Of a DNA stretch of 63,778 bases, positions 1 through 63,778 are shown one piece after another. The notes beneath the pieces are model-generated. The model was given only the letters and a program-made list of their open reading frames with translations, did not search any database and was not told the DNA's origin. Positions within the stretch are counted from its first letter, which is position 1; each line of letters begins with the position of its first letter. This DNA is from Lachnospiraceae bacterium (GTDB lineage: Bacteria > Bacillota > Clostridia > Lachnospirales > Lachnospiraceae). The DNA lies in the NCBI GenBank assembly GCA_017469935.1, contig JAFUFL010000014.1:1-63778 (forward strand), written 5' to 3'. A program made the position numbers and the translations under genes.

Positions 1-867
1 CTGGTTCAGCGTCTGCTCGCGCTCGTCGTTTCCGCCAAGGGCGGAGCCGTCGCGCTTCTTGCCGATCGCGTCGATCTCATCGATGAAGACGATTCAGGGA
101 GCTTTTTCCTTGGCCTGCTTGAAGAGGTCGCGGACCTTGGAAGCACCCATACCTACGAACATCTCCACGAATTCCGAGCCGGACATGGAGAAGAAGGGGA
201 CGTTGGACTCGCCGGCGACTGCCTTGGCCAGCATGGTCTTGCCGGTTCCGGGAGGGCCCACGAGAAGGATGCCCTTGGGCATGGTCGCGCCGATCTCCTT
301 ATATTTGCCGGGATTGTGGAGATATTCCACGATCTCCTGCAGGTTCTCCTTGGCTTCTTCTTCGCCTGCCACGTCGGAGAAGTGGATCCCTTCCGTGGAC
401 TTGACATAGACCTTGGCGTTGCTCTTTCCCATGCCGAACATCATGGAGTTGGCGCCGCCCGCCTGGTTCATCATCTTCTTGCTCAGGAAGGACCACAGTC
501 CCCAGAAAATGAAGATGGGCAGCACCCAGGAGATGAAAAAGGACAGCAGCGGGGACATGGGCTGCACGATGTCGCTGCCGAATTTTACGTTGTGCTCGTG
601 AAGGCGGTTCGCCAGATCCAGATCCGTCACCGGCGCGGTCGCATACACCTTGCCGTCTTTGTCCGTGAACAGGATCTGGGAGGAAGAGATCTCCACCTCC
701 GTGACCTGATCATTCTCCGTCATCGTGATGAAAGTGTTGTAGTCCGTCTCCGTAATCTGCGCGCGCTGCAGAGACGGCATCACGATGCTGTTGAGCAGGA
801 TCATCACGAAAGCCACAAGCAAGACATACGTGATCAATTGCTTTTTGGGCTGTTTGATTTCATTCAT
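1..867 (-). pseudogene. ftsH: ATP-dependent zinc metalloprotease FtsH, 5' part, interrupted by TGA
   Basis: FtsH is a membrane-anchored AAA+ protease that degrades misfolded membrane and regulatory proteins. Two membrane segments (about residues 11-31 and 107-128) flank an extracytoplasmic domain. The AAA domain has Walker A GPPGTGKT at 204-211 and a Walker B region reading FIDEID. The start is the ATG at 867, which has GGAAAGGAG about 10 bases upstream; a longer reading to 945 lacks such a site. An in-frame TGA (94-96) stands where the family has Cys in the [11 protein letters not shown] stretch. Translation after the TGA continues perfectly in frame to the window edge, so one base change (TGC or TGT to TGA) explains it. 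The protease domain lies outside the window. Identity is certain; whether the stop is real, an assembly error or a mutation is open. Confidence 0.9.
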
Positions 868-999
868 AATCAGCTTAACTCCTTTCCAGATAGTAACTCC
901 GAATTTAGATATCTTATCACTATATCCGAAAAGATGTGGGAACAAATCCGAAAATCTGTCTTAAAAAAGGATAAACATTCCTAACTTACGGCGTACCGC

Positions 1000-3900
1000 C
1001 TATCTCTTGTCAAATTCTCTGGCGAGGACCCGGAAGAGCTCATCCGTATCGATCGGCTTCTTGAGGTAGCCGTCCATGCCCGCCTCGAAGCATTTCTGCT
1101 CCAGGTCGTCGTAGGCATCGGCCGTAAGCGCTATGATCGGGATCTCATGGGCATCCGCCGTGCTGCTCTCCCTGATGGCCCTGGCCGCCTCCTGGCCGTC
1201 CAGCTGCGGCATCATCAGATCCATGAGGATGGCCTGGTAGTGATAAGCTCCGTTGCTGCGGAACATCTCCACCGCCTCGCGGCCGTCCCTGGCCAGCTCG
1301 GAGTGAATACCGCGCCCTTCGAGGAGCTTCATGATCACTTCCGCGTTGATGTGATTGTCCTCGGCCACAAGGACATTCTTGCCGTACAGGACGCTGTCCT
1401 CATAAGTGGCCTTCTTTCTTCTCTGCAGCCGGATCTGCTCTTCCGACGCGAGGTCATATTCCAGAATGACGGTAAAGGTCGTTCCCTTGCCTTTGACGCT
1501 CTCGCAGTTGATGGTGCCCTGCATCAGGTCCACAAGGTTCTTGCAGATATAAAGGCCCAGCCCCTGGCCGTCCCTGAGTCCGATCTCGTCGCTGACCTCC
1601 CTCTCAAAGGGAAGGAACATCTTCTTGCTGAACTGCTCGCTGATTCCGATCCCGTTGTCCGTGATGGTATAGACATGACGGGACTTTCCGTTTTTGTAGG
1701 AGACCCTGGTGACAAAATCGACCGTGCCGCCGGGTTTGGAGAACTTGATCGCGTTGCTCAGAAGATTGATCAGGATCCTCTCCACATACTCCGTATCCAT
1801 CATGACATACCGGTCTTCGCAGTCCTTGACCTTGGCGCGGTAGAGCAGTCCCGTCTCCGACGCTTTATGGCTGATGATCGAATTCACTTCCTCGATCACC
1901 TGCGTCTCCCGGGCCGCCGCGCTGACCGTCACGGCCTTGCCCGCGTTGATGCGGCTGGTCTCGAGGACCTCGTCGATCAGACTGAGCAGATATCTTCCGG
2001 AGGACTGTATTTTCTCCAGGTTTCCCCTGACCTCCGGGTCCAGGTCCTCTCTATGCAGCGTGAGCTGCACAAGGCTGGTAATAGCCGTCATGGGCGTGCG
2101 CATGTCGTGGCTCATATGGGACAGGAAAGTCTCCTTCTCTCTCCCGGATTTTACGGCCGCCCGCAGCGCCTTGGCCATCTCCTCGATCTGCTGCTGGTCG
2201 TTTACCTGCTTGGTCGTATCTACAAACGTGATGACCACGCCCCGCAGAGAACTCTCTTCTTCTTTCGAAGACACATCCCGGATGCGCGCGTCCGCGACAT
2301 AATAATCTCTCTCCGCCTCCCTCTCGATTGCCTTATAAGGGGCGATCCTGACAAGATACGTCTTGCCGGTGACCGATGCGCAGTTCTTCTCGATGGGCTT
2401 CATCGTGGCGAGCACTTCCCGGCACAGCGCGATCAGATCGATGGTGGCAAAGTTGAAAGCTATATAGCGCAGGGACCTTCCCACGTCCTGGTCCGCCACA
2501 TGAAATTCCGTGGAAATATATTCGGTAAACTTGCGAATATTCAGATTCCGGTCCGCCATGATGATTCCCACCAGGGTCGTGGCCAGGAAATTGGCCATAT
2601 CGTCATTGACGGCCGCCAGTTCGTTGACTTTGGCCTGGTACTCGGAGTTTACGGTGTAGAGCTCCTCGTTGACGCTCTGCAGCTCCTCGTTGGAGCTCTG
2701 CAGTTCCTCGTTGGCCGTCAGGAGCTCTTCGTTGGCGGCCTGCAGCTCGGCGTTGACGCTCTCAAGCTCCGTCACGGTCTTCTTGAGGCTGTCCTGCGCC
2801 ATGTGCAGGTCCTTCTCCAGGTCCGTGATTCTCTCGGAGGCAGCGATATCCACCTTGTACTGCTCCATCGAGATCGGCGCGGTCTGCCCGCTGGTGCGCA
2901 GGAAAGCGAGGACGGTCATTCCCGTCTCAGAACCCAGGCGGTCGCGAATCGGCTGCGCCACCAGCGAGATCAGCTCGCTCTTTCCCTCAATCTGGATCGG
3001 GATCCCCGCATAAGCGGCCCTCTCCTGCTTCTCTCTGGATTCCTTGAGCGCCTTGGAGACGGCGATCTTGAGCTCGGGGCGCACGAGGCTGAAAATATCG
3101 AGCGTGACGGCGCCCACCGGCAGCATGATAAACTCCTTGCAGTCGCCGTAGGAATGGACCAGTTTGTTCTTCTCGTCCACCAGGACACTGGCGGGCATCA
3201 GCATCTCCAGGATGCGCGTGTCCAGCTCTCCCGAACTGAAGGACAGATCAGGCTCCGGCATGCTGTGGATCATGCCTGTCGTGCCCATGTTGCTCTCCAC
3301 GCCCTGCATCGAATAATTGATGTGCTCATGGGAGGGCGCCTTTCCGGAGGCGTTGTGCACGAAGATCTTCTCGTTGGCACACACGACGCGGAATACATCG
3401 TCGTAATCGATTACCGACTCGCTTCTGCCCAGGAACAGAAAGCCCCTGTCATTGAGCGCCACATGAAAGATCGCGAACAGATTTCTCTGCAGGATATTCT
3501 GGAAATAGATCAGCAGGTTTCGGCAGCTGATCAGGTCAAGCTTGCCGAAAGGCGGATCCTGAAAAACGTTGTGCTGGGCGAACACGATCATCTTGCGGAT
3601 CTCGTGCTCGACAATATAGTGGTTGCCCTTGCGGCTGAAATAGCGGCTCAGGCGCGAGACGCTCACATCTTCGCTGATGTTGTCGCCGTAGATCCCTCTT
3701 CCCGCCACCGCGATCGACTCCGCATCCAGGTCCGTGGCAAAGATCTTGATGTCCCTGCGCACGCCCAGCTCCTCCATCACCTCCGCGAACAGGATGGCAA
3801 TGGAGTAGGCTTCTTCACCAGTGGAGCAGCCCGCCACCCAGACGCGGATCTGCTGGGCCGGCTTCGCGTTTTTGACCAGGTCATAGATTACCCGGTCCTT

Positions 3901-4788
3901 GAGCACGTCAAAATAGTCCGGGTCGCGGAAGAAACTGGTCACGCCGATCAGCACTTCCTTGGCGAGGATTCTCGCCTCGTCCGGGTTATTGGACAGATAT
4001 TTGACGTATTCCTGGAGATTGCGGTTGTGCGTGACCACAATGCGCCTCTCGATGCGGCGCAGGATCGTCGTCTGCTTGTAATAGGTATAGTTGACATTTG
4101 TGACGCTGCGAAGAATCGAGAAGACCTGCGCCATCAGATCTCCGTCACTGAGCTGGAGCTTATTGCCGGCGTCCACCATGGACGCGGCGATATGCCGCAT
4201 TTCCCGCGCGATGCTGTCCGGATTGAGGACCAGGTCCACAAAGCCCGTCGCGATCGCGTTTCTGGGCATTCCGTCGAACTTGGCGCTCTCGGGAGACTGC
4301 ACGATGATGACGCCGTTCTTGTCCTTGATGGAGCGGATGCCGTTTGTTCCGTCCGATCCGGTGCCCGACAGGATCACCGCGACCGCCCGGTTCTCATAGG
4401 CCTCTGCCAGAGAACGGAAGAAAATATCAATGGGATGATTGATATTCTTATGATTATAATTGCGGAGCCTTAATATGTCGGAGACGATCTCAAGGTTGTA
4501 TTTGGGAGGGATCATATAGATGTGATTGCGCTCTACGCGCATTCCGTCCTGCGCCTCCACGACCGGCATGGAGGTTTCCTTTCCCAATATATCCGCCAGA
4601 AGGCTCTTGTGATCCGGAGAAAGGTGCTGGATGATGACAAAAGCCATGCCCGTATCTCCGGGGAGAAAGGTCAGGAACTGCTGCAGGGCCTCGAGGCCGC
4701 CTGCGGAAGCTCCGATGCCAACGACGCAGTTGGGCTGCGCCTCATGTACGATTTTCCTGTAATCACTGTTTTCACTCATAATTTGCAC
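1000..4788 (-). CDS. CheB-CheR-PAS hybrid histidine kinase/response regulator
   Basis: A 1262-aa cytoplasmic signalling protein carrying a complete adaptation and phosphorelay set. Order by rough residue: CheB methylesterase (20-200, Ser in GASAGG, His in QHLSPDH, Asp in SGTGSDGT), CheR methyltransferase (215-475, GCSTGEEAYS SAM motif, SCRNLLIYF), a heptad-like coiled coil of repeated ANEEL/SNEEL units (655-715), a PAS region (725-850), HisKA (H in SHMSHDMRTP near 894), HATPase (NLLSNAIKFS, DNGIGI, GQGLGLYI) and a receiver (AEDN, MDLMMP, LTAD, KKP, from about 1135). No membrane segment is seen. The start is a GTG at 4788 or an ATG at 4779; GAAGAAAG lies just upstream and fits GTG slightly better. 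CheB/CheR-PAS fusions are known, but the kinase plus receiver end makes this an unusually complete one. It stands alone, with no chemotaxis genes nearby. Confidence 0.93.
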   Translation of the reverse strand: MQIMSENSDYRKIVHEAQPNCVVGIGASAGGLEALQQFLTFLPGDTGMAFVIIQHLSPDHKSLLADILGKETSMPVVEAQDGMRVERNHIYMIPPKYNLEIVSDILRLRNYNHKNINHPIDIFFRSLAEAYENRAVAVILSGTGSDGTNGIRSIKDKNGVIIVQSPESAKFDGMPRNAIATGFVDLVLNPDSIAREMRHIAASMVDAGNKLQLSDGDLMAQVFSILRSVTNVNYTYYKQTTILRRIERRIVVTHNRNLQEYVKYLSNNPDEARILAKEVLIGVTSFFRDPDYFDVLKDRVIYDLVKNAKPAQQIRVWVAGCSTGEEAYSIAILFAEVMEELGVRRDIKIFATDLDAESIAVAGRGIYGDNISEDVSVSRLSRYFSRKGNHYIVEHEIRKMIVFAQHNVFQDPPFGKLDLISCRNLLIYFQNILQRNLFAIFHVALNDRGFLFLGRSESVIDYDDVFRVVCANEKIFVHNASGKAPSHEHINYSMQGVESNMGTTGMIHSMPEPDLSFSSGELDTRILEMLMPASVLVDEKNKLVHSYGDCKEFIMLPVGAVTLDIFSLVRPELKIAVSKALKESREKQERAAYAGIPIQIEGKSELISLVAQPIRDRLGSETGMTVLAFLRTSGQTAPISMEQYKVDIAASERITDLEKDLHMAQDSLKKTVTELESVNAELQAANEELLTANEELQSSNEELQSVNEELYTVNSEYQAKVNELAAVNDDMANFLATTLVGIIMADRNLNIRKFTEYISTEFHVADQDVGRSLRYIAFNFATIDLIALCREVLATMKPIEKNCASVTGKTYLVRIAPYKAIEREAERDYYVADARIRDVSSKEEESSLRGVVITFVDTTKQVNDQQQIEEMAKALRAAVKSGREKETFLSHMSHDMRTPMTAITSLVQLTLHREDLDPEVRGNLEKIQSSGRYLLSLIDEVLETSRINAGKAVTVSAAARETQVIEEVNSIISHKASETGLLYRAKVKDCEDRYVMMDTEYVERILINLLSNAIKFSKPGGTVDFVTRVSYKNGKSRHVYTITDNGIGISEQFSKKMFLPFEREVSDEIGLRDGQGLGLYICKNLVDLMQGTINCESVKGKGTTFTVILEYDLASEEQIRLQRRKKATYEDSVLYGKNVLVAEDNHINAEVIMKLLEGRGIHSELARDGREAVEMFRSNGAYHYQAILMDLMMPQLDGQEAARAIRESSTADAHEIPIIALTADAYDDLEQKCFEAGMDGYLKKPIDTDELFRVLAREFDKR

Positions 4789-4922
4789 ATCGCTTTCTTC
4801 ACGCTTTTTTTAAGCATTCAACTTCGGTATACAGAAAAGTAAAAAGAATAATTATCGTCTTTCTCATTCTATCTCTTTTTTCTCAAAAATGATACTATGG
4901 ACAAAGGAAAGGAATCAATATC

Positions 4923-5867
4923 ATGCTTCTATCACTTATCGTACCATGCTACAACGAACAGGAAGCGCTTCCGCTGTTTTACCGCGAAGTCACCGGCGTA
5001 CTCGCACAGATGCGCTGTGATTACGAGCTTCTTCTGATCAACGACGGCTCCTCCGACAGGACTCTCTCCATCATGAAGGAGCTGGCCGCATCGGACCCCC
5101 ATGTGTTTTACTACTCCTTCTCGAGAAATTTCGGCAAGGAATCCGCCATGTACGCCGGCTTTTGCAATGCCCGCGGCGACTACATTGCCGTAATGGACGC
5201 CGATCTGCAGGATCCCCCGTCTCTTCTCCCCGAAATGGTGAAGATCCTCGAGAGCGGAGAATATGACAGCGTCGCGACAAGGCGCGTGGACAGAACCGGA
5301 GAGCCGCCCGTCCGCAGTTGGTTCGCCCGCGCTTTCTACCGCCTGATCAACCGGATCTCCGACGCGGATATCGTGGACGGAGCCAGAGATTTCCGCCTCA
5401 TGACCGCGGATATGAAGGACGCCATCCTGTCCATGACCGAGTACAACCGCTTTTCCAAGGGCATTTTCGGCTGGGTCGGCTTCAAGACCTACTGGCTGCC
5501 CTTTGAAAATGTGGAGCGCGTCGCCGGAACGACCAAATGGAGCTTCTGGAAGCTCTTCAAATATGCTGTCGACGGCATCATCAACTTCTCCAATGCGCCC
5601 CTGCATATCGCGTCCTGGTTTGGAATCCTGATGACCGCTGTCTCCTTCCTGTTTCTGATCATAATCATCGTTCGCCGGCTGATCTGGGGCGATCCCGTCG
5701 CCGGATGGGCTTCCACGATCTGCGTGATCATCTTCATAGGGGGCCTTCAGCTCTTCTGTCTGGGCATTATCGGGCAGTATCTGGCCAAGACCTACATGGA
5801 GACCAAGAACCGACCCCATTACATCATCGCCGATACGAATGCGCCGCACGCAAGGAAGATCCGGTGA
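4923..5867 (+). CDS. GtrB/CsbB-like polyprenyl-phosphate glycosyltransferase (GT2)
   Basis: A 314-aa membrane glycosyltransferase of the DPM1/GtrB/CsbB type, which charges undecaprenyl phosphate with a sugar on the cytoplasmic face. The GT-A domain opens with LIVPCYNEQ and has the metal-binding DADLQDPP at 92-99 and the acceptor-proximal FSKGIFGWVG stretch near 178. Two C-terminal membrane helices follow (about 232-255 and 266-290), as in the family. AAAGGAAAGG lies 8-12 bases before the ATG. The gene is monocistronic and convergent with the next, sharing a hairpin terminator. No GtcA flippase or GT-C partner is adjacent, so the decorated polymer is unknown. Confidence 0.9.
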   Translation: MLLSLIVPCYNEQEALPLFYREVTGVLAQMRCDYELLLINDGSSDRTLSIMKELAASDPHVFYYSFSRNFGKESAMYAGFCNARGDYIAVMDADLQDPPSLLPEMVKILESGEYDSVATRRVDRTGEPPVRSWFARAFYRLINRISDADIVDGARDFRLMTADMKDAILSMTEYNRFSKGIFGWVGFKTYWLPFENVERVAGTTKWSFWKLFKYAVDGIINFSNAPLHIASWFGILMTAVSFLFLIIIIVRRLIWGDPVAGWASTICVIIFIGGLQLFCLGIIGQYLAKTYMETKNRPHYIIADTNAPHARKIR

Positions 5868-5896
5868 CGGCCCGAAAACCCAACGACAAAGATTTG

Positions 5897-5936
5897 AATA
5901 AATAAAAGAATATAAATAAAAGAATATAAATAAAAG
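5897..5936. repeat. Short AT-rich tandem repeat
   Basis: About three copies of a 14-base unit (AGAATATAAATAAA) lie between the stop of the GT2 gene and its terminator. They are non-coding and probably arose by slippage. Confidence 0.8.
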
Positions 5937-5985
5937 AAAAGCTGTGAAGCCGGGCGTGATCTCACTCCCGTCCTTCACAGCTTTT
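5937..5985. terminator. Bidirectional hairpin terminator
   Basis: Perfect 13-base arms (aaaagctgtgaag at 5937-5949 and cttcacagctttt at 5973-5985) carry A- and T-runs at the outer ends. The hairpin serves the convergent genes ending at 5867 (+) and 5988 (-). Confidence 0.88.
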
Positions 5986-5987
5986 CG

Positions 5988-8900
5988 TTATTTAATCTTT
6001 TTTATGAATACGCCGTCGGTGCCGAACTTGTATACGTGCCCGCCAATCGTCTTGGTTCCGATGGCCATCACGCCGTTCGAATCGAAATAATACATCTTCC
6101 CGCTCTTGCTCATCCAGCCGGTCTTCATGACCGCATCCGCGGTGAAATAATATCTCTTCCCGGAGATCGTTCTCCACTGGCTTCTGACATAGTTTCCGCT
6201 GGCCAGTCTGTACTGCCATCCCTTGGCCGTTTTCACCCATTTGGCCTTCTCGTGCATGGTGGCCGCTCTGAGCATCTGGTGGAAAGCCGCGCCGTCCGTC
6301 TCTACGCCGGAGTTATAGCTGTACGCGCTTCCCTTGGCGTAATACTTCAGGATCTGGTCGAGTGTCGAAAACGTTCCGCACTCGTACTGCACATCGAGGG
6401 CGCGCAGTGTCTTCACCTTGCTCGCCGTCAGTCCCGTCTTGTCCCAGCACCACAGGAACACCTCATTTCGCGCTCCCTTCGCTTTTTTGATCTGGGCCAC
6501 CGCCACATCGTTGACCGCAGAGGTGGTAAAGCCGATCCGGAGCGAAGGCGCCGCATTATGCACGCGCTGGGCTCTTGTATCGGAAGCGGAAGATACGCCG
6601 AAGATCATCGACGAATTGCCCATGACCTTATATTTGTTAAGGACGGCTGCCGTCTTTTTTATCTGCTCGGCGTTCATCGAATCCACTTTTACTTCTATAT
6701 AGAGCTCCGTGTCCGAATGCTTCGCGATCCAGGCCGCCATCTGCTCCAGTGTCAGCACCTTGGTGCCTTTATACTGATTTCCCCATTTGATGCCGTAATC
6801 ATAATTGTTCAGCTGGCTCAGCGTCGATTTGGATACGCTGGGACGGCTGCCGGGCTCGTCTCCGTTTTTATAGCGCGCATAGCCGACCAGATCGTCGTGG
6901 AAGCAGACCGGAACATTATCTTTTGTAAAGCGAAGATCCACCACCATGATCCTGTTTCCGTTTTTATAGGCGGCATCATAGGCGGCTATGCTCTGTTCAG
7001 GCGCAGAGCCGCTGCTGCCGATATAATAGCCGAGACGGTTGGACGTGTTTACGTTTCTGAGGTTGTTGTAGGTGATCCAGTCGCACCTGTGGCCGCCGGC
7101 ATCCACATAGTACTGCTTCTTGTCGACCCAGGCACTCCTTTGCATGACGCCGTTGTCATCAAGCCAGTAAGTGCCGCTGGGGACGGTGATCCACCCTGTT
7201 CTGCGAGCTCCCAGTCCCGTCACCGGCGTACCCGTGTAATCAGCAAAATATCTCTTCCCGGCCACCGTAAAGAAACCGGTCTTAATGTTTCCGCCTTCGT
7301 CAAAATAGTACATCCTGTTAAAGATCGACGCCCAGGTATTCTTGAACTCGGGCTTGCCGTTAGTCCTCTTATAATGCCATCCCTTGGCCGTCTTGTAGAA
7401 GAACTTTGTCACAAAGGTCGACTTATCGGCCTTGTCGCCGTTCTTGTCCACATAGTATTTGTAACCGGCGACCCATTCGTCCCGGGCCATCTCGCCGTTT
7501 GACTTCAGGTATTTTTTGCCGATCCAGCAGTCGTGCGCCATGCGGCCGTCCGCATAGAAATAATACTTCTTTCCGCTGAAGCCGAACCACCCGGTCTGCT
7601 TTACCCCTGCTTCGTAGAAATACCACTCGCCGCCCTTCTGAAACCAGCCGTTTCTGCTCAGGGCTTCCCGGTAAGTCGTATCCAGATAGCGCATCCCGGG
7701 CGCGCTCGCGGCAGCTCCGTTTTTGAAGTGCACAGTGTCTTTGCTGATCGCCTGCACAGAGGCCTTGACCGAATAGGAGGCCCCGGTAAAGGATGCCTTG
7801 TAGTTCCGGATGAGTGCCACGATCTTGTCTTCCGCGTCGCAGGAGTTGGCGGAGGTCATAATGACGCCGGCATAGGATTTATTTCCCTCATAGACCGAGA
7901 TTACGACCCTGTATTGTCCTGCATTTTTGACCTTATCCCAGGTCAGTACCGTAGTATCCCTCCAGTAAAGGTTTGCCGCCTGTCCAAGCTGTACGGGAAC
8001 AGGGTTTACCTTGAGCTGCACACTGCGGCTCTCCTCCCCCGCTGCGGCAGTGACGCCGGCCGTGCCTTCCGCCACGCCCCTGACTGTCACGGTCTGTGTG
8101 ACCGAGCCGCTGTAGACGACCGTCTCTTCTGAAGCCATTTCTTCTGAAGCCATTTTTTCCGAAACCGTCTCGTCCGGGGCCGCACCTTCTTCTGCCGCAG
8201 TCCCGCCGCCGCTCTCCTGCGCTCCGGTCCTGTTTTTTACAGTCTGCACCTCGGAGGCCTGTGTGATCGCCGCGGCGCCCGATGCATCGATCTGCCAGGA
8301 CAGCGCGCCGGCTGCCGCCTCGGCAGTCATGTCAAAGGACTCCTCCGAAGGGGCCGTAAACGTGATCGTCGCCGTGACCGTTGCCGTCTGTCCCACCGTT
8401 ACGGCGTCAGAAGACGAGCGCAGGTCCATCTCGTAAGCCTGTACGCCTTCTTTCGCGACATTAGCGGCATTACCATTCTCTGCAGTGAGCTCACCCTGTT
8501 CGTCGGTCAGCGGCGCCTCCTTTCCGCTCTTTGCGGCATCGGTCACGCTTTCCTCCGAAACGGATGTCTCTGCACTTAAAACAGGGAGAGTTTCCTCTCC
8601 CTCCGTCTCTGTTTCATCGGATTCTGTCTCATCCGGTTCTATTTCATCCGTCTCCGCGCTCTCTGTTTCCGGGCTGTTCTCCGCAGGATCCGCCTCTGCC
8701 TGCGTGTCCTGATCCTGAACCTGCTCCTGTGCCGCGATGCACTGCGCGGACTCTGCGGGCTTTTGTGTACTCACAGCTTCCGCATTTTCATTTCCCGCGT
8801 CCGCGTTCTCCTCTTCTCTCTCTTCCGCGCTGTGCTCTTCGGACGGCTTCCCTGCGGATTCCTCTTCCGCCTGCTGCTCCTCCGTAGTCTCTTCTGTATC

Positions 8901-9047
8901 GGTCGTACCTTCTTCACCGGTTTCCTGTGCGGCCTCCGCCGCAGACCGGATCTCTTCCGCCGCCATGGCCGGAAGCGCCACGCTGCCCGTCATGACAGAA
9001 ATCGTCAAAACAGCTCCGAGCAGTCTCGCGATCCGAAATCTCGCCAT
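5988..9047 (-). CDS. Secreted cell-wall-binding protein with GDPD-fold domain
   Basis: A 1019-aa surface protein. It has a signal peptide (1-29, ending AMA|AEE), a long Glu/Ser/Thr-rich linker (30-190), bacterial Ig-like and FN3-like modules (205-450), CW_binding-type Gly/aromatic repeats (465-640), a glycerophosphodiester phosphodiesterase-fold domain (660-925), then more wall-binding repeats to the end. In the GDPD domain HDD and APEQS are kept, but the first catalytic HRG reads YIG and the Glu of the usual E-x-D reads VVD. Activity on ordinary glycerophosphodiesters is therefore doubtful. AGGAG lies 8 bases before the ATG. It sits downstream of the Wzz-like and rhamnosyltransferase-like genes on the same strand. 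The repeats presumably bind a wall polymer, perhaps one carrying phosphocholine (inference). Confidence 0.85.
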   Translation of the reverse strand: MARFRIARLLGAVLTISVMTGSVALPAMAAEEIRSAAEAAQETGEEGTTDTEETTEEQQAEEESAGKPSEEHSAEEREEENADAGNENAEAVSTQKPAESAQCIAAQEQVQDQDTQAEADPAENSPETESAETDEIEPDETESDETETEGEETLPVLSAETSVSEESVTDAAKSGKEAPLTDEQGELTAENGNAANVAKEGVQAYEMDLRSSSDAVTVGQTATVTATITFTAPSEESFDMTAEAAAGALSWQIDASGAAAITQASEVQTVKNRTGAQESGGGTAAEEGAAPDETVSEKMASEEMASEETVVYSGSVTQTVTVRGVAEGTAGVTAAAGEESRSVQLKVNPVPVQLGQAANLYWRDTTVLTWDKVKNAGQYRVVISVYEGNKSYAGVIMTSANSCDAEDKIVALIRNYKASFTGASYSVKASVQAISKDTVHFKNGAAASAPGMRYLDTTYREALSRNGWFQKGGEWYFYEAGVKQTGWFGFSGKKYYFYADGRMAHDCWIGKKYLKSNGEMARDEWVAGYKYYVDKNGDKADKSTFVTKFFYKTAKGWHYKRTNGKPEFKNTWASIFNRMYYFDEGGNIKTGFFTVAGKRYFADYTGTPVTGLGARRTGWITVPSGTYWLDDNGVMQRSAWVDKKQYYVDAGGHRCDWITYNNLRNVNTSNRLGYYIGSSGSAPEQSIAAYDAAYKNGNRIMVVDLRFTKDNVPVCFHDDLVGYARYKNGDEPGSRPSVSKSTLSQLNNYDYGIKWGNQYKGTKVLTLEQMAAWIAKHSDTELYIEVKVDSMNAEQIKKTAAVLNKYKVMGNSSMIFGVSSASDTRAQRVHNAAPSLRIGFTTSAVNDVAVAQIKKAKGARNEVFLWCWDKTGLTASKVKTLRALDVQYECGTFSTLDQILKYYAKGSAYSYNSGVETDGAAFHQMLRAATMHEKAKWVKTAKGWQYRLASGNYVRSQWRTISGKRYYFTADAVMKTGWMSKSGKMYYFDSNGVMAIGTKTIGGHVYKFGTDGVFIKKIK

Positions 9048-9126
9048 ATAGTTCTCCTGTTACAACTTTATTACGGTTTCACCTCTAAATTTATTATATT
9101 TGTAATCTCTTGTCAACAATCAGGTG

Positions 9127-10620
9127 TTACAGACGTTCCGTATCCAGAATCGTAACGCAGCCCAGCACAGGCAGCTCGTTTCTTCTGCAGATCGCGAGCA
9201 GGTCAAGAAAGTCCTTCTTATTCGATTCTCCCAGCACTTCCGCCATCACCACGAGACCCGACTCCAGAAGCTCCTTGCGGTCTTTTTCACTGTCCCTGGG
9301 ATCTCCCGCAATAACTTTAATCCTTTCATCCGTGAGGGTTTCGGCGAGTGCCGCGATATTCTGACGCGCCTTTTTCTGCGCGCAGTCACAGGTCAGATAT
9401 ACCTGCCGGTTCTGGGCCCCGGCCATTTTCTTCTCCAGCTCGGCATAGAGAGGTGCGGCTCCATCCTTCGTGATCTTCGCGGCGCGGTCCATTCCCATAC
9501 AGGAGAACCCGCATTTTCTGATCACATCCCATCCGGGAACCGCTCCGGTCCGGAACTTCTGCAGGACCGACAGCCCGTAATTGTTGAAAAGTTCCTCCCC
9601 TGTCCGGATCCTGCCGGAGAACACAAACAAAAGATAGATGCAGAGCGCTGCGATCACGAGCCCTGCTGCGCCGCCCGCGGCCGCGTACTTCACTGCAGCT
9701 CCCCGGCTGCTCTTATTGACACTGCCTGCCGCTGCCTTTTCCGGGGCCGGCGAGATCAGCAGGTTGTAATACGTTCTCTGCGCTCCCTGCAGGATATCGG
9801 TCGTGTTCTTGACAAAAAGGCTGTAATTGATCTGAAACGTCACAAGTCTGTCCAGGGCGCTCTGCTGCCTCTTCAAAAGCCAGCCGGAATCACCCCGGAC
9901 GGTTCTTTCATCCACTTTTTTCATCTGCAGCACTGCGCCGCCCGCCTGCATCTTCCTGCACTTTTCCTCGACGGCGCTCTCTACGACCGCGCCTATGGAC
10001 TGCGCCTGCTCTTCATTCCCGGCGGCGATCGAAACTGTCACGATCTTCCGGTCCGAGCCGTTCGATGCAGATGTGCCCCCTGCGGGAGCCGTTTCCTCAC
10101 CGGTCTGTGCTGCGATCCCGGTGCCTTCCTCCTCGCCGCTGACCGCGATGAGCTCTTCCACTGACGCCGTGAGCGGATCGACGCCCAGGATCTCACTGAT
10201 AGCCTGCAGATCACTGTCTCTGAGCAGTGCCTCGGAAAAGGCGTCTGCCACATTCCCGCTCTCGGAGACCAGGAGGTACTGGATGTCTTTTTTGACGTAG
10301 CTGCCCGGATCCATATTCTGCAGCACGGAGCTGTTCAGATAGGCCCCCCAGCGGCTCAGTTCACTGTTGTAGGCTTTATATTGCACACTGAGCTGTTCCG
10401 CGTACAGCGCTCCCCTTTCGGAGCAGGCGGCCCTTGCGTTTTGAAGCGTCTCCTCATAGCCGGCGGCCGCCGTGTTCTGCGTCTGAGCGCCCTTTCTGTT
10501 TCCATAGAAGGCGCCTATGAGCACACCTGCCAGCATCACAAAGGCGATGATCTTCCACTTCACCAGCAGATAGGCCAGTCCGCTTCGGATATCCACGACT
10601 TCATTCAGATCTCCACCCAT
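9127..10620 (-). CDS. Wzz/CpsC-like chain-length protein with degenerate BY-kinase-like tail
   Basis: A 497-aa membrane protein with one helix near residues 25-45 and another near 310-335, enclosing a long extracytoplasmic region. This is the topology of polysaccharide copolymerases (Wzz/CpsC). The cytoplasmic tail of about 160 residues resembles a bacterial tyrosine kinase fold (YLTCDCAQKKARQN, then VVMAEVL and LPVLGCVTI) but has no Walker A GxxxxGKS/T, so it is probably a pseudokinase. The start is the ATG at 10620, with GGAAGGGAG 4 bases upstream; the TTG at 10638 would place that site inside the gene. It follows the glycosyltransferase ending at 10671, with a palindrome between them. A second protein of the same plan lies at 20528-21907. 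Confidence 0.78.
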   Translation of the reverse strand: MGGDLNEVVDIRSGLAYLLVKWKIIAFVMLAGVLIGAFYGNRKGAQTQNTAAAGYEETLQNARAACSERGALYAEQLSVQYKAYNSELSRWGAYLNSSVLQNMDPGSYVKKDIQYLLVSESGNVADAFSEALLRDSDLQAISEILGVDPLTASVEELIAVSGEEEGTGIAAQTGEETAPAGGTSASNGSDRKIVTVSIAAGNEEQAQSIGAVVESAVEEKCRKMQAGGAVLQMKKVDERTVRGDSGWLLKRQQSALDRLVTFQINYSLFVKNTTDILQGAQRTYYNLLISPAPEKAAAGSVNKSSRGAAVKYAAAGGAAGLVIAALCIYLLFVFSGRIRTGEELFNNYGLSVLQKFRTGAVPGWDVIRKCGFSCMGMDRAAKITKDGAAPLYAELEKKMAGAQNRQVYLTCDCAQKKARQNIAALAETLTDERIKVIAGDPRDSEKDRKELLESGLVVMAEVLGESNKKDFLDLLAICRRNELPVLGCVTILDTERL

Positions 10621-10646
10621 AAAACTCCCTTCCGACAACTTGTGTA

Positions 10647-10665
10647 AGGCTCGCAGCGCGAGCCT
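10647..10665. repeat. GGCTCGC-type palindrome, copy 1
   Basis: Perfect 8-base arms AGGCTCGC and GCGAGCCT flank a 3-base loop in the 50-base gap between two co-directional genes. The same core recurs at 21932-21944 and 60341-60357. Confidence 0.75.
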
Positions 10666-10670
10666 CTGCG

Positions 10671-11921
10671 TTAACTGTTCTGTTCCAGAAACAGTTTTTC
10701 ATACTCCTCCACGATATGGTCCCAGCTGTAATGCTCCCGGACCCTTTCCCTGGCCCTTCTTCCGTACTCCCGGATCTCCTCTTCGTCCATTCTGTCAGCC
10801 CTGCCGATCAGATTTCTGAGATCTCCCGTCTTCTTGGACCAGTACAATGCCGCATCTTCGGCCACTTCTTTGTTAAAGCCCACCTCCAGCAGGAGGTTGA
10901 GGTCCGTTGACCCGAGCGCTTCGAGAAGGCTGGGATTGGTTCCTCCCACCTCATGGCCATGGAAATAGGCGTATGCATTCTCGCGGATCTTCTTGAGAAG
11001 TTCCTGGTCATAGACGGTGCCCACGAATTTGATCCTGTCGTCCGCCTCAAACTGCAGCCGCTCCTGCAGCCTGTTGTAGAATTTTCCGTCGGTCGTTGTG
11101 ATGATCGCGAGATCCCTCGCCGAGTCGGAGTGCATGAACTCCCGGATCATGGTCTCGAAATTGTTCTCGGGAACGAATCTGCCTACCACCAGATAGTAGT
11201 TTCCGGCGCGCAGGCCGTGCTCCGAGAGCCACTTTGTGAAGCCGGGATCGTCGTTCGAAAGCGCGGAGGGCTCCACCTCCGAGCCATAGGCGATAAATCT
11301 CGTCTCCGGGACATGCCTGCGATAAGTTATGCGGATGTACTTCTCAATATTTTTACTGTCACAGATCAGAATGTCGGCGCTTCGGACCATCAGCCCTTCC
11401 GACGCCTTCCAATATCTGCGGATCGGCGCACTCCACTTGGCGCGTTTCCATTCATGTCCGTCCGGGTTGACCATAAGGGTCCCGCCCAGCTCATGGATCT
11501 CCCGGCGGAAGCCGTCTATAAAAGGTCCGATCCTGCAGGCGAGTACATAAAAGACCGGCTTTATGATCTGCGGTCTCTCCTTGCAGTAATCGATGCATCT
11601 TCTGAGTGCCAGAAGGTCGCAGACGACCGCCCTTGCGGATCCGATATAAGGCACTTTGATGTCAAAACATTCCGCCCCGTTGTATTCAAACCGCATATCG
11701 TCTTCCGCCATTCTGGCGACATGGTAGCGGATGCGGTCGGATTTCCTGTACTGCGTCAACTTCTCGACGAAAGTCTCAAAACCGCCGTACTGGGCGGGAA
11801 TGCCCTTGCTTCCGATGATAAAGACATGCTGTTTGTCTGCATCTTCCTTTATGAAATCCCGGTCGGCAGCGCCCAGTAGGCGCACCTTACGGCCTGCGAT
11901 CACGGCATATTTTCCGGTCAT
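10671..11921 (-). CDS. DUF1972 / GT1 family glycosyltransferase (rhamnosyltransferase-like)
   Basis: A 416-aa GT-B glycosyltransferase. The N-terminal half matches the DUF1972 type (IGSKGIPAQYGGFETFVEKL at about 35-54), as found in Cps2T/WchF-like rhamnosyltransferases of streptococcal capsule loci. The C-terminal half is Glycos_transf_1 (VVGRFVPENNFE, HGHEVGGTNPSLLEALG with the nucleotide-binding Glu). It is cytoplasmic or peripheral and adds a sugar to a lipid-linked oligosaccharide. GGGAGGAA precedes the ATG. It heads a three-gene leftward unit with the Wzz-like protein and the GDPD wall protein. The donor sugar is inferred from family resemblance only. Confidence 0.87.
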   Translation of the reverse strand: MTGKYAVIAGRKVRLLGAADRDFIKEDADKQHVFIIGSKGIPAQYGGFETFVEKLTQYRKSDRIRYHVARMAEDDMRFEYNGAECFDIKVPYIGSARAVVCDLLALRRCIDYCKERPQIIKPVFYVLACRIGPFIDGFRREIHELGGTLMVNPDGHEWKRAKWSAPIRRYWKASEGLMVRSADILICDSKNIEKYIRITYRRHVPETRFIAYGSEVEPSALSNDDPGFTKWLSEHGLRAGNYYLVVGRFVPENNFETMIREFMHSDSARDLAIITTTDGKFYNRLQERLQFEADDRIKFVGTVYDQELLKKIRENAYAYFHGHEVGGTNPSLLEALGSTDLNLLLEVGFNKEVAEDAALYWSKKTGDLRNLIGRADRMDEEEIREYGRRARERVREHYSWDHIVEEYEKLFLEQNS

Positions 11922-11950
11922 TTCTTCCTCCCATTACTGCAGAGTCATTC

Positions 11951-12030
11951 ATTTAACATATGTAATTATTCAGCACCCCGGAATGCGAAGCATTTGGGAC
12001 GTGGGGTGCTGAATAGTTACTAACATATTA
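11951..12030. repeat. Nested palindrome between aroK and the glycosyltransferase
   Basis: Outer arms ATTCAGCACCCC and GGGGTGCTGAAT (ending 11979, starting 12003) are extended by imperfectly matching TAACATAtgtaatt and actaacatATTA flanks. Inside the loop AATGC-GAA-GCATT forms a small second hairpin. There is no T-run, so it is not a classical terminator. It may be a REP/MITE-like unit or an RNA processing site upstream of the gene starting at 11921. Confidence 0.7.
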
Positions 12031-12088
12031 TTATACCAAGAATTCGGCTTGTCTTGCAAGGCACGCCGCGCGCCGCGCGCGGGCTGCG

Positions 12089-12589
12089 TCACCGCTGCAT
12101 CCTCTTCAGGATTCCCACGACGACGTCCTCGGCGTCCCCCTCTTCCTCGATCACCGTATCCGCGTACTTCTCGTAGAGAACGACTCTCTCCTCGAAAAGG
12201 TCGCGCAGCGTCTGCCCCTCTCTGAGCACAACGCCCCGCTGCCGGATATTCCCCAATCTCTTTCGAATGGTTTCATAGTCCGTTTTCAGGTACATGACGT
12301 GCCCGATCTTTTTCAGGTGCTTCATGGCTTTCTCGCTGTAGACCACGCTCCCTCCGGTCGCGATCACACAGTGGTCCGCTTCGACCGATGCGCAGACGCG
12401 CTCTTCCACTTTCAAAAATCCGTCTATGCCCGATTCCCGGATGATCTCCGACAGGCGCTTCTTCTCCGCTCTCTGGATCAGGATATCCGTATCAATAAAA
12501 TCATAGCCGATCAGTTTGGCCAGTATGACGCCCACCGTGCTCTTTCCCGAGGCCGGCATACCGACCAGAACCAGGTTTGTTCTCTGCAT
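12089..12589 (-). CDS. aroK: Shikimate kinase
   Basis: A 166-aa P-loop kinase that phosphorylates shikimate in the chorismate pathway. Walker A is GMPASGKST near the N-terminus. The shikimate-binding DTD follows, then ATGGSVV, the LID region with RQRG, and a C-terminal helix; the length is normal for AroK. The ATG at 12589 has AAAGGA 7 bases upstream and is preferred to the in-frame ATG at 12604. No other aro gene is adjacent. It runs leftward and is divergent from the amidase gene, sharing a short upstream region. Confidence 0.93.
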   Translation of the reverse strand: MQRTNLVLVGMPASGKSTVGVILAKLIGYDFIDTDILIQRAEKKRLSEIIRESGIDGFLKVEERVCASVEADHCVIATGGSVVYSEKAMKHLKKIGHVMYLKTDYETIRKRLGNIRQRGVVLREGQTLRDLFEERVVLYEKYADTVIEEEGDAEDVVVGILKRMQR

Positions 12590-12689
12590 TTTATGTCCTT
12601 TCATTTTAATGAGCGTAACTATTTAGTCAGTATATCATACACCCATGAAAGATGTGCACAAAAAGCAATTCTATTGTAGAATACATAAG

Positions 12690-12757
12690 AAGCCAAATCT
12701 GAAGCCTGTTCGCAGGCGGCGCAGAGGAAAGTCCCGCGCCGGAAAGGATCCCCGAAT
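12690..12757 (+). promoter_or_regulatory. Candidate structured 5' leader of the amidase gene
   Basis: Downstream of a plausible -10 (TAGAAT near 12677) the leader holds two stable small hairpins: GCCTG-TTCG-CAGGC, immediately followed by GGCGC...GCGCC enclosing agaggaaagtccc. The segment GCCAAATCTG...CAGAGGAAAGTCC vaguely recalls the first part of c-di-AMP (ydaO) riboswitches, but the rest of that motif is missing. It ends at the AAAGGA ribosome site. Confidence 0.35.
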
Positions 12758-14143
12758 ATGAAATCATTTGTCCGCACGATAACTGCCCTTATGTTAACCT
12801 TGTGCCTGGCCGCGCTGCCGTCGGCCCTTGTCCTGGCCGCAGGTTCCGATACGGGTTCCCCGCGCACTGCCTCCGAAAAAGAGCAGCCGTCGAAAGTGAC
12901 TCCGGATCCCCGGGAAAGGATTTCGATGGCGGCAAACACCGGCGAGTGGAAGCAGAAAGAAGATAAGAAATGGTACTATTACGACGACGGCAAGCCCTGC
13001 ATCGGCTGGCGGACCGTAAATGGCCACATGTACTATTTTGACCCCGCCCAGAACGGGGCCATGGCCACCGGCTTCAGGCAGATTGCCATTAACGGCGTCA
13101 GATATACCTTTTATTTTTCCGACGCCAACTATCTCAAATACACCTCCTCCAACGAGGGGCAGATGCTGACCGGCTTTCAGATCGTAAAACGAAAAGGCAC
13201 CTACTACACGCACTATTTCTCCAGGACCAACACTTCGTCCGCATTTAAGGGACAGATGCTGTCCGGATTTAAGACCATCGACGGCGCCACCTATTTCCTG
13301 GCGGACAATCGGTACCCTTCACTGCCGACCGGTGTTATGGCAACAGGTTTTAAGACTATCAGCGGAAAAGACTTCTACTTTATCGACTCCCGCTGTAATA
13401 ACGGCAAAGGCTTCGGGCAAATGCTCAAGGGCTTCGGTTTTATTAACGGCAAAGCATTCTACTTCAACAGCCGAACCGGCGTTCGTGAGACCGACTGGGC
13501 CTCCAAACATATCATCGTGATCGATCCCGGTCACTCCGCCGATCCCGCGGACGAGGATGTCCCGATCGGGCCCGGCTCCGACACTCTCAAGGAAGCGGAC
13601 AACATCGGCGCCGAGAGTCCTTACACAGGTCTCATGGAATATGAGCTGAACCTGCAGATCTCCTTAAAGCTCAGGGATCTGCTCACAAAGCGCGGCTACA
13701 AAGTCGTCATGGTCCGCACGAAGAACAGCGGCTCCTACAGCTGCATCGACCGCGCGCAGGTCGCCAATAAGAACAACGCGGCGATCTTCCTCAGAGTCCA
13801 CGCCAACGCCGCTCCCAAGGATCGCTCCAAGAACGGCGCCATGACCATCTGCATCACGAAGAACAACCCCTTCACCCCGGAGACGTACAAGCAGTCCCGT
13901 CAGCTCTCCGACATCATGCTGGCGCAGTATGTGAAGGCGACCGGCTGCTACAACGAAGGCGTCATGGAGACCGACACCATGATGGGCAACAACTGGAGCG
14001 AGGTTCCCACAACGCTCATTGAGCTCGGCTACATGACCAATAAGAAAGAAGACGCGCTCATGCAGACGGCCGCTTATCAGGAGAAGATGCTCGCCGGACT
14101 GGTTAACGGTATAGACGCCTACTTTAAAGCGACGGTAAAATAA
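12758..14143 (+). CDS. Cell-wall-binding N-acetylmuramoyl-L-alanine amidase (Amidase_3)
   Basis: A 461-aa exported peptidoglycan hydrolase that cuts the MurNAc-L-Ala bond. It has a signal peptide (1-28), CW_binding-type repeats (about 65-240: GWRTVNGHMYYF, GFKTISGKDFYF and similar), then a zinc amidase_3 domain (250-460). Zinc ligands are visible as His in VIDPGH, Glu in MEYELNLQI and His in RVHANA; the catalytic Glu is in LIELGYMTN. AAAGGA lies about 9 bases before the ATG. It is monocistronic, with a shared terminator beyond its stop. It is one of three wall-binding-repeat proteins in the window. Confidence 0.93.
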   Translation: MKSFVRTITALMLTLCLAALPSALVLAAGSDTGSPRTASEKEQPSKVTPDPRERISMAANTGEWKQKEDKKWYYYDDGKPCIGWRTVNGHMYYFDPAQNGAMATGFRQIAINGVRYTFYFSDANYLKYTSSNEGQMLTGFQIVKRKGTYYTHYFSRTNTSSAFKGQMLSGFKTIDGATYFLADNRYPSLPTGVMATGFKTISGKDFYFIDSRCNNGKGFGQMLKGFGFINGKAFYFNSRTGVRETDWASKHIIVIDPGHSADPADEDVPIGPGSDTLKEADNIGAESPYTGLMEYELNLQISLKLRDLLTKRGYKVVMVRTKNSGSYSCIDRAQVANKNNAAIFLRVHANAAPKDRSKNGAMTICITKNNPFTPETYKQSRQLSDIMLAQYVKATGCYNEGVMETDTMMGNNWSEVPTTLIELGYMTNKKEDALMQTAAYQEKMLAGLVNGIDAYFKATVK

Positions 14144-14180
14144 AGCGGCGGACCGTTCGGAAATATAGTAACGCACAACA

Positions 14181-14215
14181 AAGCCCTGCCCACCGAAAGT
14201 GGACAGGGCCTTTTT
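14181..14215. terminator. Bidirectional hairpin terminator
   Basis: Arms aagccctgcccac (14181-14193) and gtggacagggcctt (14199-14212) with a short loop, followed by TTTTT. It separates the amidase (+) from the convergent polysaccharide operon (-). Confidence 0.9.
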
Positions 14216-14233
14216 GCATTCTTTAATTTTGCT

Positions 14234-15100
14234 TCACGGTTTCTTATACGCCTTGTAATAGTGATGCCCCACCCGGTCTTCCTCGGGCGGCAGCTGCATA
14301 TAATCTCCGTATGTGTGCCGGAGAATCTTGTCATAGGCCGCCGGCACGCGGAACCTGTACTGCTCAAAGGGCATATAGGTATACGCGTCAAACCACTTTC
14401 TCAGATACATATCCTTCACTCCCCAGGAGAGCCAGATCACGCAGCCCACATACTTGCTCGAATCATAAGGCCGGACGCGGGCCAGCTTCTCCAGGGAGTC
14501 CTGGAACCTCTCTTTGCCGAGCCGGCGGCACAAGAGATAGACCGGATACTTGATCATTTTTCTCAGCGGCGAGGTCGTGGTCTCCATGGCAAAATGGTCC
14601 CGGCTCGCCTGATAGCAGAGCGAGGACAGGCGGTCCCCCTTCATGCCGAACCGGATCGCCTCCCGCTGCTCGTTCCCGAGCCCGTCGTAGGGATAAATAT
14701 CGATAAAGACGCCCATTCCGAAGGGCTTTTCGTTCTCCATGCGGATCTCATAGCGGTCATCGCTGATGCGGGTGATCATGTAGGGATATTCCGGGCATGT
14801 CTCCCTGTTGAAGACCTGCAGATGGGGATACTCCCCGATATGGTCTTTCAGGTACTCCATCAGTTTGTCGTAGTCGGGACGCGGCATCATGATGTCCACG
14901 TCGTCGTCCCAAGGGATAAATCCGTGGTGCCTGACCGCGCCGATCAAAGTCCCGTAGACCAGATAATAGCGCAGGTTCCGCTCCTCGCAGATCTGTGCCA
15001 CCGTGTGCAGGATCTCCAGCGCGATCTGCTGCGTATCCCGCATGGAAAGCGGCTCCGAAGCGCCTGCCTTCTTATTTTTCATTTCCGTAAATTCCGTCAC
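14234..15100 (-). CDS. licD: LicD family phosphotransferase
   Basis: A 288-aa cytoplasmic LicD-type enzyme. These transfer phosphocholine (from CDP-choline) or related phospho-groups onto teichoic acid or capsule sugars. The nucleotidyltransferase-like signature is clear: YYLVYGTLIGAVRHHGFIPW, then DDDVDIMM with the metal-binding Asp residues. The start is the GTG at 15100 with a perfect AAAGGAGG 6 bases before it; other in-frame starts are much poorer. It is the last gene of the leftward polysaccharide operon, 13 bases after the flippase. The moiety transferred is inferred, and licA/B/C choline genes are not in the window. Confidence 0.88.
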   Translation of the reverse strand: MTEFTEMKNKKAGASEPLSMRDTQQIALEILHTVAQICEERNLRYYLVYGTLIGAVRHHGFIPWDDDVDIMMPRPDYDKLMEYLKDHIGEYPHLQVFNRETCPEYPYMITRISDDRYEIRMENEKPFGMGVFIDIYPYDGLGNEQREAIRFGMKGDRLSSLCYQASRDHFAMETTTSPLRKMIKYPVYLLCRRLGKERFQDSLEKLARVRPYDSSKYVGCVIWLSWGVKDMYLRKWFDAYTYMPFEQYRFRVPAAYDKILRHTYGDYMQLPPEEDRVGHHYYKAYKKP

Positions 15101-15113
15101 CTGAAACCTCCTT

Positions 15114-16580
15114 TTACTTCCCGCCGCGCTTTTTGACAAAGGGAAGGTTTCTCTTAATAATCGCCAGCATCTCCAATGCGAAGGCATCGCGCAGCACAAG
15201 GACCGTCACCATGTAGATGAGACCGCCTCCGACGACCTGGATCAGTAAGCCTTTCCAGGAAACAGTGATCCACCTTCTGCTCAGTATAATGGCGCCGGCC
15301 ATCACCAGAGCGGCGATCAGATCCCGCGCGGAAGCCTTGAGGATCCATCCGAGGCGCACATAGTCCCTCGAGAAATAGATGAACGCCAGCAGGATCGAGG
15401 TTTCCGCCGCGACAGAAGCCGTCACGGCGCCCATTGCGAAAAACTGCGGGATCATGAGCATGTTGAGGCCGAAATTGACGAAGGCTCCCAGAATCACGCT
15501 CATATTGTATTCCTTCTGCCTTCCCACGGGCATCAGCACCTGCTTTCCCACCGCGTTGTTGAGGCCGACGACGATGATCAGCAGACTGAAGATCTTGAGC
15601 AGCGCCGCACTCCTCTCAAAGCCGGGCCCCAGATAGAGCGGGACCAGGTAATCGGACACGGACATCATTCCCAGGCACATCGGCACCGCGACGAGCAGGA
15701 TAAAGCGGATCGTCTGCTCCAGCCGGTTCCTGAGCCGGTCGACCTGGTTGAGATTGTACAGGTTGGCCATTCTCGGCATGGTCACGATACTCAGGGACGT
15801 GACGACCGTGACCGCCATCTGCTCGATCCTCTGGGCAAACTCATAATAGCCGTTTTCGACGGACGTCTCCGTAAACCACTTGATCATCTGCTTGTCCAGC
15901 GACAGGTAGAAGGTTGTCGCGATGGTGGGAATGAAGTAGATGATGCAGGAGCGAAGATGTCTCTTCAGGTCCAGCCTGCGAAGCGGGACGCGGTCCACCA
16001 GCGACGGCGTAAAGAGCCAGATCGACGCATTTCCGAGCAAGGTGGAACCGTTCATAATGAGCGCATAGATGTAGATATCGCTCTGTTTTTTGACAAAGGC
16101 GAAGATCAGGATGATGCTCACTATTTTGATAAGGGTATTGCGCAGGACGATCTTGCGAAACTCCTCAAATCCCTGCAGGAGCCAGGCGATATCGATGGCG
16201 CTGGCGAAGATCTGCACGATCAGCACCAGATACAGGATCTTGTACTCGGGCCGCGCCACAAAGCGGATGAACAGCAGGAAGACAGCCGCAGCACCCGTCA
16301 TCAGGAGAAAGCGCAGTACGGCGAGCTCCCAGAAGATCTGCGAGACCACCTTGCGGTCATTTCTGAAGGCTGCGACCCGGAGCTGTCCGTAAGTGGCGAT
16401 TCCAAGGTTTCCGACCAGGGCAAAATAGCCCGTAATGGCGGTGGTATAGCTGAAAGCGCCGACTTCTCCCGCACCCAGGACCCTGGCTATGTAGGGCTGG
16501 ATCAGGATCGGTATGATCACCGACAGCATCTGATAGGCGAGATTATATATGTAATTTTTCTTAACGCTTGGTTTTTGCAC
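15114..16580 (-). CDS. Polysaccharide flippase (Wzx/PST family)
   Basis: A 488-aa polytopic membrane protein of the MATE/MVF-like polysaccharide transporter group. It moves undecaprenyl-linked repeat units across the membrane. It begins NYIYNLAYQMLSVIIPI and continues IARVLGAGEVGAFSYT, the standard opening of Wzx/RfbX proteins, with about 12-14 hydrophobic segments. The start is the GTG at 16580, 8 bases after the previous stop, with AAGGA overlapping that stop; the longer reading to 16775 would cover the end of the upstream gene. It is cotranscribed with glycosyltransferases and licD. Confidence 0.92.
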   Translation of the reverse strand: MQKPSVKKNYIYNLAYQMLSVIIPILIQPYIARVLGAGEVGAFSYTTAITGYFALVGNLGIATYGQLRVAAFRNDRKVVSQIFWELAVLRFLLMTGAAAVFLLFIRFVARPEYKILYLVLIVQIFASAIDIAWLLQGFEEFRKIVLRNTLIKIVSIILIFAFVKKQSDIYIYALIMNGSTLLGNASIWLFTPSLVDRVPLRRLDLKRHLRSCIIYFIPTIATTFYLSLDKQMIKWFTETSVENGYYEFAQRIEQMAVTVVTSLSIVTMPRMANLYNLNQVDRLRNRLEQTIRFILLVAVPMCLGMMSVSDYLVPLYLGPGFERSAALLKIFSLLIIVVGLNNAVGKQVLMPVGRQKEYNMSVILGAFVNFGLNMLMIPQFFAMGAVTASVAAETSILLAFIYFSRDYVRLGWILKASARDLIAALVMAGAIILSRRWITVSWKGLLIQVVGGGLIYMVTVLVLRDAFALEMLAIIKRNLPFVKKRGGK

Positions 16581-16588
16581 GAAATTCC

Positions 16589-17455
16589 TTAATTGCCGTC
16601 GCGATCCATGAGCGCCAGAAAGGCCTTCACGGACTGCAGCATACATTTTATGGTAAATATAGATTTCCTGGACTGCTTGCGATACTCGAGATCCGTGGCG
16701 ACGTCCTCGTGGTGATCCACCCGCAGCCGCGGGTCGTAGATCATCTTCTCGCCGTCTCTTCTGCACTGATAGCACAGAATCTCCGCTTCAAAGTACATAA
16801 AGGTCTCCGGATAGAAGCACTCCCGGGGATGCCTTTCCATAAAATCCCGGGAAAAGACATAGCAGGAACCATGCAGGAGCGGATCTTCCACTGCGTGATC
16901 CACATAGTTCTCGTCCCTCTTCTCCTGCGCGGGCTTTTTGTGCGCAAGGCTTAAAATCGCCCATTTCAGGGAGATCAGCGGCTGCAGCCGGTTCTTGATC
17001 TCCAGCTGCCGGCGGGTTCTCTCCAGGTCCTCCCTTGCGGGCATCTTTCTCGTCTGCGGGTTCTGGTGATACTTTTTCTTCGTGGAATAGATATCCGGTC
17101 CCATGACGGCAAAGCCATACTCTTTGTAGCTCTGCTCCATCTGACGAATGAAATCCTTCTGCCGGATCTCCATATCATTGTTCATGACGACGGTGAAATC
17201 CGGATCATATTTGCTTACCGCATAGTTATAGCCGAAATTGTTCCCTTTGGCAAACCCGAGATTCTTGTCCGTGCCGATCACATCCACCTCCGGAGCGCTC
17301 TCATAGCGCGCCTGCAGATCCGCCAGCGTCCCGTTGGGAGAGCAGTTGTCAACCACAATGATCTTTTTCTCCCCCTCAATATTGTTCAGGATCGACTCCA
17401 CGCACTGGATCGTCTCATCCAGCGCCATGTAGTGCAGTATTACAAAACATACCAT
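16589..17455 (-). CDS. Glycosyltransferase family 2
   Basis: A 288-aa GT-A enzyme without membrane helices. It has VCFVILHYMALDET at the N-terminus, VVDNCSPNGT, NLGFAKGNNFG and VVMNNDMEI (the metal-binding region), which places it with rhamnosyltransferase-like GT2 proteins (WsaF/RfbF type). It adds one sugar to the lipid-linked repeat unit. The ATG at 17455 is preceded by two tandem copies of a GGAGATATT ribosome site. The sugar specificity cannot be read from sequence alone. Confidence 0.88.
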   Translation of the reverse strand: MVCFVILHYMALDETIQCVESILNNIEGEKKIIVVDNCSPNGTLADLQARYESAPEVDVIGTDKNLGFAKGNNFGYNYAVSKYDPDFTVVMNNDMEIRQKDFIRQMEQSYKEYGFAVMGPDIYSTKKKYHQNPQTRKMPAREDLERTRRQLEIKNRLQPLISLKWAILSLAHKKPAQEKRDENYVDHAVEDPLLHGSCYVFSRDFMERHPRECFYPETFMYFEAEILCYQCRRDGEKMIYDPRLRVDHHEDVATDLEYRKQSRKSIFTIKCMLQSVKAFLALMDRDGN

Positions 17456-17458
17456 TAC

Positions 17459-17484
17459 AATATCTCCAATAAAATATCTCCAAA
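17459..17484 (-). repeat. Duplicated Shine-Dalgarno segment before the GT2 gene
   Basis: On the minus strand TTTGGAGATATT is followed by ATTGGAGATATT, 14 bases apart. Only the nearer copy has the right distance to the ATG at 17455. Confidence 0.7.
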
Positions 17485-17503
17485 TAAAGATAAATGAAGA
17501 ATA

Positions 17504-18499
17504 TTAAGAGGCGTCTTTCTCCTTCCCCGCCGCGCCTTCCAGGAGGACTTTGTAGTAGGTCCCCGGAATCTGCGTTTTTTCCGGCTCGAATTTATAAGTG
17601 AGCTTATGGAAAGGCGTCATCGCCTTCACCGCCTCCCACACCTCTTCGCTGTAGGGCTCAAAGAGCCGGAGCAGAAGGATGTGCGGCGCGGCATTGCTGC
17701 AAGGGACTACTTTGCTCCACTCCTGCGGATAGGCGTCGATCGCCATCTCAAAGAAATCGTGGAAAATAAAGTAATCCTCTACCTCGTTGTTCTTTCTCCA
17801 GTACTCGTACAAGAGCGCTCGTGTCAGGCGCAGCATGGGGTGGTTCGTGCACGCGCTGATCATCCAGTTGGAGATGCGCTGGCAGTGTCCGTCCAGACCC
17901 GGTTTGAGGTCCTGGAAAAGGAACAGATCGCAGTCGGTCATATAGGAAGGCACATTCGACGATGTGCAAAATATTGTGGAATCCAGCCAGGTCCCGCCGT
18001 AGCGGATCAGCAGCTCCAGCCGCAGCAGATCCGACATGTGCGTCTTCGAGATCACTCCGCTGTCGATCTTCTCCTGTATGAAGGGAGGAAAAGTTACATA
18101 ATCCCTGTAATTATCCTCTGTGAGAATATGGACTTTTTTGTCGGGAAAATGCTCCGTCACGGACCGCACGCACACCTTGACGACCTCGGGCGCGCTTTCG
18201 AGCCCGTCCAGCCACAGGATCCAGATATGATCCGTCCTCACGCGCTCTTTCGGCGCTTTCTGTCCTTCTCTTGTCAGATATTCCGCAATATAGGCCTTGT
18301 ATTTTTTCCGCAGCTTTCCCAGAACCTTATTATTGACGCTCAGCCTTACGATCTCGAGGGATTTCTGCGACGTTCCCATAAGCGCCGCCTGGAGCATCGC
18401 GTAGCCCAGCACATGCGCTTTGGCATACTGCCTTAAGATCTGCACGCCCCCGGCCCGTTTGAACTTGTCTTTAAGATCTTCCATTTTCAGACCTTTCAT
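17504..18499 (-). CDS. Capsular polysaccharide synthesis glycosyltransferase (Caps_synth / Gly_transf_sug type)
   Basis: A 331-aa protein with DHIWILWLDGLESAP, LTEDNYRDYV and the signature SDLLRLELLIRYGGTWLDST. That last stretch is typical of GT32-like capsular synthesis transferases; the Asp of WLD probably belongs to the DxD-like metal site. It acts in the cytoplasm on the growing repeat unit. The ATG at 18499 overlaps the upstream stop by four bases (ATGA), implying translational coupling. AAGGAAG lies 6 bases upstream. Confidence 0.83.
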   Translation of the reverse strand: MKGLKMEDLKDKFKRAGGVQILRQYAKAHVLGYAMLQAALMGTSQKSLEIVRLSVNNKVLGKLRKKYKAYIAEYLTREGQKAPKERVRTDHIWILWLDGLESAPEVVKVCVRSVTEHFPDKKVHILTEDNYRDYVTFPPFIQEKIDSGVISKTHMSDLLRLELLIRYGGTWLDSTIFCTSSNVPSYMTDCDLFLFQDLKPGLDGHCQRISNWMISACTNHPMLRLTRALLYEYWRKNNEVEDYFIFHDFFEMAIDAYPQEWSKVVPCSNAAPHILLLRLFEPYSEEVWEAVKAMTPFHKLTYKFEPEKTQIPGTYYKVLLEGAAGKEKDAS

Positions 18500-19212
18500 C
18501 TTGCTTCCTTCTCGCCGGCACTCGTGAGAACCCGGCGGATCCTTCCGAAAATGCGCGACAGCTTCCTGCGGTTCTCTTCCTCCCTGCGGACCTCCAGAAC
18601 GCGGAAATTCTCTTTATAGGCGTTGTTCAGTCTCTCATACTCACTAAGGAGCGCCGCAAGCGGCTCCTCCTCCAGCTCGTCAAATTCGCAGATATGCCTG
18701 TCCCTGGCTTTTATGGAGGAAAGGCAGTCCTCTTCGGAGATCTCGTTCAATACCACGATCCTCGCACTGCGAACGCCCCGCTCCGACGCCGTCACCATCT
18801 TGCGAAACGTCTCGTCGGAGAGCCGGAAATCCGCGCAGAATTTCACCAGTGTGTGGACCAGTCCCTCATCAAAGAGATAGAGCTTATGCGACCGGACCAT
18901 CCTGTGGTACAGAAAGGAAAAAAGGGCCGCGCTGCGGATCGTATATTCTTCATCTTTATAGATCCCGGTACTGCTTCGAAGCGTCCCTTCCTCTGCAAGG
19001 ATCTGCCGGAGCCTGCCGCGAAGCCACCGCGCGTCCGCGCTCAGATAAATCAGCGCGCGCGCTATTTTCCTCATAAGCTTCCAGGAAAACCTGTTCATGA
19101 GGCCCGCGGAGACATTGACATAGTCGACTTCTCTGCGCCCCAGTTCTTTCCCGACCAGTTCCATCAGATATGTCTTGCCGCTTCCCGGAAGTCCGATACA
19201 TTCAATAACCAT
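18496..19212 (-). CDS. P-loop kinase-like protein of the polysaccharide operon
   Basis: A 238-aa protein with Walker A GLPGSGKT at residues 7-14 and an Asp-Glu (LYLFDEGL, near 117) that may be Walker B. The remainder is basic and helical with no family signature I can name. It begins 11 bases inside the end of the polymerase gene and ends overlapping the next glycosyltransferase, so it is tightly embedded in the operon. A role in phosphorylating a sugar or alditol for repeat-unit decoration is possible, but this is inference. Confidence 0.75.
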   Translation of the reverse strand: MVIECIGLPGSGKTYLMELVGKELGRREVDYVNVSAGLMNRFSWKLMRKIARALIYLSADARWLRGRLRQILAEEGTLRSSTGIYKDEEYTIRSAALFSFLYHRMVRSHKLYLFDEGLVHTLVKFCADFRLSDETFRKMVTASERGVRSARIVVLNEISEEDCLSSIKARDRHICEFDELEEEPLAALLSEYERLNNAYKENFRVLEVRREEENRRKLSRIFGRIRRVLTSAGEKEAR

Positions 19213-20515
19213 TATGCGCCTCCGGTCCGGCTGCCGCTGCTCTTTCGGGCCCGGCTGCGCTCACCGCGAAAGGCATCATTGTGACAAGGAATGTCAGCAT
19301 GCACATCGAGTTATTTCCGGGGTAGTTGGACTGGATCGAAGAGACCAGTACATTGACCGCATAAAACAGCGTCGCCAGACGAATATAGTAATTTCCGCTT
19401 TTCCTCGCCCTTTTGTTCAGCCCGAGCAGGATTCCGAAGAGCAGCAGGACATAAGCGATCGTTCCGAACAGCCCCAGCTGCGCCAGGATCATGGGCCAGA
19501 ACGTGTCATTCAGACATTTGGGGTCCTCCGGGGACATTCCTTCCACCGCGTCAAACCCCATGTCATAGTACAGCTGCGAGTAATATTTTGCCGCGCTGCC
19601 GGAACCGAAAGTTCCAAACCCGGTCCCGAAAGGAAAATACTCCTTAAACAGCTGTATCCCGCCCTCAAGAAAGAGCAGACGCGGCGCGTGGCCCGCGTTT
19701 ACCGCGACTCCGTTGACAAAATATTTCTCGAACTGCGGGTATCCGATCACCCCCGCCGCCGCCAGGATCAGCGCGCCCCTGTAGAGCAGGCTGTGCTTTT
19801 TCTCTATGATCAGCGAGACATAGAGCGCTGCAAAGACCATGGCCAGAATGAGGGATCTCGATTTGATCACCAGAATCAGGAGCACTTCCGCCATCGCGAG
19901 CCAGATCCGGTTGCCTTTCCCCAGCTTAAGGGCACACTCCAGGAGCAGAAGCGTGATAATGAACAGCACTGTGTTGGTCACTATGCCCGGTGTTCCGAAT
20001 ATAAAGGAATAAACCCGAAGGCCGTAGCGGATCTCCGCGTGCATCCCTATGTCGGCGACCAGATTGAGCGCGCCGAAAGCAAACAGTACCGCCAGATAGG
20101 CCTTCGCCAGAAGGACAGGGAGCCTGATGGCACTGCGATAATCCACGCGGTTCACCCTGCAGAAGGCGCTGACGCCCAGAAACAGGCAGGCAAACTTGAG
20201 GTGGCTGACAATGTCGATCAGGATGGCGGCTTTAGACCCCTGGATCCCGAACCGGAAATTCCCGTACAGTCCCGCCGCGACCACGACCGCCGAAAAACAG
20301 CAGATCAGCAGGTCTTCCATCCTTATTTCCGCGCTCATTAACAGATCCAGGACAAAATAGCCCAAAAATAGCGCCGCAATCGCCTCGTCAATATAAGAAG
20401 CTTTATAAAAGAAGTTTTCGAGCAGCGTCTGAAACAGAAACACCGTCGTAATAAGGCCAAGCGCCCCCGAAGCTCCGAGCCCGGCTCCGGCCGCGCTTCG
20501 ATCTCCCGCTCTCAC
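19202..20515 (-). CDS. O-antigen polymerase/ligase-like membrane protein (Wzy)
   Basis: A 437-aa polytopic protein with roughly 11 hydrophobic segments and one large extracytoplasmic loop (about 280-345). That loop contains LFPFGTGFGTFGS-like residues and a conserved-looking Gly/Pro-rich turn, as in Wzy and WaaL proteins. It would polymerise repeat units outside the membrane. The start is the GTG at 20515 with GGGAGAG 4 bases upstream, 10 bases after the Wzz-like stop. Wzy proteins are too divergent for a substrate call. Confidence 0.82.
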   Translation of the reverse strand: MRAGDRSAAGAGLGASGALGLITTVFLFQTLLENFFYKASYIDEAIAALFLGYFVLDLLMSAEIRMEDLLICCFSAVVVAAGLYGNFRFGIQGSKAAILIDIVSHLKFACLFLGVSAFCRVNRVDYRSAIRLPVLLAKAYLAVLFAFGALNLVADIGMHAEIRYGLRVYSFIFGTPGIVTNTVLFIITLLLLECALKLGKGNRIWLAMAEVLLILVIKSRSLILAMVFAALYVSLIIEKKHSLLYRGALILAAAGVIGYPQFEKYFVNGVAVNAGHAPRLLFLEGGIQLFKEYFPFGTGFGTFGSGSAAKYYSQLYYDMGFDAVEGMSPEDPKCLNDTFWPMILAQLGLFGTIAYVLLLFGILLGLNKRARKSGNYYIRLATLFYAVNVLVSSIQSNYPGNNSMCMLTFLVTMMPFAVSAAGPERAAAAGPEAHNGY

Positions 20516-20527
20516 GAAACTCTCCCG

Positions 20528-21907
20528 TCACATGAGTACGATGGATCCGATGACATCTCTGCCGAGGAGCGCGCAGGCGTCCAGTACATCTTCCGCGCCT
20601 TTATAAGTGGACTTCTCCGCCCTCGCCACGATGACCGCCGCGTCGCAGTTCACGATCGAGTCCACGCCGTCCGGCGTCTGCTCCATGCAGGGGATGGCAT
20701 AATAAGAGGTCCTGAGCCCTGAGACGGCTCCGGATTTATTCATCTCCCCGGCAAGTTTGTCCAGGTATTCCATGGGGAGATCGCCTACCAGCGCGATCTG
20801 CGCGTCAGGGCGCACCGCCGCCCGGATTGCGGCATCCGCCACCTGCAGGCAGACGTTTCTCTGCGGATGAGTGTAATAGCCGCTGTCAATAGAGGCCGCC
20901 CATTTGTCGGGTCCCTTCAGGATCGTGAATTTCCTTCCGGGAACACACGCGATCTTCTTCATTCCGAAGTGGCGGTTGAACTCTCTGCCTGACAGGACCT
21001 TGCCGGAAGCCAGAAGGTGGACCGCGATCAGAATCATTGCCAGGACGATCCCCGCGAGCAGTCCCGCTGCGCCCAATTTGACCGCTGTCATCACGACATC
21101 TCTCTGACTGACCGCTGCCACATGCGCGCTTCCCGAAGAAGAGAGGTTGTTGCCCAGAGTCTTCTGGGAATTGATCAGCGCCATGATCTCGACGGCCCGG
21201 TTGTTTGCCCACTTATAGAGCTCCAGGTCCACTACGACTCCGGATGCCTCATTGGCGATGAGCAGATCGTGATCGCCGTACTCTCTCCGCGCCTCCTCGC
21301 GCGACGCCCTGACCTGGGTCAGGACTGCGTCCAGAATCTGCTTTGCTCCTTCGGGCGTGGGATAGATTACCGCGACGCTGATCTGCGCCGCGTCCCGTTC
21401 ACCCGCCGTTGCCGTCACAAGCTCTCCCAGAAGCTCCGGTTCTTCGCCGAGCTCCGCTGCCACCTGCGTATAGTCGATCCTGTACAGAACGGTAGAGGCG
21501 TAGAAATTCGCGATGTTCTGCGGCTTTACGGCCGCCGCCTGTGCCGCCGTTCCTCCCGGGGCCGCCGCTGTCGCCGTATTTGCATCGGCGCTCACTATGA
21601 TATCGGCCGTCGCCTTTCCTTCCTTGTGCGGATTGATCCGCCCAAGGATGGAATTTACATAGTACTCTTCCCGGTCGGTTTCCGCCACGCGCATGACGTT
21701 CAGGATCTTTCCCTTCTGCGACCCCGTCTCTTCCGCCGCGGTCTCCTGCTGCCCCTGACTGAGCTTATAGAGCTTATACCGGGAATAGCCCTTGACGCCC
21801 GCGAGCACTGCGCCGACCAGTACGCCGGCCAGAAGAAGAAGTCTCCATTTCTCCGCGATACATCGGATCAGGGCTTTTATATCTATGATTCTCTCTCTGT
21901 TTTGCAT
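20528..21907 (-). CDS. Wzz/CpsC-like chain-length protein with degenerate BY-kinase-like tail (second copy)
   Basis: A 459-aa protein with helices near residues 20-40 and 275-300 and an extracytoplasmic part between them. The cytoplasmic tail ends with CDAAVIVARAEKSTYKGA and LLGRDVIGSIVLM, very like the C-terminus of BY-kinases (CpsD). The position of Walker A reads IALVGDLPMEYLDK with no GKS/T, so the kinase is probably dead. The start is the ATG at 21907 (GGAG 8 bases upstream); the long frame to 21976 would translate a palindrome. It heads the seven-gene polysaccharide operon. Confidence 0.78.
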   Translation of the reverse strand: MQNRERIIDIKALIRCIAEKWRLLLLAGVLVGAVLAGVKGYSRYKLYKLSQGQQETAAEETGSQKGKILNVMRVAETDREEYYVNSILGRINPHKEGKATADIIVSADANTATAAAPGGTAAQAAAVKPQNIANFYASTVLYRIDYTQVAAELGEEPELLGELVTATAGERDAAQISVAVIYPTPEGAKQILDAVLTQVRASREEARREYGDHDLLIANEASGVVVDLELYKWANNRAVEIMALINSQKTLGNNLSSSGSAHVAAVSQRDVVMTAVKLGAAGLLAGIVLAMILIAVHLLASGKVLSGREFNRHFGMKKIACVPGRKFTILKGPDKWAASIDSGYYTHPQRNVCLQVADAAIRAAVRPDAQIALVGDLPMEYLDKLAGEMNKSGAVSGLRTSYYAIPCMEQTPDGVDSIVNCDAAVIVARAEKSTYKGAEDVLDACALLGRDVIGSIVLM

Positions 21908-21931
21908 CTGCACACTCCAAATTATTCCTGA

Positions 21932-21944
21932 CTCGCGCAGCGAG
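21932..21944. repeat. GGCTCGC-type palindrome, copy 2
   Basis: CTCGC-GCA-GCGAG, within GACTCGCGCAGCGAGCC read on either strand, sits 25 bases upstream of the second Wzz-like start. Copy 1 sits at the same place before the first Wzz-like gene. Confidence 0.65.
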
Positions 21945-22149
21945 CCGTTGACTGTAAACAAAACCTGATATATCATCGTAATTCTACCGTATGCTCTCTT
22001 TTAAAGCAAGAAGGCAAAACAGCAATGCTTGTTTTGGACACGGTACACCGGTAAATCCGGCGCGCGCGCGCATATGCAAAAACTTGTAGGAAAATCCGAT
22101 TTAAAATAGTATAATGACGGTAATGTAGTATGAGTAAGGAGCTGATCCT

Positions 22150-23289
22150 ATGACAAAAATACCTTTTAATATTCCTCCGTTTATCGGAACGGAGCTTAAA
22201 TATGTACAACAGGCCATCGATGCGCATAAGATCTGCGGCGACGGGCAGTTTACCCGGAAGTGCAATACCTGGATCGAGGATCGTTTCGGCGCCCCCGGCG
22301 CTCTTTTGACCACAAGCGGAACCACTGCTCTTGAGATGGCTGCGCTTCTGTGCGGACTCGAGAAGGGCGACGAGGTAATCCTTCCCAGCTTCACTTTTTC
22401 AAGTACCGCCACTTCCATCGTCCTGACCGGAGCGACGCCCGTATTTATTGATATCCGCCCGGATACCATGAACATAGATGAGAATAAGATCGAAGCCGCG
22501 ATCACAGACAGGACCAAGGCGATCATGGCCGTCCACTACGCAGGCGTTGCCTGTGAGATGGACAAGATCATGGAGATTGCTCACAGACATGACCTGAAAG
22601 TAATCGAAGACGCGGCGCAGGGCGTAATGTCAACCTACAAGGGAAAGGCCCTGGGAACGATCGGCGATTTCGGCTGCTATTCCTTCCACGAGACCAAGAA
22701 TTATTCCATGGGCGAGGGCGGCGCGCTGATCCTCAACCACAAGGAAGACATCGAACCTGCGGAGATCTTAAGAGAGAAAGGAACGAACAGAGCCCGCTTC
22801 TTCCGCGGACAGGTCGACAAATACACCTGGGTCGAGTACGGCAGCAGCTACCTTCCCAGCGACATGAACGCCGCCTATCTCTGGGCGCAGCTCCAGGAGG
22901 CAGACCGCATTAATGAAAATCGCCTGGCGACATGGAACGCTTACAATGTAGCCTTCGCGCCTCTTTCGGCACAGGGCCGGCTCGTACTTCCCACGATCCC
23001 CGAAGAGTGTGTGCACAACGCGCATATGTACTATGTAAAGCTGCGCGATCTGCGTGAGCGCACAGAGTTTATCGATTATCTTCACAGCTGCGATGTGGGA
23101 TGCGTTTTCCACTACGTCCCCCTGCACTCCTCCCCTGCCGGCAGGCGCTTCGGGCGCTTTAACGGAGAAGACGTCTATACCACGGCCGAGAGCGACCGCC
23201 TGGCAAGGCTTCCTCTCTATTTTGGCATGACGGAAGAGGACCGCAGCAAGGTGATCGAGACGGTGCTCTCATTCTTTTCGGAACACTAA
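22150..23289 (+). CDS. WecE/RffA-type dTDP-4-keto-6-deoxyhexose aminotransferase
   Basis: A 379-aa PLP enzyme of the DegT/DnrJ/EryC1 family. It opens IPFNIPPFIGTELKYV and has TTSGTTALEMAA, EDAAQG and HETKNYSMGEGGAL, whose Lys is the PLP Schiff-base residue. These are the hallmarks of the WecE (dTDP-Fuc4N-forming) branch. It would aminate the product of RmlB, encoded 3 kb away on the other strand, giving dTDP-4-amino-4,6-dideoxy-Glc or -Gal; the epimer cannot be decided. A TATAAT at 22110 and AAGGAG before the ATG are visible. It is the first gene of a five-gene rightward unit. Confidence 0.93.
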   Translation: MTKIPFNIPPFIGTELKYVQQAIDAHKICGDGQFTRKCNTWIEDRFGAPGALLTTSGTTALEMAALLCGLEKGDEVILPSFTFSSTATSIVLTGATPVFIDIRPDTMNIDENKIEAAITDRTKAIMAVHYAGVACEMDKIMEIAHRHDLKVIEDAAQGVMSTYKGKALGTIGDFGCYSFHETKNYSMGEGGALILNHKEDIEPAEILREKGTNRARFFRGQVDKYTWVEYGSSYLPSDMNAAYLWAQLQEADRINENRLATWNAYNVAFAPLSAQGRLVLPTIPEECVHNAHMYYVKLRDLRERTEFIDYLHSCDVGCVFHYVPLHSSPAGRRFGRFNGEDVYTTAESDRLARLPLYFGMTEEDRSKVIETVLSFFSEH

Positions 23290-23305
23290 ATGATAGGAGT
23301 TGTTT

Positions 23306-24304
23306 GTGAATATTGATGCAATTCATAAGAGCGGAAAGAAGCTGATCAGCTTCGTCATTCCGTGCTACCACAGCGAAGGGTCCGTAGGGCTCGTCATAGA
23401 GGAAATTCGTCAGGTCGTCTCACAACGGCCTGATTTTACTTATCAAATCATCGCAGTCAACGACTGCTCCCCCGACAATCTTCTCTCCGTGATCAAGAGA
23501 GAAGCGGAGAAGGACCCGCAGGTGATCGCCATTGACCTGGCCAAGAACGGCGGGCGCCACAACGCCCTGATCTGCGGCTGTCACTACGCGGACGGCGATT
23601 ACATCGTCTTCATCGATGACGACCAGCAGTGTCCCACCGACAGGCTCTGGGATCTCATGGACCCGCTCCTTAATTCCGACGCCGACGTCGCCATCGCCAA
23701 ATATCCGCACAAGACGCAGTCCGCCTTCAAGAATTTCGGCTCCAAAGTCAACGACACCGTTGCCACATGGCTCCTCGGCAAGGACAAAGAATTGAAATTC
23801 TCCAATTTCTCTGTCATGAAGCGCTTTGTCAAGGACGAGGTGATCAAGTACAAAAACCCGTATCCCTACCTGTCCGGACTCATGCTTCGCTCCACCAAGA
23901 ATGTTGTGAACGTGGAGATGGAGGAAAGAGAGCGCACCATAGGCGTAGGGCATTACAGTTTCCGCAAATCCTTCGCGCTCTGGATGAACAGCTTTACCGC
24001 TTTTTCCGTAAAGCCCCTGCGTTTTGCCACCAGCTGCGGCATTGTCTGCGCTTTTCTGGGCATGATCATGGTCATCTACACAGTTGTCCACAAGCTGGTC
24101 AACCCGAACGTCGCCATCGGCTACAGTTCCCTCATGTCCATGCTCCTGTTCATCGGAGGCATGATCATGTTCATGCTGGGACTCATCGGCGAATATATCG
24201 GAAGGATCTACATCTCCCTGAACAATTCGCCCCAGTTCGTCATCCGCGAGATCTACAGGCGCTCCGACGAACCTGAAGAAAAACCGCAGGAAGAGCATCC
24301 ATAA
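23306..24304 (+). CDS. ArnC-like polyprenyl-phosphate glycosyltransferase (GT2)
   Basis: A 332-aa GT2 with two C-terminal membrane helices (about 245-265 and 278-300). The catalytic part has FVIPCYHSEGS, NDCSPDN, NGGRHNALICG and FIDDDQQCP as metal site. It resembles ArnC, which loads an amino sugar onto undecaprenyl phosphate. The start is the GTG at 23306 with TAGGAG 6 bases before it; the TTG at 23300 would abut that site. It lies 16 bases after the aminotransferase, so the aminated dTDP sugar is its likely donor (inference). Confidence 0.9.
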   Translation: MNIDAIHKSGKKLISFVIPCYHSEGSVGLVIEEIRQVVSQRPDFTYQIIAVNDCSPDNLLSVIKREAEKDPQVIAIDLAKNGGRHNALICGCHYADGDYIVFIDDDQQCPTDRLWDLMDPLLNSDADVAIAKYPHKTQSAFKNFGSKVNDTVATWLLGKDKELKFSNFSVMKRFVKDEVIKYKNPYPYLSGLMLRSTKNVVNVEMEERERTIGVGHYSFRKSFALWMNSFTAFSVKPLRFATSCGIVCAFLGMIMVIYTVVHKLVNPNVAIGYSSLMSMLLFIGGMIMFMLGLIGEYIGRIYISLNNSPQFVIREIYRRSDEPEEKPQEEHP

Positions 24305-24328
24305 AGGAATCACATAATAAAGGAATCA
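24301..24328 (+). repeat. Tandemly duplicated ribosome-binding segment
   Basis: ATAAAGGAATCA occurs twice, 16 bases apart, covering the stop of the GT2 gene and the ribosome site of the ATP-grasp gene. Only the second AAGGA is well placed for the ATG at 24332. Confidence 0.75.
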
Positions 24329-24331
24329 TAC

Positions 24332-25555
24332 ATGGAAAACATTCTTATTATCGGAGCGGGAGATTTTCAGCTTCCTCTGGTTCAGAGGGCTTCCCGCTCT
24401 TACAACGTTCTGCTCGCGGCGCCGGTCATATCCGACGCCTTTAAGCCTTATATCAAGGACTCCCTGCTCATCGATGTCAGGGACAAGGAGCGCATCCTGG
24501 AATTTGCCCGCGCGCACTCCGTCTGCGGCGTGATCACGGACCAGACCGACATCGCGGTTCGCTCCGTCGCCTATGTCGCCGAGAAGATGGGCCTGCCCGG
24601 CATCGGATACGAGACCGGCTGCCTTTTCACCGACAAGAGCCTTATGAGAGAGCGCATGGCGCAGCTGGGCATCAAGCTCCTGCCTCACCGCACGGTCTCT
24701 TCCCTCGATGAGGCCCTGGCCTACTACGAGGAGATTGGCGGCAGCGTCATCATCAAGCCTCTGGATACCCAGGGGAGCCGCGGCGTGCAGGTCTGCCGCA
24801 GTGCCGATGACCTTAAGGCAAAATATGCAGAGGCCGCCCGCTGGTCCTCAAACCGCAACGTTCTCATCGAGCGCTTCGCCACCGGACGCGAATTTCTGGT
24901 GGAAGGCCTGGCCGTGGACTACGAATTCCGCAATCTGTGTATCGGGGACACGCTCTATTTTGACCTTCCCGACGCCTTTGCCGCCAAGAGCCGCATCTTC
25001 CCTACTGTCGCGGACGATGCGCTGCGGCAGCGCGTCCTGGATCTGAACACCAGGATCATCACAGGGTTCGGCCTCAAACAGGGCATCACGCACAGCGAGT
25101 TCATCATGGACGGCGACGACATCTACCTGATCGAAACAGCCGCCAGAGGAGGCGGCGTCTTCATCTCCTCCGACCTGATCCATCTCTCCTGCGGCCTCGA
25201 TACGGAAGGATTCCTTCTCGATATCGCCTCCGGAAAGCAGAAAGGTCTTCCCGAGATCCTGCCCCAGCAGTGCGTCTGCGGCTACCTGGCCTTCTATGTG
25301 CCCGACGGCAAAGTCCTGCGTGTAAGCGGTGTCAAGGAAGTGCAGGCGCTGCCTTACGTCCACCGCAACCAGCTCGACAAGCTCAAGGCCGGAACGGAGA
25401 ACAAAGAAGGACACACCGACAAGACGTCCCGCATAGCCCTGATCATAAGCGCCCCGGACCGCGTCACTTTTGCGGAGCGGGCTGCCCGGGTTCGCGAAAT
25501 GCTTCAGGTCGACACCGAGACGCCCGATGGCATTAAACCCCTTATATGGGAATGA
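24332..25555 (+). CDS. ATP-grasp ligase of the amino-sugar cassette
   Basis: A 407-aa ATP-grasp enzyme of the carboxylate-amine ligase type. An N-terminal Rossmann-like part (ILIIGAGDFQLPLVQ) is followed by the grasp motifs: IIKPLDTQGSRGV near 145, the ERF hinge near 182, HSEFIMDGDDIYLIE near 255-270 with the metal-binding Glu, and ARGGG. Such enzymes join an acyl-phosphate to an amine. Placed between an ArnC-like transferase and ArnE/F-like flippase halves, it probably acylates the sugar 4-amine with an amino acid, or makes the acyl donor (inference). The C-terminal 80 residues resemble those of dipeptide or amino-acid ligases. Confidence 0.87.
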   Translation: MENILIIGAGDFQLPLVQRASRSYNVLLAAPVISDAFKPYIKDSLLIDVRDKERILEFARAHSVCGVITDQTDIAVRSVAYVAEKMGLPGIGYETGCLFTDKSLMRERMAQLGIKLLPHRTVSSLDEALAYYEEIGGSVIIKPLDTQGSRGVQVCRSADDLKAKYAEAARWSSNRNVLIERFATGREFLVEGLAVDYEFRNLCIGDTLYFDLPDAFAAKSRIFPTVADDALRQRVLDLNTRIITGFGLKQGITHSEFIMDGDDIYLIETAARGGGVFISSDLIHLSCGLDTEGFLLDIASGKQKGLPEILPQQCVCGYLAFYVPDGKVLRVSGVKEVQALPYVHRNQLDKLKAGTENKEGHTDKTSRIALIISAPDRVTFAERAARVREMLQVDTETPDGIKPLIWE

Positions 25556-25564
25556 GGTTGCGCC

Positions 25565-25930
25565 GTGTTAAATAAATTTCTTGAGAAACGAAGTAATATC
25601 ATACTGCTGGCGATCATCGCCGTCTTCATGGAGAGCCTGACATCCCCCTGTCTCAAGCTGGGCGGGCGGTATCCTTTCCTCTCCGCCGGCTACATCGGCT
25701 GGTTCTGCCTGGCTGTGCTGATCCTTGGGTTTTACGCCGTCTGCTGGCAGCTGATCCTGGAGAAGCTCCCGCTGACCACCGCGTATCTGCGGCGGGGCTT
25801 CAGCTATATACTCATTTTCGTCTGGGCGCGTCTGATTTTCCATGAGACCATCACCTGGAAACAGATCCTGGGCATTATCGTCATTTCGATCGGAATGGTC
25901 GTCAGTATCAGCGACGAAAAAGCCAACTGA
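25565..25930 (+). CDS. Small EamA/SMR-type membrane protein (ArnE/ArnF-like), first half
   Basis: A 121-aa protein with four hydrophobic segments. It has SPCLKLGGRYPFLS early, LPLTTAYLRRGFSYI in the middle and ETITWKQILGIIVISIGMVVS at the end. This is the usual arrangement of SMR and ArnE/ArnF proteins, which flip undecaprenyl-linked amino sugars as heterodimers. The start is a GTG, 9 bases after the ATP-grasp stop, with a weak GAGG site, suggesting coupling. Confidence 0.82.
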   Translation: MLNKFLEKRSNIILLAIIAVFMESLTSPCLKLGGRYPFLSAGYIGWFCLAVLILGFYAVCWQLILEKLPLTTAYLRRGFSYILIFVWARLIFHETITWKQILGIIVISIGMVVSISDEKAN

Positions 25931-25950
25931 ACAGGTTTACGGAGGTAATA

Positions 25951-26316
25951 ATGAATTCGGAACTCTTCACACCTGCCTTTTGTTACGGAGCCGCCATAAT
26001 AGCCGCTTTCGTCACAGCCCTCAGCCAGATCATACTCAAAAAGCAGGCCAACATCACAGAGGCCAAAAAGAGCGGGTTCTTCAGTAAATTCCTGAATCCA
26101 CGCGTCATCATCTCCTATGGTCTCCTGTTTTCTACCCTGGTCATCAACCAGGTCGCCCTGATCCATGTCCCCGTATCGGTCATGCCCTGCATCACCGCGA
26201 CCAGCTTTGTCTGGGTCTTTATTATGGGCGTCCTGATCCTGAAGGAGAAAGTCTCCCCCCGCAAAGCGCTGGGAGTCGCCATCATCATTTTGGGCGTCAT
26301 TATCTCAAGGCTGTAA
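25951..26316 (+). CDS. Small EamA/SMR-type membrane protein (ArnE/ArnF-like), second half
   Basis: A second 121-aa four-helix protein with ALSQIILKKQANITE near residue 25, VSVMPCITATSFVWVF and EKVSPRKALGVAIIILGVIISRL. It differs clearly from its neighbour, as expected for a dual-gene antiparallel SMR pair. Its gene follows by 20 bases with GGAGG upstream. It is the last gene of the cassette, before a shared terminator. The proposed role is one half of a flippase for the lipid-linked sugar. Confidence 0.82.
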   Translation: MNSELFTPAFCYGAAIIAAFVTALSQIILKKQANITEAKKSGFFSKFLNPRVIISYGLLFSTLVINQVALIHVPVSVMPCITATSFVWVFIMGVLILKEKVSPRKALGVAIIILGVIISRL

Positions 26317-26359
26317 TTTCGGCCGCTCTGCGGCCTTAAACAAACAAATCGTGTATCTT

Positions 26360-26406
26360 AAAAGACTCCTCAGGAACCCGGCAAACCGGTCCTGCGGAGT
26401 CTTTTT
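26360..26406. terminator. Bidirectional hairpin terminator
   Basis: Arms aaaagactcc (26360-26369) and ggagtcttttt (26396-26406) enclose an inner ccgg/ccgg stem. It closes the amino-sugar cassette (+) and rmlB (-). Confidence 0.9.
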
Positions 26407-26418
26407 CAGGGTTATCTG

Positions 26419-27438
26419 TTATCTGTTCCCGTACATCTTCTCATAATAATTCCGATACTCCCCGGAGCGAATCGTCTCCCACCACTCCTGGTTGTCGAGA
26501 TACCAGCGGATCGTCTTTTTGATGCCGTCCGCGAACATTGTCTCCGGAAGCCACCCCAGCTCGGCGTGAATCTTGGCCGGATCAATCGCGTAGCGCTGGT
26601 CATGCCCTTTACGGTCCGTCACATAAGTGATCAGGCTCTCCGGCTTTCCGAGCTCCGCGCAGATCAGTTTGACGATGTCTATATTTCTCATCTCGTTGTG
26701 CCCGCCGATATTGTAGACCTCTCCGACGCGTCCCCCGCGCAGGATCAGGTCGATCGCTTTGCAGTGATCCTCCACATAGAGCCAATCCCTGACGTTGAGT
26801 CCCTCGCCGTAAACCGGCAGAGGCTGGTCGTGCAGCGCATTGGCGATCATCAGAGGGATCAGCTTTTCCGGGAACTGGTAAGGTCCGTAGTTGTTTGAGC
26901 AGCGGCTGATCGTCACGGGCAGTCCGTATGTCCTGTGATAGGCCAGCACGAGAAGATCCGCCGAGGCTTTCGACGTGCTGTAAGGGCTGCTGGTGTGGAT
27001 GGGAGTCTCCTCCGTGAAGAAGAGGTCCGGTCTGTCCAGCGGCAGATCGCCGTATACCTCATCCGTAGACACCTGATGGAATCTGACGATTCCGAGCTTT
27101 CTGCAGGCGTCCATGAGCACGGCCGTTCCCATGATGTTGGTCTCCAGGAAGATCCCCGGGTTCTCGATGGAGCGGTCGACGTGCGACTCAGCGGCAAAAT
27201 TCACAACGATTTCCGGCTTCTCCTCTTCAAAGAGGCGGTCGATCCCTTCGCGGTCACGGATATCCAGCTTCACAAATCGGAAGTTCGGGTTGTCCATAAC
27301 CGACTCCAGGGTGGACAGATTGCCCGCATAGGTGAGGCTGTCCACACAGATGATCCGGTCCTCCGGATGCTTATCCAGCATGTAAAAAACAAAATTCGAT
27401 CCGATAAAACCGGCTCCGCCGGTCACGATAATATTCAT
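26419..27438 (-). CDS. rfbB: dTDP-glucose 4,6-dehydratase
   Basis: A 339-aa SDR enzyme that converts dTDP-glucose to dTDP-4-keto-6-deoxyglucose. It has the NAD-binding GGAGFIGSNF at residues 7-16, AAESHVDRS, VSTDEVYGDL and the catalytic YSTSK. The ATG at 27438 has AGGAG 8 bases upstream; the frame extends to 27528 without a better start. It is convergent with the cassette at 22.1-26.3 kb and supplies the substrate for its aminotransferase. RmlA, C and D are not in the window, which fits use for an amino sugar or complementation by genes elsewhere. Confidence 0.96.
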   Translation of the reverse strand: MNIIVTGGAGFIGSNFVFYMLDKHPEDRIICVDSLTYAGNLSTLESVMDNPNFRFVKLDIRDREGIDRLFEEEKPEIVVNFAAESHVDRSIENPGIFLETNIMGTAVLMDACRKLGIVRFHQVSTDEVYGDLPLDRPDLFFTEETPIHTSSPYSTSKASADLLVLAYHRTYGLPVTISRCSNNYGPYQFPEKLIPLMIANALHDQPLPVYGEGLNVRDWLYVEDHCKAIDLILRGGRVGEVYNIGGHNEMRNIDIVKLICAELGKPESLITYVTDRKGHDQRYAIDPAKIHAELGWLPETMFADGIKKTIRWYLDNQEWWETIRSGEYRNYYEKMYGNR

Positions 27439-27496
27439 AGTGCGTTCTCCTGTAACACAGTGTGTCTGAATAGTAAGCCTGAATGATAAGCAACAA

Positions 27497-27525
27497 GATA
27501 TCCGGCACAAACTGTGCCGGATATC
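27497..27525. terminator. Perfect hairpin, likely terminator of the L,D-transpeptidase gene
   Basis: Twelve-base perfect arms (gatatccggcac and gtgccggatatc) with a 5-base loop lie between the stop at 27561 and rfbB. On the minus strand it is followed by only a loose T-rich run (TTGTTGCTT), so its strength is uncertain. Confidence 0.6.
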
Positions 27526-27560
27526 CAATCTTCACATCTTACTCTGTGAGTATTCTGTTA

Positions 27561-29417
27561 TCAGTAAACAACAACCTTGGTTCCAAGCGGAACGTTATCC
27601 CAAATCCATTCCGCGTTCTGCGTCTCAAGTCTGACGCAGCCGTGAGAATAATCCTTCTTCAGAGCGGGATCCATAGGCTCTTCGCTATAAGGATTTGTAT
27701 TGGGATAATACTCTCCGATGTATTTCTCATACAGGATGGAGTGGAAGTAGTTACCCGCTGAAATATGTGTCGCAAATGCAGCACTGGAGTAATCAAATAC
27801 CGCCCAGCCGTACTTGGCGCTTCTCTTTGTCACATGATCATCGAGTCTCCATGTGCCGTTAGGTGTATTGCTTCCGCCGTGTGTGCAGTACCACTCCTTG
27901 ACCTTAGCCCAGCCGTTCTTTCTTCCCTTGTAAATGCAGACCTTGTACTCGCCCTTATTGACAAGGATCAGATAATTCGTATCACTGGAATATCCCTGTG
28001 CCTTTCTGTCCATGGCAGTCATCTTGGATCTGCCCATGCTGTCGAGCTTAACTCCTTCAATGGTCGTATTGCGTGCGCATGTACCATTTGCATATGTGTA
28101 ATAGGTATAAGCGCCTACGGTCTTCCAGCCCTTTGTGGTCGCTCTGCGTCCTTCAGAATCAAAGAACATGAGCTTTCCGCTCTCCATCAGAACCGACCCG
28201 GTAGCCATCTTGCCGCCCTGGGCAGGATTCAGATAGTAAAGGCTGTTACCGAGCTTAATCCATCCATATCTTGCCAGACCGTTCTCATAAGTATAATACC
28301 AGGAGCTGCCCTTCGCGTGCCATCCTTTCGCAGCGGCTCCGTTACTTGTATTATAGTATGCCACTCTGCCGTTATAGGTTGTCCAGCCCTTAATCTGCGC
28401 CGCATTGGAACCAAACAGGAAGTACTTATTACCGATCTTTACAAGTCCCTTTACAGGTGTTCCTCTTGTCTGACTCGGATATCTGGAATCGGCAAAGAAG
28501 AACGTCTTGCCCTTGATGGTCTTCCATCCGGAAAGCATGGATCCTTCGTGCTGTGCCGTATAATTCGAATCCGCAAAGTAGTACAGTTTGCCCGAAATTG
28601 TCTTCCAGCCTTCATAGGCTGCGCCTGTGGGCCAGCTTCCGCTGCCGGTTGCGAAGTAATAGGTCTTGTTGTTAATATACTGCCATCCGGTCAACTGCTT
28701 GCCTCTGGGCACGTTATGTGCCTTGGCATAGGAAGAATCAGCCATATAGAACCAATAATTGCCGATCTTCCTGAAACCGGTAAGCATTGCGCCGGCAGGA
28801 AGTGAGGGCCATCTGCTGTCTGCAAAATAGCAAACCGTCCCCTTGTTGTCGATGGTTACCCAGCCGGTCTTCTTAACTCCGTTTTTGTCAAAGAAGAAGG
28901 TGCGTGCTGTTCCGTTAAAAGTAAGAACCTGCAATCCGGTGACCTTCTTGCCGTTTTTGTAATACACGGTATTGTTCTGCTGCCAGCCGTCAGCGATCTT
29001 CTCGGTCTTCTTCTCCTCTACGACGGTGTTAGGATCAACTTTCACCGCAACAGGTTCCACTACCGGCGCTGCTTCCGCGCTTGTTGTGGCCGCTGCCGCT
29101 GCTTCCTCTTCGGGTGCGGCTTCCGTCTCTTCCGTCTCTTCCACAACTTCCTTTTCCTCTGTGGTTTCAACTTCTACTGCCGCTGTTTCCTCGGATGAAG
29201 CCGCTTCGCCGGAGGCTTCTTCGACAACTGCTGCCGCCTCGCTGCTTCCCGCAGCGGCAGCTTCTTCGTTCTCTGTGACTGTCTCAGTCTCTGCCTGCTC
29301 TAAAGTCTGCTCAACTGCTGCAGGTGTTTCTGTTTCAGCTGCACCGGCTCCGGCGACAGGAAAAGAAGCGAACGTGAGAGATAAAGCCAAAAGAAGAGCT
29401 AGTCTACGTTTCATCAT
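27561..29417 (-). CDS. Cell-wall-binding L,D-transpeptidase (YkuD)
   Basis: A 618-aa exported protein with a signal peptide (1-27), a Glu/Ala/Val-rich linker (28-135), about 15 CW_binding-type repeats (140-480, for example GWKTISGKLYYFADS) and a C-terminal YkuD domain (485-618). The catalytic motif SHGCVRL lies near residue 590, preceded by a conserved His (THISAGNYFHS). Such enzymes form 3-3 crosslinks or attach proteins to peptidoglycan. GGAGGAG lies before the ATG. The gene is monocistronic. It is less GC-rich than the polysaccharide genes and its repeats are near-identical, so recombination between repeats is likely. Confidence 0.93.
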   Translation of the reverse strand: MMKRRLALLLALSLTFASFPVAGAGAAETETPAAVEQTLEQAETETVTENEEAAAAGSSEAAAVVEEASGEAASSEETAAVEVETTEEKEVVEETEETEAAPEEEAAAAATTSAEAAPVVEPVAVKVDPNTVVEEKKTEKIADGWQQNNTVYYKNGKKVTGLQVLTFNGTARTFFFDKNGVKKTGWVTIDNKGTVCYFADSRWPSLPAGAMLTGFRKIGNYWFYMADSSYAKAHNVPRGKQLTGWQYINNKTYYFATGSGSWPTGAAYEGWKTISGKLYYFADSNYTAQHEGSMLSGWKTIKGKTFFFADSRYPSQTRGTPVKGLVKIGNKYFLFGSNAAQIKGWTTYNGRVAYYNTSNGAAAKGWHAKGSSWYYTYENGLARYGWIKLGNSLYYLNPAQGGKMATGSVLMESGKLMFFDSEGRRATTKGWKTVGAYTYYTYANGTCARNTTIEGVKLDSMGRSKMTAMDRKAQGYSSDTNYLILVNKGEYKVCIYKGRKNGWAKVKEWYCTHGGSNTPNGTWRLDDHVTKRSAKYGWAVFDYSSAAFATHISAGNYFHSILYEKYIGEYYPNTNPYSEEPMDPALKKDYSHGCVRLETQNAEWIWDNVPLGTKVVVY

Positions 29418-29533
29418 TTCTCCTCCAAAGTCCCTTTGTAATATACTATTACAAATTCGTTACAAATATTACATTATTACTACTTTAATTAATATAGTAC
29501 ACCATGCGGATGAATAAATCTACTGCTAATTTC

Positions 29534-29562
29534 ATTAAATTTTCGGTTTTGCAAAATTTAAT
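29534..29562. terminator. AT-rich hairpin downstream of the TelA operon
   Basis: Perfect 10-base arms attaaatttt and aaaatttaat lie 47 bases beyond the TelA stop on the minus strand. No clear T-run follows, so this is a weak terminator candidate. The rest of 29418-29608 is AT-rich and shows nothing else. Confidence 0.4.
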
Positions 29563-29608
29563 TTGTGTAAAAAAGGTACTAAAAAAACTAATTTTCGTGC
29601 ATGTGCCG

Positions 29609-30823
29609 TCAGCTCTTGCTGGCCTGAAGGAGCTTCTGCCTGAGCTGGGCCTCGATCCTGGCAAGATCCTTTTCCGCTGCCGCTCTCTTCTGTTTGCCCT
29701 CCGTCTGGATCTGAAGGACCTCGTCCATCGTGGAGATCAGCATCTCATTTGTGTGCTTGAGAGTCTCGATATCCACAATGCCTCTCTCCGCTTCTCTTGC
29801 TGTCTCGACCGTTGCCTGTTTGAGCTTCTCGGCGTTCTTTCTGAGAAGTGCATTTGTCATCTCGTTGACCTCTCTCTCGGCCTTGGCCGCCTGGTTGGCG
29901 TGCTCGATACCGATTGCAATGACCATCTGGTTCTTCCAAAGCGGGATCGTGTTGACGATCGTCGACTGAATCTTCTCCGCCATGACCTGATCGGCTGCCT
30001 GGATCATACGGATCTGAGGTCCCGTCTGCATCGCGACTGCTCTGGTGAGCTGCAGATCATGAAGCTTTTTCTCGAAGCGGTCGCACTGCTCGGCCAGGTC
30101 TCTTGCGGCCTGCGCATCCTCCGGAAGTCCCGAGAGCTCTGCCTTTTTCTGCAGTTCCGGGAGCTTCGTCGATCTGACTTCTTTCAGTTTCTTCTTGCCC
30201 GCCAGGATGTACATGGTGAGCTCTTTATAATAATTGAGGTTGAGCTCATACATGCGGTCGAGGAGCTCAATGTCCTTGAGCAGGGTCACCTGGTGTTTCT
30301 CAAGCTCGGCGGCAATAGCCTCCACATTTTTCTCCGCGCTCGCGTACTTGGTGCGCAGCTCCTGCACCTGGTTTCCTTTTTTCTTGAAGAACCCCATGAA
30401 GCCCTTTTCGTTTTCATCGATATCAAAGCTCCTGAGCTGTGTGACGAGACCGGAGATCATATCTCCCACTTCTCCCATATCCTTAGTCCTGACACTCTCC
30501 AGTGTCTTCTCGGAGAAATCCGCCATCTTCTTCTGCGTGCCGGAACCATATGTCAGGACAGACTTTGAGTCTGTGACATCGATCTTCTTGGAGAACTCTT
30601 CAACCATGCGAATCTCTTCAGGTGTGAGGATACTCTCATCCGGATCCGGAGCCTCTTCTTCCTGGACCTGAGCCTGCGCGGGCTGCGCCTGAGGCTCACT
30701 GCCGAACGTAAGTGTGGGTGCGCTCGCCGCCAGATCCGCAAAAGGATCGGCCTGCGCAGCTGCATTTCCGGGCTGCATCGAATCATTTTGTCCAAAATTC
30801 AGATCCATGTTATTGTCTGCCAT
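29609..30823 (-). CDS. TelA-like protein (toxic anion resistance family)
   Basis: A 404-aa soluble, mostly helical protein of the TelA/KlaA family. The N-terminal 60 residues are Gln/Ala-rich and disordered. The family body follows: LTPEEIRMVEEFSKKIDVTD, FGFFKKKG-like FMGFFKKKGNQV, QTGPQIRMIQAADQVMAEKI and PLWKNQMVIAIGIEHANQA. TelA proteins are linked to tellurite and envelope-stress phenotypes, but their biochemistry is unsettled. It is the third gene after C11 peptidase and XpaC on the same strand, a pairing common in Firmicutes. Confidence 0.9.
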   Translation of the reverse strand: MADNNMDLNFGQNDSMQPGNAAAQADPFADLAASAPTLTFGSEPQAQPAQAQVQEEEAPDPDESILTPEEIRMVEEFSKKIDVTDSKSVLTYGSGTQKKMADFSEKTLESVRTKDMGEVGDMISGLVTQLRSFDIDENEKGFMGFFKKKGNQVQELRTKYASAEKNVEAIAAELEKHQVTLLKDIELLDRMYELNLNYYKELTMYILAGKKKLKEVRSTKLPELQKKAELSGLPEDAQAARDLAEQCDRFEKKLHDLQLTRAVAMQTGPQIRMIQAADQVMAEKIQSTIVNTIPLWKNQMVIAIGIEHANQAAKAEREVNEMTNALLRKNAEKLKQATVETAREAERGIVDIETLKHTNEMLISTMDEVLQIQTEGKQKRAAAEKDLARIEAQLRQKLLQASKS

Positions 30824-30911
30824 AATCCTGCTTTCTCCTTCTCACTAAGGTTTTACTATAATTGTGATCTGTTTCCCTGACGCCCACAGAAGTGAGCCGT
30901 TTCGCCACTGC

Positions 30912-32309
30912 TTAATCGCCCTCCGGCTTCGTCTGAGCCTGGGCCTGGGCCTGCCCCTGGCTCGTCACCTCTTCATCTCCCCAGGAAAGTGTAGTCCCAT
31001 ATACCTGCTGTTCCATCTCCGGCACGCTCTGACCGCCCTGTGCCGTCATCTGTTCCCCGGTCAGTCCGTCCTGCGCGAACATGGTCTGCATGACGGAGAT
31101 GTCCGAAGACACATCCCAGGCCATGCTCTGGAACAGGCTGTCCAGCAGTTTCTCGAATGCCTCGTTGATCGTATCAAGCGCGTCTTCGATCTCTTTTTTG
31201 GTCTTGTCTATATTTTCGCCGCCTACCGTCTGCTTGTCCAGTTCCTTATACGCTCCCAGCAGTTTCACCGTCGTGGGAAGATAATAACTCATCAGTTTGC
31301 GCAGCTCGGGGGCGGACCCGGGATTCTTCCGCACCTGCTCCACGATCCGGTTCATGGTGCTCTCGAGCCGGTAAAGCTTTTCGGACATCTCTACACCGGG
31401 GATCTCATCGTTCAGGTCGTGAATCGTCCGAATATACTCCGTGCCTTCCTTAATGATCTCCCTGGCGTTTTCGGGAAGCTCCTGATCCGACTCCTGCTCT
31501 GTCTGCGCCTGCCTTCTAAGCTCTTCGCTCTGCCTGCGAATCTCCTCATACTGGTCGTAGATCTCCTTTGTGAGCATGAGCGTCGTCTCCTGCTCGTCCA
31601 GCCAGGCCTGAGAGAACACATTCTTCTTCATCAGCAGCTTGATATCTGCCAGGACTTCTTCCTTGGTCCTTCCCGTCGCTCTCGCGAGCTTCTCGATATC
31701 GATATACTCTGCCGTTCCGATCACCTTTCCGTATTCGTAGTAGCGCGCCGCAAGTTCATTATCTTTTTTCCCCGATACGTATAAATACGCGCATGCTCCG
31801 ACGATGATCGCCATGGCAAGTACTCCGAAGACCGTACCCGCGGTGATCCCGACCGCAATCATGTCGAACAGTCTGCCGAGCAGCATCGGTACGCTGATAA
31901 AAAGTCCGAAAATGCTTCCGACGATCTTGCCGAGACCGGGCTGTTTGCTCATCAGCTTCTGAAAGAAGGGTGTCTTCTGAGATGTATATCTTCTCGTAGG
32001 CTGCTCCCCCTGACCGCCCATTCTCTGCGCGCCTGCGGACGCCGAAGCGTTCGAGTATCTCCTGTAAGGATTGTCGCCGTAACGGTTCGGACCGCCCTGT
32101 CCCGCCCCGCTTCGGTAAGTGCGGCTCCTGACATCTTCCCTTTTGTTCTTCTCATTATACTCTCTGACATCCCGCGCAATTGTGTCAGAGACTTCCTTTA
32201 CGGTCTTTCTGATGGTCGAACTGAGTGCTGAATAGTCATTTTTTCTGACGGCCTCATTGACCGCATCCATTATATCGCTCCCAGCCCCGTAGAAATCATT
32301 GATATTCAT
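30912..32309 (-). CDS. XpaC-like membrane protein (5-bromo-4-chloroindolyl phosphate hydrolysis family)
   Basis: A 465-aa protein. A polar Arg/Gly-rich N-terminal part is followed by two adjacent membrane helices (about 148-190, VPMLLGRLFDMIAVGITAG and VLAMAIIVGACAYLYVSG). A long helical cytoplasmic region follows, including DIEKLARATGRTKEEVLADI and a heptad-rich MSEKLYRLESTMNRIVEQV stretch. This is the XpaC (PF10112) plan. It lies between the C11 peptidase (45 bases upstream) and TelA (88 bases downstream). XpaC was named from a hydrolysis phenotype; no catalytic motif is evident. Confidence 0.83.
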   Translation of the reverse strand: MNINDFYGAGSDIMDAVNEAVRKNDYSALSSTIRKTVKEVSDTIARDVREYNEKNKREDVRSRTYRSGAGQGGPNRYGDNPYRRYSNASASAGAQRMGGQGEQPTRRYTSQKTPFFQKLMSKQPGLGKIVGSIFGLFISVPMLLGRLFDMIAVGITAGTVFGVLAMAIIVGACAYLYVSGKKDNELAARYYEYGKVIGTAEYIDIEKLARATGRTKEEVLADIKLLMKKNVFSQAWLDEQETTLMLTKEIYDQYEEIRRQSEELRRQAQTEQESDQELPENAREIIKEGTEYIRTIHDLNDEIPGVEMSEKLYRLESTMNRIVEQVRKNPGSAPELRKLMSYYLPTTVKLLGAYKELDKQTVGGENIDKTKKEIEDALDTINEAFEKLLDSLFQSMAWDVSSDISVMQTMFAQDGLTGEQMTAQGGQSVPEMEQQVYGTTLSWGDEEVTSQGQAQAQAQTKPEGD

Positions 32310-32353
32310 AATACTGCCGTCCGTAGCCCTCTGTTATTGTTCGCACCGCCGAC

Positions 32354-34798
32354 TTATCTGCGGATCGTCTGTGTCCAATGATTTGCGCCGTACATATCCG
32401 TAAATCTGTACGTGACAAGTGCGGTTCCGCTGCCAAGCGCTGTGTCGCTGATCGTAAGATCATCTGCCGACTCCTCGATCCGAAGCGGGTTGCCCAGATA
32501 ATAGGTGTCCTCGTAAGTCCCGTCATAATTGTAGAGATCGCAGAGGGGCTCAATGACATCGCCGGATACCAGCTCGGTAATTTCCTTGCCGACGACCTCG
32601 ATCTCATCGTCCTTGCTGTAATCAGAGATCGCGCCCGACACATATCCGTTTTCATGTTCGCTGTCAAATACCAGGATCAGATTGCTTCTCTGGCCGTTGA
32701 GCATGCAGGGAACTCTTCCCGTGATCGTATATCTGGTTCCGTCATCCAGCGTGTCCATATGATAATAGGCCACCGGCTGACCGTTGATCGAGATCCAGTA
32801 CTTTCCTTCATCCGCAATGAGGTTGCCCTGCTCGTCAAACTCATATACGTTGTCAAGACCCATATCCGCATAGCCCTTGCCGGTATCATAGAACGTGTTC
32901 AGTTCGAGGTCCGTGACCATGCTCCACTGCTTCTCGGAGAGTTTGATCTTCTCCTTGCCGTCCTCTTTTACCCATCCAAGCGCGTTTACGTCAAAGTGAT
33001 TGTCCTGCAGATAGTGCAGCGTATCTTCCTCGGAGAGCGCTCTGTCCGAGAGGAAGGAAGAGCCCGAAGAGGTCATTCCTGATACGGAACCGTAATCTCC
33101 GCTTAAAAATCCCGTGAGCAGCGTGTTGATCAGGTCGTTCGTTCCCGTGCTGTCCAGGCCGCTGAATTGTCCGCCGTAATCGCCGAACAGTGCATCGTAA
33201 GGGCTTCCGGATCCCCCGCCGGCCGCCTGGCCGCTCACCTGAAGGCTCGCAAATTGTCTGATGCAAGTCGTATAGGCGTTGTCCAGGCCGATCTCATTGT
33301 ATGTCTTGGACATGCTGTCCACGAACTTCGCACTGCTTCTGTAAGGGAAGTAGATGGAGAGCCCGTACGCGTTGGACATGTTTACGGAAGTCCTGTTGTA
33401 CTTGACCGCTTTGCGTACCGCTTTGGCGAGCGCATCTCCTTCGCTCAGCCCTGTATTGATCGCCAGGTGGACCAGGTCGACCTGATCGATCCTGGTGCTG
33501 GCGGCAAATTCTCTGGACTGATTTCTCGCCTGCGCGATCTGCTGGTAATTGTTGCTCGTGATCTGGCTGCTGATCGCCTTGGAAAAGCTGTTAAAGAGAG
33601 TCGGGACCGTATTGGACAGCTCCGCGAGGTCAACCACGGAGAGCGTTGTCTTCTGCCCCCGGCATTTACTGTCGCAGGTCTCCACAAAAGAATCTACGAT
33701 CTTTTTTCCGAGCTCCACGGTTGAAATCGAAGTATTGCCGCTAAGCGCATTAAGCCAGTCCGTATAATACCAGCCGACGCCGGGCTCCGTCTCTTCCGAC
33801 GCGACAAGATAATCCGCGTAATTGCCCAGCATCAGCGCGGTCTCCGCCGTTGCCATGAGGCAGGCGTCAAATCCGACAAAGTCAAATTTCACTCCGCCTT
33901 TGTCCAGGGCCTTCCGAATTCCGGAGAGCGTCATGGAGCCGCTGCTCTTGTATTTCTCGTCATATCCGTAACCGCTCACGGATCCGCCGCCGTGATCCCA
34001 CAGGATCAGTTCATAGCGGTTGGCCGGATAATTCTTCGCGCACCACTGAATGTAGCTGCCGAGGTTGTCGGGATCTGTCATGGGCGATGAGCCGGCGTCC
34101 TTGACAAGGCACTTGACGCCCCCGTTAAGGACCTGGTAGATCTGGTTAACCTTGCTGCTGACGATATTGTTGCGCCAGCTGCTGCATCCTCCCGTATAGA
34201 CCAAAAGATTGACGTTGCTTCCGATATTGGCCGCCGCCATCTCCTGGAGATCCGAGGTTCCCATGCCGCTTCTGGATTCGAGGTCCGTTCCGCACAGATA
34301 GACCATGATCGTCACGACGTCCTGGCCGCCGCCCTTGATCTTTGTGTACTTCTCCCTCGATCCGGAGGCCACTTCGCTGTCGAGGCTCGTCTGCGTGGCG
34401 TTATCGCTGACCCAGCCCGTGGAGAGCGACCCGTTGCCGCCGTAGTTGCTCTGGTAGTAATTGATATTGCTGTTTCCGGAACTCGGCGTATAGTCCTCAT
34501 CGACATTCCAGCTGTTGCCCGTGGAAGAATAGCTGCCGCCGCTGCTTCCGCCGCCCAGCAGTCCGCCCAGAGAGCCGCCGCCGCCCAGGAGGGCAATAAT
34601 GATCAATACGATCAGCGGTAAGCCTCCCATGCCTCTGTTGCTGCTTCTCTTCTGTCCGCCTCCTCCCGAGGAACTGCCGCCGCCGGGCGCCTTCCCCGAT
34701 CCTACCGGGCCTGTTCCGACGCCGTCGCCTCTGAGGTGTACGCCGGTTCCCTGTCCGGTCACATTTCTTTTCCTGCCGCGCGGTCTGTTATCTGCCAT
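32354..34798 (-). CDS. Clostripain-family (C11) cysteine peptidase, membrane-anchored
   Basis: An 814-aa protein with a Gly/Arg-rich N-terminal tail, one helix near 50-68 (LPLIVLIIIALLGG) followed by a Gly/Ser-rich spacer, then the C11 domain. VTIMVYLCGTDLESRSG starts it, the catalytic His is in LWDHGGGS (near 267) and the Cys in GFDACLM (near 313). A beta-rich domain of about 200 residues ends the protein. It probably faces outside or sits at the membrane and cuts after Arg or Lys. The start is the ATG at 34798 with GGGAGG upstream, not the longer frame to 34900. The link with XpaC and TelA suggests a shared envelope function. Confidence 0.9.
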   Translation of the reverse strand: MADNRPRGRKRNVTGQGTGVHLRGDGVGTGPVGSGKAPGGGSSSGGGGQKRSSNRGMGGLPLIVLIIIALLGGGGSLGGLLGGGSSGGSYSSTGNSWNVDEDYTPSSGNSNINYYQSNYGGNGSLSTGWVSDNATQTSLDSEVASGSREKYTKIKGGGQDVVTIMVYLCGTDLESRSGMGTSDLQEMAAANIGSNVNLLVYTGGCSSWRNNIVSSKVNQIYQVLNGGVKCLVKDAGSSPMTDPDNLGSYIQWCAKNYPANRYELILWDHGGGSVSGYGYDEKYKSSGSMTLSGIRKALDKGGVKFDFVGFDACLMATAETALMLGNYADYLVASEETEPGVGWYYTDWLNALSGNTSISTVELGKKIVDSFVETCDSKCRGQKTTLSVVDLAELSNTVPTLFNSFSKAISSQITSNNYQQIAQARNQSREFAASTRIDQVDLVHLAINTGLSEGDALAKAVRKAVKYNRTSVNMSNAYGLSIYFPYRSSAKFVDSMSKTYNEIGLDNAYTTCIRQFASLQVSGQAAGGGSGSPYDALFGDYGGQFSGLDSTGTNDLINTLLTGFLSGDYGSVSGMTSSGSSFLSDRALSEEDTLHYLQDNHFDVNALGWVKEDGKEKIKLSEKQWSMVTDLELNTFYDTGKGYADMGLDNVYEFDEQGNLIADEGKYWISINGQPVAYYHMDTLDDGTRYTITGRVPCMLNGQRSNLILVFDSEHENGYVSGAISDYSKDDEIEVVGKEITELVSGDVIEPLCDLYNYDGTYEDTYYLGNPLRIEESADDLTISDTALGSGTALVTYRFTDMYGANHWTQTIRR

Positions 34799-34896
34799 GT
34801 TTTTACCTCCCTGCATACAACATATGAGCTCCGCAGCGCCGCGGGCGCTTTTGCCCCGGCTGCCGCACGTCTGCGCGCTGAAGTAATTACAGTATA

Positions 34897-35826
34897 TCAT
34901 ACAGCGAACAGAGGCGTGGAGAAATATCTCTCGGCGGTATCCGGAAGCACCGTGACAACCGTCTTTCCCTTGCCGAGCTTCCTGGCCAGTTTGAGCGCGG
35001 CGGCGACATTTGTGCCCGCACTGATTCCGACCATAAGGCCTTCTTCCTTTGCGAGACGCCTGGACGTCTCGAGCGCCTCCTCATCCGTCACCACATAGAT
35101 GTCGTCGTAAATCTGCGTGTTGAGAATGTCGGGTATGATCCCGTCGCCGATTCCCATCTGCAGGTGCGTTCCCACTGTTCCTCCTGCGAGGATCGCCGCG
35201 TTTTCTGGCTCGACCGCCCAGATCTCGATCCCGGGATACTGGGCCCTTAGAACTTCGCCGATCCCCGTGATCGTCCCTCCGGTACCGATTCCGGCACAGA
35301 AACCGTCTATGGGCCCGGCGACCTGCGCCATGATCTCCAGCGCCGTGTATTTTTTATGGGTCAGCGTATTATTCGGGTTCTCAAACTGCTGCGGAACAAA
35401 TACCTTGGGATTCTCATCCCTCATTCTCAGCGCCGTTTTCAGGCACTCGTCGATGCACGCGCCTATATCCCCGTCATCGTGGATCAGGATCACTTCCGCG
35501 CCGTACTGGCGCACGAGCTTTCTGCGCTCTTCGCTGACGGAATCCGGCATGATAATGATCGTCTTATATCCTTTCACCGCTCCTACAAGCGCCAGTCCGA
35601 TCCCCTGATTTCCGCTGGTCGGCTCCACGATGATCGTGTCCTCTCCGATCAGCCCGTCCTTCTCGGCCTGCTCGATCATATTGAGCGCGGTCCGTGTCTT
35701 TATGGAGCCGCCCACGTTCAGGGCTTCCATCTTGACCAGCACCTGAGCGCTGCCTTCTTCCGGCATTCTGCTGAGCCTGATCATGGGCGTATTCCCTATC
35801 GCCTCAAGGATATTGTTGTAAACCAT
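34897..35826 (-). CDS. cysK: Cysteine synthase A (O-acetylserine sulfhydrylase)
   Basis: A 309-aa PLP enzyme forming cysteine from O-acetylserine and sulfide. The PLP Lys is K43 in GGSIKTRTA (usually SVKDR), with TSGNQGIG substrate loop, GTGGTITG phosphate cradle and a C-terminal RYFSTPLF. AGGAGG lies before the ATG. It starts 18 bases after the GH25 stop. The Asp-to-Thr change after the PLP Lys is a small deviation. O-phosphoserine or cystathionine-synthase-like use cannot be excluded. Confidence 0.93.
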   Translation of the reverse strand: MVYNNILEAIGNTPMIRLSRMPEEGSAQVLVKMEALNVGGSIKTRTALNMIEQAEKDGLIGEDTIIVEPTSGNQGIGLALVGAVKGYKTIIIMPDSVSEERRKLVRQYGAEVILIHDDGDIGACIDECLKTALRMRDENPKVFVPQQFENPNNTLTHKKYTALEIMAQVAGPIDGFCAGIGTGGTITGIGEVLRAQYPGIEIWAVEPENAAILAGGTVGTHLQMGIGDGIIPDILNTQIYDDIYVVTDEEALETSRRLAKEEGLMVGISAGTNVAAALKLARKLGKGKTVVTVLPDTAERYFSTPLFAV

Positions 35827-35843
35827 TTCTTTCCCGTCCTCCT

Positions 35844-36617
35844 TTATCTCTTCGAGACCTCTTCCGTATTCTCCTTTCGGGACCCGGCCATGAGTTCTTC
35901 CGGGCTGATTCCTCTTTTGAGGACATTGAGGTCAATGCACTGCTCTCCGCCAGCATATCCCTCCAGCCGCGCCGTATCGCAATACTGCCAGATCACCCAG
36001 TTGCTGCCCGCCTCAAAGGTCACGGGATAATAGATGCTCCTGACCCATCTCGGGTATTCTCCGAAATCTTCCGCAATATACTTTTCATAGATCTCTCCGG
36101 AACAGTAGATCAGCGGTTTTACCCCGTATTCTTTCTCGAGCACCGCGATAAAGGCTCCCAGCTCCCGGATCACGTCTTCCCTGGCAGGGGGATTCTCCTT
36201 TTTATCCGCGTAGTACTCCACATCGATCGCCGGGATCATTTTCCCCTCGAGGCTCCCGACCGTCGCTATATAGTTTTCTGCCTGCTGCTGCCCCGGGCTG
36301 TCAAAGGAAAAGAAGTGATAGGCCCCCGCAGGTATACCGCTCTCCTGCGCGTTCTTCCAGTTCTGCGCAAACCGCCCGTCCACGTGGCCGCTTCCTTCCG
36401 TTGCTTTCATATATATAAAGGTGACTCCCTGTTCCCGGAGCGTATCCATATCGACGTCTGCCTGGTATTCGGAAATATCAACGCCCACATAGTCCGTGTC
36501 GGAGACGATCCATCTGTTGATCTGAAGTCTCTTCGTCTTCACCGCAAAAAACAGAAGGACCAGAAGACCCGCCGCCGCTCCCAGAACGGCCGCTGTCTGT
36601 ATGATTCTTTTACCCAT
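35844..36617 (-). CDS. GH25 family lysozyme-like protein, membrane-anchored
   Basis: A 257-aa N-acetylmuramidase-type protein. An N-terminal helix (7-26) without a clear cleavage site precedes the GH25 barrel. The catalytic-site residues are in YVGVDISEYQ (D47), YMKATEGS and PAIDVEYY (D132, E134), and the barrel ends WVIWQYCDTARLEGYAG and CIDLNVLKRG. It would cut MurNAc-GlcNAc bonds in peptidoglycan. It has no wall-binding repeats, unlike the other hydrolases here. It is followed closely by cysK. Confidence 0.9.
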   Translation of the reverse strand: MGKRIIQTAAVLGAAAGLLVLLFFAVKTKRLQINRWIVSDTDYVGVDISEYQADVDMDTLREQGVTFIYMKATEGSGHVDGRFAQNWKNAQESGIPAGAYHFFSFDSPGQQQAENYIATVGSLEGKMIPAIDVEYYADKKENPPAREDVIRELGAFIAVLEKEYGVKPLIYCSGEIYEKYIAEDFGEYPRWVRSIYYPVTFEAGSNWVIWQYCDTARLEGYAGGEQCIDLNVLKRGISPEELMAGSRKENTEEVSKR

Positions 36618-36711
36618 TCCTACCTCATTCGTACATTTCTGGCTCCCGCGCGGAAAACTCTCTCAGCGCAGTTACTTTTCAGTATACACGAAGTCGGTAA
36701 AATATTAAGCG

Positions 36712-38181
36712 CTATTTTTTCCGCGTCTCATTTCCTTCGGAACCTCTTGCCGTTCTCGAAGCCGTCTCGTTTATGGTCATCATATCCTGCAGATTGATGT
36801 ACTGCTTCATCTCCTGTCTCTTGGGCACGGAATAGTGCTCGAGGATGGGAATCAGGATCAGCGCCGCAAGGCCCGTTGTAAAACCGCCGTTGTAGAGCAT
36901 CAGCCCGCCGTGAAGCGCCGAGGTCGCCGTACAGAGTGAGGCGCAGAGCATTCCCGCCGCGAGACCGGCGCGGACCCCGTAATGCCCCACGATGGGACAT
37001 AGTCCCGTGGCGAAGGCAACGCTGTTCAGATAGGACTGGGAGGAGATGGTCCATGTACTGGTCCCTCCCACCAGCAGATTGTACCCGGAGGAAAACAACG
37101 AGAGCAGGGGAAAGCCCAGAAAGATCGGCCACACATTGGTGACATGCTGCCCCATGGAGGTAAAGGTCAGCGCCGCAAATATGACCCCGAAGGTCGGACC
37201 GGTGAACCCGGCGCCGTCCGTAAAAAGCATGGCCGCATTGACATAGATCAGAAACAGGATCCCGTACAGTCCCGTGTTCATCAGGCAGATCTGCATTCCG
37301 TATTTTGCCGCGAAATTGCTCTGGTAGCCGGTATCGCGAAAGAGCACGCCAAGTCCCTTGAAGCTCTTTTCGTTAAGAAACCATCCGGCGATGATACATG
37401 CGGCAAACAGCGCGGCAAAAAAGAGATTGCCGAACAGTCTGTAGGACCTGCCGAAGCGGTCATAGACGGCATTCGCGACGATCAGTTTCTGCGGAGCTTG
37501 TATTCCCATCGTCCTGTACATGAAATTGTAGAGCAAAAAGCCCAGAATGCCGTAGGCGAGGCCGCCGTTATAGAGGTTGTAGCCCTTGTGCCAGGCCTTG
37601 GCACCCGGCAGGATCGCCGGCGCGATAAAAGCGATGATCAGCAAGAAGATCAGGGTCAGAAATACGCCTTTCACGGTGAGCGAGGCCTTCCCGGCAATAA
37701 AATCGTGCCCCTGCGTATAGCGAAAGAGCAGCTCACTGACAAAGGGACTGAAACACGTGGCAAACATACAGACGTGCAGGTTTTTGTTGAGATCGAGCTT
37801 TCTCAGCCTCAGGTACAAAAACAGGGCCAGAAAGCAGGGCAGCATATTCAAAAGATTGAGCCCGTAGAATCCGTGCGCTATGACGAGAAAAAAGCCCGCC
37901 AGCGTGTTCACATGGGAATGCCCTCTCAGAAAGTGCATGAACAGAGCCATCGTGAGTCCGCACAGGCCGGCGTTCAGAAACGCCGCGGGCATGCTTCCGA
38001 TCATAAAGTAGTCCGTGATCAGCGGACCCGGCGATGTCAGGATGCGGAAAAAGTCCCCCGGCAGGGATCGGAATGTATGCGTATAAGCGGCTCCCGCTAT
38101 GCAGGCCATAAGGAGCGCGGCAGAAAAGCCGAACGCCATCCCGTCGATGATCCTGCTGTTTCGTTCCTCTGAGATCTGCAT
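36712..38181 (-). CDS. DUF1576 polytopic membrane protein
   Basis: A 489-aa protein with about 12 hydrophobic segments arranged as two similar halves, each with NAGLCG- or NTGLYG-like and NGG(L/F)AYG/TTG motifs. FFLVIAHGFYGLNLLNMLPC and GHSHVNTLAGF are typical of DUF1576. The function is unknown; the internal duplication suggests a transporter. GGAGGAAG precedes the ATG. No partner gene gives a substrate hint. Confidence 0.82.
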   Translation of the reverse strand: MQISEERNSRIIDGMAFGFSAALLMACIAGAAYTHTFRSLPGDFFRILTSPGPLITDYFMIGSMPAAFLNAGLCGLTMALFMHFLRGHSHVNTLAGFFLVIAHGFYGLNLLNMLPCFLALFLYLRLRKLDLNKNLHVCMFATCFSPFVSELLFRYTQGHDFIAGKASLTVKGVFLTLIFLLIIAFIAPAILPGAKAWHKGYNLYNGGLAYGILGFLLYNFMYRTMGIQAPQKLIVANAVYDRFGRSYRLFGNLFFAALFAACIIAGWFLNEKSFKGLGVLFRDTGYQSNFAAKYGMQICLMNTGLYGILFLIYVNAAMLFTDGAGFTGPTFGVIFAALTFTSMGQHVTNVWPIFLGFPLLSLFSSGYNLLVGGTSTWTISSQSYLNSVAFATGLCPIVGHYGVRAGLAAGMLCASLCTATSALHGGLMLYNGGFTTGLAALILIPILEHYSVPKRQEMKQYINLQDMMTINETASRTARGSEGNETRKK

Positions 38182-38208
38182 AACTTCCTCCGTTTTCGAG
38201 TTCGTTTT

Positions 38209-38262
38209 CTCTTATCCCAATTGTTTTTATCCGAATTTTTTCTTATCCGAATTTCTCTTATC
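38209..38262. repeat. Degenerate tandem repeat TCTTATCCGAATT
   Basis: Three to four imperfect copies of a 15-16-base unit fill the gap between the acyltransferase stop and the DUF1576 gene. The last copy overlaps the acyltransferase C-terminus. Confidence 0.7.
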
Positions 38263-39286
38263 TGAAGCGCCTTTTGTAAATGCTCTTCCTTATTCCGTGA
38301 CTGACTGCGGCGAGCAGGACCGACGCGGCGTAGATCACTGCGGGCCGGACCAACTCATAGGCCCCTGTCACCGCGGCGGAGCCGGACAGTCCGACCGCCT
38401 TGCCGATGACCTTTATAAGGATCGGATGGACAATGTATATAAAGGTCGAGTACTCCCGCCCGATCCGGGCAGGCAGTCCCGTCCACGGCTGCTCCCATTC
38501 GCTGTCCATGAACAGGATAAAGATCATTACCGCAAGAAATGTCGTACTGATATAATGCTCTCTCCGTGTGCTGAGCCCTGCGCTCTCCAGCAGATACCGC
38601 TCCAAAAGCGTCGTCGCCGCAAACAGGCCGATCAGAAGAAGGTTCCATTCTCTGCGGACCTGATAGCTGTCTCTCTTTTCATACAGAAAGCATCCGATCG
38701 AAAAATACGGAATACCCACAAAGAGGAAATTTCTGACCAGGATATAGGGGAATTCGCGTCCTAAAATGACAAGGGAATACTTTCCCAGCACCAGATCCCC
38801 GGCCAGAAGGAGCGGCGTCAGGGCATACAATATTTTTCCGGAACTATGCGGAAAAAGTCGATCGAGGACCGCCCGGATCACCAGCACGTAGAGAAGCGCG
38901 CCCAGATACCACAGGTGACTGGAAAACAGCGCCTCATTGAACAGAGCGAAGCGCAACAGTTTGCGAAGTCCGAAGTTCTTGGCCAGAAAAGCGCCCGGCC
39001 CCTCGTCTGCCGCCGACGCGAGCAGTCCCCAGCCAAAATAGAGAAGGTTCGCGCTGACAAACAGCCGCAGCACTTTCGCGATCTGCGCTTTTTCACGCCC
39101 TCGCCTCTTAACATCGTCATAGTAGAAACCGGTGATCATGAAGAAGATCGGCACCGCCACTCTTGTCAGGCTCAGGAAATACCTGCCCGCTTCTCCCGGA
39201 AACGGCGCGTGAATGCACACGATCAGGAATGCGCAAATACATTTGAGGATATCCGGCCCTTTATGGCGTTCTCTATCAGGCCTCAT
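38258..39286 (-). CDS. Acyltransferase family 3 membrane protein
   Basis: A 342-aa integral membrane O-acyltransferase. The signature is at the N-terminus (DILKCICAFLIVCIHAPFPG, with the conserved His), followed by FFMITGFYYDD and about ten membrane segments. Such enzymes acetylate or succinylate surface glycans or other envelope molecules. Its ATG lies 11 bases inside the end of the preceding gene (ATGAGGCCTGA), implying coupling. The acceptor is unknown; the nearby polysaccharide clusters are candidates. Confidence 0.87.
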   Translation of the reverse strand: MRPDRERHKGPDILKCICAFLIVCIHAPFPGEAGRYFLSLTRVAVPIFFMITGFYYDDVKRRGREKAQIAKVLRLFVSANLLYFGWGLLASAADEGPGAFLAKNFGLRKLLRFALFNEALFSSHLWYLGALLYVLVIRAVLDRLFPHSSGKILYALTPLLLAGDLVLGKYSLVILGREFPYILVRNFLFVGIPYFSIGCFLYEKRDSYQVRREWNLLLIGLFAATTLLERYLLESAGLSTRREHYISTTFLAVMIFILFMDSEWEQPWTGLPARIGREYSTFIYIVHPILIKVIGKAVGLSGSAAVTGAYELVRPAVIYAASVLLAAVSHGIRKSIYKRRFR

Positions 39287-39752
39287 TGACCAGTTTCCCC
39301 GTCATATGTTCCGGAACCAGGGCGAACATCAGGGTCCTGGGGCCGGAGTGTTTGATCTCGCGCTCAATGTACTCCTCGTCATTCGTAAACTTATGGCTGA
39401 GCCTGCGGGCGATGTCATATATCTTCTCCCTGTCCGAGATGATCTCGATGCGTCCGAAGACGATCACGCTGCGAATATTCAGGGCCCATTCTCCCTCTCT
39501 GCGGTAACCGCCGTCATAGACGCAGTAGGAGGCCTTGTCGCATCTTTCGATCGCGTCTACCTTGTGCCCCTTCATTCCGCTGTGAAAATAGAGCCTGCCG
39601 TCCTCTTCGTTGTAAAAGTGATTGATGGGCATCCCATAGGGATAGCCTTCGTCCCCGAGTACGGATAAGACTCCGCGCGGCTCCTCTTTCAGGATCTTTA
39701 TGCATTCTTCCTCTGTGATCTGCTGCTTTTTGCGAAGCATTTCCCGAAACAT
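39276..39752 (-). CDS. Pyridoxamine 5'-phosphate oxidase-like flavin-binding protein (NimA type)
   Basis: A 158-aa split-barrel protein with GVLSVLGDEGYPYGMPINHFY, LYFHSGMKGHKVD and WALNIRSVIVFGRIE. These are typical of NimA-like, FMN-binding members of the pyridoxamine oxidase superfamily. Members reduce small nitro or quinone compounds or only bind flavin. The start is the ATG at 39752 with AAGGGAG upstream; the frame extends further without a site. It follows the kinase-like gene by 29 bases. Confidence 0.87.
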   Translation of the reverse strand: MFREMLRKKQQITEEECIKILKEEPRGVLSVLGDEGYPYGMPINHFYNEEDGRLYFHSGMKGHKVDAIERCDKASYCVYDGGYRREGEWALNIRSVIVFGRIEIISDREKIYDIARRLSHKFTNDEEYIEREIKHSGPRTLMFALVPEHMTGKLVNEA

Positions 39753-39781
39753 GATTTCGTCTCCCTTATGATTTATGATTC

Positions 39782-40360
39782 TCAGTACAGCTGCGCGATG
39801 ATCTCCGCGCACTTTTCGATTCCCAGCTCGCCGCTGTCCAGGCAGACATGGTAATTCCTCGCCTCGCCCCACTTCATATCCGTATAGAACTGATAGTAGG
39901 CGGCCCTGCGCTTGTCCTTATCTCTCACCCGCTTCTGCACGTTCTCTTCGCTCTCGCCATATTCCCTGACAGCGCGCTCAGCGCGCTTCTCCGGGTCGGC
40001 GTGGATAAAGACAGTGAGGCAGTCCGCCCTGGCCCGCAGAATGTAATCCGCGCAGCGGCCGACGATCACGCAGGACTCCTTGTCCGCGAGCTCCGAGATG
40101 ACCTGGCTCTGGTAACTCCAGAGTTTATCCTGCTCTGTCTTTCCGATCGTCCGGTCGGCAAGAAAAGTGGTAAACCATCCGCCGACCGTATCTTCTCCGC
40201 CTTCCTTGACATAATCGGCTTTTAATCCGCTCTTTTCAACGATCCTCTGGATCAGGTCCGAATCGTAGCACACTATACCGAGCTTCTCCGCCACCATTCT
40301 TCCAATCTCGCGTCCTCCGCTGCCGAATTCCCTGCTGATCGTGATGATTCTGTTCTCCAT
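39782..40360 (-). CDS. Cytidylate kinase-like protein (AAA_26/Cytidylate_kin2), copy 1
   Basis: A 192-aa P-loop protein. It has ITISREFGSGGREIG as a modified P-loop, SCVIVGRCADYILR, and a LID-like EYGESEENVQKRVRDKDKRRAAYYQFYTD. This family is annotated as cytidylate kinase-like, but the substrate is unproven. AAGGAGGG lies 6 bases before the ATG at 40360. A close paralogue sits at 54810-55388; the two share VGRCADYILR and DKRRAAY motifs and the CLDSGELGIEKC end. Confidence 0.88.
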   Translation of the reverse strand: MENRIITISREFGSGGREIGRMVAEKLGIVCYDSDLIQRIVEKSGLKADYVKEGGEDTVGGWFTTFLADRTIGKTEQDKLWSYQSQVISELADKESCVIVGRCADYILRARADCLTVFIHADPEKRAERAVREYGESEENVQKRVRDKDKRRAAYYQFYTDMKWGEARNYHVCLDSGELGIEKCAEIIAQLY

Positions 40361-40399
40361 AATTCCCTCCTTGTTGATTTGCCGCAAGCGGCTGTTCAC

Positions 40400-40924
40400 T
40401 TACATCCTGTCGGATTCCCTATAGTAACAGGGGAACAAAACCCCGTTGAGGACCCATACGGAAGACAGGTCCGGCCTGCCGTCTTTCCCGGCCCGGCAGA
40501 CGAGATAATCTCCGTCCCCATGCGCGGCGCCGGGCAGATTGGTGTGCAGTTCGTACTCTCCGCCGATTTTCACGGTGAGCACAATATTCCGAGGGACAAA
40601 CATGGCATAATTCGTGCCCGAGGAGGGGATCGAGACTATGCGGATATAGACGTCTTTCTCTGCGAAGTCCTCCTCGCGCAGTGCCGTTCCGTCTTCCTTT
40701 GCGTAGATTCCCATGACTGTCCGGAGCTTTGATGTCCACATCTCTCCGAGAATCCCTCTGAGGACCACGGTCTCGCCGTCATCCGTTACCGTATAATCCG
40801 TTTCCTCCAGGCTGTTGTGAAAAGAAGTCTCTTTGGAGACCATCATGGCCTGGACCGTGTACTTTTTCTTGCCTGTCAGGAACCACTCCCGGCCGCTCCG
40901 TTCCAGATATTCTTCAACCGTCAT
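40400..40924 (-). CDS. Unrecognised 174-aa protein next to a radical SAM enzyme
   Basis: I do not recognise a family. The protein is soluble and acidic, with no signal peptide and predicted beta strands. Visible stretches are EYLERSGREWFLTGKKKYTV, the TDYTVTDDGETVVLRGILGE hairpin, IPSSGTNYAMFVPRN and a GAAHGDGDYLVC stretch, ending with two Cys. It starts 24 bases after the radical SAM stop with only a weak site (AAGGGG), so coupling to that gene is likely. The regular length and codon use support a real gene. Confidence 0.7.
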   Translation of the reverse strand: MTVEEYLERSGREWFLTGKKKYTVQAMMVSKETSFHNSLEETDYTVTDDGETVVLRGILGEMWTSKLRTVMGIYAKEDGTALREEDFAEKDVYIRIVSIPSSGTNYAMFVPRNIVLTVKIGGEYELHTNLPGAAHGDGDYLVCRAGKDGRPDLSSVWVLNGVLFPCYYRESDRM

Positions 40925-40948
40925 TTCCGATTCTGCCCCTTGCCTGCG

Positions 40949-42064
40949 CTATTTTGTGTCAAAAAGTATTCCCCGCATACAGATCCTCTGTTCATCGCGG
41001 TCATAATCCCAGCTGTGGAAGGCACCCCCCGCGCAGTACTCCTGCGCCGTGCAGCTTCTGCAGGTCTCGCTCCGCCCCGAGAGAGGCTTTCGATACAGTT
41101 CAAACCCGTTCTCCCAAATGTCGATAAAATCATCTGCCGCAATATTGCCCTGGATCGTCTCCGGCCTGCGCTCAATGTCCAGGCAGGCACTGATATCCCC
41201 GTTGCTCAGGATCCCGGCCACATAGACGCCTGCGTTGCACAAAAAATACCAGTCGCGGACCTCCCGCTCCCATTCCAGCCCCAGATAGTGGGAACATCCG
41301 TAAGTCACCGGGAAATCGGCGATCCGTTTCTCCCGGATAAAGGTGAAGAGCCGGCGCTGGTCCTCGGGCGTCAGCAGAAGATCCGGATGCTCCAGCGCGC
41401 GTCCTATGGGTTCGAGGCCGATCACGCGCCAGGAGTCTATGTCCACGTCGGCAAAATAGTCAAAGAGCGCGTCCAGCTCCTCAATATTTTGATGGTTGAT
41501 GACCGTCGTGACCTGTATGGCATGGAAGCCGCCCTCGTCAATGAGGTTCTGTATTCCTTCCATCGTCCTCTCAAAGCCCCCGGGCATCCCGCGGAGACGG
41601 TCATGTGTGTCCGGCAGGCCGTCCACGCTGATCGAGATCGTGCCCATTCCGGTCTCGCGGAGCCTGCGCGCCGTTTCCCGGCTGATCAGCGTTCCGTTGG
41701 ACGTCATCCCCCACCGGAATCCCCTGTCGGAAATCGCCTGCGCCAGGTCAAAAAAGTCCTTGTAGAGCAAGGGCTCCCCGCCCGTCAGGCAGATCTGCGT
41801 CATCTTGTTTCCGTACCGCTCTTTTACCTGATCCAGAACTCTCACGTAATCCTGAACCGGCAGACCGTCCGGCGACTGGGGCGTACAGCGGCTCCCGCAG
41901 TGGAAGCAGGCCGCATTGCAGCGAAGCGTCAGCTCAAAAAAGAGCTGCCGCAGCTGCGGCGCCTTATACAGGCGGCTCCGATAATCCCTCAGCATATCCA
42001 GCTGCTTTTTCTTGATTGAAAGAATTTCTTCCCGGTTCACTGTCTGCTCCCTCTGTTTTGTCAC
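40949..42064 (-). CDS. Radical SAM/SPASM domain protein
   Basis: A 371-aa iron-sulfur enzyme. The radical SAM cluster ligands are C49, C53 and C56 (LRCNAACFHCGSRC). They are followed by CLTGGEPLLYKDF, SNGTLIS and SISVDGLPDTHD. The C-terminal SPASM-type Cys set is CNAG, GDISACLDI, CRSCTAQEYCAGG and C near the end. SPASM enzymes usually modify peptides or act as anaerobic sulfatase maturases. No obvious small precursor peptide lies beside it; the adjacent 174-aa protein is the best partner candidate. It starts with GTG overlapping the CDF stop (GTGA). Confidence 0.9.
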   Translation of the reverse strand: MTKQREQTVNREEILSIKKKQLDMLRDYRSRLYKAPQLRQLFFELTLRCNAACFHCGSRCTPQSPDGLPVQDYVRVLDQVKERYGNKMTQICLTGGEPLLYKDFFDLAQAISDRGFRWGMTSNGTLISRETARRLRETGMGTISISVDGLPDTHDRLRGMPGGFERTMEGIQNLIDEGGFHAIQVTTVINHQNIEELDALFDYFADVDIDSWRVIGLEPIGRALEHPDLLLTPEDQRRLFTFIREKRIADFPVTYGCSHYLGLEWEREVRDWYFLCNAGVYVAGILSNGDISACLDIERRPETIQGNIAADDFIDIWENGFELYRKPLSGRSETCRSCTAQEYCAGGAFHSWDYDRDEQRICMRGILFDTK

Positions 42065-43209
42065 AGCTGTGTGACGGACACATCGACATCCGGCGCGATC
42101 GAGATCTTGTAATCGGGATATGCCTTCTGCATCTCTTCATACAGGATGGCAAGCGCCTCTTTAGGCTGAATGTCGAAGCTCAATACGACGTCGAAGGTCA
42201 TCTCCTTCGCTTCGACATCCACATAAAAGCCGTGTACCTGAACGGCCCAGTCGTGCGCCATCACTCTCTCATAGACGTCTTTCTGAATCCTTCCGGCTTC
42301 ATTATCCCCGGTATTATAGGAGTACACGCCGACCGCGACCAAAACGATCCCGGTCTCCCTGTACACTTTCCTCTCCAGCTTTCTGGTCAGGCGGTCGACC
42401 TCCCTGACAGACATCGTGTCGGGCAGTTCAAGATGTACAGAGGCAAGATTCTTGTCCGGTCCGTAGTTGAACATGATCAGGTCATACGCGCCCCGCACTT
42501 CTTCTTCCTCGATCAGGAGCCGCTTGATATGATCCGTGGTCTCTTTGTCCGCCCTCTCTCCGAGAATTTCATTGAGCGTCTCGATCATCATTTCCACGCC
42601 GGATTTGATGATGATGACAGAGATGGCGACTCCGACAAACGCTTCCAGAGAGATGCCGGTCACCTTAAAGATGATCGCGCAGGCCAGCACCGACGCAGAG
42701 AGAATCGCGTCGAACATGGCGTCCGATCCGGACGCAATAAGCGAACCTGAATTGACCTCTTCTCCCTTAGCCTTGACGTAGCGCCCCAGCACGATCTTGA
42801 CGGCGACCGCAACGGCTATGATCACCAGGGAGACAACACTGTAGTCCGGTTTCTCCGGATGAATGATCTTCTTAACCGATTCGACGGCGGAAGTGATACC
42901 GGCATAGAGAACGATACCTGATACGATCATGGCGCTGAGATACTCAATCCGCCCATAACCGAGAGGGTGCTTCTTGTCGGGAAGTTTTCCCGCCAGCTTT
43001 GTTCCGATGATCGTGATGATCGAAGAAAGCGCGTCAGACAGGTTATTGACCGCGTCCAGAACCACTGCGATCGAATTGGACGCAATTCCGACACCTGCTT
43101 TAAAAGCGGCCAGCAGAACATTGGCCAGGATGCCTATGATGCTGGTCCTGATGATGACTGTATCCCTGCTCAGTTCGGGCGTCTGCGTTGTCGACTGATT
43201 ATTACTCAT
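42061..43209 (-). CDS. Cation diffusion facilitator (CDF) transporter
   Basis: A 382-aa divalent-metal/proton antiporter with six membrane segments (about 22-215). Metal-site motifs are LDAVNNLSDA in helix 2 and SGSDAMFDAIL in helix 5. KKHPLGYGRIEY marks the loop after helix 2. The cytoplasmic tail is longer than usual (about 165 residues) and looks like two ferredoxin-like modules. AAGGAG lies 8 bases before the ATG. It heads the leftward run. Zn, Mn or Fe are possible substrates; helix 2/5 residues N and D point to Mn or Fe rather than Zn (inference). Confidence 0.92.
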   Translation of the reverse strand: MSNNQSTTQTPELSRDTVIIRTSIIGILANVLLAAFKAGVGIASNSIAVVLDAVNNLSDALSSIITIIGTKLAGKLPDKKHPLGYGRIEYLSAMIVSGIVLYAGITSAVESVKKIIHPEKPDYSVVSLVIIAVAVAVKIVLGRYVKAKGEEVNSGSLIASGSDAMFDAILSASVLACAIIFKVTGISLEAFVGVAISVIIIKSGVEMMIETLNEILGERADKETTDHIKRLLIEEEEVRGAYDLIMFNYGPDKNLASVHLELPDTMSVREVDRLTRKLERKVYRETGIVLVAVGVYSYNTGDNEAGRIQKDVYERVMAHDWAVQVHGFYVDVEAKEMTFDVVLSFDIQPKEALAILYEEMQKAYPDYKISIAPDVDVSVTQL

Positions 43210-43345
43210 ATTCTATTCTCCTTGCTCTATAAAATGTCTCTACTAATTGTAAATCCACAGGCGGCTCCTGTCGAATTCTAAATGCCTGTAACTGCTAAAT
43301 TTCTTAAAAGGGATCCTGGGCCGGACAGCGCCTCTCATTTACCTA

Positions 43346-43375
43346 TTGACATACTAGGTGATTAAAACGTAAAAT
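43346..43375 (+). promoter_or_regulatory. Promoter of the glutamine amidotransferase gene
   Basis: TTGACA (43346-43351) and TAAAAT (43370-43375) are 18 bases apart, about 70 bases before the ATG at 43444. Confidence 0.65.
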
Positions 43376-43443
43376 GATTGCAATCATTCAAAGCGCCCAA
43401 CGCGGGCCGCTGCGCAACGAAGTAATCGGGAGACATACTGACA

Positions 43444-44217
43444 ATGTGTGAACTGTTTGGCCTGACCGGTCCTGATGAAATTGCCGTAAATGAATATCTG
43501 AAGTCTTTTGCCGGCCACAGCACCGCTCACCCGAACGGATGGGGCATCGCTGTTTTCGACAAAAACGAGGTCAACATCGAAAAAGAGCCGGAGGCTGCCT
43601 ACCGCAGCCGCTATCTCAAAGCGCGCCTCAGGTCGCCGATCCGCGCCCGGAACATGATGGCACACATAAGATTTGCGACCCGAGGCCAGATCAAGTATGA
43701 GAACTGTCATCCCTTTGTCCGGCGCGATCATAGCGGAAGGTCCTGGACTTTCATGCATAACGGCACGATTTTCGACTACCCGCTGCTCGACAAATATATC
43801 CATACCCAGCGCGGACAGACAGACAGTGAGCGGATTCTTCTGTATTTGATCGATCAGGTCAATGCGGAGACGGCAAAAAAGCGTCGCGCCTTAACAGACA
43901 ACGAGCGCTTTACCGTCATCGACCGCGCTGTGCAGGATATCACCGCGCACAACAAAGTCAACTTCCTGCTTTATGACGGCAGTCTGTTTTACGTCCATGA
44001 AAATCTGAAAGACAGCCTGTTCATAAGACGTCTCGGGCGGTCGCTGCTGTTTGCGACAGCTCCGCTCGACAGCAAAAAATGGGAACCTGTCGAGCCCTGC
44101 CGGCTCCGCGCTTACAGAGACGGCACCTGCGTACTGACGGGAACTCCTCATCACAATGAATACATCAATAATCCGGAAGATATGAGACTGCTCTTCCTGG
44201 ATTATGCACTGCTTTGA
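43444..44217 (+). CDS. Class II glutamine amidotransferase (GATase_4 / YafJ type)
   Basis: A 257-aa stand-alone Ntn-type glutaminase domain. The nucleophile is C2 exposed after Met removal (MCELFGLTG). NGWGIAVFD, MMAHIRFATRG and FMHNGTIFDY are the conserved substrate-site stretches. Such proteins release ammonia from glutamine or act on related amides; many have no known acceptor domain. GGGAG lies 10 bases before the ATG. The next gene follows in 20 bases and is probably cotranscribed. Confidence 0.9.
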   Translation: MCELFGLTGPDEIAVNEYLKSFAGHSTAHPNGWGIAVFDKNEVNIEKEPEAAYRSRYLKARLRSPIRARNMMAHIRFATRGQIKYENCHPFVRRDHSGRSWTFMHNGTIFDYPLLDKYIHTQRGQTDSERILLYLIDQVNAETAKKRRALTDNERFTVIDRAVQDITAHNKVNFLLYDGSLFYVHENLKDSLFIRRLGRSLLFATAPLDSKKWEPVEPCRLRAYRDGTCVLTGTPHHNEYINNPEDMRLLFLDYALL

Positions 44218-44237
44218 TCATTCAGGGAAAAAGAAGT

Positions 44238-44843
44238 ATGAAATCTCCTCTTCGATACCAGGCAACGGAATATGACTGCGGACCGACTTCCATGACAAAC
44301 GCGATCATCTATATGTTTGAACGTGAAGAGATTCCCCCCGATCTCATCCGTCATATCGGTCAGGGCACACTGGACAGCTTTGATGAAAACGGACATGCCG
44401 GCCGCTACGGAACCAGCGGTGCCGCGATCCGCTATTTCGGTTCCTGGCTGAACGAACTCAGATATGCAGGCCTTCTCCCTATTGAGAGCCGGTATGAGGA
44501 AAAAGAGGATGTGTTTTTCGGAAACGGGAGCAGACTCACGAAGGCGCTCGTCAACAATTCAGCAATTGTTCTCCATGTCTTCTTAAACGGCTATGGCCAC
44601 TATATTCTGATAACAGGAAAAGAGGGTGACAGCTATAAAGTTTTTGATCCTTACTACACCCTTCCGAATCCTGTCGGCAATGGGATCATCAGCGTCGCGT
44701 CCCGGCCATTTTCCCATAACCTTATGGTCCCGGAAGTAATTCTGAACAGTGTGACGACGAATGACTACTCCATGGGCGCCGTCTCCACGCGGGAGGCTTT
44801 GATCATCTCAAGATACCATATGAACGACCTCTATATAATCTGA
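44238..44843 (+). CDS. C39-like peptidase domain protein
   Basis: A 201-aa protein with the papain-like C39 arrangement. The nucleophile is C14 in ATEYDCGPTSM, His is in NGYGHYILITG and Asp in VFDPYY. There is no transporter domain and no signal peptide, so it is a stand-alone cytoplasmic peptidase or transglutaminase-like enzyme. The start is the ATG at 44238 (GGGAAAAAG upstream) rather than an upstream TTG. Its pairing with a glutaminase-like enzyme hints at amide or isopeptide chemistry (inference). Confidence 0.82.
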   Translation: MKSPLRYQATEYDCGPTSMTNAIIYMFEREEIPPDLIRHIGQGTLDSFDENGHAGRYGTSGAAIRYFGSWLNELRYAGLLPIESRYEEKEDVFFGNGSRLTKALVNNSAIVLHVFLNGYGHYILITGKEGDSYKVFDPYYTLPNPVGNGIISVASRPFSHNLMVPEVILNSVTTNDYSMGAVSTREALIISRYHMNDLYII

Positions 44844-44849
44844 CCAAAA

Positions 44850-44884
44850 AAAATCTGTTGAGCATACGCTTCAACAGACTTTAC
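44850..44884 (+). terminator. Hairpin terminator after the C39-like gene
   Basis: Arms tctgttga (44854-44861) and tcaacaga (44871-44878) follow an A-run; a short T-containing tail comes after. It is a moderate terminator. Confidence 0.65.
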
Positions 44885-44971
44885 TAGTTTCGAATATAAG
44901 ATCAAAGGTCAATACCTTCAAAACCGAACACCGAAGAGCTTTTTCGCTCTCTCCAAGAACTTAAGGATAAG

Positions 44972-45063
44972 CTTCGAACAGTGGGTCAACAGTGAACAGT
45001 GGGGTCAGACCCTGTCACAAATTTATTAAATTAGTTAACATTTCCGTATCAGGGTCAGACCCC
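44972..45063. repeat. REP-like inverted repeat GGGGTCAGACCCTG
   Basis: ggggtcagaccctg (45001-45014) and cagggtcagacccc (45050-45063) form near-perfect inverted arms around a 35-base AT-rich loop. Just before them GAACAGTGGGTCAACAGT is partly repeated. The stretch 44885-45165 has no gene. A shortened copy of the left arm with its flank AGTGGGGTCA...CCCTGTCACA occurs at 57339. Similar motifs accompany REP-associated transposase elements, so this is a likely mobile-element scar. Confidence 0.65.
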
Positions 45064-45181
45064 TCTGTCCCTGCTGCGATGAGAATAACAATAAAAGCAG
45101 TCGGATTCGTAAAACAAATGTCTGTAGTGCATTTAAAGGTAGTATAATGCACATAGATATTATCGTGAAAGGAGTCCGTTT

Positions 45182-45493
45182 ATGGTCAGCTATCAGTACC
45201 TTTATACATTTATAGCTCTGAATTTTATCCTCTTATTCGCTGTATTCCTGTCCGGCATATTATCAAAAAAGGCAGCAAGACTCAGGGATACTCTTACTGC
45301 TGTGATCTGGCTTATATTCTCCTGGTATTATAAGCTGCGCCTCTCCCACCATCTTCCTGCCGATATTCACTCCAGGCATCTCTTTCTGGATTGGTTTTTA
45401 GCCATCGTTTATGGGTTCGGCTGCGTTATCTCCATCATAATGACCGCTGCCTTTGTTTGGGGGTCAATCAAAGATCTATTTAATAAAATCTGA
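45182..45493 (+). CDS. Small membrane protein, unrecognised
   Basis: A 103-aa protein with an N-terminal helix (5-27), a middle amphipathic region (IWLIFSWYYKLRLSHHLPADI) and a C-terminal helix (68-95). A strong AAAGGAG precedes the ATG and a perfect terminator follows, so it is a real monocistronic gene. No family is recognised. Confidence 0.7.
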   Translation: MVSYQYLYTFIALNFILLFAVFLSGILSKKAARLRDTLTAVIWLIFSWYYKLRLSHHLPADIHSRHLFLDWFLAIVYGFGCVISIIMTAAFVWGSIKDLFNKI

Positions 45494-45503
45494 TCTCAGC
45501 GCA

Positions 45504-45530
45504 GTAAAGGCCCGCTATGCGGGCCTTTAC
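45504..45530. terminator. Strong hairpin terminator
   Basis: Perfect 12-base arms gtaaaggcccgc and gcgggcctttac with a 3-base loop directly follow the small membrane protein gene. Confidence 0.9.
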
Positions 45531-45591
45531 TTATGAATTCTAAAAAAAGGAGCTGCCGCTTCCTGCCGGATAGGCAACCCCTGTGCCAAGG

Positions 45592-45714
45592 CTAAGTCCT
45601 TCCTTTGCCATCAGGATGTACGTTGAAGTCCATCTGCGTGAGAACCGCGCCGATCCCCAGAAGGGGCAGTGTGATGAGCAGGCGGCTCCGTATCTTTTTT
45701 TCTGCTTGTTTCAG
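45592..45714 (-). other. Short gene fragment downstream of the TetR gene
   Basis: On the minus strand an open frame without a start codon reads a hydrophobic stretch (LLITLPLLGIGAVL) followed by TQMDFNVHPDGKGRT and a stop. It looks like a degraded remnant of a small anchored protein. The family is unknown and the call is tentative. Confidence 0.3.
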
Positions 45715-45723
45715 ATGATTGTT

Positions 45724-46275
45724 TCAGATCTTGTATCCGATCAGTTTCAAATAGTTTTCCGCCACTTCTTCCGGCGGCATCTTCATCTTTTCTCCGATCC
45801 ACCATTTCACCGCTTCCGCAAAGCTCCCCACGAGATGATTTAAGGCGAATTCCCTGGGAACATCCTTCCTCATGCTTTTCGGATACTGTTCAAACATCGT
45901 GATCAGATATTCCTTGAAATATCGCATGAACAGCTCTCCGCTTTCCCCGGACAGAACCCCCAGGACATTTCCTTTATTGTCCTTTAGATGATACAGCAGG
46001 TGCGTGATCTTTTCCTGCAGACCGTGGTCCGACAGGGAGAAATCATGAGAGGTTTCGGAATGCAGCTCGTGGGAGAAAATATGATTGAAAATATCCGTAC
46101 ACATCTCTCTGAGCAGCTCCTCCTTGGTCTCAAAATGAGAATAGAAGGTGCTTCTTCCGACATTTGCCTCATCCAGTATTTCCTGGACAGTAATGTTATT
46201 GAAATGCTTTTCTTCCAGAAGCTTGTTGAAAGCCCGGAAAATTGCCGTTCGTGTTTTCTTTTGTCTTCGATCCAT
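45724..46275 (-). CDS. TetR family transcriptional regulator
   Basis: A 183-aa repressor-type protein. The helix-turn-helix is at about 24-45 (ITVQEILDEANVGRSTFYSHF, in two blocks), followed by a helical ligand domain. The ATG at 46275 has GGAGGG 6 bases upstream; the longer frame to 46326 runs through the operator. It is divergent from the EamA exporter gene, and the shared spacer holds two copies of a TAACGAACAA half site. It therefore probably represses itself and the exporter. Confidence 0.9.
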   Translation of the reverse strand: MDRRQKKTRTAIFRAFNKLLEEKHFNNITVQEILDEANVGRSTFYSHFETKEELLREMCTDIFNHIFSHELHSETSHDFSLSDHGLQEKITHLLYHLKDNKGNVLGVLSGESGELFMRYFKEYLITMFEQYPKSMRKDVPREFALNHLVGSFAEAVKWWIGEKMKMPPEEVAENYLKLIGYKI

Positions 46276-46302
46276 GCAAGCCCTCCGAACAAATTGCCCG
46301 TT

Positions 46303-46389
46303 TTGTTCAGTAACGAACAACCGCACATATCTGGTTCTTGTTACCCGACAGGCTACCTTCTATGATAATATCAAACACTTTGTTCGTTA
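46303..46389. promoter_or_regulatory. Probable TetR operators in the divergent spacer
   Basis: TTGTTC-AGTAAC-GAACAA (46303-46320) is an inverted repeat. Its right half TAACGAACAA recurs in opposite orientation as TTGTTCGTTA at 46380-46389. The copies flank the likely promoters of both genes. Confidence 0.6.
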
Positions 46390-46417
46390 TCAAATATTTT
46401 GTTTTGGAGCTGCTATA

Positions 46418-47281
46418 TTGAAACCAAACATCAGACACGGAATATTCCTGGCCATACTCGCCGCCGGATTATATGCCTTAAACTCACCTTTTTCAAAACT
46501 TCTTCTGAAGTATATGCCGTCCACGCTCATGGCAGGCTTCCTCTATCTGGGCGCCGGCCTCGGAATGATCGTGATCTTACTTGTCCGAAGAATTGCCGAT
46601 CGCCCGGAAAAGGAATCTTCTCTGACCGTAAAAGAACTGCCCTATACCATCGCAATGATCGTACTTGATATTGCGGCGCCCATCTGCCTGCTCTTTGGCC
46701 TGAGCAGGACAACGGCAGCAACCGTATCCCTGCTCAACAATTTCGAAATTGTTGCCACGGCTGTCATTGCGCTGGTAATCTTCAAAGAAGCGATTTCTCC
46801 GAGGCTGTGGCTGGGAATCCTGTTTGTAACGGCGTCCTGCGCACTTCTGTCCGTTGACGACCTCTCGAGCCTTCAGTTCAATTCCGGCTCGCTCTTTGTG
46901 CTGCTTGCCTGCATCTGCTGGGGAATTGAAAACAACTGCACCAGAGCGCTTTCCTCAAAAGATCCCCTTCAGATTGTCATGGTCAAGGGCATTTTTTCCG
47001 GAACAGGCTCCGTTGTCATCGGCCTGCTGTCCGGAGAACGGATCCGCCATCCCCTGGCGATCCCTGTCGTTCTTCTCCTCGGGTTTGTAGCATACGGGCT
47101 GAGCATCTATTACTATGTCCATGCACAGAGGATTCTCGGTGCCGCAAGGACAAGCGCTTATTATGCGGTCGCCCCGTTTATCGGAGTTTTCCTGTCCCTT
47201 TTGATCTTCCGCGAGGTTCCCGGCATTCTGTTTTTTGCCGCACTGTTCTTAATGATCATAGGTGCCTGGCTTTCCTCCTGA
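46418..47281 (+). CDS. EamA family (DMT) transporter
   Basis: A 287-aa protein with ten membrane segments in two EamA halves (GIFLAILAAGLYALNSPFSK and LFVLLACICWGIENNCTRAL). It ends PFIGVFLSLLIFREVPG. It is a drug/metabolite exporter. The start is taken as the TTG at 46418 with GGAG 8 bases before it, because upstream residues in the frame are unlike the family and overlap the TetR start. Its last 121 bases overlap the convergent hydrolase gene. Confidence 0.88.
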   Translation: MKPNIRHGIFLAILAAGLYALNSPFSKLLLKYMPSTLMAGFLYLGAGLGMIVILLVRRIADRPEKESSLTVKELPYTIAMIVLDIAAPICLLFGLSRTTAATVSLLNNFEIVATAVIALVIFKEAISPRLWLGILFVTASCALLSVDDLSSLQFNSGSLFVLLACICWGIENNCTRALSSKDPLQIVMVKGIFSGTGSVVIGLLSGERIRHPLAIPVVLLLGFVAYGLSIYYYVHAQRILGAARTSAYYAVAPFIGVFLSLLIFREVPGILFFAALFLMIIGAWLSS

Positions 47282-48084
47282 AGGGAACGGACAAAGTTTC
47301 TGATGATCCGGTTTACTTCTTTCGGTTTATCTGTATTGGAATTATGACCGGCATCTTTGATCCGGTAAATCGGAAGGCCTTCTCTTTTCGCCCACCTGCG
47401 GTTATAGCTTTTTGCGGATCCCGCCTGATCCTTCTCTCCGCAGATCAGGATCACGGGGCAATCGATCACATACGGAAGATCTGCTTCCATGGCCTCTGCC
47501 AGCAGTTTCATCCCATGACCGGCCAGTTTGCAGTACTCATCCTTTGTGTAGGAGTCAAGAAAACTGCGCATCAGCTTTCGCCCGTATTCACTGGTGGCGC
47601 AGCCGTCAGCGCCGATCTTTTTCAGAATGCTCCAAGGGAAAGCGCGGTACATAGGTTCCGTCCTCTTCAGAAGCCAGATCTCCGCTCCGGTCACATAGCT
47701 TCTCTTTAGAGGCGCTGAATCAATGGAGATAAAGCCGGCTGCCTCACCGGGATATTTCTGCATGAAACACTGGGAAACATAGCCGCCCATCGACTGCCCG
47801 ATCAGGATTGGGCTAGAGATTCCCTCTTTCTGCAGGATCGCGTGCAGCCATGTCGCTTTGTCCATCAGTGAAAAATCAAGTCGGAAGGGACGGGAAGCCG
47901 CATGTCCCGGCGCATCCCACGTGAGCAGATTGTATTTCTTTTCAAATACCTCTATTTGCTTATCAAACAGACGATGATCCGCTGTAAGTCCCGGCAGAAA
48001 GACCAGCGTCTTTTTCTTCGGGCAGATATCATTCGCCCAGTAATGGATCGCACCAAAATCCGTTTCGAATTTCTTTTCTGTCAT
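47161..48084 (-). CDS. Alpha/beta hydrolase
   Basis: A 307-aa serine hydrolase-fold protein. It has the LVFLPGLTADHRLFD oxyanion region, the nucleophile in LIGQSMGGYVS, Asp in CGEKDQAG and His in DAGHNSNTDKP. The substrate is unknown (esterase or lipase type). GCAGGAG precedes the ATG. The last 40 residues are basic and encoded opposite the end of the EamA gene, so the original C-terminus may have been shorter and extended by loss of a stop. Confidence 0.88.
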   Translation of the reverse strand: MTEKKFETDFGAIHYWANDICPKKKTLVFLPGLTADHRLFDKQIEVFEKKYNLLTWDAPGHAASRPFRLDFSLMDKATWLHAILQKEGISSPILIGQSMGGYVSQCFMQKYPGEAAGFISIDSAPLKRSYVTGAEIWLLKRTEPMYRAFPWSILKKIGADGCATSEYGRKLMRSFLDSYTKDEYCKLAGHGMKLLAEAMEADLPYVIDCPVILICGEKDQAGSAKSYNRRWAKREGLPIYRIKDAGHNSNTDKPKEVNRIIRNFVRSLQEESQAPMIIKNSAAKNRMPGTSRKIKRDRKTPINGATA

Positions 48085-48185
48085 TGCGAATCTCCTGCTT
48101 TACTTTATGTATTTCTTGTCAGCAAACAGACCGTCTCGACGTCGTTCCGCGCGGACAACAATTATCATCAAGCAAAACTCTTTGC

Positions 48186-49040
48186 TTAAATAAACATCGT
48201 CATGTATATAGGTATATATAAAACCTCGTCCTCAAATGCCAGATCCTTTGTATATATAATGAAACGGTCATTCATTTTCAGTTGATATTTCTGTTTAAAA
48301 TAATCGAAGGATTTATGACTTTTGTAACCTGAGGATTTCACTTCGATCGGTGACAGTCTCTTACCTCTGACAGTCAAAAAATCAACTTCATACTGTTTAC
48401 TGGCTTTGTTCTCCTCCGGACAATATTCAAATTCATGAAAATATAACTCATGTCCGTTGGCGCGCAGCATTTGTGCTACCATATTTTCAAAGATCATGCC
48501 TTGATTGATGCCAAGATCGTCAATAATAAGGGATCGATACATTTTATCTGTGTCCCCACCGTTATTCAGAATATAGCTCACGAGCAGTCCCGTATCCCCC
48601 ATGAACATCTTGAACTTTGTCCGGTCGGCATACATCTCCAAGGCAACTTCCGGTTTGGTCACATTGACACAATTGTTAACGATCATGGACTCATTTAAGA
48701 ATTCGATTGCATTCCCGCAGTTTCTTGTCCTGGCGTTTTCATTAACAACTGACAGCCTGAATACAGAGTTGTGATTCATCAGCTGTTCCGGCAGCGATTT
48801 GAACACCACTTCAGCTCTGTCCCCGTCTTCGGTATCATGTTTTTTCAGATCATTTCTATATAGTCTGAGTATTCCTTTCTTTACTCTGTCGATTTGTCTA
48901 TATGATTCACCGGCAACATACGCTTCAACTGCCTGCGGCATACCGCCTACTGCCATGTATACCCGAAATTCTCTCATGATCGCTCTGTGAATATCATTTC
49001 CAAGCGGTTTTCTTCCTTTTATCACATCTATCCAAAGCAA
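48186..49040 (-). pseudogene. 5'-truncated AAA_14/DUF4143 ATPase remnant
   Basis: The frame encodes only the C-terminal two thirds of this ATPase family: HRAIMREFRVYMAVGGMPQAV, KKGILRLYRNDL, KMFMGDTGLLVSYI and the DUF4143 nuclease-like end (GMIFENMVAQMLRANG, YEVDFLTVRGKRLSPIEVKSSG). The N-terminal P-loop domain of about 150 residues is missing, and 49041-49200 holds no trace of it. A complete relative lies at 50039-51238 and another at 62710. Confidence 0.82.
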
Positions 49041-49160
49041 TCAACCGAATTTACGATTTTTAATTTCTGCTTTTCGCACGATATTCCAATATGTTTTGTG
49101 CATTTTTTGCACCAAATTTACATTTTTACAATTTGCGCGCTTTCTTGTTTGGCAAAAGAT

Positions 49161-49197
49161 AACTCCCCACGGCCTTAATTGGTTGTGGGGAGCTTTG
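49161..49197. terminator. Hairpin downstream of the hydrolase at 49211
   Basis: Arms ctccccac and gtggggag with a 14-base loop. T-rich flanks are only modest on the minus strand. Confidence 0.6.
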
Positions 49198-49210
49198 TTC
49201 TGTCCTCGAT

Positions 49211-49978
49211 TTATCTTTCGATGAACTTCTTGATTTCCGCAGCCATAATCTTCGGATGACCGATTATATCTCCGTGCCCCATTCCTTCAAAGGGCTTATC
49301 CTCTGCCGCCGGGAATGCTCTTCTCAGTTTCTCTAATGCCTTCTTCATATTCGGCTCTTTTGCTCCATGCCAGATACTGACCTTTGCATTCTGATCAGGC
49401 TCAAATTTATCAATCACTTCATAGAGCCTCAGCGCTTCATCTGTACAGTTTTGCAGTGTCCTGAGCGTTATATTATCCGGCATGGCATCAAACATTTTCA
49501 GCATATTTTCATCATCAGCCCGGGTGTATAACTTCAGCATGAGCGGCATTTTCCCGCTTTTACGTCCTGCCTTCACCTTTTGCGTTAGACCATATTGGTT
49601 TTTGGGAATGATCTTTTTTATCAGTTCAGTAAAAACACCAAGTTTCATATATTGCGGACCGCTCATTATGAGGGAACCGATGCTCACTTTCTGTCTGTGG
49701 AACAGCATTCCGGCCGTTGCCGAGCCAAAAGATTCACCGAAAACAAGATCAATGTGTGAATCCAGGTTATCAGCTATATATGTTTCAATGCTCTCTGCTG
49801 ATTTCTCTGCTGTGGTAAATTCGGTCTTTTCATCATATCCGTCCGTACTGACTGCGATGACATGGAAATTCTTTTCCAGTATCGGAATAACATTTTTGAA
49901 CTGACGCCAGCTCATCATATTGCCGGGAATCAATACGATCTTCCGTTCATGTTCTTTTCCAAATTCCTTTGCCTGCAT
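49211..49978 (-). CDS. Alpha/beta hydrolase
   Basis: A 255-aa hydrolase with VLIPGNMMSWRQFKNVIP, the nucleophile in LVFGESFGSATAG and the His in EGMGHGDIIGHP. It lacks a signal peptide. It is unrelated in detail to the hydrolase at 47161-48084. GGGGGAGG lies about 12 bases before the ATG. The substrate is unknown. Confidence 0.87.
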   Translation of the reverse strand: MQAKEFGKEHERKIVLIPGNMMSWRQFKNVIPILEKNFHVIAVSTDGYDEKTEFTTAEKSAESIETYIADNLDSHIDLVFGESFGSATAGMLFHRQKVSIGSLIMSGPQYMKLGVFTELIKKIIPKNQYGLTQKVKAGRKSGKMPLMLKLYTRADDENMLKMFDAMPDNITLRTLQNCTDEALRLYEVIDKFEPDQNAKVSIWHGAKEPNMKKALEKLRRAFPAAEDKPFEGMGHGDIIGHPKIMAAEIKKFIER

Positions 49979-50038
49979 TAACAGTACAGCCTCCCCCTAA
50001 ATCCTGATTTACTTAATTCCATCACTCACTTGCTGCCT

Positions 50039-51238
50039 TTATTCATTCTTCAGCAGCCAGTCTGATAAATTGTGAATCTTGATGCCTTCATAGTCATATG
50101 TCTCATGCCTGGTATTGGCCAGGATCATTTTGGGATACGCATCCTTGATCTTCAGCAACGGATCATACTCCCGCTCAAAAGTTTCCGGTCGTGAGATATC
50201 ATCGCTGACCTGGATATACATCTTTTCATCTCCGCGGACTGCCACAAAATCCACTTCCTTCTGATACAGCTTTCCAACGGAGACTTCATAGCCTCTTCTC
50301 ATCAGTTCAATGCAGACAATATTCTCATACATCCGCCCATAATCAAGATTCCGTCTGCCAAGTCTGGCAAAGCGTATGCCGGTATCGCTCAGATAGTACT
50401 TCACGGAAGTCTTCAGGTATTTCTTTCCTCGAATATCATATCGACGTACGCCATAGAAAACATACGCATCGCATAGATACTTGATATAGTTTCCGACAGT
50501 TTTGTGATTGGTCACAACCACATTTGCCGTCAGCGTGTCGCTGATATTGTTGGGCGAAGTCAGATTGGATACGTTATCCATCATGAATTCTGCCAGATGC
50601 TCCAGCGTTGTCGTATCCGGCAGATGATACTTTGTAACCAGGTCCCTGTTGATGATCGTATCGTAAACATCTCTGATATAGTTTGTCCGATCCCTCTCCG
50701 TGCGGTATTCATAAGAGCCTGCCAGACCGCCTTTGATCACATAATCATCAAAGAGCTTTGCTGTATCCTGCTCATCTGCATAGTAACGGCAGAATTCCGC
50801 GAAGCTGAACGGGAAAACATGGATCTCAATGTAGCGCCCTGTAAACAGCGTTGTCAGATCGGAGCTTAGAAGGAATGCATTGGAACCGGTGATATAGAGA
50901 TCATATTTCCGGGAATTATGCAGACTGTTGATTGCAAGTTCAAACTTCTCACAGAGCTGCACTTCATCTACAAACACATAGTTCTGTTTTCCGGCAGCAT
51001 AATGGCTTTCAATGTAATCATACAGAGCATGGTATTCCTTTAATCCTTCATATTTCAGGTCGAAGAAATCCACATAAATAATGTTGGCATTCGGCTGAAT
51101 CTCACTGATTCTGCGGATATAAGCTTTCATCAATTCAGATTTGCCGCTGCGGCGCACTCCGGTAATGATCTTGATATCCGGGGTTCCCATAAGATCAAGA
51201 AGCCGCTGCATATATTCTGGTCTTTCAATATACTTCAT
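50039..51238 (-). CDS. AAA_14/DUF4143 ATPase
   Basis: A 399-aa protein. Its P-loop TGVRRSGKSEL is at 27-37, Walker B YVFVDEVQ near 92-99, ITGSNAFLLSSDL is sensor 1, followed by FPFSFAEF. The C-terminal DUF4143 part has SDTGIRFARLG, YENIVCIELMRRGYEV and KEVDFVAVRGDEKMYIQVS, whose D and Q/E residues resemble a PD-(D/E)XK nuclease core. These STAND-like ATPases are abundant in anaerobes and of unknown role, often strain-specific. GGAAG lies before the ATG. Confidence 0.9.
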   Translation of the reverse strand: MKYIERPEYMQRLLDLMGTPDIKIITGVRRSGKSELMKAYIRRISEIQPNANIIYVDFFDLKYEGLKEYHALYDYIESHYAAGKQNYVFVDEVQLCEKFELAINSLHNSRKYDLYITGSNAFLLSSDLTTLFTGRYIEIHVFPFSFAEFCRYYADEQDTAKLFDDYVIKGGLAGSYEYRTERDRTNYIRDVYDTIINRDLVTKYHLPDTTTLEHLAEFMMDNVSNLTSPNNISDTLTANVVVTNHKTVGNYIKYLCDAYVFYGVRRYDIRGKKYLKTSVKYYLSDTGIRFARLGRRNLDYGRMYENIVCIELMRRGYEVSVGKLYQKEVDFVAVRGDEKMYIQVSDDISRPETFEREYDPLLKIKDAYPKMILANTRHETYDYEGIKIHNLSDWLLKNE

Positions 51239-51292
51239 ATCATCACTTCCGAAATCGAAAATTTTTTAAAGTTTCGCACCTGCGCTTGCAGT

Positions 51293-51460
51293 TTACTCTG
51301 AATTGCCCTGTTTGTCAATGTGAGAAGGCCTTTCTGCCTGTTTCATATGTATGGGGCAGCATTCGTTGCCGTCTTTTGCCGTGAAGGGTTCCACCGTTCC
51401 TTTCCCAAAATGCAGGGTGATCTCTTCGATCTGTTCATAGTTTCTGTTTTGTTCGCTCAT
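51293..51460 (-). CDS. 55-aa protein, likely fragment of a mobile-element gene
   Basis: A short frame starting MSEQNRNYEQIEEITLHFGK and continuing VEPFTAKDGNECC. I have an impression that the N-terminal part resembles accessory proteins of clostridial conjugative elements, but I cannot name a family. The last 20 residues look unrelated, so it is probably a truncated remnant. The ribosome site is weak (GCGGAAA). Confidence 0.35.
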   Translation of the reverse strand: MSEQNRNYEQIEEITLHFGKGTVEPFTAKDGNECCPIHMKQAERPSHIDKQGNSE

Positions 51461-51528
51461 TTTCCGCTTTTGCGGTAATCATAAATGTGCCCTTTCGCCG
51501 CATGTGCACCTGCAGAAAAATGGGCATG

Positions 51529-51565
51529 AAAAAGCCGGGGACTGATTTTGATTTCAGCCTCCGGC
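51529..51565 (-). terminator. Terminator of the macrodomain-SirTM operon
   Basis: On the minus strand GCCGGAGGCTGA pairs with TCAGTCCCCGGC and is followed by TTTTT, 34 bases after the SirTM stop. Confidence 0.85.
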
Positions 51566-51598
51566 ATGTATGTCTCTGTATTTGTTTTTAACTACATT

Positions 51599-52627
51599 TC
51601 ATTTGCCGTTTATTTCTGTCAGCAGCGTACCAATATCTCCGTCTACGCAGATACTCCTGTCTTCGATCTCTCCCGGACAAAATGCCTCCCCATAGTTCAA
51701 ACAGGCATAAACGGCTCTATCATTTGTCATTGTCATCTGCCAGAACGGATATTTGATAATAACCGGGGTATTTGCTCCTACTCCCAGTTCCAGATACAGC
51801 ACATGAAGCCCTTCATGCCTTCTTATGAAGTCCGAATATGCCGCTGATGCCCTGTGCCATCCACCGTCTTCCACAAAGGAATCATCTGCCCTCAGATTCA
51901 TGGCAACATCACTTCCATCATTCGGGCACTTCGGGATCAGTTCAGATGGTATTCTCATATTGATCTTTCCATCCTCCGGCAACTGAAATACGCCGGCTTC
52001 ATCCAGAATAAATCCCTGAGCTTCCATCGCCTTCATAACCCACTCTTCATTATCATAGGTTTTTCTGATCGCGGGATTTACGCTCTGGAACAGGCCGTAA
52101 TCTCCCTGCGTGTAAAACAGCCTCTTTTTATCAAACCCTGCCTTTTGGAACTGATGGTCGACATTCGTTGTGATCACAAAATAATCTTTTTCTTTGACAA
52201 GTTCCAGCAGCATTTCATACACCGGCTTCGGTGCTTTCATATAGCGGTTGATATAAATATTCCTCGCCCAGTACGCCCATGACGTTTCAGGATCTAACTG
52301 CATTACATAGAAGCCGCCCGAATACATGTCATGAAATCCATACTTGTCTTCAAAATCAGAAAAATATTTTCGGAAACGCTCTCCGCTGTATGTAAATCCG
52401 GCGGAGGTAGAAAGTCCTGCTCCTGCACCGATCACAATAGCATCCGCGTCTTTGATCTCCTTTTGAAGCCTGAGGATCTGTTCTTCCCGTGTACCTTTCC
52501 CATATGACATTTTCCGGTTAAAGTATCTCACTGCACTCATCCCCTTTTGTATAGTTTCAAGATAGCCGTTTGGCTGCTCACGATAAGAGGTCTTCATAAA
52601 TGGCTCTGTCTTCTTCTTTAAAAACAT
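51599..52627 (-). CDS. SirTM-type sirtuin (macrodomain-linked)
   Basis: A 342-aa SIR2-fold protein. It has the NAD site IVIGAGAGLSTSAGF, FVITTNVDHQFQKAGF, and a tail with ELGVGANTPVIIKYPFW. It has a longer insertion than ordinary sirtuins (YTQGDYGLFQSVNP, then KCPNDGSDVAMNLRADDSF). These are features of class M sirtuins, which in some pathogens ADP-ribosylate a lipoylated GcvH-like carrier protein. The gene overlaps the macrodomain gene upstream by about 50 bases. The start is the ATG at 52627 (AAAGGG upstream) or the ATG at 52597. Carrier and lipoate ligase genes are absent here. Confidence 0.88.
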   Translation of the reverse strand: MFLKKKTEPFMKTSYREQPNGYLETIQKGMSAVRYFNRKMSYGKGTREEQILRLQKEIKDADAIVIGAGAGLSTSAGFTYSGERFRKYFSDFEDKYGFHDMYSGGFYVMQLDPETSWAYWARNIYINRYMKAPKPVYEMLLELVKEKDYFVITTNVDHQFQKAGFDKKRLFYTQGDYGLFQSVNPAIRKTYDNEEWVMKAMEAQGFILDEAGVFQLPEDGKINMRIPSELIPKCPNDGSDVAMNLRADDSFVEDGGWHRASAAYSDFIRRHEGLHVLYLELGVGANTPVIIKYPFWQMTMTNDRAVYACLNYGEAFCPGEIEDRSICVDGDIGTLLTEINGK

Positions 52628-53381
52628 TGAATATCACCCTTTCCATCTCTCCGGGATGTTCACTCATCCAGGATGTCACCGTCTCCACGGCGATTTCTGC
52701 CGCCCTCCTGTTGGGGAAGCGGAATACTCCTGTGGAAATACAGCAGAAGGCCACGCTTTTCAGACCATACTCTTTGCACATGTCCAGTGTATTCCGATAA
52801 CAGTCTGCCAGATCCTTCTCAAGCGCCGGTGTCAGTTTATATTGGACGATCGGACCAACGATGTGAATGACCTTCTTTGCCGGAAGGTTGTACCCATCTG
52901 TCAGCATAGGAACCGCTGTCGGCTGTTCATAGTCCCTGCCATATCTGATCCGCAGCTGATTCATCTGTCTGCTGCACTCAGCCCTGAGCTGTACCCCAGC
53001 ATAAGTATGGATGCAGTTATCAATACAGGTATGCATCGGCACAAAGCATCCAAGCATCTGAGAGTTCGCCGCATTTACGATAGCGTCCACGGCAAGCCTT
53101 GTGATATCTCCCTGCCAGATGGAAAGTCCGTTCCTGATTTCCGGTATATCTGACAATGTGACGATTCCTTTTTCTTCACTGCGTTCTTTCAGATATTCAT
53201 CCTGAACCCGGAGCACATCAGACGAAATATTCCGCGGCATCCGGATGTTCATGAGTGATCTGAGAACTCTCCTTTTGCCTTCTGCATCCTTTGGCGTTTC
53301 AATATCCTTATATTCCCCGGAATCCGTCTTAAACTCTTCAACCAGATAATCCAGGCGTTCTTCCTGCGTTATATACTTCAT
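52578..53381 (-). CDS. Macrodomain ADP-ribosylhydrolase (SirTM partner, zinc-macrodomain type)
   Basis: A 267-aa protein. An N-terminal helical part (1-80) precedes a macrodomain with IWQGDITRLAVDAIVNAANS, then GCFVPMHTCIDNCIH, whose Cys and His residues match the zinc-binding subclass that travels with SirTM. ISTGVFRFPNRRAAEIA is the phosphate-binding loop. It would remove ADP-ribose placed by the sirtuin. The start is the ATG at 53381 (TAGGAG 9 bases before); the ATG at 53390 abuts the ribosome site. Confidence 0.92.
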   Translation of the reverse strand: MKYITQEERLDYLVEEFKTDSGEYKDIETPKDAEGKRRVLRSLMNIRMPRNISSDVLRVQDEYLKERSEEKGIVTLSDIPEIRNGLSIWQGDITRLAVDAIVNAANSQMLGCFVPMHTCIDNCIHTYAGVQLRAECSRQMNQLRIRYGRDYEQPTAVPMLTDGYNLPAKKVIHIVGPIVQYKLTPALEKDLADCYRNTLDMCKEYGLKSVAFCCISTGVFRFPNRRAAEIAVETVTSWMSEHPGEMERVIFNVFKEEDRAIYEDLLS

Positions 53382-53505
53382 GATGATCATCTCCTAACCA
53401 CTGCTCCGACAGGACAAGCCGTCATACAATTCACGATCGTCCTGTGTATTTCATGAACATCATAGTTCAGATAGGCTTTCGTCTCCATCCTCTTCTCCTT
53501 CTCAA

Positions 53506-53536
53506 AAGGGACCCCGGCAGTTTACCGGAGTCCCTT
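53506..53536. terminator. Terminator of the Rrf2 gene
   Basis: Arms aagggaccccgg (53506-53517) and ccggagtccctt (53525-53536) with one mismatch and a 7-base loop adjoin the Rrf2 stop. They lie upstream of the macrodomain gene. Confidence 0.85.
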
Positions 53537-53539
53537 CTC

Positions 53540-53980
53540 TTAAGCTTCCTTTGCCAGAAGCTCCTTCATCCCCGCCCGAAGATCCAGAAGTGTGTACTTC
53601 TTCATTTCTGCCTCCATCGCATTCTGGATTGCCTTCAGCTTATCATCCAGGAGCGCATGAATGTTCCTTCCCACCGGACAGTCCGGATTTGGTGCTTCAT
53701 GAAATCGGAACAGGTCGCCGTCTTCCACAGGTTCAATCGCTTCATATACATCAAAGAAAGTTATCTCTGATAAATCTCTTGTAAGTTCGATTCCACCGGT
53801 TCCCCTGGCCACATTAATCAGTCCGGCATTCTTCAGCTGTGTGAGTATTTTGCGAATGATGACAGGATTGGTATTGATACTCGATGCCAGAAAATCACTG
53901 GTCACCTTATAGTCATCCTTGAATGTATCCACACAGGTGAAGATATGCAGCGCCACTGTAAATCTGCTTGAAATCTGCAT
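53540..53980 (-). CDS. Rrf2 family transcriptional regulator
   Basis: A 146-aa winged-helix regulator that begins MQISSRFTVALHIFTCV and has TSDFLASSINTNPVIIRKIL (recognition region), GLINVARGTGG (wing) and HEAPNPDCPVG. Only one Cys remains in the usual cluster region, so an IscR-like Fe-S cluster is unlikely; NsrR- or YwgB-like redox or ligand sensing is possible. GGAGGTGG lies before the ATG. Its promoter overlaps an inverted repeat also found before the neighbouring NTF2-like gene, which suggests autoregulation and local control. Confidence 0.9.
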   Translation of the reverse strand: MQISSRFTVALHIFTCVDTFKDDYKVTSDFLASSINTNPVIIRKILTQLKNAGLINVARGTGGIELTRDLSEITFFDVYEAIEPVEDGDLFRFHEAPNPDCPVGRNIHALLDDKLKAIQNAMEAEMKKYTLLDLRAGMKELLAKEA

Positions 53981-54010
53981 CCTTCCACCTCCACGAAAAA
54001 TCCCGTTGCC

Positions 54011-54048
54011 ATTCTATCTCACGAGCGTTGTAATTTCAACAGTTACAT
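54011..54048 (-). promoter_or_regulatory. Rrf2 promoter with overlapping operator
   Basis: On the minus strand TTGAAA (54034-54039) and TAGAAT (54011-54016) are exactly 17 bases apart. The palindrome ATGTAAC-N7-ATTACAA (54028-54048) covers the -35 element. Confidence 0.75.
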
Positions 54049-54285
54049 TAAAACTTGCCGTTCTGATTCTGCCAGGTATCCTTTGCAGCGATGGTCTCCA
54101 TGACATCCCAGTGCTCTGCTACTTTGCCATGCCAGATATGCAACACTTCCTACGAAAGCCTCAGCGCCTGTGCCATATGCCAGATTGTGCTGGATATATC
54201 CCGCTGCCAGAAGCTCCTTCGCTTTTTCTGTGTCGCCGGTTGCAAATGTGTTGATGAGTGCCAGTGCCTTTTCTTTGTTTGTCAT
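54048..54285 (-). pseudogene. NTF2/SnoaL-like protein with internal deletion
   Basis: The start encodes a normal SnoaL-like N-terminus (MTNKEKALALINTFATGD, then YIQHNLAYGTGAEAF). After VGSVAYL the frame is lost. A different frame then encodes a family-like C-terminus, GKVAEHWDVMETIAAKDTW ending QNGKF, with a stop at 54048-54050. About 40-60 codons in the middle, plus frame, have been deleted. It keeps an intact promoter, operator and AGGAGG ribosome site, so the event looks recent. Confidence 0.8.
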
Positions 54286-54352
54286 TATCAGTTCCTCCTG
54301 ATATACCTTAGATCAGCTCGATGTAACCGTTGTGGTTTCATCTCACAAACGC

Positions 54353-54390
54353 AATATATCAGGGTTCTGTTGTAATGTCAATGGTTACAT
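54353..54390 (-). promoter_or_regulatory. Promoter of the NTF2-like gene with the same operator
   Basis: On the minus strand TTGACA (54376-54381) and TATATT (54353-54358) are 17 bases apart. ATGTAAC-N7-ATTACAA (54370-54390) overlaps the -35 in exactly the same register as at the Rrf2 promoter. A further half site (GGTTACATC in minus-strand sense) lies near 54320. Confidence 0.75.
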
Positions 54391-54448
54391 CTAATTTTTA
54401 TTTTCAAAAATTTTCTGATTTAGATAACGACATCAGCTTTGAAGCAAA

Positions 54449-54485
54449 AGGCTCCCCGCCGCCAATGATGGCAGTGTGGGAGCCT
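54449..54485 (-). terminator. Terminator after veg
   Basis: On the minus strand AGGCTCCC and GGGAGCCTTTTG enclose an inner CCA/TGG stem, about 20 bases beyond the veg-like stop. Confidence 0.8.
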
Positions 54486-54503
54486 CGGTGTGTCTTAATC
54501 ATT

Positions 54504-54779
54504 CTATTTTTGATCAACGTTCTGGGAAGTAATATCTGATAGTTCCAGTATTTCGACTTCTTTTGTCACGATCTCCGTATACGAATGCATATGCAGTTTT
54601 GCAACCCCTTCGCTGCTGTCTTCTACTTGAAACATATGTGGGTATACCCCTTTAATCACAACAGCTAAATTGTTCAGCTTCGTCTTATACGGGCGCTTCA
54701 GCGTGACATTTACATGGATATTAGGATTCGTTTTATAAAGAATACGAATCCTATCTCTTATAATATCTAATACGTTCAT
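54504..54779 (-). CDS. veg: Veg family protein
   Basis: A 91-aa protein with the Veg fold features. A basic N-terminal helix is followed by VNVTLKRPYKTKLNNLAVVI, KGVYPHMFQVED and HSYTEIVTKEVEILEL, matching the strand pattern of Veg (TYPSVFVI, SYSYADVLTETVEL in Bacillus). Veg stimulates biofilm-gene expression in Bacillus; here its role is inferred. GAGGGGCG precedes the ATG. It is third after the MATE pump and kinase-like genes, 30 bases downstream. Confidence 0.68.
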   Translation of the reverse strand: MNVLDIIRDRIRILYKTNPNIHVNVTLKRPYKTKLNNLAVVIKGVYPHMFQVEDSSEGVAKLHMHSYTEIVTKEVEILELSDITSQNVDQK

Positions 54780-54809
54780 CTTCGCCCCTCATGAACTCTC
54801 TTAGGTTTT

Positions 54810-55388
54810 CTAATATAATTGGACAATCAATTCCACGCATTTTTCAATGCCAAGCTCACCGCTGTCGAGGCATATGTGATAGTTTTGAGCATGTCCCCAC
54901 TTCATATCTGTATAGAAACGATGATAAGCGGCTCTGCGTTTATCTTTTTCCTTCAGACGCTGCACTGGACTCTCTTCACGCTCTCCATATTCCTTTACGA
55001 TACGCTCCGTTCGTTTCTCCATACTTGCGTGGATAAATACATTCAGGCAGTTCGCCTTACCTCGCAGAATATAGTCTGCGCATCGTCCGACAATAACGCA
55101 TGATCCTTTTTCTGCCAATTCCTCGATAACCCTACTCTGAATATTCCAAAGCTTATCCTGATTTGTCAGACCCATTGTGCGGTCGGTAAAAACCGTTGAC
55201 AACCAACCGCCGGAGGCATATTCGCTTTCCTCCTTGATATAGTCTGCTGTATATCCGCTTTCCTCAGCAATCTTCTGAATTAATTCAGCATCGTAACAGG
55301 GAATGCCGAGTTTTTCAGCTACTCCCTTTCCGATTGTACGACCACCGCTTCCAAACTCACGGCTTATGGTTATTACTCTATTAAGCAT
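54810..55388 (-). CDS. Cytidylate kinase-like protein (AAA_26/Cytidylate_kin2), copy 2
   Basis: A 192-aa paralogue of the protein at 39782-40360, with the same ITISREFGSGGRTIG P-loop, SCVIVGRCADYILRGKANCL and EKDKRRAAYHRFYTDMKWG. Its ATG lies inside the end of the MATE gene (overlap of 8 bases). Codon use is more AT-rich than copy 1, so it was probably acquired separately rather than duplicated in place. The substrate is unknown. Confidence 0.88.
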   Translation of the reverse strand: MLNRVITISREFGSGGRTIGKGVAEKLGIPCYDAELIQKIAEESGYTADYIKEESEYASGGWLSTVFTDRTMGLTNQDKLWNIQSRVIEELAEKGSCVIVGRCADYILRGKANCLNVFIHASMEKRTERIVKEYGEREESPVQRLKEKDKRRAAYHRFYTDMKWGHAQNYHICLDSGELGIEKCVELIVQLY

Positions 55389-56790
55389 GCTTTACCTCCT
55401 CCTGATTCAATTGCCTATATGTCTTTATAATCAAAAAGATTGCAATCACAAACGTCAGGATGTCTGACAATGGCATAGAATATAAAACTCCGTCAAGCCC
55501 AAAGGCCACCGGCAACAGTAATGCAAAACCAACACCGAAAACAATCTCACGAACCATAGACAGTACAGTGGACTCCACAGCTTTTCCCATCGCCTGGAGG
55601 AAAATAAAGCAAGCCTTGTTCACACAAGCGAAGATCATCATACAAAGATAGATGCGGAATGCTTTAATTGCAAAGTCAGTATAATATGCGCTTTCGTTCG
55701 CAGCACCGAAGATGTTAATCAGCTGCTGCGGGAATAGCTCCACAATGAGGAGTGCCACAAAGCCAACTGTAGCCTCTGCAACAAGCAGCTTTGTGAAAAG
55801 CTCTTTAACACGATCTTTCTTTCCTGCTCCCATATTAAATCCGACAACAGGAATACATCCGGCAGCCATACCGACAACGATGGAAATAACGATCTGGAAA
55901 AACTTCATAACGATACCAACCACCGCCATAGGAATCTGTGCATATTGTTCCTGACCGAAAACCGGATCAAGAGCACCATATTTCCTGATCATATTATTGA
56001 TTGCCGCCATTGCCGCAACCAAAGATATCTGTGACAGGAAACTGGTTATACCAAGGACAAGCGTCTTGCGGCAAATACCTCCATCCATCTTGAAGTCCGT
56101 TTTCGCAGGCTTCACCAACTTCATGTGGACGATATACCAGATTGCCAGAACAGCAGTCACTACCTGTCCAAGAACGGTGGCAACAGCCGCACCCATCATT
56201 CCCCATTTGAAGACAAAGATAAAAACAGGGTCTAAAATAATATTGATCACTGCACCGGCAAGTGTGGATGCCATTGCAAACTTAGGACTTCCGTCTGCTC
56301 TGATGATAGGATTCAGAGCCTGCCCAAACATATAGAACGGAATGCCAAGCGTAATGTAGAAGAAGTATTCCTTGGAATGTCTAAATGTCTCTGCATTAAC
56401 AGTTCCTCCGAACATGGCAATGATCTGATTGCTGAAAATCAGGTACACTGCACAAAGCAATATGCCGCTGACAATTACCATAATTATAGAATTACCGACG
56501 CTCTTCTTGGCGGTTTCAGGCTGCTTTCGTCCAAGACTCAGACTTACGAAGGCACAACAGCCATCTCCAATCATGACAGCAATGGCTAAAGCAATGACCG
56601 TAAGAGGAAAAACCACCGTATTAGCGGCATTACCATATGAGCCAAGATATGATGCGTTTGCAATAAAAATCTGATCAACGATATTGTAAAGTGCGCCGAC
56701 CAGAAGAGAGATGATACAAGGAATCGCATATTTACGCATCAGTTTACCAATATGCTCTTCCCCTAAAAATTGATTTGTTTCCTGTTCCAC
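55381..56790 (-). CDS. MATE family efflux pump
   Basis: A 469-aa protein with 12 membrane segments. The opening EHIGKLMRKYAIPCIISLLVGALYNIVDQ (read in two blocks) and PFYMFGQALNPIIRADGSPKFAMAS place it in the DinF/MepA-like MATE branch. It exports drugs or metabolites with Na+ or H+. It lies downstream of a 79-aa gene and a strong terminator hairpin, so readthrough may be regulated. It is cotranscribed with the kinase-like and veg genes. Confidence 0.93.
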   Translation of the reverse strand: MEQETNQFLGEEHIGKLMRKYAIPCIISLLVGALYNIVDQIFIANASYLGSYGNAANTVVFPLTVIALAIAVMIGDGCCAFVSLSLGRKQPETAKKSVGNSIIMVIVSGILLCAVYLIFSNQIIAMFGGTVNAETFRHSKEYFFYITLGIPFYMFGQALNPIIRADGSPKFAMASTLAGAVINIILDPVFIFVFKWGMMGAAVATVLGQVVTAVLAIWYIVHMKLVKPAKTDFKMDGGICRKTLVLGITSFLSQISLVAAMAAINNMIRKYGALDPVFGQEQYAQIPMAVVGIVMKFFQIVISIVVGMAAGCIPVVGFNMGAGKKDRVKELFTKLLVAEATVGFVALLIVELFPQQLINIFGAANESAYYTDFAIKAFRIYLCMMIFACVNKACFIFLQAMGKAVESTVLSMVREIVFGVGFALLLPVAFGLDGVLYSMPLSDILTFVIAIFLIIKTYRQLNQEEVKHA

Positions 56791-56813
56791 TTAAGTCACA
56801 TCCTTTCAAAAAA

Positions 56814-56860
56814 ATAGCGTGTACCCATCAGCTGGTTTTACGCCAATGGCTACACGCTAT
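56814..56860 (-). terminator. Terminator/attenuator between the 79-aa gene and the MATE gene
   Basis: On the minus strand ATAGCGTGTA pairs with TACACGCTAT and is followed by TTTTTTT. An inner CCAT/ATGG and TGG/CCA stem surrounds GCGTAAAACC. It lies 23 bases before the MATE start. Confidence 0.8.
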
Positions 56861-56883
56861 ACTGTGTCATAACGATATTCTTT

Positions 56884-57123
56884 TCAGTCCAGATAATCGC
56901 CAACAGGACTTGTATTGTGCTGCTTAATGATTTTGATCATGACAGAACCGTCTGACTGTGTTTCTTCGCTGACGATTTTGTACTTCGTCCGGTTCTTGTC
57001 CAGAGAAGCTTTATACTTCTCAACCTCTTCCTTGACCAACTTCACTGCGTAATCGTGTCCAAGATCATCCTTTAACATAAAGTGGAGTGTCTGACAGATA
57101 CAAGCGGCTTTCACTCGTTTCAT
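56884..57123 (-). CDS. Small conserved-looking protein, unrecognised
   Basis: A 79-aa soluble protein (MKRVKAACICQTLHFMLKDD, then a charged helix EEVEKYKASLDKNRTKYKIV and a strand VMIKIIKQ). A strong GAGGAGG site lies 8 bases before the ATG. It is flanked by two similar hairpins, with the MATE pump downstream. I cannot assign a family. Confidence 0.7.
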   Translation of the reverse strand: MKRVKAACICQTLHFMLKDDLGHDYAVKLVKEEVEKYKASLDKNRTKYKIVSEETQSDGSVMIKIIKQHNTSPVGDYLD

Positions 57124-57157
57124 TTCGCTTTACCTCCTCTTCGTCACATAAAATAAA

Positions 57158-57201
57158 CGTGCGGATTTCCAACCGGATTTACGCAGTTGAAACGCCACAC
57201 G
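57158..57201 (-). promoter_or_regulatory. Leader hairpin upstream of the 79-aa gene
   Basis: On the minus strand CGTGTGG pairs with CCGCACG (one G-U) and an inner CAACTG pairs with CGGTTG around CGTAAATC. TTTATTTT follows. Its layout mirrors the hairpin at 56814-56860, including a shared GCGTAAA loop. Confidence 0.55.
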
Positions 57202-57335
57202 TTGTACACATATTATAGTCGAAAAACCTCAAAAATTCAAATGGGCAAATTTGCAAAATTTCTATGTCAGCTTATTTAGATGTCTTGTACAGTTTCCGTC
57301 TTATGGGATAATCTGACATCTAAATCACAGCTTCA

Positions 57336-57357
57336 ACCAGTGGGGTCACCCTGTCAC
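57336..57357. repeat. Shortened copy of the REP-like motif
   Basis: AGTGGGGTCACCCTGTCACA equals the left part of the element at 45 kb with two bases (GA) missing. It abuts the broken amidohydrolase gene exactly. Confidence 0.6.
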
Positions 57358-57585
57358 ATGATGAGAGGAAGTGTAATCACGGACATTTTCGCGGACATGT
57401 GGGCGGCAGTCATAGAGAAATATCCGGACAGGTTCCTGATCGCCTCTGACAAAGTCGGGCACTGGACGGACTATCCTCATGAAAACGAAAAATACTACAT
57501 GCTGCTCGACAAGCTGAAACCCGAAACAGCGGAAAAGTTGTGCAAAAAGAACGCGCTGTCACTGATCAAAAAATGGAAAGATTGA
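57358..57585 (+). pseudogene. Amidohydrolase (Amidohydro_2) C-terminal fragment
   Basis: Only the last 75 residues remain: DIFADMWAAVIEKYPDRFLIASDKVGH, with the metal-site Asp region (ASDKVGH), then LKPETAEKLCKKNALSLIK. Metal-dependent amidohydrolases have about 300 more residues upstream, and none are present. The break coincides with the REP-like motif, so the gene is a remnant. Confidence 0.75.
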
Positions 57586-57694
57586 TCTGACGGGATTCTG
57601 CTGAACGGATACCGGAGAAACTCGCTGTCGTATAAAGGTCCCGTATATGTTAAGATGTTCTCAATGAAACTTATGCGTGGCGGAGGGTGTAATA

Positions 57695-59744
57695 ATGTTA
57701 GTAATCGTTGCCGGCAGGCTGCTCATCGGATGTGTCGTAATAGAATTGATCTGTTTGATTCTGTCATTGATCTCCAAAAACAGAGACACCATTTTTAATT
57801 GCAGGAAAATTTTCGTATTCTGCATAGCTGCCGATGTGCTTCTTACTCTGTATTATCTGTTCAACACGATCGTTGAATTAGTGTATAAACTGGATACGTG
57901 GAGCTCATTTTTAAAGCTGTCCGGCGCATCTGTGCTGAACTTAATAGCTGCTGTGCTCGTCTTAACCCGCGTTATTATGCCTGCCTCAGAAAAGCCGGGG
58001 CTAAAAAAAACACGCAAGCGGAAAGAGGATCTCGATATCCGCACTTTGATGTATCTGAACCCTCGGTTGAAAGTCACAATACACTTATTACTTGCAGGGT
58101 GTCTCATTAAACTGGGCGGGGAAGTTCTCTCTTTCCTCTTCGGCATTACATTTATCAGCAATTTGATTCCCTTGCCAATGGGTCTTATATATTTTGTTTC
58201 ATCCCTGTGCATGATCGCATTTCTGTTTATGTGCGCATTTACAATGAATGTCAAAGGAATGATCGCCTTTTCAGTAATTGCTGCACTGTCCAGTCTCCTG
58301 GTGCTTTTCGCGATCTTTGCCCTGGAACTTTCAATTGTTTATCCTGAGTGCCGGTCTCATGGCGCTTTTATCCTTTACCGCAGTAACCGGCACCGCATTC
58401 GGATCGGTGTTTTTTGTTGATGGTATTGTATCGTTTATTTTTGTACCTGTTATCACTCCGACAATCGGGGCGGTACCGCTTGCAGCCGGCGCAGGGGCCG
58501 GAAGCGCCCTTACATCCGCCGCCGGGTCATCTGCAGCGTCGTCCTCCCGCCGGTCCCAAAATCATCTGCTCACTATTTTGATAAACATTGTCATTATATT
58601 TGTATTCAGCATTCCGCTGTTATCATTTACATCAGGACTGAGCGGCATTGTTCGGAATAAGCCGGCTTATATCATGGGGCGGCAGCTGTTCAATCGCTAT
58701 AATCTGATTCTTCCGGATACTGATCTGTTTGATATGAGCACCGCTGAACTGTATTGTCCCATAGATGTCATGAAAGACAGGAATGGAAACTGTATTCAGA
58801 GAACTGATGATTTCAATTCGGATTGCAGCGACCAGTGTATTTCTCTTCTTCACAGCGGTGTCTTGCAAATCATAGAGAACAATTCGTCGCCCGACGTGTT
58901 AGCTATAGAAGCATGCCCGATCAAAAATGATGAAAATACTGTGGTCCTACAGCTTAGCGATCGGACAGTTGTCCTGGGTAATGAAGAAATGTTTGTTCTG
59001 CATTTTAAAAACAAACACTTCATGTACCGCAGATATCCATGGCGGGCTAAATTCCTCGCCATGAGTGAAGAGGAACAGATGGATCACATCTATCGTCTGC
59101 TTTTTGAAGAATATGCCGGAAAAGAGTCTGCTCCGATACAAGATGCAGCTTTGCTCAAACTTTCCGCCCAAAAGGGTCAGCTCATCCACTATGATCTGGA
59201 AGAGGAAGTCATATACTTCGGTTCTGCAAATGATGACGGGACAGTTACTTTCTGGTATCAGACGGCGCCCGGCGAGCGCTCTGAAATCGCCACTGTCACA
59301 GCATCTATGCCAAGCGGCCGTGTACCCTATATCTGGGGCGGAGGAGAAAATGCGATCCTATGCGCAGACGGCCCGTCACGTTTTCTGGTCTATCCGGATG
59401 GAGAAGTAACTGAGAAAATCACGGAGAAATCCGGTGATATTCTCTCGTTCAATATTTACTTTTCAGAAAACTCTAATTTGGGCTTAGAATTCGTATTCCC
59501 TGAATTACTGGCTTATTACAAGCCGGATGAGGGCGAATGGGGCCGCTACGGTCTGGAACCCGGGATCTCTTATCACTGCTCCGGTTTGCTGCATGCAGGC
59601 GATAAGCATATTCTGTCCTGGTATGACGATGACTTCCTTCACAAATATACTTTCCTTTTGAATAAATACAGAGACGATACTATCATCGATCGGATCATGG
59701 AAAACCAGTACTATTCGGTACATATCCGTATATTCACGGACTGA
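57695..59744 (+). pseudogene. Polytopic membrane protein with large C-terminal domain, frameshifted
   Basis: Two overlapping frames together make one protein of about 680 residues. The first (57695 to about 58345) holds about six membrane helices; the second (from about 58340 to 59744) continues with three more helices, an Ala/Ser/Gly-rich loop and a soluble domain of about 370 residues (VVLQLSDRTVVLGNEEMF, beta-rich). The switch is needed near 58335-58350 (tttcaattgttta). The second frame could instead start at the ATG at 58359, but the ribosome site is poor. GGCGGAGGG precedes the first ATG at 57695. No family is recognised, and a sequencing error cannot be excluded. Confidence 0.6.
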
Positions 59745-59776
59745 CAGAACATATGACCTTTTTGATCAAACTATAA

Positions 59777-59807
59777 AGGACCGGGCGGAATGATACCGTC
59801 CGGTCCT
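59777..59807. terminator. Hairpin terminator
   Basis: Arms aggaccgggcgg and ccgtccggtcct with a 7-base loop are followed by an AT-rich tail, just after the stop at 59744. Confidence 0.85.
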
Positions 59808-59869
59808 ATTTATATACTCTTACCCTTTTCCTCCAAAAACTATTCCGGAAAAGCCTTATACACGATAAT

Positions 59870-60295
59870 CTATTGTTTTTCCTTTTCTTCGACCCATTCA
59901 CTGACAATCGTCTGCAAAAAGGCCCATATAAACAGCCATGAAAACAACATGATTACCATGAATATCAAGCCGATCAATGTGTGGGAATCCGAATTCGACA
60001 AAGAAAATCCAAAAACATATAGAAAGATCATGTCTATTAATGTTATGGGAATGATCAATAATTCTAAGGCAGGGAGCGCAGTGCCAAATTGGACAATGAG
60101 TTTTGAAGGAACCCCTCCGGGCCTGAACAATGCCACAAGAAGAAGAATGGGGGGAAGTGCTTCTATTACAAAAAAGACCAGTGCCATAAGCAAAGAACCT
60201 TTTCTATAAGCCCACAACACAAAATACAGGGATATCAGGATTGAAAAGGCTTCGCAGCCTACCAAAAATATACGTTTGACCATTTTTGTGTCCAT
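59870..60295 (-). CDS. Small four-helix membrane protein, unrecognised
   Basis: A 141-aa protein, almost entirely hydrophobic, with four membrane segments (about 8-28, 33-55, 72-95 and 104-130) and a charged C-terminus (SEWVEEKEKQ). No family is recognised. The upstream region on the minus strand (AAGGAGTATGGAC) gives a good ribosome site for the ATG at 60295. Confidence 0.65.
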   Translation of the reverse strand: MDTKMVKRIFLVGCEAFSILISLYFVLWAYRKGSLLMALVFFVIEALPPILLLVALFRPGGVPSKLIVQFGTALPALELLIIPITLIDMIFLYVFGFSLSNSDSHTLIGLIFMVIMLFSWLFIWAFLQTIVSEWVEEKEKQ

Positions 60296-60340
60296 ACTCC
60301 TTCCCGAGCCGCCTCGCGTTCCTTGTCATCTCAGATTCAA

Positions 60341-60543
60341 GGCTCGCAGAGCGAGCCGCTGCGCCGCGTGCGGGTTGCCTGTAAGGCAACATCTGCCTTT
60401 CCGCACGCGTGTGCATCATATAACTCAGCGGGGGACATCCCCCTGTGTTATATCGTAATTCTGTAGCGCACTTTCACCATTTCCGTACATCGCTGCCTTC
60501 TTTCGAACAGTGATGCCCCCCCGGACGACTATGGTCGTCCGGG
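60341..60543. repeat. Run of four palindromes in a gene-free stretch
   Basis: The gap 60296-60735 has no gene. It holds four hairpins in succession. GGCTCGC-AGA-GCGAGCC is copy 3 of the palindrome seen at 10647 and 21932. CGCGTGCGG...CCGCACGCG encloses TTGCC/GGCAA. ATATAACtCAGcGGGGGA pairs with TCCCCCTGTGTTATAT. CCGGACGAC pairs with GTCGTCCGG near 60520-60540. This is a cluster of REP-like units or element ends. Confidence 0.7.
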
Positions 60544-60611
60544 GTTTCGTGCGCAATTTCGATAACCACTATGGAAATTAGTGCTATACTCTCGTTTTTG
60601 ACAGTTCAGAA

Positions 60612-60674
60612 GGGTAAAAATGCCGAAAAAGCTGATGTTTAAGCCAAAAATTCGACTTTCAGTTTTTTACCCCG
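60612..60674. repeat. Inverted repeat GGGTAAAAA...TTTTTACCC
   Basis: Arms gggtaaaaa (60612-60620) and tttttaccc (60665-60673), with further pairing aaaaagctga/tcagttttt inside, lie downstream of the transposase remnant. It may be the decayed end or terminator of that element. Confidence 0.5.
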
Positions 60675-60735
60675 ATTTCCTAAACTTTCCTAAACCAGGG
60701 GATGTGCCAAAGGCTGCAGGATGACACAGAACAGG

Positions 60736-62055
60736 TCATAGAAGACTGCAGTGGATCGAGTTTATGACAAACAGGATGATACCGGAAAGGGTATGCATTA
60801 CCGCGTAGAATCCGTCAAACCTGGCTTCTTCTTCGATCGCTTTCTCGTCGATAAGGTACTTCCTGTTTGTTGCAGCTTCCCCGCTCTTTGTTGTATTCAT
60901 TGTCTTTACAAACCGGCGGAAGTCGTTCTGGTTTTTCTTTTCCAGCTTCCCGCCGCCCTGTTCGATGGCGCGTATCGCACGCTCAACCTGGGAGCGGCGT
61001 ATGCCGGCCGTGTAGTCCCTGTATTTGAGGGAGAATGTTACCAGAAGCGTCTGGTTAAACTCCGTGCCCCGCTCTTCATCATAGGACTCGATGTACTTTT
61101 CTTTATAGAAAATCTTTTCATAGTATTTTTCCCGTGATTCTTCGTCTTCTTCAAGTTTAGTGATGTCATACAGCTTATTGAGCCTCACATCCTCCCCTTC
61201 CATGCGCCATCCTTCCGGAGAGAGGCACCATTCCATGTTTTCACCAGACATTTTCTTTACAGAGACAGCGGTGATGAATGCCCTTCCGCCGAAGTTGTTG
61301 AACTTCCGATTGTCTTCGCTTGAAAGACCCGAATCGGTGCAGACGATGAAGTCGTGGATCCCGTAATCCTTAAGGACCTTCTTTTCGACAGGCACCAGGG
61401 TCATCTGTTCGTTTCGGCTTCCGCTCGTGACGATGATGGAGATCGGAAGTCCGGTAAGGTCCATAAGCAGACCTACCTGTACAATGGGTGCCTGTTTATG
61501 CTCCTTGCTCCTGCCATATTTCCTGAGCCCCCTGTTTTTCTCCATCTCTTCAAATGTACCGGCATTAGCCGGGGACAGGTCCTCATCTTCCTTTTCGATC
61601 TCGAAATAGTAGTTGGTGCAGTCATAAAAGACGACGCCGGCTTTCCTGTCTATTACTTTCAGGCTGTTTTTATAGAGGGAACTCTGTATCTCGTCAAAGT
61701 GTTCACTGATCACGGAAAGGGCACGGAGAACCTGGTGGTACTCGAAGTCCGGGTGTTCGAAGAGCCTTCTGGACAGGTCGGTGACCCGGAGTTTCGATCC
61801 TGGGAACAGGATCTGGCTGTAGATCAGCCTGGAGAAGATAGTATCCAGATCGAAATCGAAGCTGTGCCTCTTAGAGACGGCATTACATATGGAAGGGAGC
61901 CTGAGGTCATAGTAGATCTTCTGGAGAGGGAGGTAGCCGACATTGAATGAATTCAGTGTCCCTTTTGGGATCCGTACGTTATCCCTTGCAAGGATGTAAT
62001 GACGACCTTCCGGAACAGAGGGGTCAAACAGCCACAGGGCTATTATTCTTGCATC
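60736..62055 (-). pseudogene. IS1634-type transposase, truncated at both ends
   Basis: The open frame runs from directly after the lysin stop (62056) to 60736 without any usable start before the GTG at 61713. It contains FDPSVPEGRHYILARDN, FSRLIYSQILFPGSKLRV, the catalytic-region VVFYDCTNYYFE, PISIIVTSGSRNEQMTL and IVCTDSGLSSEDN, typical of IS1634/IS4-like DDE transposases. The N-terminal 40-60 residues are gone. After FDGFYAV the C-terminal part with the last Glu is replaced by unrelated hydrophobic residues. It is an inactive remnant. Confidence 0.85.
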
Positions 62056-62565
62056 TCATATTCTTTTCACGAAGTCCAACGAGATCCATCCTATTCCGCT
62101 CTTCAACCTGCCCCATCCTGCAGAACTACCTTTACCACTTCTCACTTCCATGATCGTGTACACACCAATCGGAATAAACTGAACCCTGTCATAATCGGTT
62201 CCCGGACCTTTCCTGATGTTCAGATCAGAGATACTGACCTTCACCAAAAACGGCACCTTCACTGCAGGCTCCGCCGCCTTCGGCTCATACACAACCTTGC
62301 CGTCCGCATCGAACACCTTGTATCCCGGATTCTGATCCGCGCATTTCTTCGTATTGTCCAGGATCTTATAGGCTCCCTTCCGGCTCTTGGCATCCGCCCA
62401 GGACTTTCGTACACGATACCAGCGGATCACCTCACCGCCGGAAGCCTGAACGTCTATCTGAGTCAGGTTCCATCTCTCGATGATGGAGATCAGCTTCTCT
62501 ACATAGGTCAGGCTTGTGGCATAGCCGCCATCCTTGATGATCTGCACAGCCTTCCAGCAAAACCA
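62056..62565 (-). pseudogene. Phage-type lysin C-terminal fragment (glucosaminidase end plus SH3b)
   Basis: The remaining part reads WKAVQIIKDGGYATSLTYV, the end of a Glucosaminidase-type catalytic domain, then a linker and an SH3b domain (VSISDLNIRKGPGTDYDRV, GWISLDFVKRI). The catalytic N-terminal half is missing; upstream of 62565 the sequence changes to an unrelated AT-rich leader. It probably came from a prophage or conjugative element. Its stop adjoins the transposase frame exactly. Confidence 0.75.
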
Positions 62566-62584
62566 CGAGCGAGTAAAAAGTGGC

Positions 62585-62633
62585 AGTTAAAGCGGTTACT
62601 TTTATATTTTTTTCAAAAGTTACCGCTTTAACT
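62585..62633. repeat. 19-base inverted repeat before the AAA_14 gene
   Basis: agttaaagcggttactttt (62585-62603) and aaaagttaccgctttaact (62615-62633) match in 18 of 19 positions. The right arm touches the -35 box of the next gene, so it may be an operator, an attenuator or a terminator for incoming transcription. Confidence 0.7.
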
Positions 62634-62661
62634 TGCGAATAACGCATGTTTATGCTATGAT
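62633..62661 (+). promoter_or_regulatory. Promoter of the AAA_14/DUF4143 gene
   Basis: TTGCGA (62633-62638) and TATGAT (62656-62661) are 17 bases apart, about 48 bases before the ATG. Confidence 0.72.
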
Positions 62662-62709
62662 GGCATCGCAAAACATCAGGAAGACGAAATGACATGGAGG
62701 CTGATTCAG

Positions 62710-63778
62710 ATGAAGCTTTACAGACGGGAAGACTACCTGCAGAAGATCAGAGGATTTTATCATGACACCGGTATTATCAAAGTCATTACGGGCGTCAGGC
62801 GGTGTGGAAAATCCTGCCTGATGGAAACGATCTCCCTGGAGCTTAAGGAGAATGGTGTCCGTGATGAAAATATCATCTACCTGAACCTTGATAAACGTGG
62901 CTTTCGAAAAATAAAAACAGCTGACCAGCTTGATGCATTGATCGAAGAGCGGTCTGCTGCAGAGGGAACGAAGTATTTGTTTATCGATGAGATCCAGAAT
63001 GTCAATGATTTTGAAGAAGTGATCAACGGATACCGGGAGGAGGAAGAGTACTCTATCTTCATCACGGGTTCCAATTCATATCTTTTAAGTGGCGAGCTTG
63101 CCACTAAGCTAACCGGCCGCTATCTGGAATTTGAGGTTTTTACGCTGAGTTTTTCAGAATATCTCGGGATGAAAACCTTTCTGAAAAAACCGGTGTCGCC
63201 GGATCTGACCTCGGAGTTTGACTTATATCTTACTGAAGGCGGATTCCCGAAAGCACTGTCGTATGAAGGGGCTGATAAACAGGCCTATATCCGAGGCGTG
63301 ATTAAGGAAATCTTTGAGAAAGATATTCGTAAGAGAGTAAAGGTCCGCAAGGTATCTGTCTTCGAAACCGTTCAGCGGTATATCATCAATAATTTTGGTG
63401 CCACCATGAGCCTGACCAACATCCTTGAGGACCTGAAGAGAAATGGATGCCCAATCCGCAGGGAAACGCTGAACCGTTATATTCACATCTTAGAGGAAGC
63501 AAAGATCATTTACCACTGCGAAAGATTTGATTTAAAATCCCGCAAATCGATTTCCGGAGAGCAGAAATACTATCTTGCTGATCTGGGTTTTTACTTTGCT
63601 CTGAATACTGACAAACGAATCAATTACGGTCCAGCGTTGGAAAACATCGTTTATACCTACGCCAGATCCAAAGGCTATAACATCAGCGTCGGCCGAATTG
63701 GGAAGCTGGAATGCGATTTTATTCTCGAACGAAACAATACCGATTACTCTTATATCCAGGTTGCTATGACAATCATGA
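62710..63778 (+). CDS. AAA_14/DUF4143 ATPase, 3' end outside the window
   Basis: The frame is open from the ATG at 62710 to the last base (356 codons seen), so the stop lies beyond the window. It has P-loop TGVRRCGKSCLM near residue 27, Walker B LFIDEIQN near 93, ITGSNSYLLSGELATKLTGR and the DUF4143 end (YYLADLGFYFALN, LENIVYTYARSKGYN, LECDFILERN). TGGAGG lies about 8 bases upstream. The overall plan equals the gene at 50039-51238, but the sequences are well diverged. It sits behind an inverted repeat and next to element remnants. Confidence 0.9.
   Translation, partial: MKLYRREDYLQKIRGFYHDTGIIKVITGVRRCGKSCLMETISLELKENGVRDENIIYLNLDKRGFRKIKTADQLDALIEERSAAEGTKYLFIDEIQNVNDFEEVINGYREEEEYSIFITGSNSYLLSGELATKLTGRYLEFEVFTLSFSEYLGMKTFLKKPVSPDLTSEFDLYLTEGGFPKALSYEGADKQAYIRGVIKEIFEKDIRKRVKVRKVSVFETVQRYIINNFGATMSLTNILEDLKRNGCPIRRETLNRYIHILEEAKIIYHCERFDLKSRKSISGEQKYYLADLGFYFALNTDKRINYGPALENIVYTYARSKGYNISVGRIGKLECDFILERNNTDYSYIQVAMTIM

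Follow-up and report, generated by a model that had tools for sequence, protein, structure and literature searches.

The closest described systems each hold some of the parts of the locus considered here. The dTDP-Fuc4NAc branch of ECA synthesis (RmlA, RmlB, WecE, and WecD) shares RmlB and WecE with it, and 4-N-acylation of dTDP-Fuc4N is expected in both. The Arn system (ArnC, ArnE, ArnF, and ArnT) has in common a 4-amino sugar, an ArnC-like GT2, and a paired SMR flippase, while Gram-positive three-component glycosylation (CsbB/GtcA/YfhO) is alike in its Und-P GT-A, its flippase, and its outer GT-C, which in relatives of our locus is represented by YfhO or GtrII. L-amino acid ligases (BacD/YwfE, RizA, and BL00235) have the fold and ATP-grasp active-site residues of the ligase described below, and the type B flagellin peptidylamido-glycan genes of C. 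difficile (CDR20291_0244-0247) likewise place a DegT-family aminotransferase beside an ATP-grasp enzyme. Genes for dTDP-Fuc4N are reported in a capsule cluster of Clostridium butyricum (PMC12342839), and further related literature exists (PMC5207245, PMC5207246, PMC9574504, PMC7439462), but a literature search that covered its matches in part found no paper describing the present gene set.

The window, by which we mean the whole 63,778-nt stretch of Lachnospiraceae DNA analyzed, contains five plus-strand genes between 22150 and 26316: a WecE aminotransferase (22150..23289), an ArnC/GtrB-like GT2 with a TTG start (23300..24304), an ATP-grasp ligase (24332..25555), and two four-helix SMR/EamA proteins (25565..25930, with a GTG start, and 25951..26316). 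The intergenic gaps are 10, 27, 9, and 20 nt, so the unit is likely an operon. It converges on rmlB, encoding dTDP-glucose 4,6-dehydratase (26419..27438, minus strand, ATG at 27438), across a strong inverted repeat with an A run and a T run, seen by eye at 26360-26406, that is probably a bidirectional terminator serving both units. This repeat is absent from the terminator list of a pattern scan over 21900-27600, which returned 11 terminator-like matches against 4.9 expected and 6 promoter-like matches against 3.8 expected. Coordinates, short gaps, and family matches bear out the tight five-gene unit facing rmlB that a first-pass annotation had described, and the Gram-positive host it had named fits the origin of the closest named ATP-grasp (98%), the Lachnospiraceae MAG UBA4260.

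The reading we favor, with somewhat better than even confidence, is that this unit makes and exports N-aminoacylated Fuc4N for a surface glycan. RmlA, encoded elsewhere, and RmlB would supply dTDP-4-keto-6-deoxyglucose for WecE to convert to dTDP-Fuc4N. The ATP-grasp enzyme, to judge from its fold, its residues, and a gene swap, would convert an amino acid, at its carboxylate, to an acyl phosphate and couple it to the 4-amine, in the role that WecD/PseH-type acetyltransferases play in related loci. The GT2 would then load the sugar onto undecaprenyl phosphate, an antiparallel four-helix heterodimer would flip it, and, in what is the weakest step, a GT-C would add it to the surface glycan.

In profile searches, WecE matches TIGR02379 over its full length (residues 4-377) at 615.4 bits (cut-off 434.85) and RmlB matches TIGR01181 at 494.5 bits (cut-off 365.1), placing both families claimed at first reading above curated cut-offs. 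The best solved chains for the aminotransferase, 4piw/4zah (542 bits) and 6blg (531 bits), far outscore perosamine synthetase (173 bits) and QdtB (156 bits), making WecE, not a Qui4N/perosamine-type enzyme, its nearest solved relative. The dTDP-4-amino-4,6-dideoxyhexose first proposed is thereby supported as Fuc4N rather than Qui4N, and family membership argues strongly that the sugar nucleotide made would be dTDP-Fuc4N (dTDP-4-amino-4,6-dideoxy-D-galactose).

The GT2 matches PF00535 at 87.1 bits, above the cut-off, and falls below those of both PgfS (132.5 bits against 500) and ArnC (117.5 bits against 529). Its solved relatives are sll0501 (5ekp) and ArnC (9hwj, 9bhc, 8vxh), aligned over approximately residues 14-325, and the alignment with the GtrB sll0501 over residues 16-322 places it among GtrB/CsbB-type GT-A enzymes. 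The ArnC-like transferase of the first-pass annotation thus holds as a likeness that misses the ArnC equivalog cut-off, and we predict that the enzyme loads sugar onto undecaprenyl phosphate. The order of loading and acylation is a separate matter. In the Arn pathway, ArnD deformylation modifies a lipid-linked sugar after loading, and by analogy the ligase might act on Und-P-Fuc4N instead of dTDP-Fuc4N, which we consider rather unlikely. WecD takes a nucleotide sugar as its substrate, and among 66 wecE places in the family (from 65 of 66 genomes, the window's included; gene labels from custom HMMs built from some of the counted loci, with thresholds chosen visually where the scores show a gap), 27 have an ATP-grasp, of which 12 lack an ArnC-like GT2 in the surrounding 8 kb, some of these being cut by contig ends, so the WecE/ATP-grasp pair seems able to operate in the absence of lipid loading. 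An ArnC-like GT2 lies near wecE at 15/27 places with an ATP-grasp and 20/39 without (p 0.80). Because the set is looser beyond the genus, WecE and the ligase look like the core of the system, sometimes used apart from the lipid route.

The two four-helix proteins resemble ArnF and ArnE, as first proposed, though neither reaches an equivalog cut-off. Protein 1 scores 29.0 bits against EamA (cut-off 28.2) and 37.9 bits against ArnF (cut-off 99); protein 2 scores 27.4 bits against EamA, just under the same cut-off, and 38.6 bits against ArnE (cut-off 92). Their K/R biases are opposite, N-in for protein 1 in 78/79 aligned sequences and reversed, with protein 2 the expected N-out subunit, in 74/75, counts that, like those of the named loci below, include duplicates since same-genus genomes recur (e.g., L143 and L216). 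Family and charge bias suggest an antiparallel heterodimer, the predicted sugar flippase. A Pfam search of the six unit and rmlB proteins found no GtrA, and the GtrA-type flippases of the same genome, on contigs C93, C101, and C11, apart from the unit, were set aside as candidates. Also dropped was an association of the TM1 glutamate E23 of subunit 1, which we take by eye to be the position of the EmrE glutamate, with the ATP-grasp gene (40/70 relatives near an ATP-grasp, 0/8 without), since the window's genus contributed many of the glutamates and genomes were counted twice.

The first-pass annotation reported no GT-C in the window, and none of the 16 window proteins searched by Pfam matches a GT-C family. 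In relatives, GT-C genes do accompany the module: GtrII adjoins it in 8 related genomes and YfhO lies near it in 3 loci (L067, L065, L163). The cultured isolate Sarcina sp. DSM 11001 carries the complete set together with GtrII. For the distant GT-C that the first-pass annotation proposed to look for, the candidate in the window's own genome is confounded by shared descent. This genome has four YfhO genes, all outside the window, and returned no match to GtrII with a sister protein as query, nor to PF14264, a weak negative because that profile matched 1 of 14 control genomes, below the cut-off. Three of the four YfhO genes were compared with 51 same-genus genomes. Relatives of the copy at C98:8738 reach at least 59% identity in exactly 11 genomes, the own genome included, and at most 38% in the other 40; these 11 are also the genomes whose ATP-grasp is at least 82% identical. 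The YfhO on contig C24 has near full-length matches of at least 69% in just the same 11, which seem to form a single clade, and common ancestry therefore explains the C98 pattern equally well. YfhO on C98 is perhaps the GT-C of this species. Across the family, YfhO is near wecE at 5/27 places with an ATP-grasp and 5/39 without (p 0.73). Separately, a recurrent membrane protein of about 580 residues, c12, considered as a candidate GT-C, is commonest near GNAT loci (12/16); it had no Pfam family above cut-off in the copies searched, and its predicted model was poor (pLDDT 50.8).

Sequence cannot reveal the acceptor, and with the flagellin glycan of C. difficile as precedent the flipped sugar might decorate a protein (flagellin, S-layer) or a lipid, for which we see a smallish chance. 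Against this, GtrII acts on O-antigen, and the five-gene unit is divergent from a Wzx/Caps_synth/LicD polysaccharide cluster. YfhO, too, has teichoic acids as its target in the systems that one review covers (PMC8035078).

The ATP-grasp enzyme scores above cut-offs for CPSase_L_D2 (39.8 bits) and ATP-grasp_4 (35.6 bits). By fold and sequence, its nearest relatives with known function are L-amino acid ligases, whose overall fold it has, and the active-site residues E256 (35/35), E268 (34/35), and R272 (35/35) are kept, paired in the alignment with BacD Glu311, Glu324, and Arg328, which we take to be metal- and substrate-binding. The proposed aminoacylation accordingly gains a fold and residues that suit it. 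The C-terminal LAL_C2 domain (PF18603) scores 23.3 bits, under its cut-off of 29.4; the fold leaves the substrate unfixed, and the enzyme is a putative Fuc4N 4-N-aminoacyl ligase. It might instead join a non-amino carboxylic acid, such as a hydroxy acid, to the 4-amine, the pathway being otherwise the same. On 4-amino-4,6-dideoxyglucose a wide range of N-acyl groups occurs, including hydroxy acids (PMC3210612), and 10 of the 80 named loci (kept from 129 confirmed) have a PaaK-like acid-activating enzyme close to the ATP-grasp. Around wecE, this neighbor occurs at 3/27 places with an ATP-grasp and 0/39 without (p 0.06), an association that is a lead only. Amino acids or peptides accord better with the tandem ATP-grasps (9/80 named loci), with the amino-acid-type PLP enzyme that adjoins the GT2 in two loci (L041, L037), and with the kinship to L-amino acid ligases, and we regard a non-amino acid substrate as unlikely. 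A wider version of the aminoacylation reading, to which we give a little less than even weight, is a modular system of Clostridia and Bacteroidales in which exchangeable ATP-grasps would tag the 4-amine of Fuc4N with different amino acids, tandem copies adding peptides and PaaK-like enzymes further caps, where other strains acetylate, and an SMR pair would export the product to GtrII or YfhO.

The gene set recurs within the genus and beyond and is thus not a chance assembly. The company of the ATP-grasp gene with the other four, on which the first-pass annotation had staked its reading, is kept in the genus, where 16 of the 18 loci retrieved carry the full five-gene set in the same-operon position; rmlB, expected to be conserved with them, adjoins in only 6/18, and in one same-genus genome (G235, L149) the flippase pair is absent from the locus. 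Across the family, all five lie within 8 kb at 8/66 wecE places, including the window. Five-gene-complete loci make up 35/80 named loci at lowered thresholds (GT2 170, flippase 75) and 25/80 at strict ones, at which none of the Bacteroidota loci is complete. Ten Bacteroidota loci nevertheless hold WecE, ATP-grasp, and the flippase pair together in a changed gene order, which suggests a related set in Bacteroidales; two of their GT2s were examined, one against solved structures. Genome G001 was excluded from the counts since its matches lie on short contigs; one of these (L024) carries wecE, ATP-grasp, flippase pair, and rmlB together.

Near wecE, the ATP-grasp and a PseH-like N-acetyltransferase are mutually exclusive, meeting only at L179, whose ATP-grasp is among the 20% identity members that this broad label includes; 24/66 places have neither, and no PseH-like GNAT is labeled in the 8 kb around wecE in the window. 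Leaving out 13 places less than 5 kb from a contig edge, the exclusion holds over 53 places with p 0.008, relatedness being ignored. That the ligase serves some other substrate of the neighboring polysaccharide (e.g., uronic acid amidation), Fuc4N being left plain or otherwise acylated, is quite improbable given this exclusion, the shared operon in the genus, and the sets kept in reordered Bacteroidota loci, even though ATP-grasp relatives are common (51/200 family genomes at E<=1e-20) and 27 of 40 ATP-grasp-centered family loci show no WecE in the surrounding 8 kb, 13 having WecE and 6 all five genes.

If aminoacylation is correct, Lachnospiraceae and Bacteroidales would use a lipid carrier to present amino acids on the sugars of their surface, a route of which we found no description, an ATP-grasp family common in Lachnospiraceae glycan loci would gain a function, paired SMR genes in such loci would be explained as glycolipid flippases, and genome sequence would predict whether a given strain acetylates or aminoacylates this sugar. 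Compared with the Fuc4NAc branch of ECA, the unit has an ATP-grasp ligase in place of a WecD-type GNAT, and its predicted route uses a GtrB/ArnC-like GT2 to place the sugar on a lipid monophosphate and an SMR pair to move it on, rather than WecF and Wzx. It differs from Arn in its expected sugar (Fuc4N, not L-Ara4N), in scores far below Arn equivalog cut-offs, in having no ArnA, ArnD, or ArnT in the unit, and in its Lachnospiraceae host, and from CsbB/GtcA/YfhO in an SMR pair rather than a GtrA-type flippase and in a dedicated amino sugar that the operon itself makes. In the C. difficile type B glycan, a glycine amide is carried on a dideoxy amino sugar and the ATP-grasp mutant lacks this moiety; however, that mutant stops at a trisaccharide with Fuc3N lost too and so is no proof of ligation, and the authors leave the role of the enzyme open. 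There the sugar is Fuc3N (FdtB-like), attached to flagellin, with FemAB-like and ornithine-cyclodeaminase-like genes alongside. From the L-amino acid ligases, finally, the enzyme is separated by roughly 20% identity and by its expected acceptor, a sugar amine where theirs is a second amino acid.

The five-gene unit is real and conserved. Scanning for open reading frames with ATG, GTG, or TTG starts placed wecE at 22150-23289, the ArnC/GtrB-like GT2 at 23300-24304, the ATP-grasp gene at 24332-25555, and flippase subunits 1 and 2 at 25565-25930 and 25951-26316, all on the plus strand with 9 to 27 nt between them, and the convergent rmlB at 26419-27438 (minus strand), just as the first-pass annotation had drawn them. 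The closest named match puts the genome in the Lachnospiraceae. Profile searches bore out the families: the aminotransferase and dehydratase passed the curated WecE and RmlB cut-offs, and the GT2, ATP-grasp, and small membrane proteins matched broad families, passing no named equivalog.

Of 200 family genomes, 51 encode an ATP-grasp relative (E<=1e-20); among the 51 same-genus genomes, 29 give a match, which reaches at least 64% identity in 22. Loci were fetched for 18 of these 22 (the window's own genome, G208, G221, and G224 being left out). The expected conservation of the five-gene order with rmlB held in part: all five genes recur in 16 of 18 genus loci, but rmlB accompanies them in only 6, and across the family all five lie within 8 kb at only 8 of 66 wecE-centred loci, window included, and in 6 of 40 ATP-grasp-centred loci. 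As for the two genus exceptions, the G243 contig stops just past the ATP-grasp gene and G235 is without the flippase pair at the locus. Among named genomes, all five lie within 8 kb of the ATP-grasp gene in 25 of 80 loci, every one from Clostridia. Lower GT2 and flippase thresholds raised this to 35, the 10 additions all coming from the 22 Bacteroidota loci, with altered gene order. Two Bacteroidota GT2s tested are GtrB/ArnC/PgfS-like, scoring 201 and 189 bits against PgfS and 177 and 183 against ArnC, and the one compared with solved structures had GtrB nearest. A related set is thus present in a second phylum, its GT2 being similar in type but from a different subgroup.

The proposed 4-amino-4,6-dideoxy sugar agrees with the WecE and RmlB families and can be narrowed, as a prediction from sequence, to Fuc4N. 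Two WecE-type solved chains scored above 530 bits against the aminotransferase and every other sugar aminotransferase listed 173 bits or less, making dTDP-Fuc4N, rather than Qui4N, the likely product. An RmlA relative sits off-window on contig C108 of the same genome, 58% identical to RmlA of family locus L067.

WecE relatives were found in 66 of 200 family genomes. Among 66 wecE places with fetched contexts, 27 have an ATP-grasp gene within 8 kb, 16 a ~180-residue GNAT, 1 both, and 24 neither (Fisher p 0.0011, which ignores kinship of places); where an ArnC-like GT2 is also present (n=35), the counts are 15, 14, 0, and 6. For both GNATs that were tested the closest family is PseH, a 4-amino-sugar N-acetyltransferase, although their scores fall under its cut-off. 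In the ECA pathway dTDP-Fuc4N is acetylated by WecD, likewise a GNAT (PMC7439462), whereas the window's unit has an ATP-grasp enzyme instead. Read most simply, the swap means that the ATP-grasp enzyme would acylate the same 4-amine.

In a different locus, the window's genome has a second ATP-grasp (28%) at C20:17659-18561 (L054), adjoining another DegT-like aminotransferase gene, with a further one at 22% nearby. Tandem ATP-grasp genes (<300 nt apart) occur in 9 of 80 named loci (L232, L248, L250, L251, L267, L268, L271, L272, L275), an arrangement that would suit dipeptide synthesis. Ten of the 80 named loci (L223:11279-12667, L232, L233, L241, L242, L247, and four others) have a PaaK-like adenylate-forming enzyme close to the ATP-grasp gene, 14-74 nt off in six; neither of two copies tested matched Pfam at 1e-3, and their NCBIfam PaaK matches were weak. 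The 21 kb locus L241 (Mogibacterium kristiansenii) has an ATP-grasp of 55% identity between YkuD L,D-transpeptidase and PaaK-like genes, and no WecE, GT2, or flippase label was found there. A PLP enzyme adjoining GT2 or flippase genes (L041:11667-12659, minus strand; also L037, L194) may supply an unusual amino acid; the L041 copy is nearest the D-cysteate sulfo-lyase and ACC-deaminase families, every score under cut-off.

The flippase pair is commoner at wecE places with the ATP-grasp gene (13/27) than without (7/39; p 0.014). Counting duplicates and the window, 78 of 79 aligned subunit 1 sequences have a K/R excess on the N-terminal side (mean +3.8), and 74 of 75 subunit 2 sequences show the opposite bias (mean -4.9). 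For paired SMRs that assemble antiparallel, PMC9574504 gives distributions with centres at +4 and -4; it also describes ArnE/ArnF as a glycolipid flippase.

Candidates for the outer-face GT-C, expected outside the window, do appear beside the module in relatives. One protein, tested in L238, carries a GtrII domain (PF14264 at 55.2 bits against a cut-off of 30), and eight genomes have close relatives of it 10-236 nt past the flippase pair. Six of the eight belong to the 18 genus loci, including cultured Sarcina sp. DSM 11001 (L160, the same as L238), and the other two are named MAGs (L229, L230). In another same-genus genome, G246 (L151, the same as L223), it lies at 979 nt; GtrII relatives were not found in the remaining 11 genus loci, some ending at contig ends. 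YfhO-family GT-Cs lie near the module in L067, L065, and L163 (Pfam match for L065 and L067), L067 uniting rmlA, both flippase genes, wecE, GT2, ATP-grasp, rmlB, and YfhO. At wecE places YfhO is not enriched with the ATP-grasp (p 0.73). The window's own genome (assembly 98.55% complete) yielded no GtrII; it has four YfhO genes, of which that at C98:8738 tracks the window-type module across the genus, yet the clade does likewise.

A diverging polysaccharide cluster (14237-21976, minus strand) encodes LicD, a Wzx-type flippase, a GT2, a Caps_synth transferase, and two membrane proteins that match no Pfam family and by eye resemble a Wzy/ligase and a chain-length protein; its product is a possible acceptor polymer. 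Along with LicD, choline-binding repeats in a GDPD-domain protein and a YkuD L,D-transpeptidase (5991-9047 and 27564-29417, both minus strand) are a hint that the envelope carries phosphocholine.

Export of an N-aminoacylated Fuc4N is most likely the role of the unit. Gene families, linkage, the swap, charge bias, and GT-Cs in relatives are its computed support; the substrates, step order, and acceptor we infer. Among the papers listed, none was found to describe this chemistry joined to Und-P loading, an SMR pair, and a GT-C. In Clostridioides difficile type B flagellin, Fuc3N bears a glycine amide (PMC5207245), and PMC5207246 describes an ATP-grasp gene adjoining an FdtB-like aminotransferase gene cluster, where the window's unit would have Fuc4N and WecE. 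The ATP-grasp mutant stops at a trisaccharide, the whole peptidylamido-sugar missing, as do glycosyltransferase and ornithine-cyclodeaminase-like mutants; those authors leave the exact roles of the genes open. Amino-acyl groups are also known on 4-amino-4,6-dideoxyglucose in Gram-negative O-antigens (PMC3210612), so with these and the C. difficile glycine amide the proposed chemistry has relatives.
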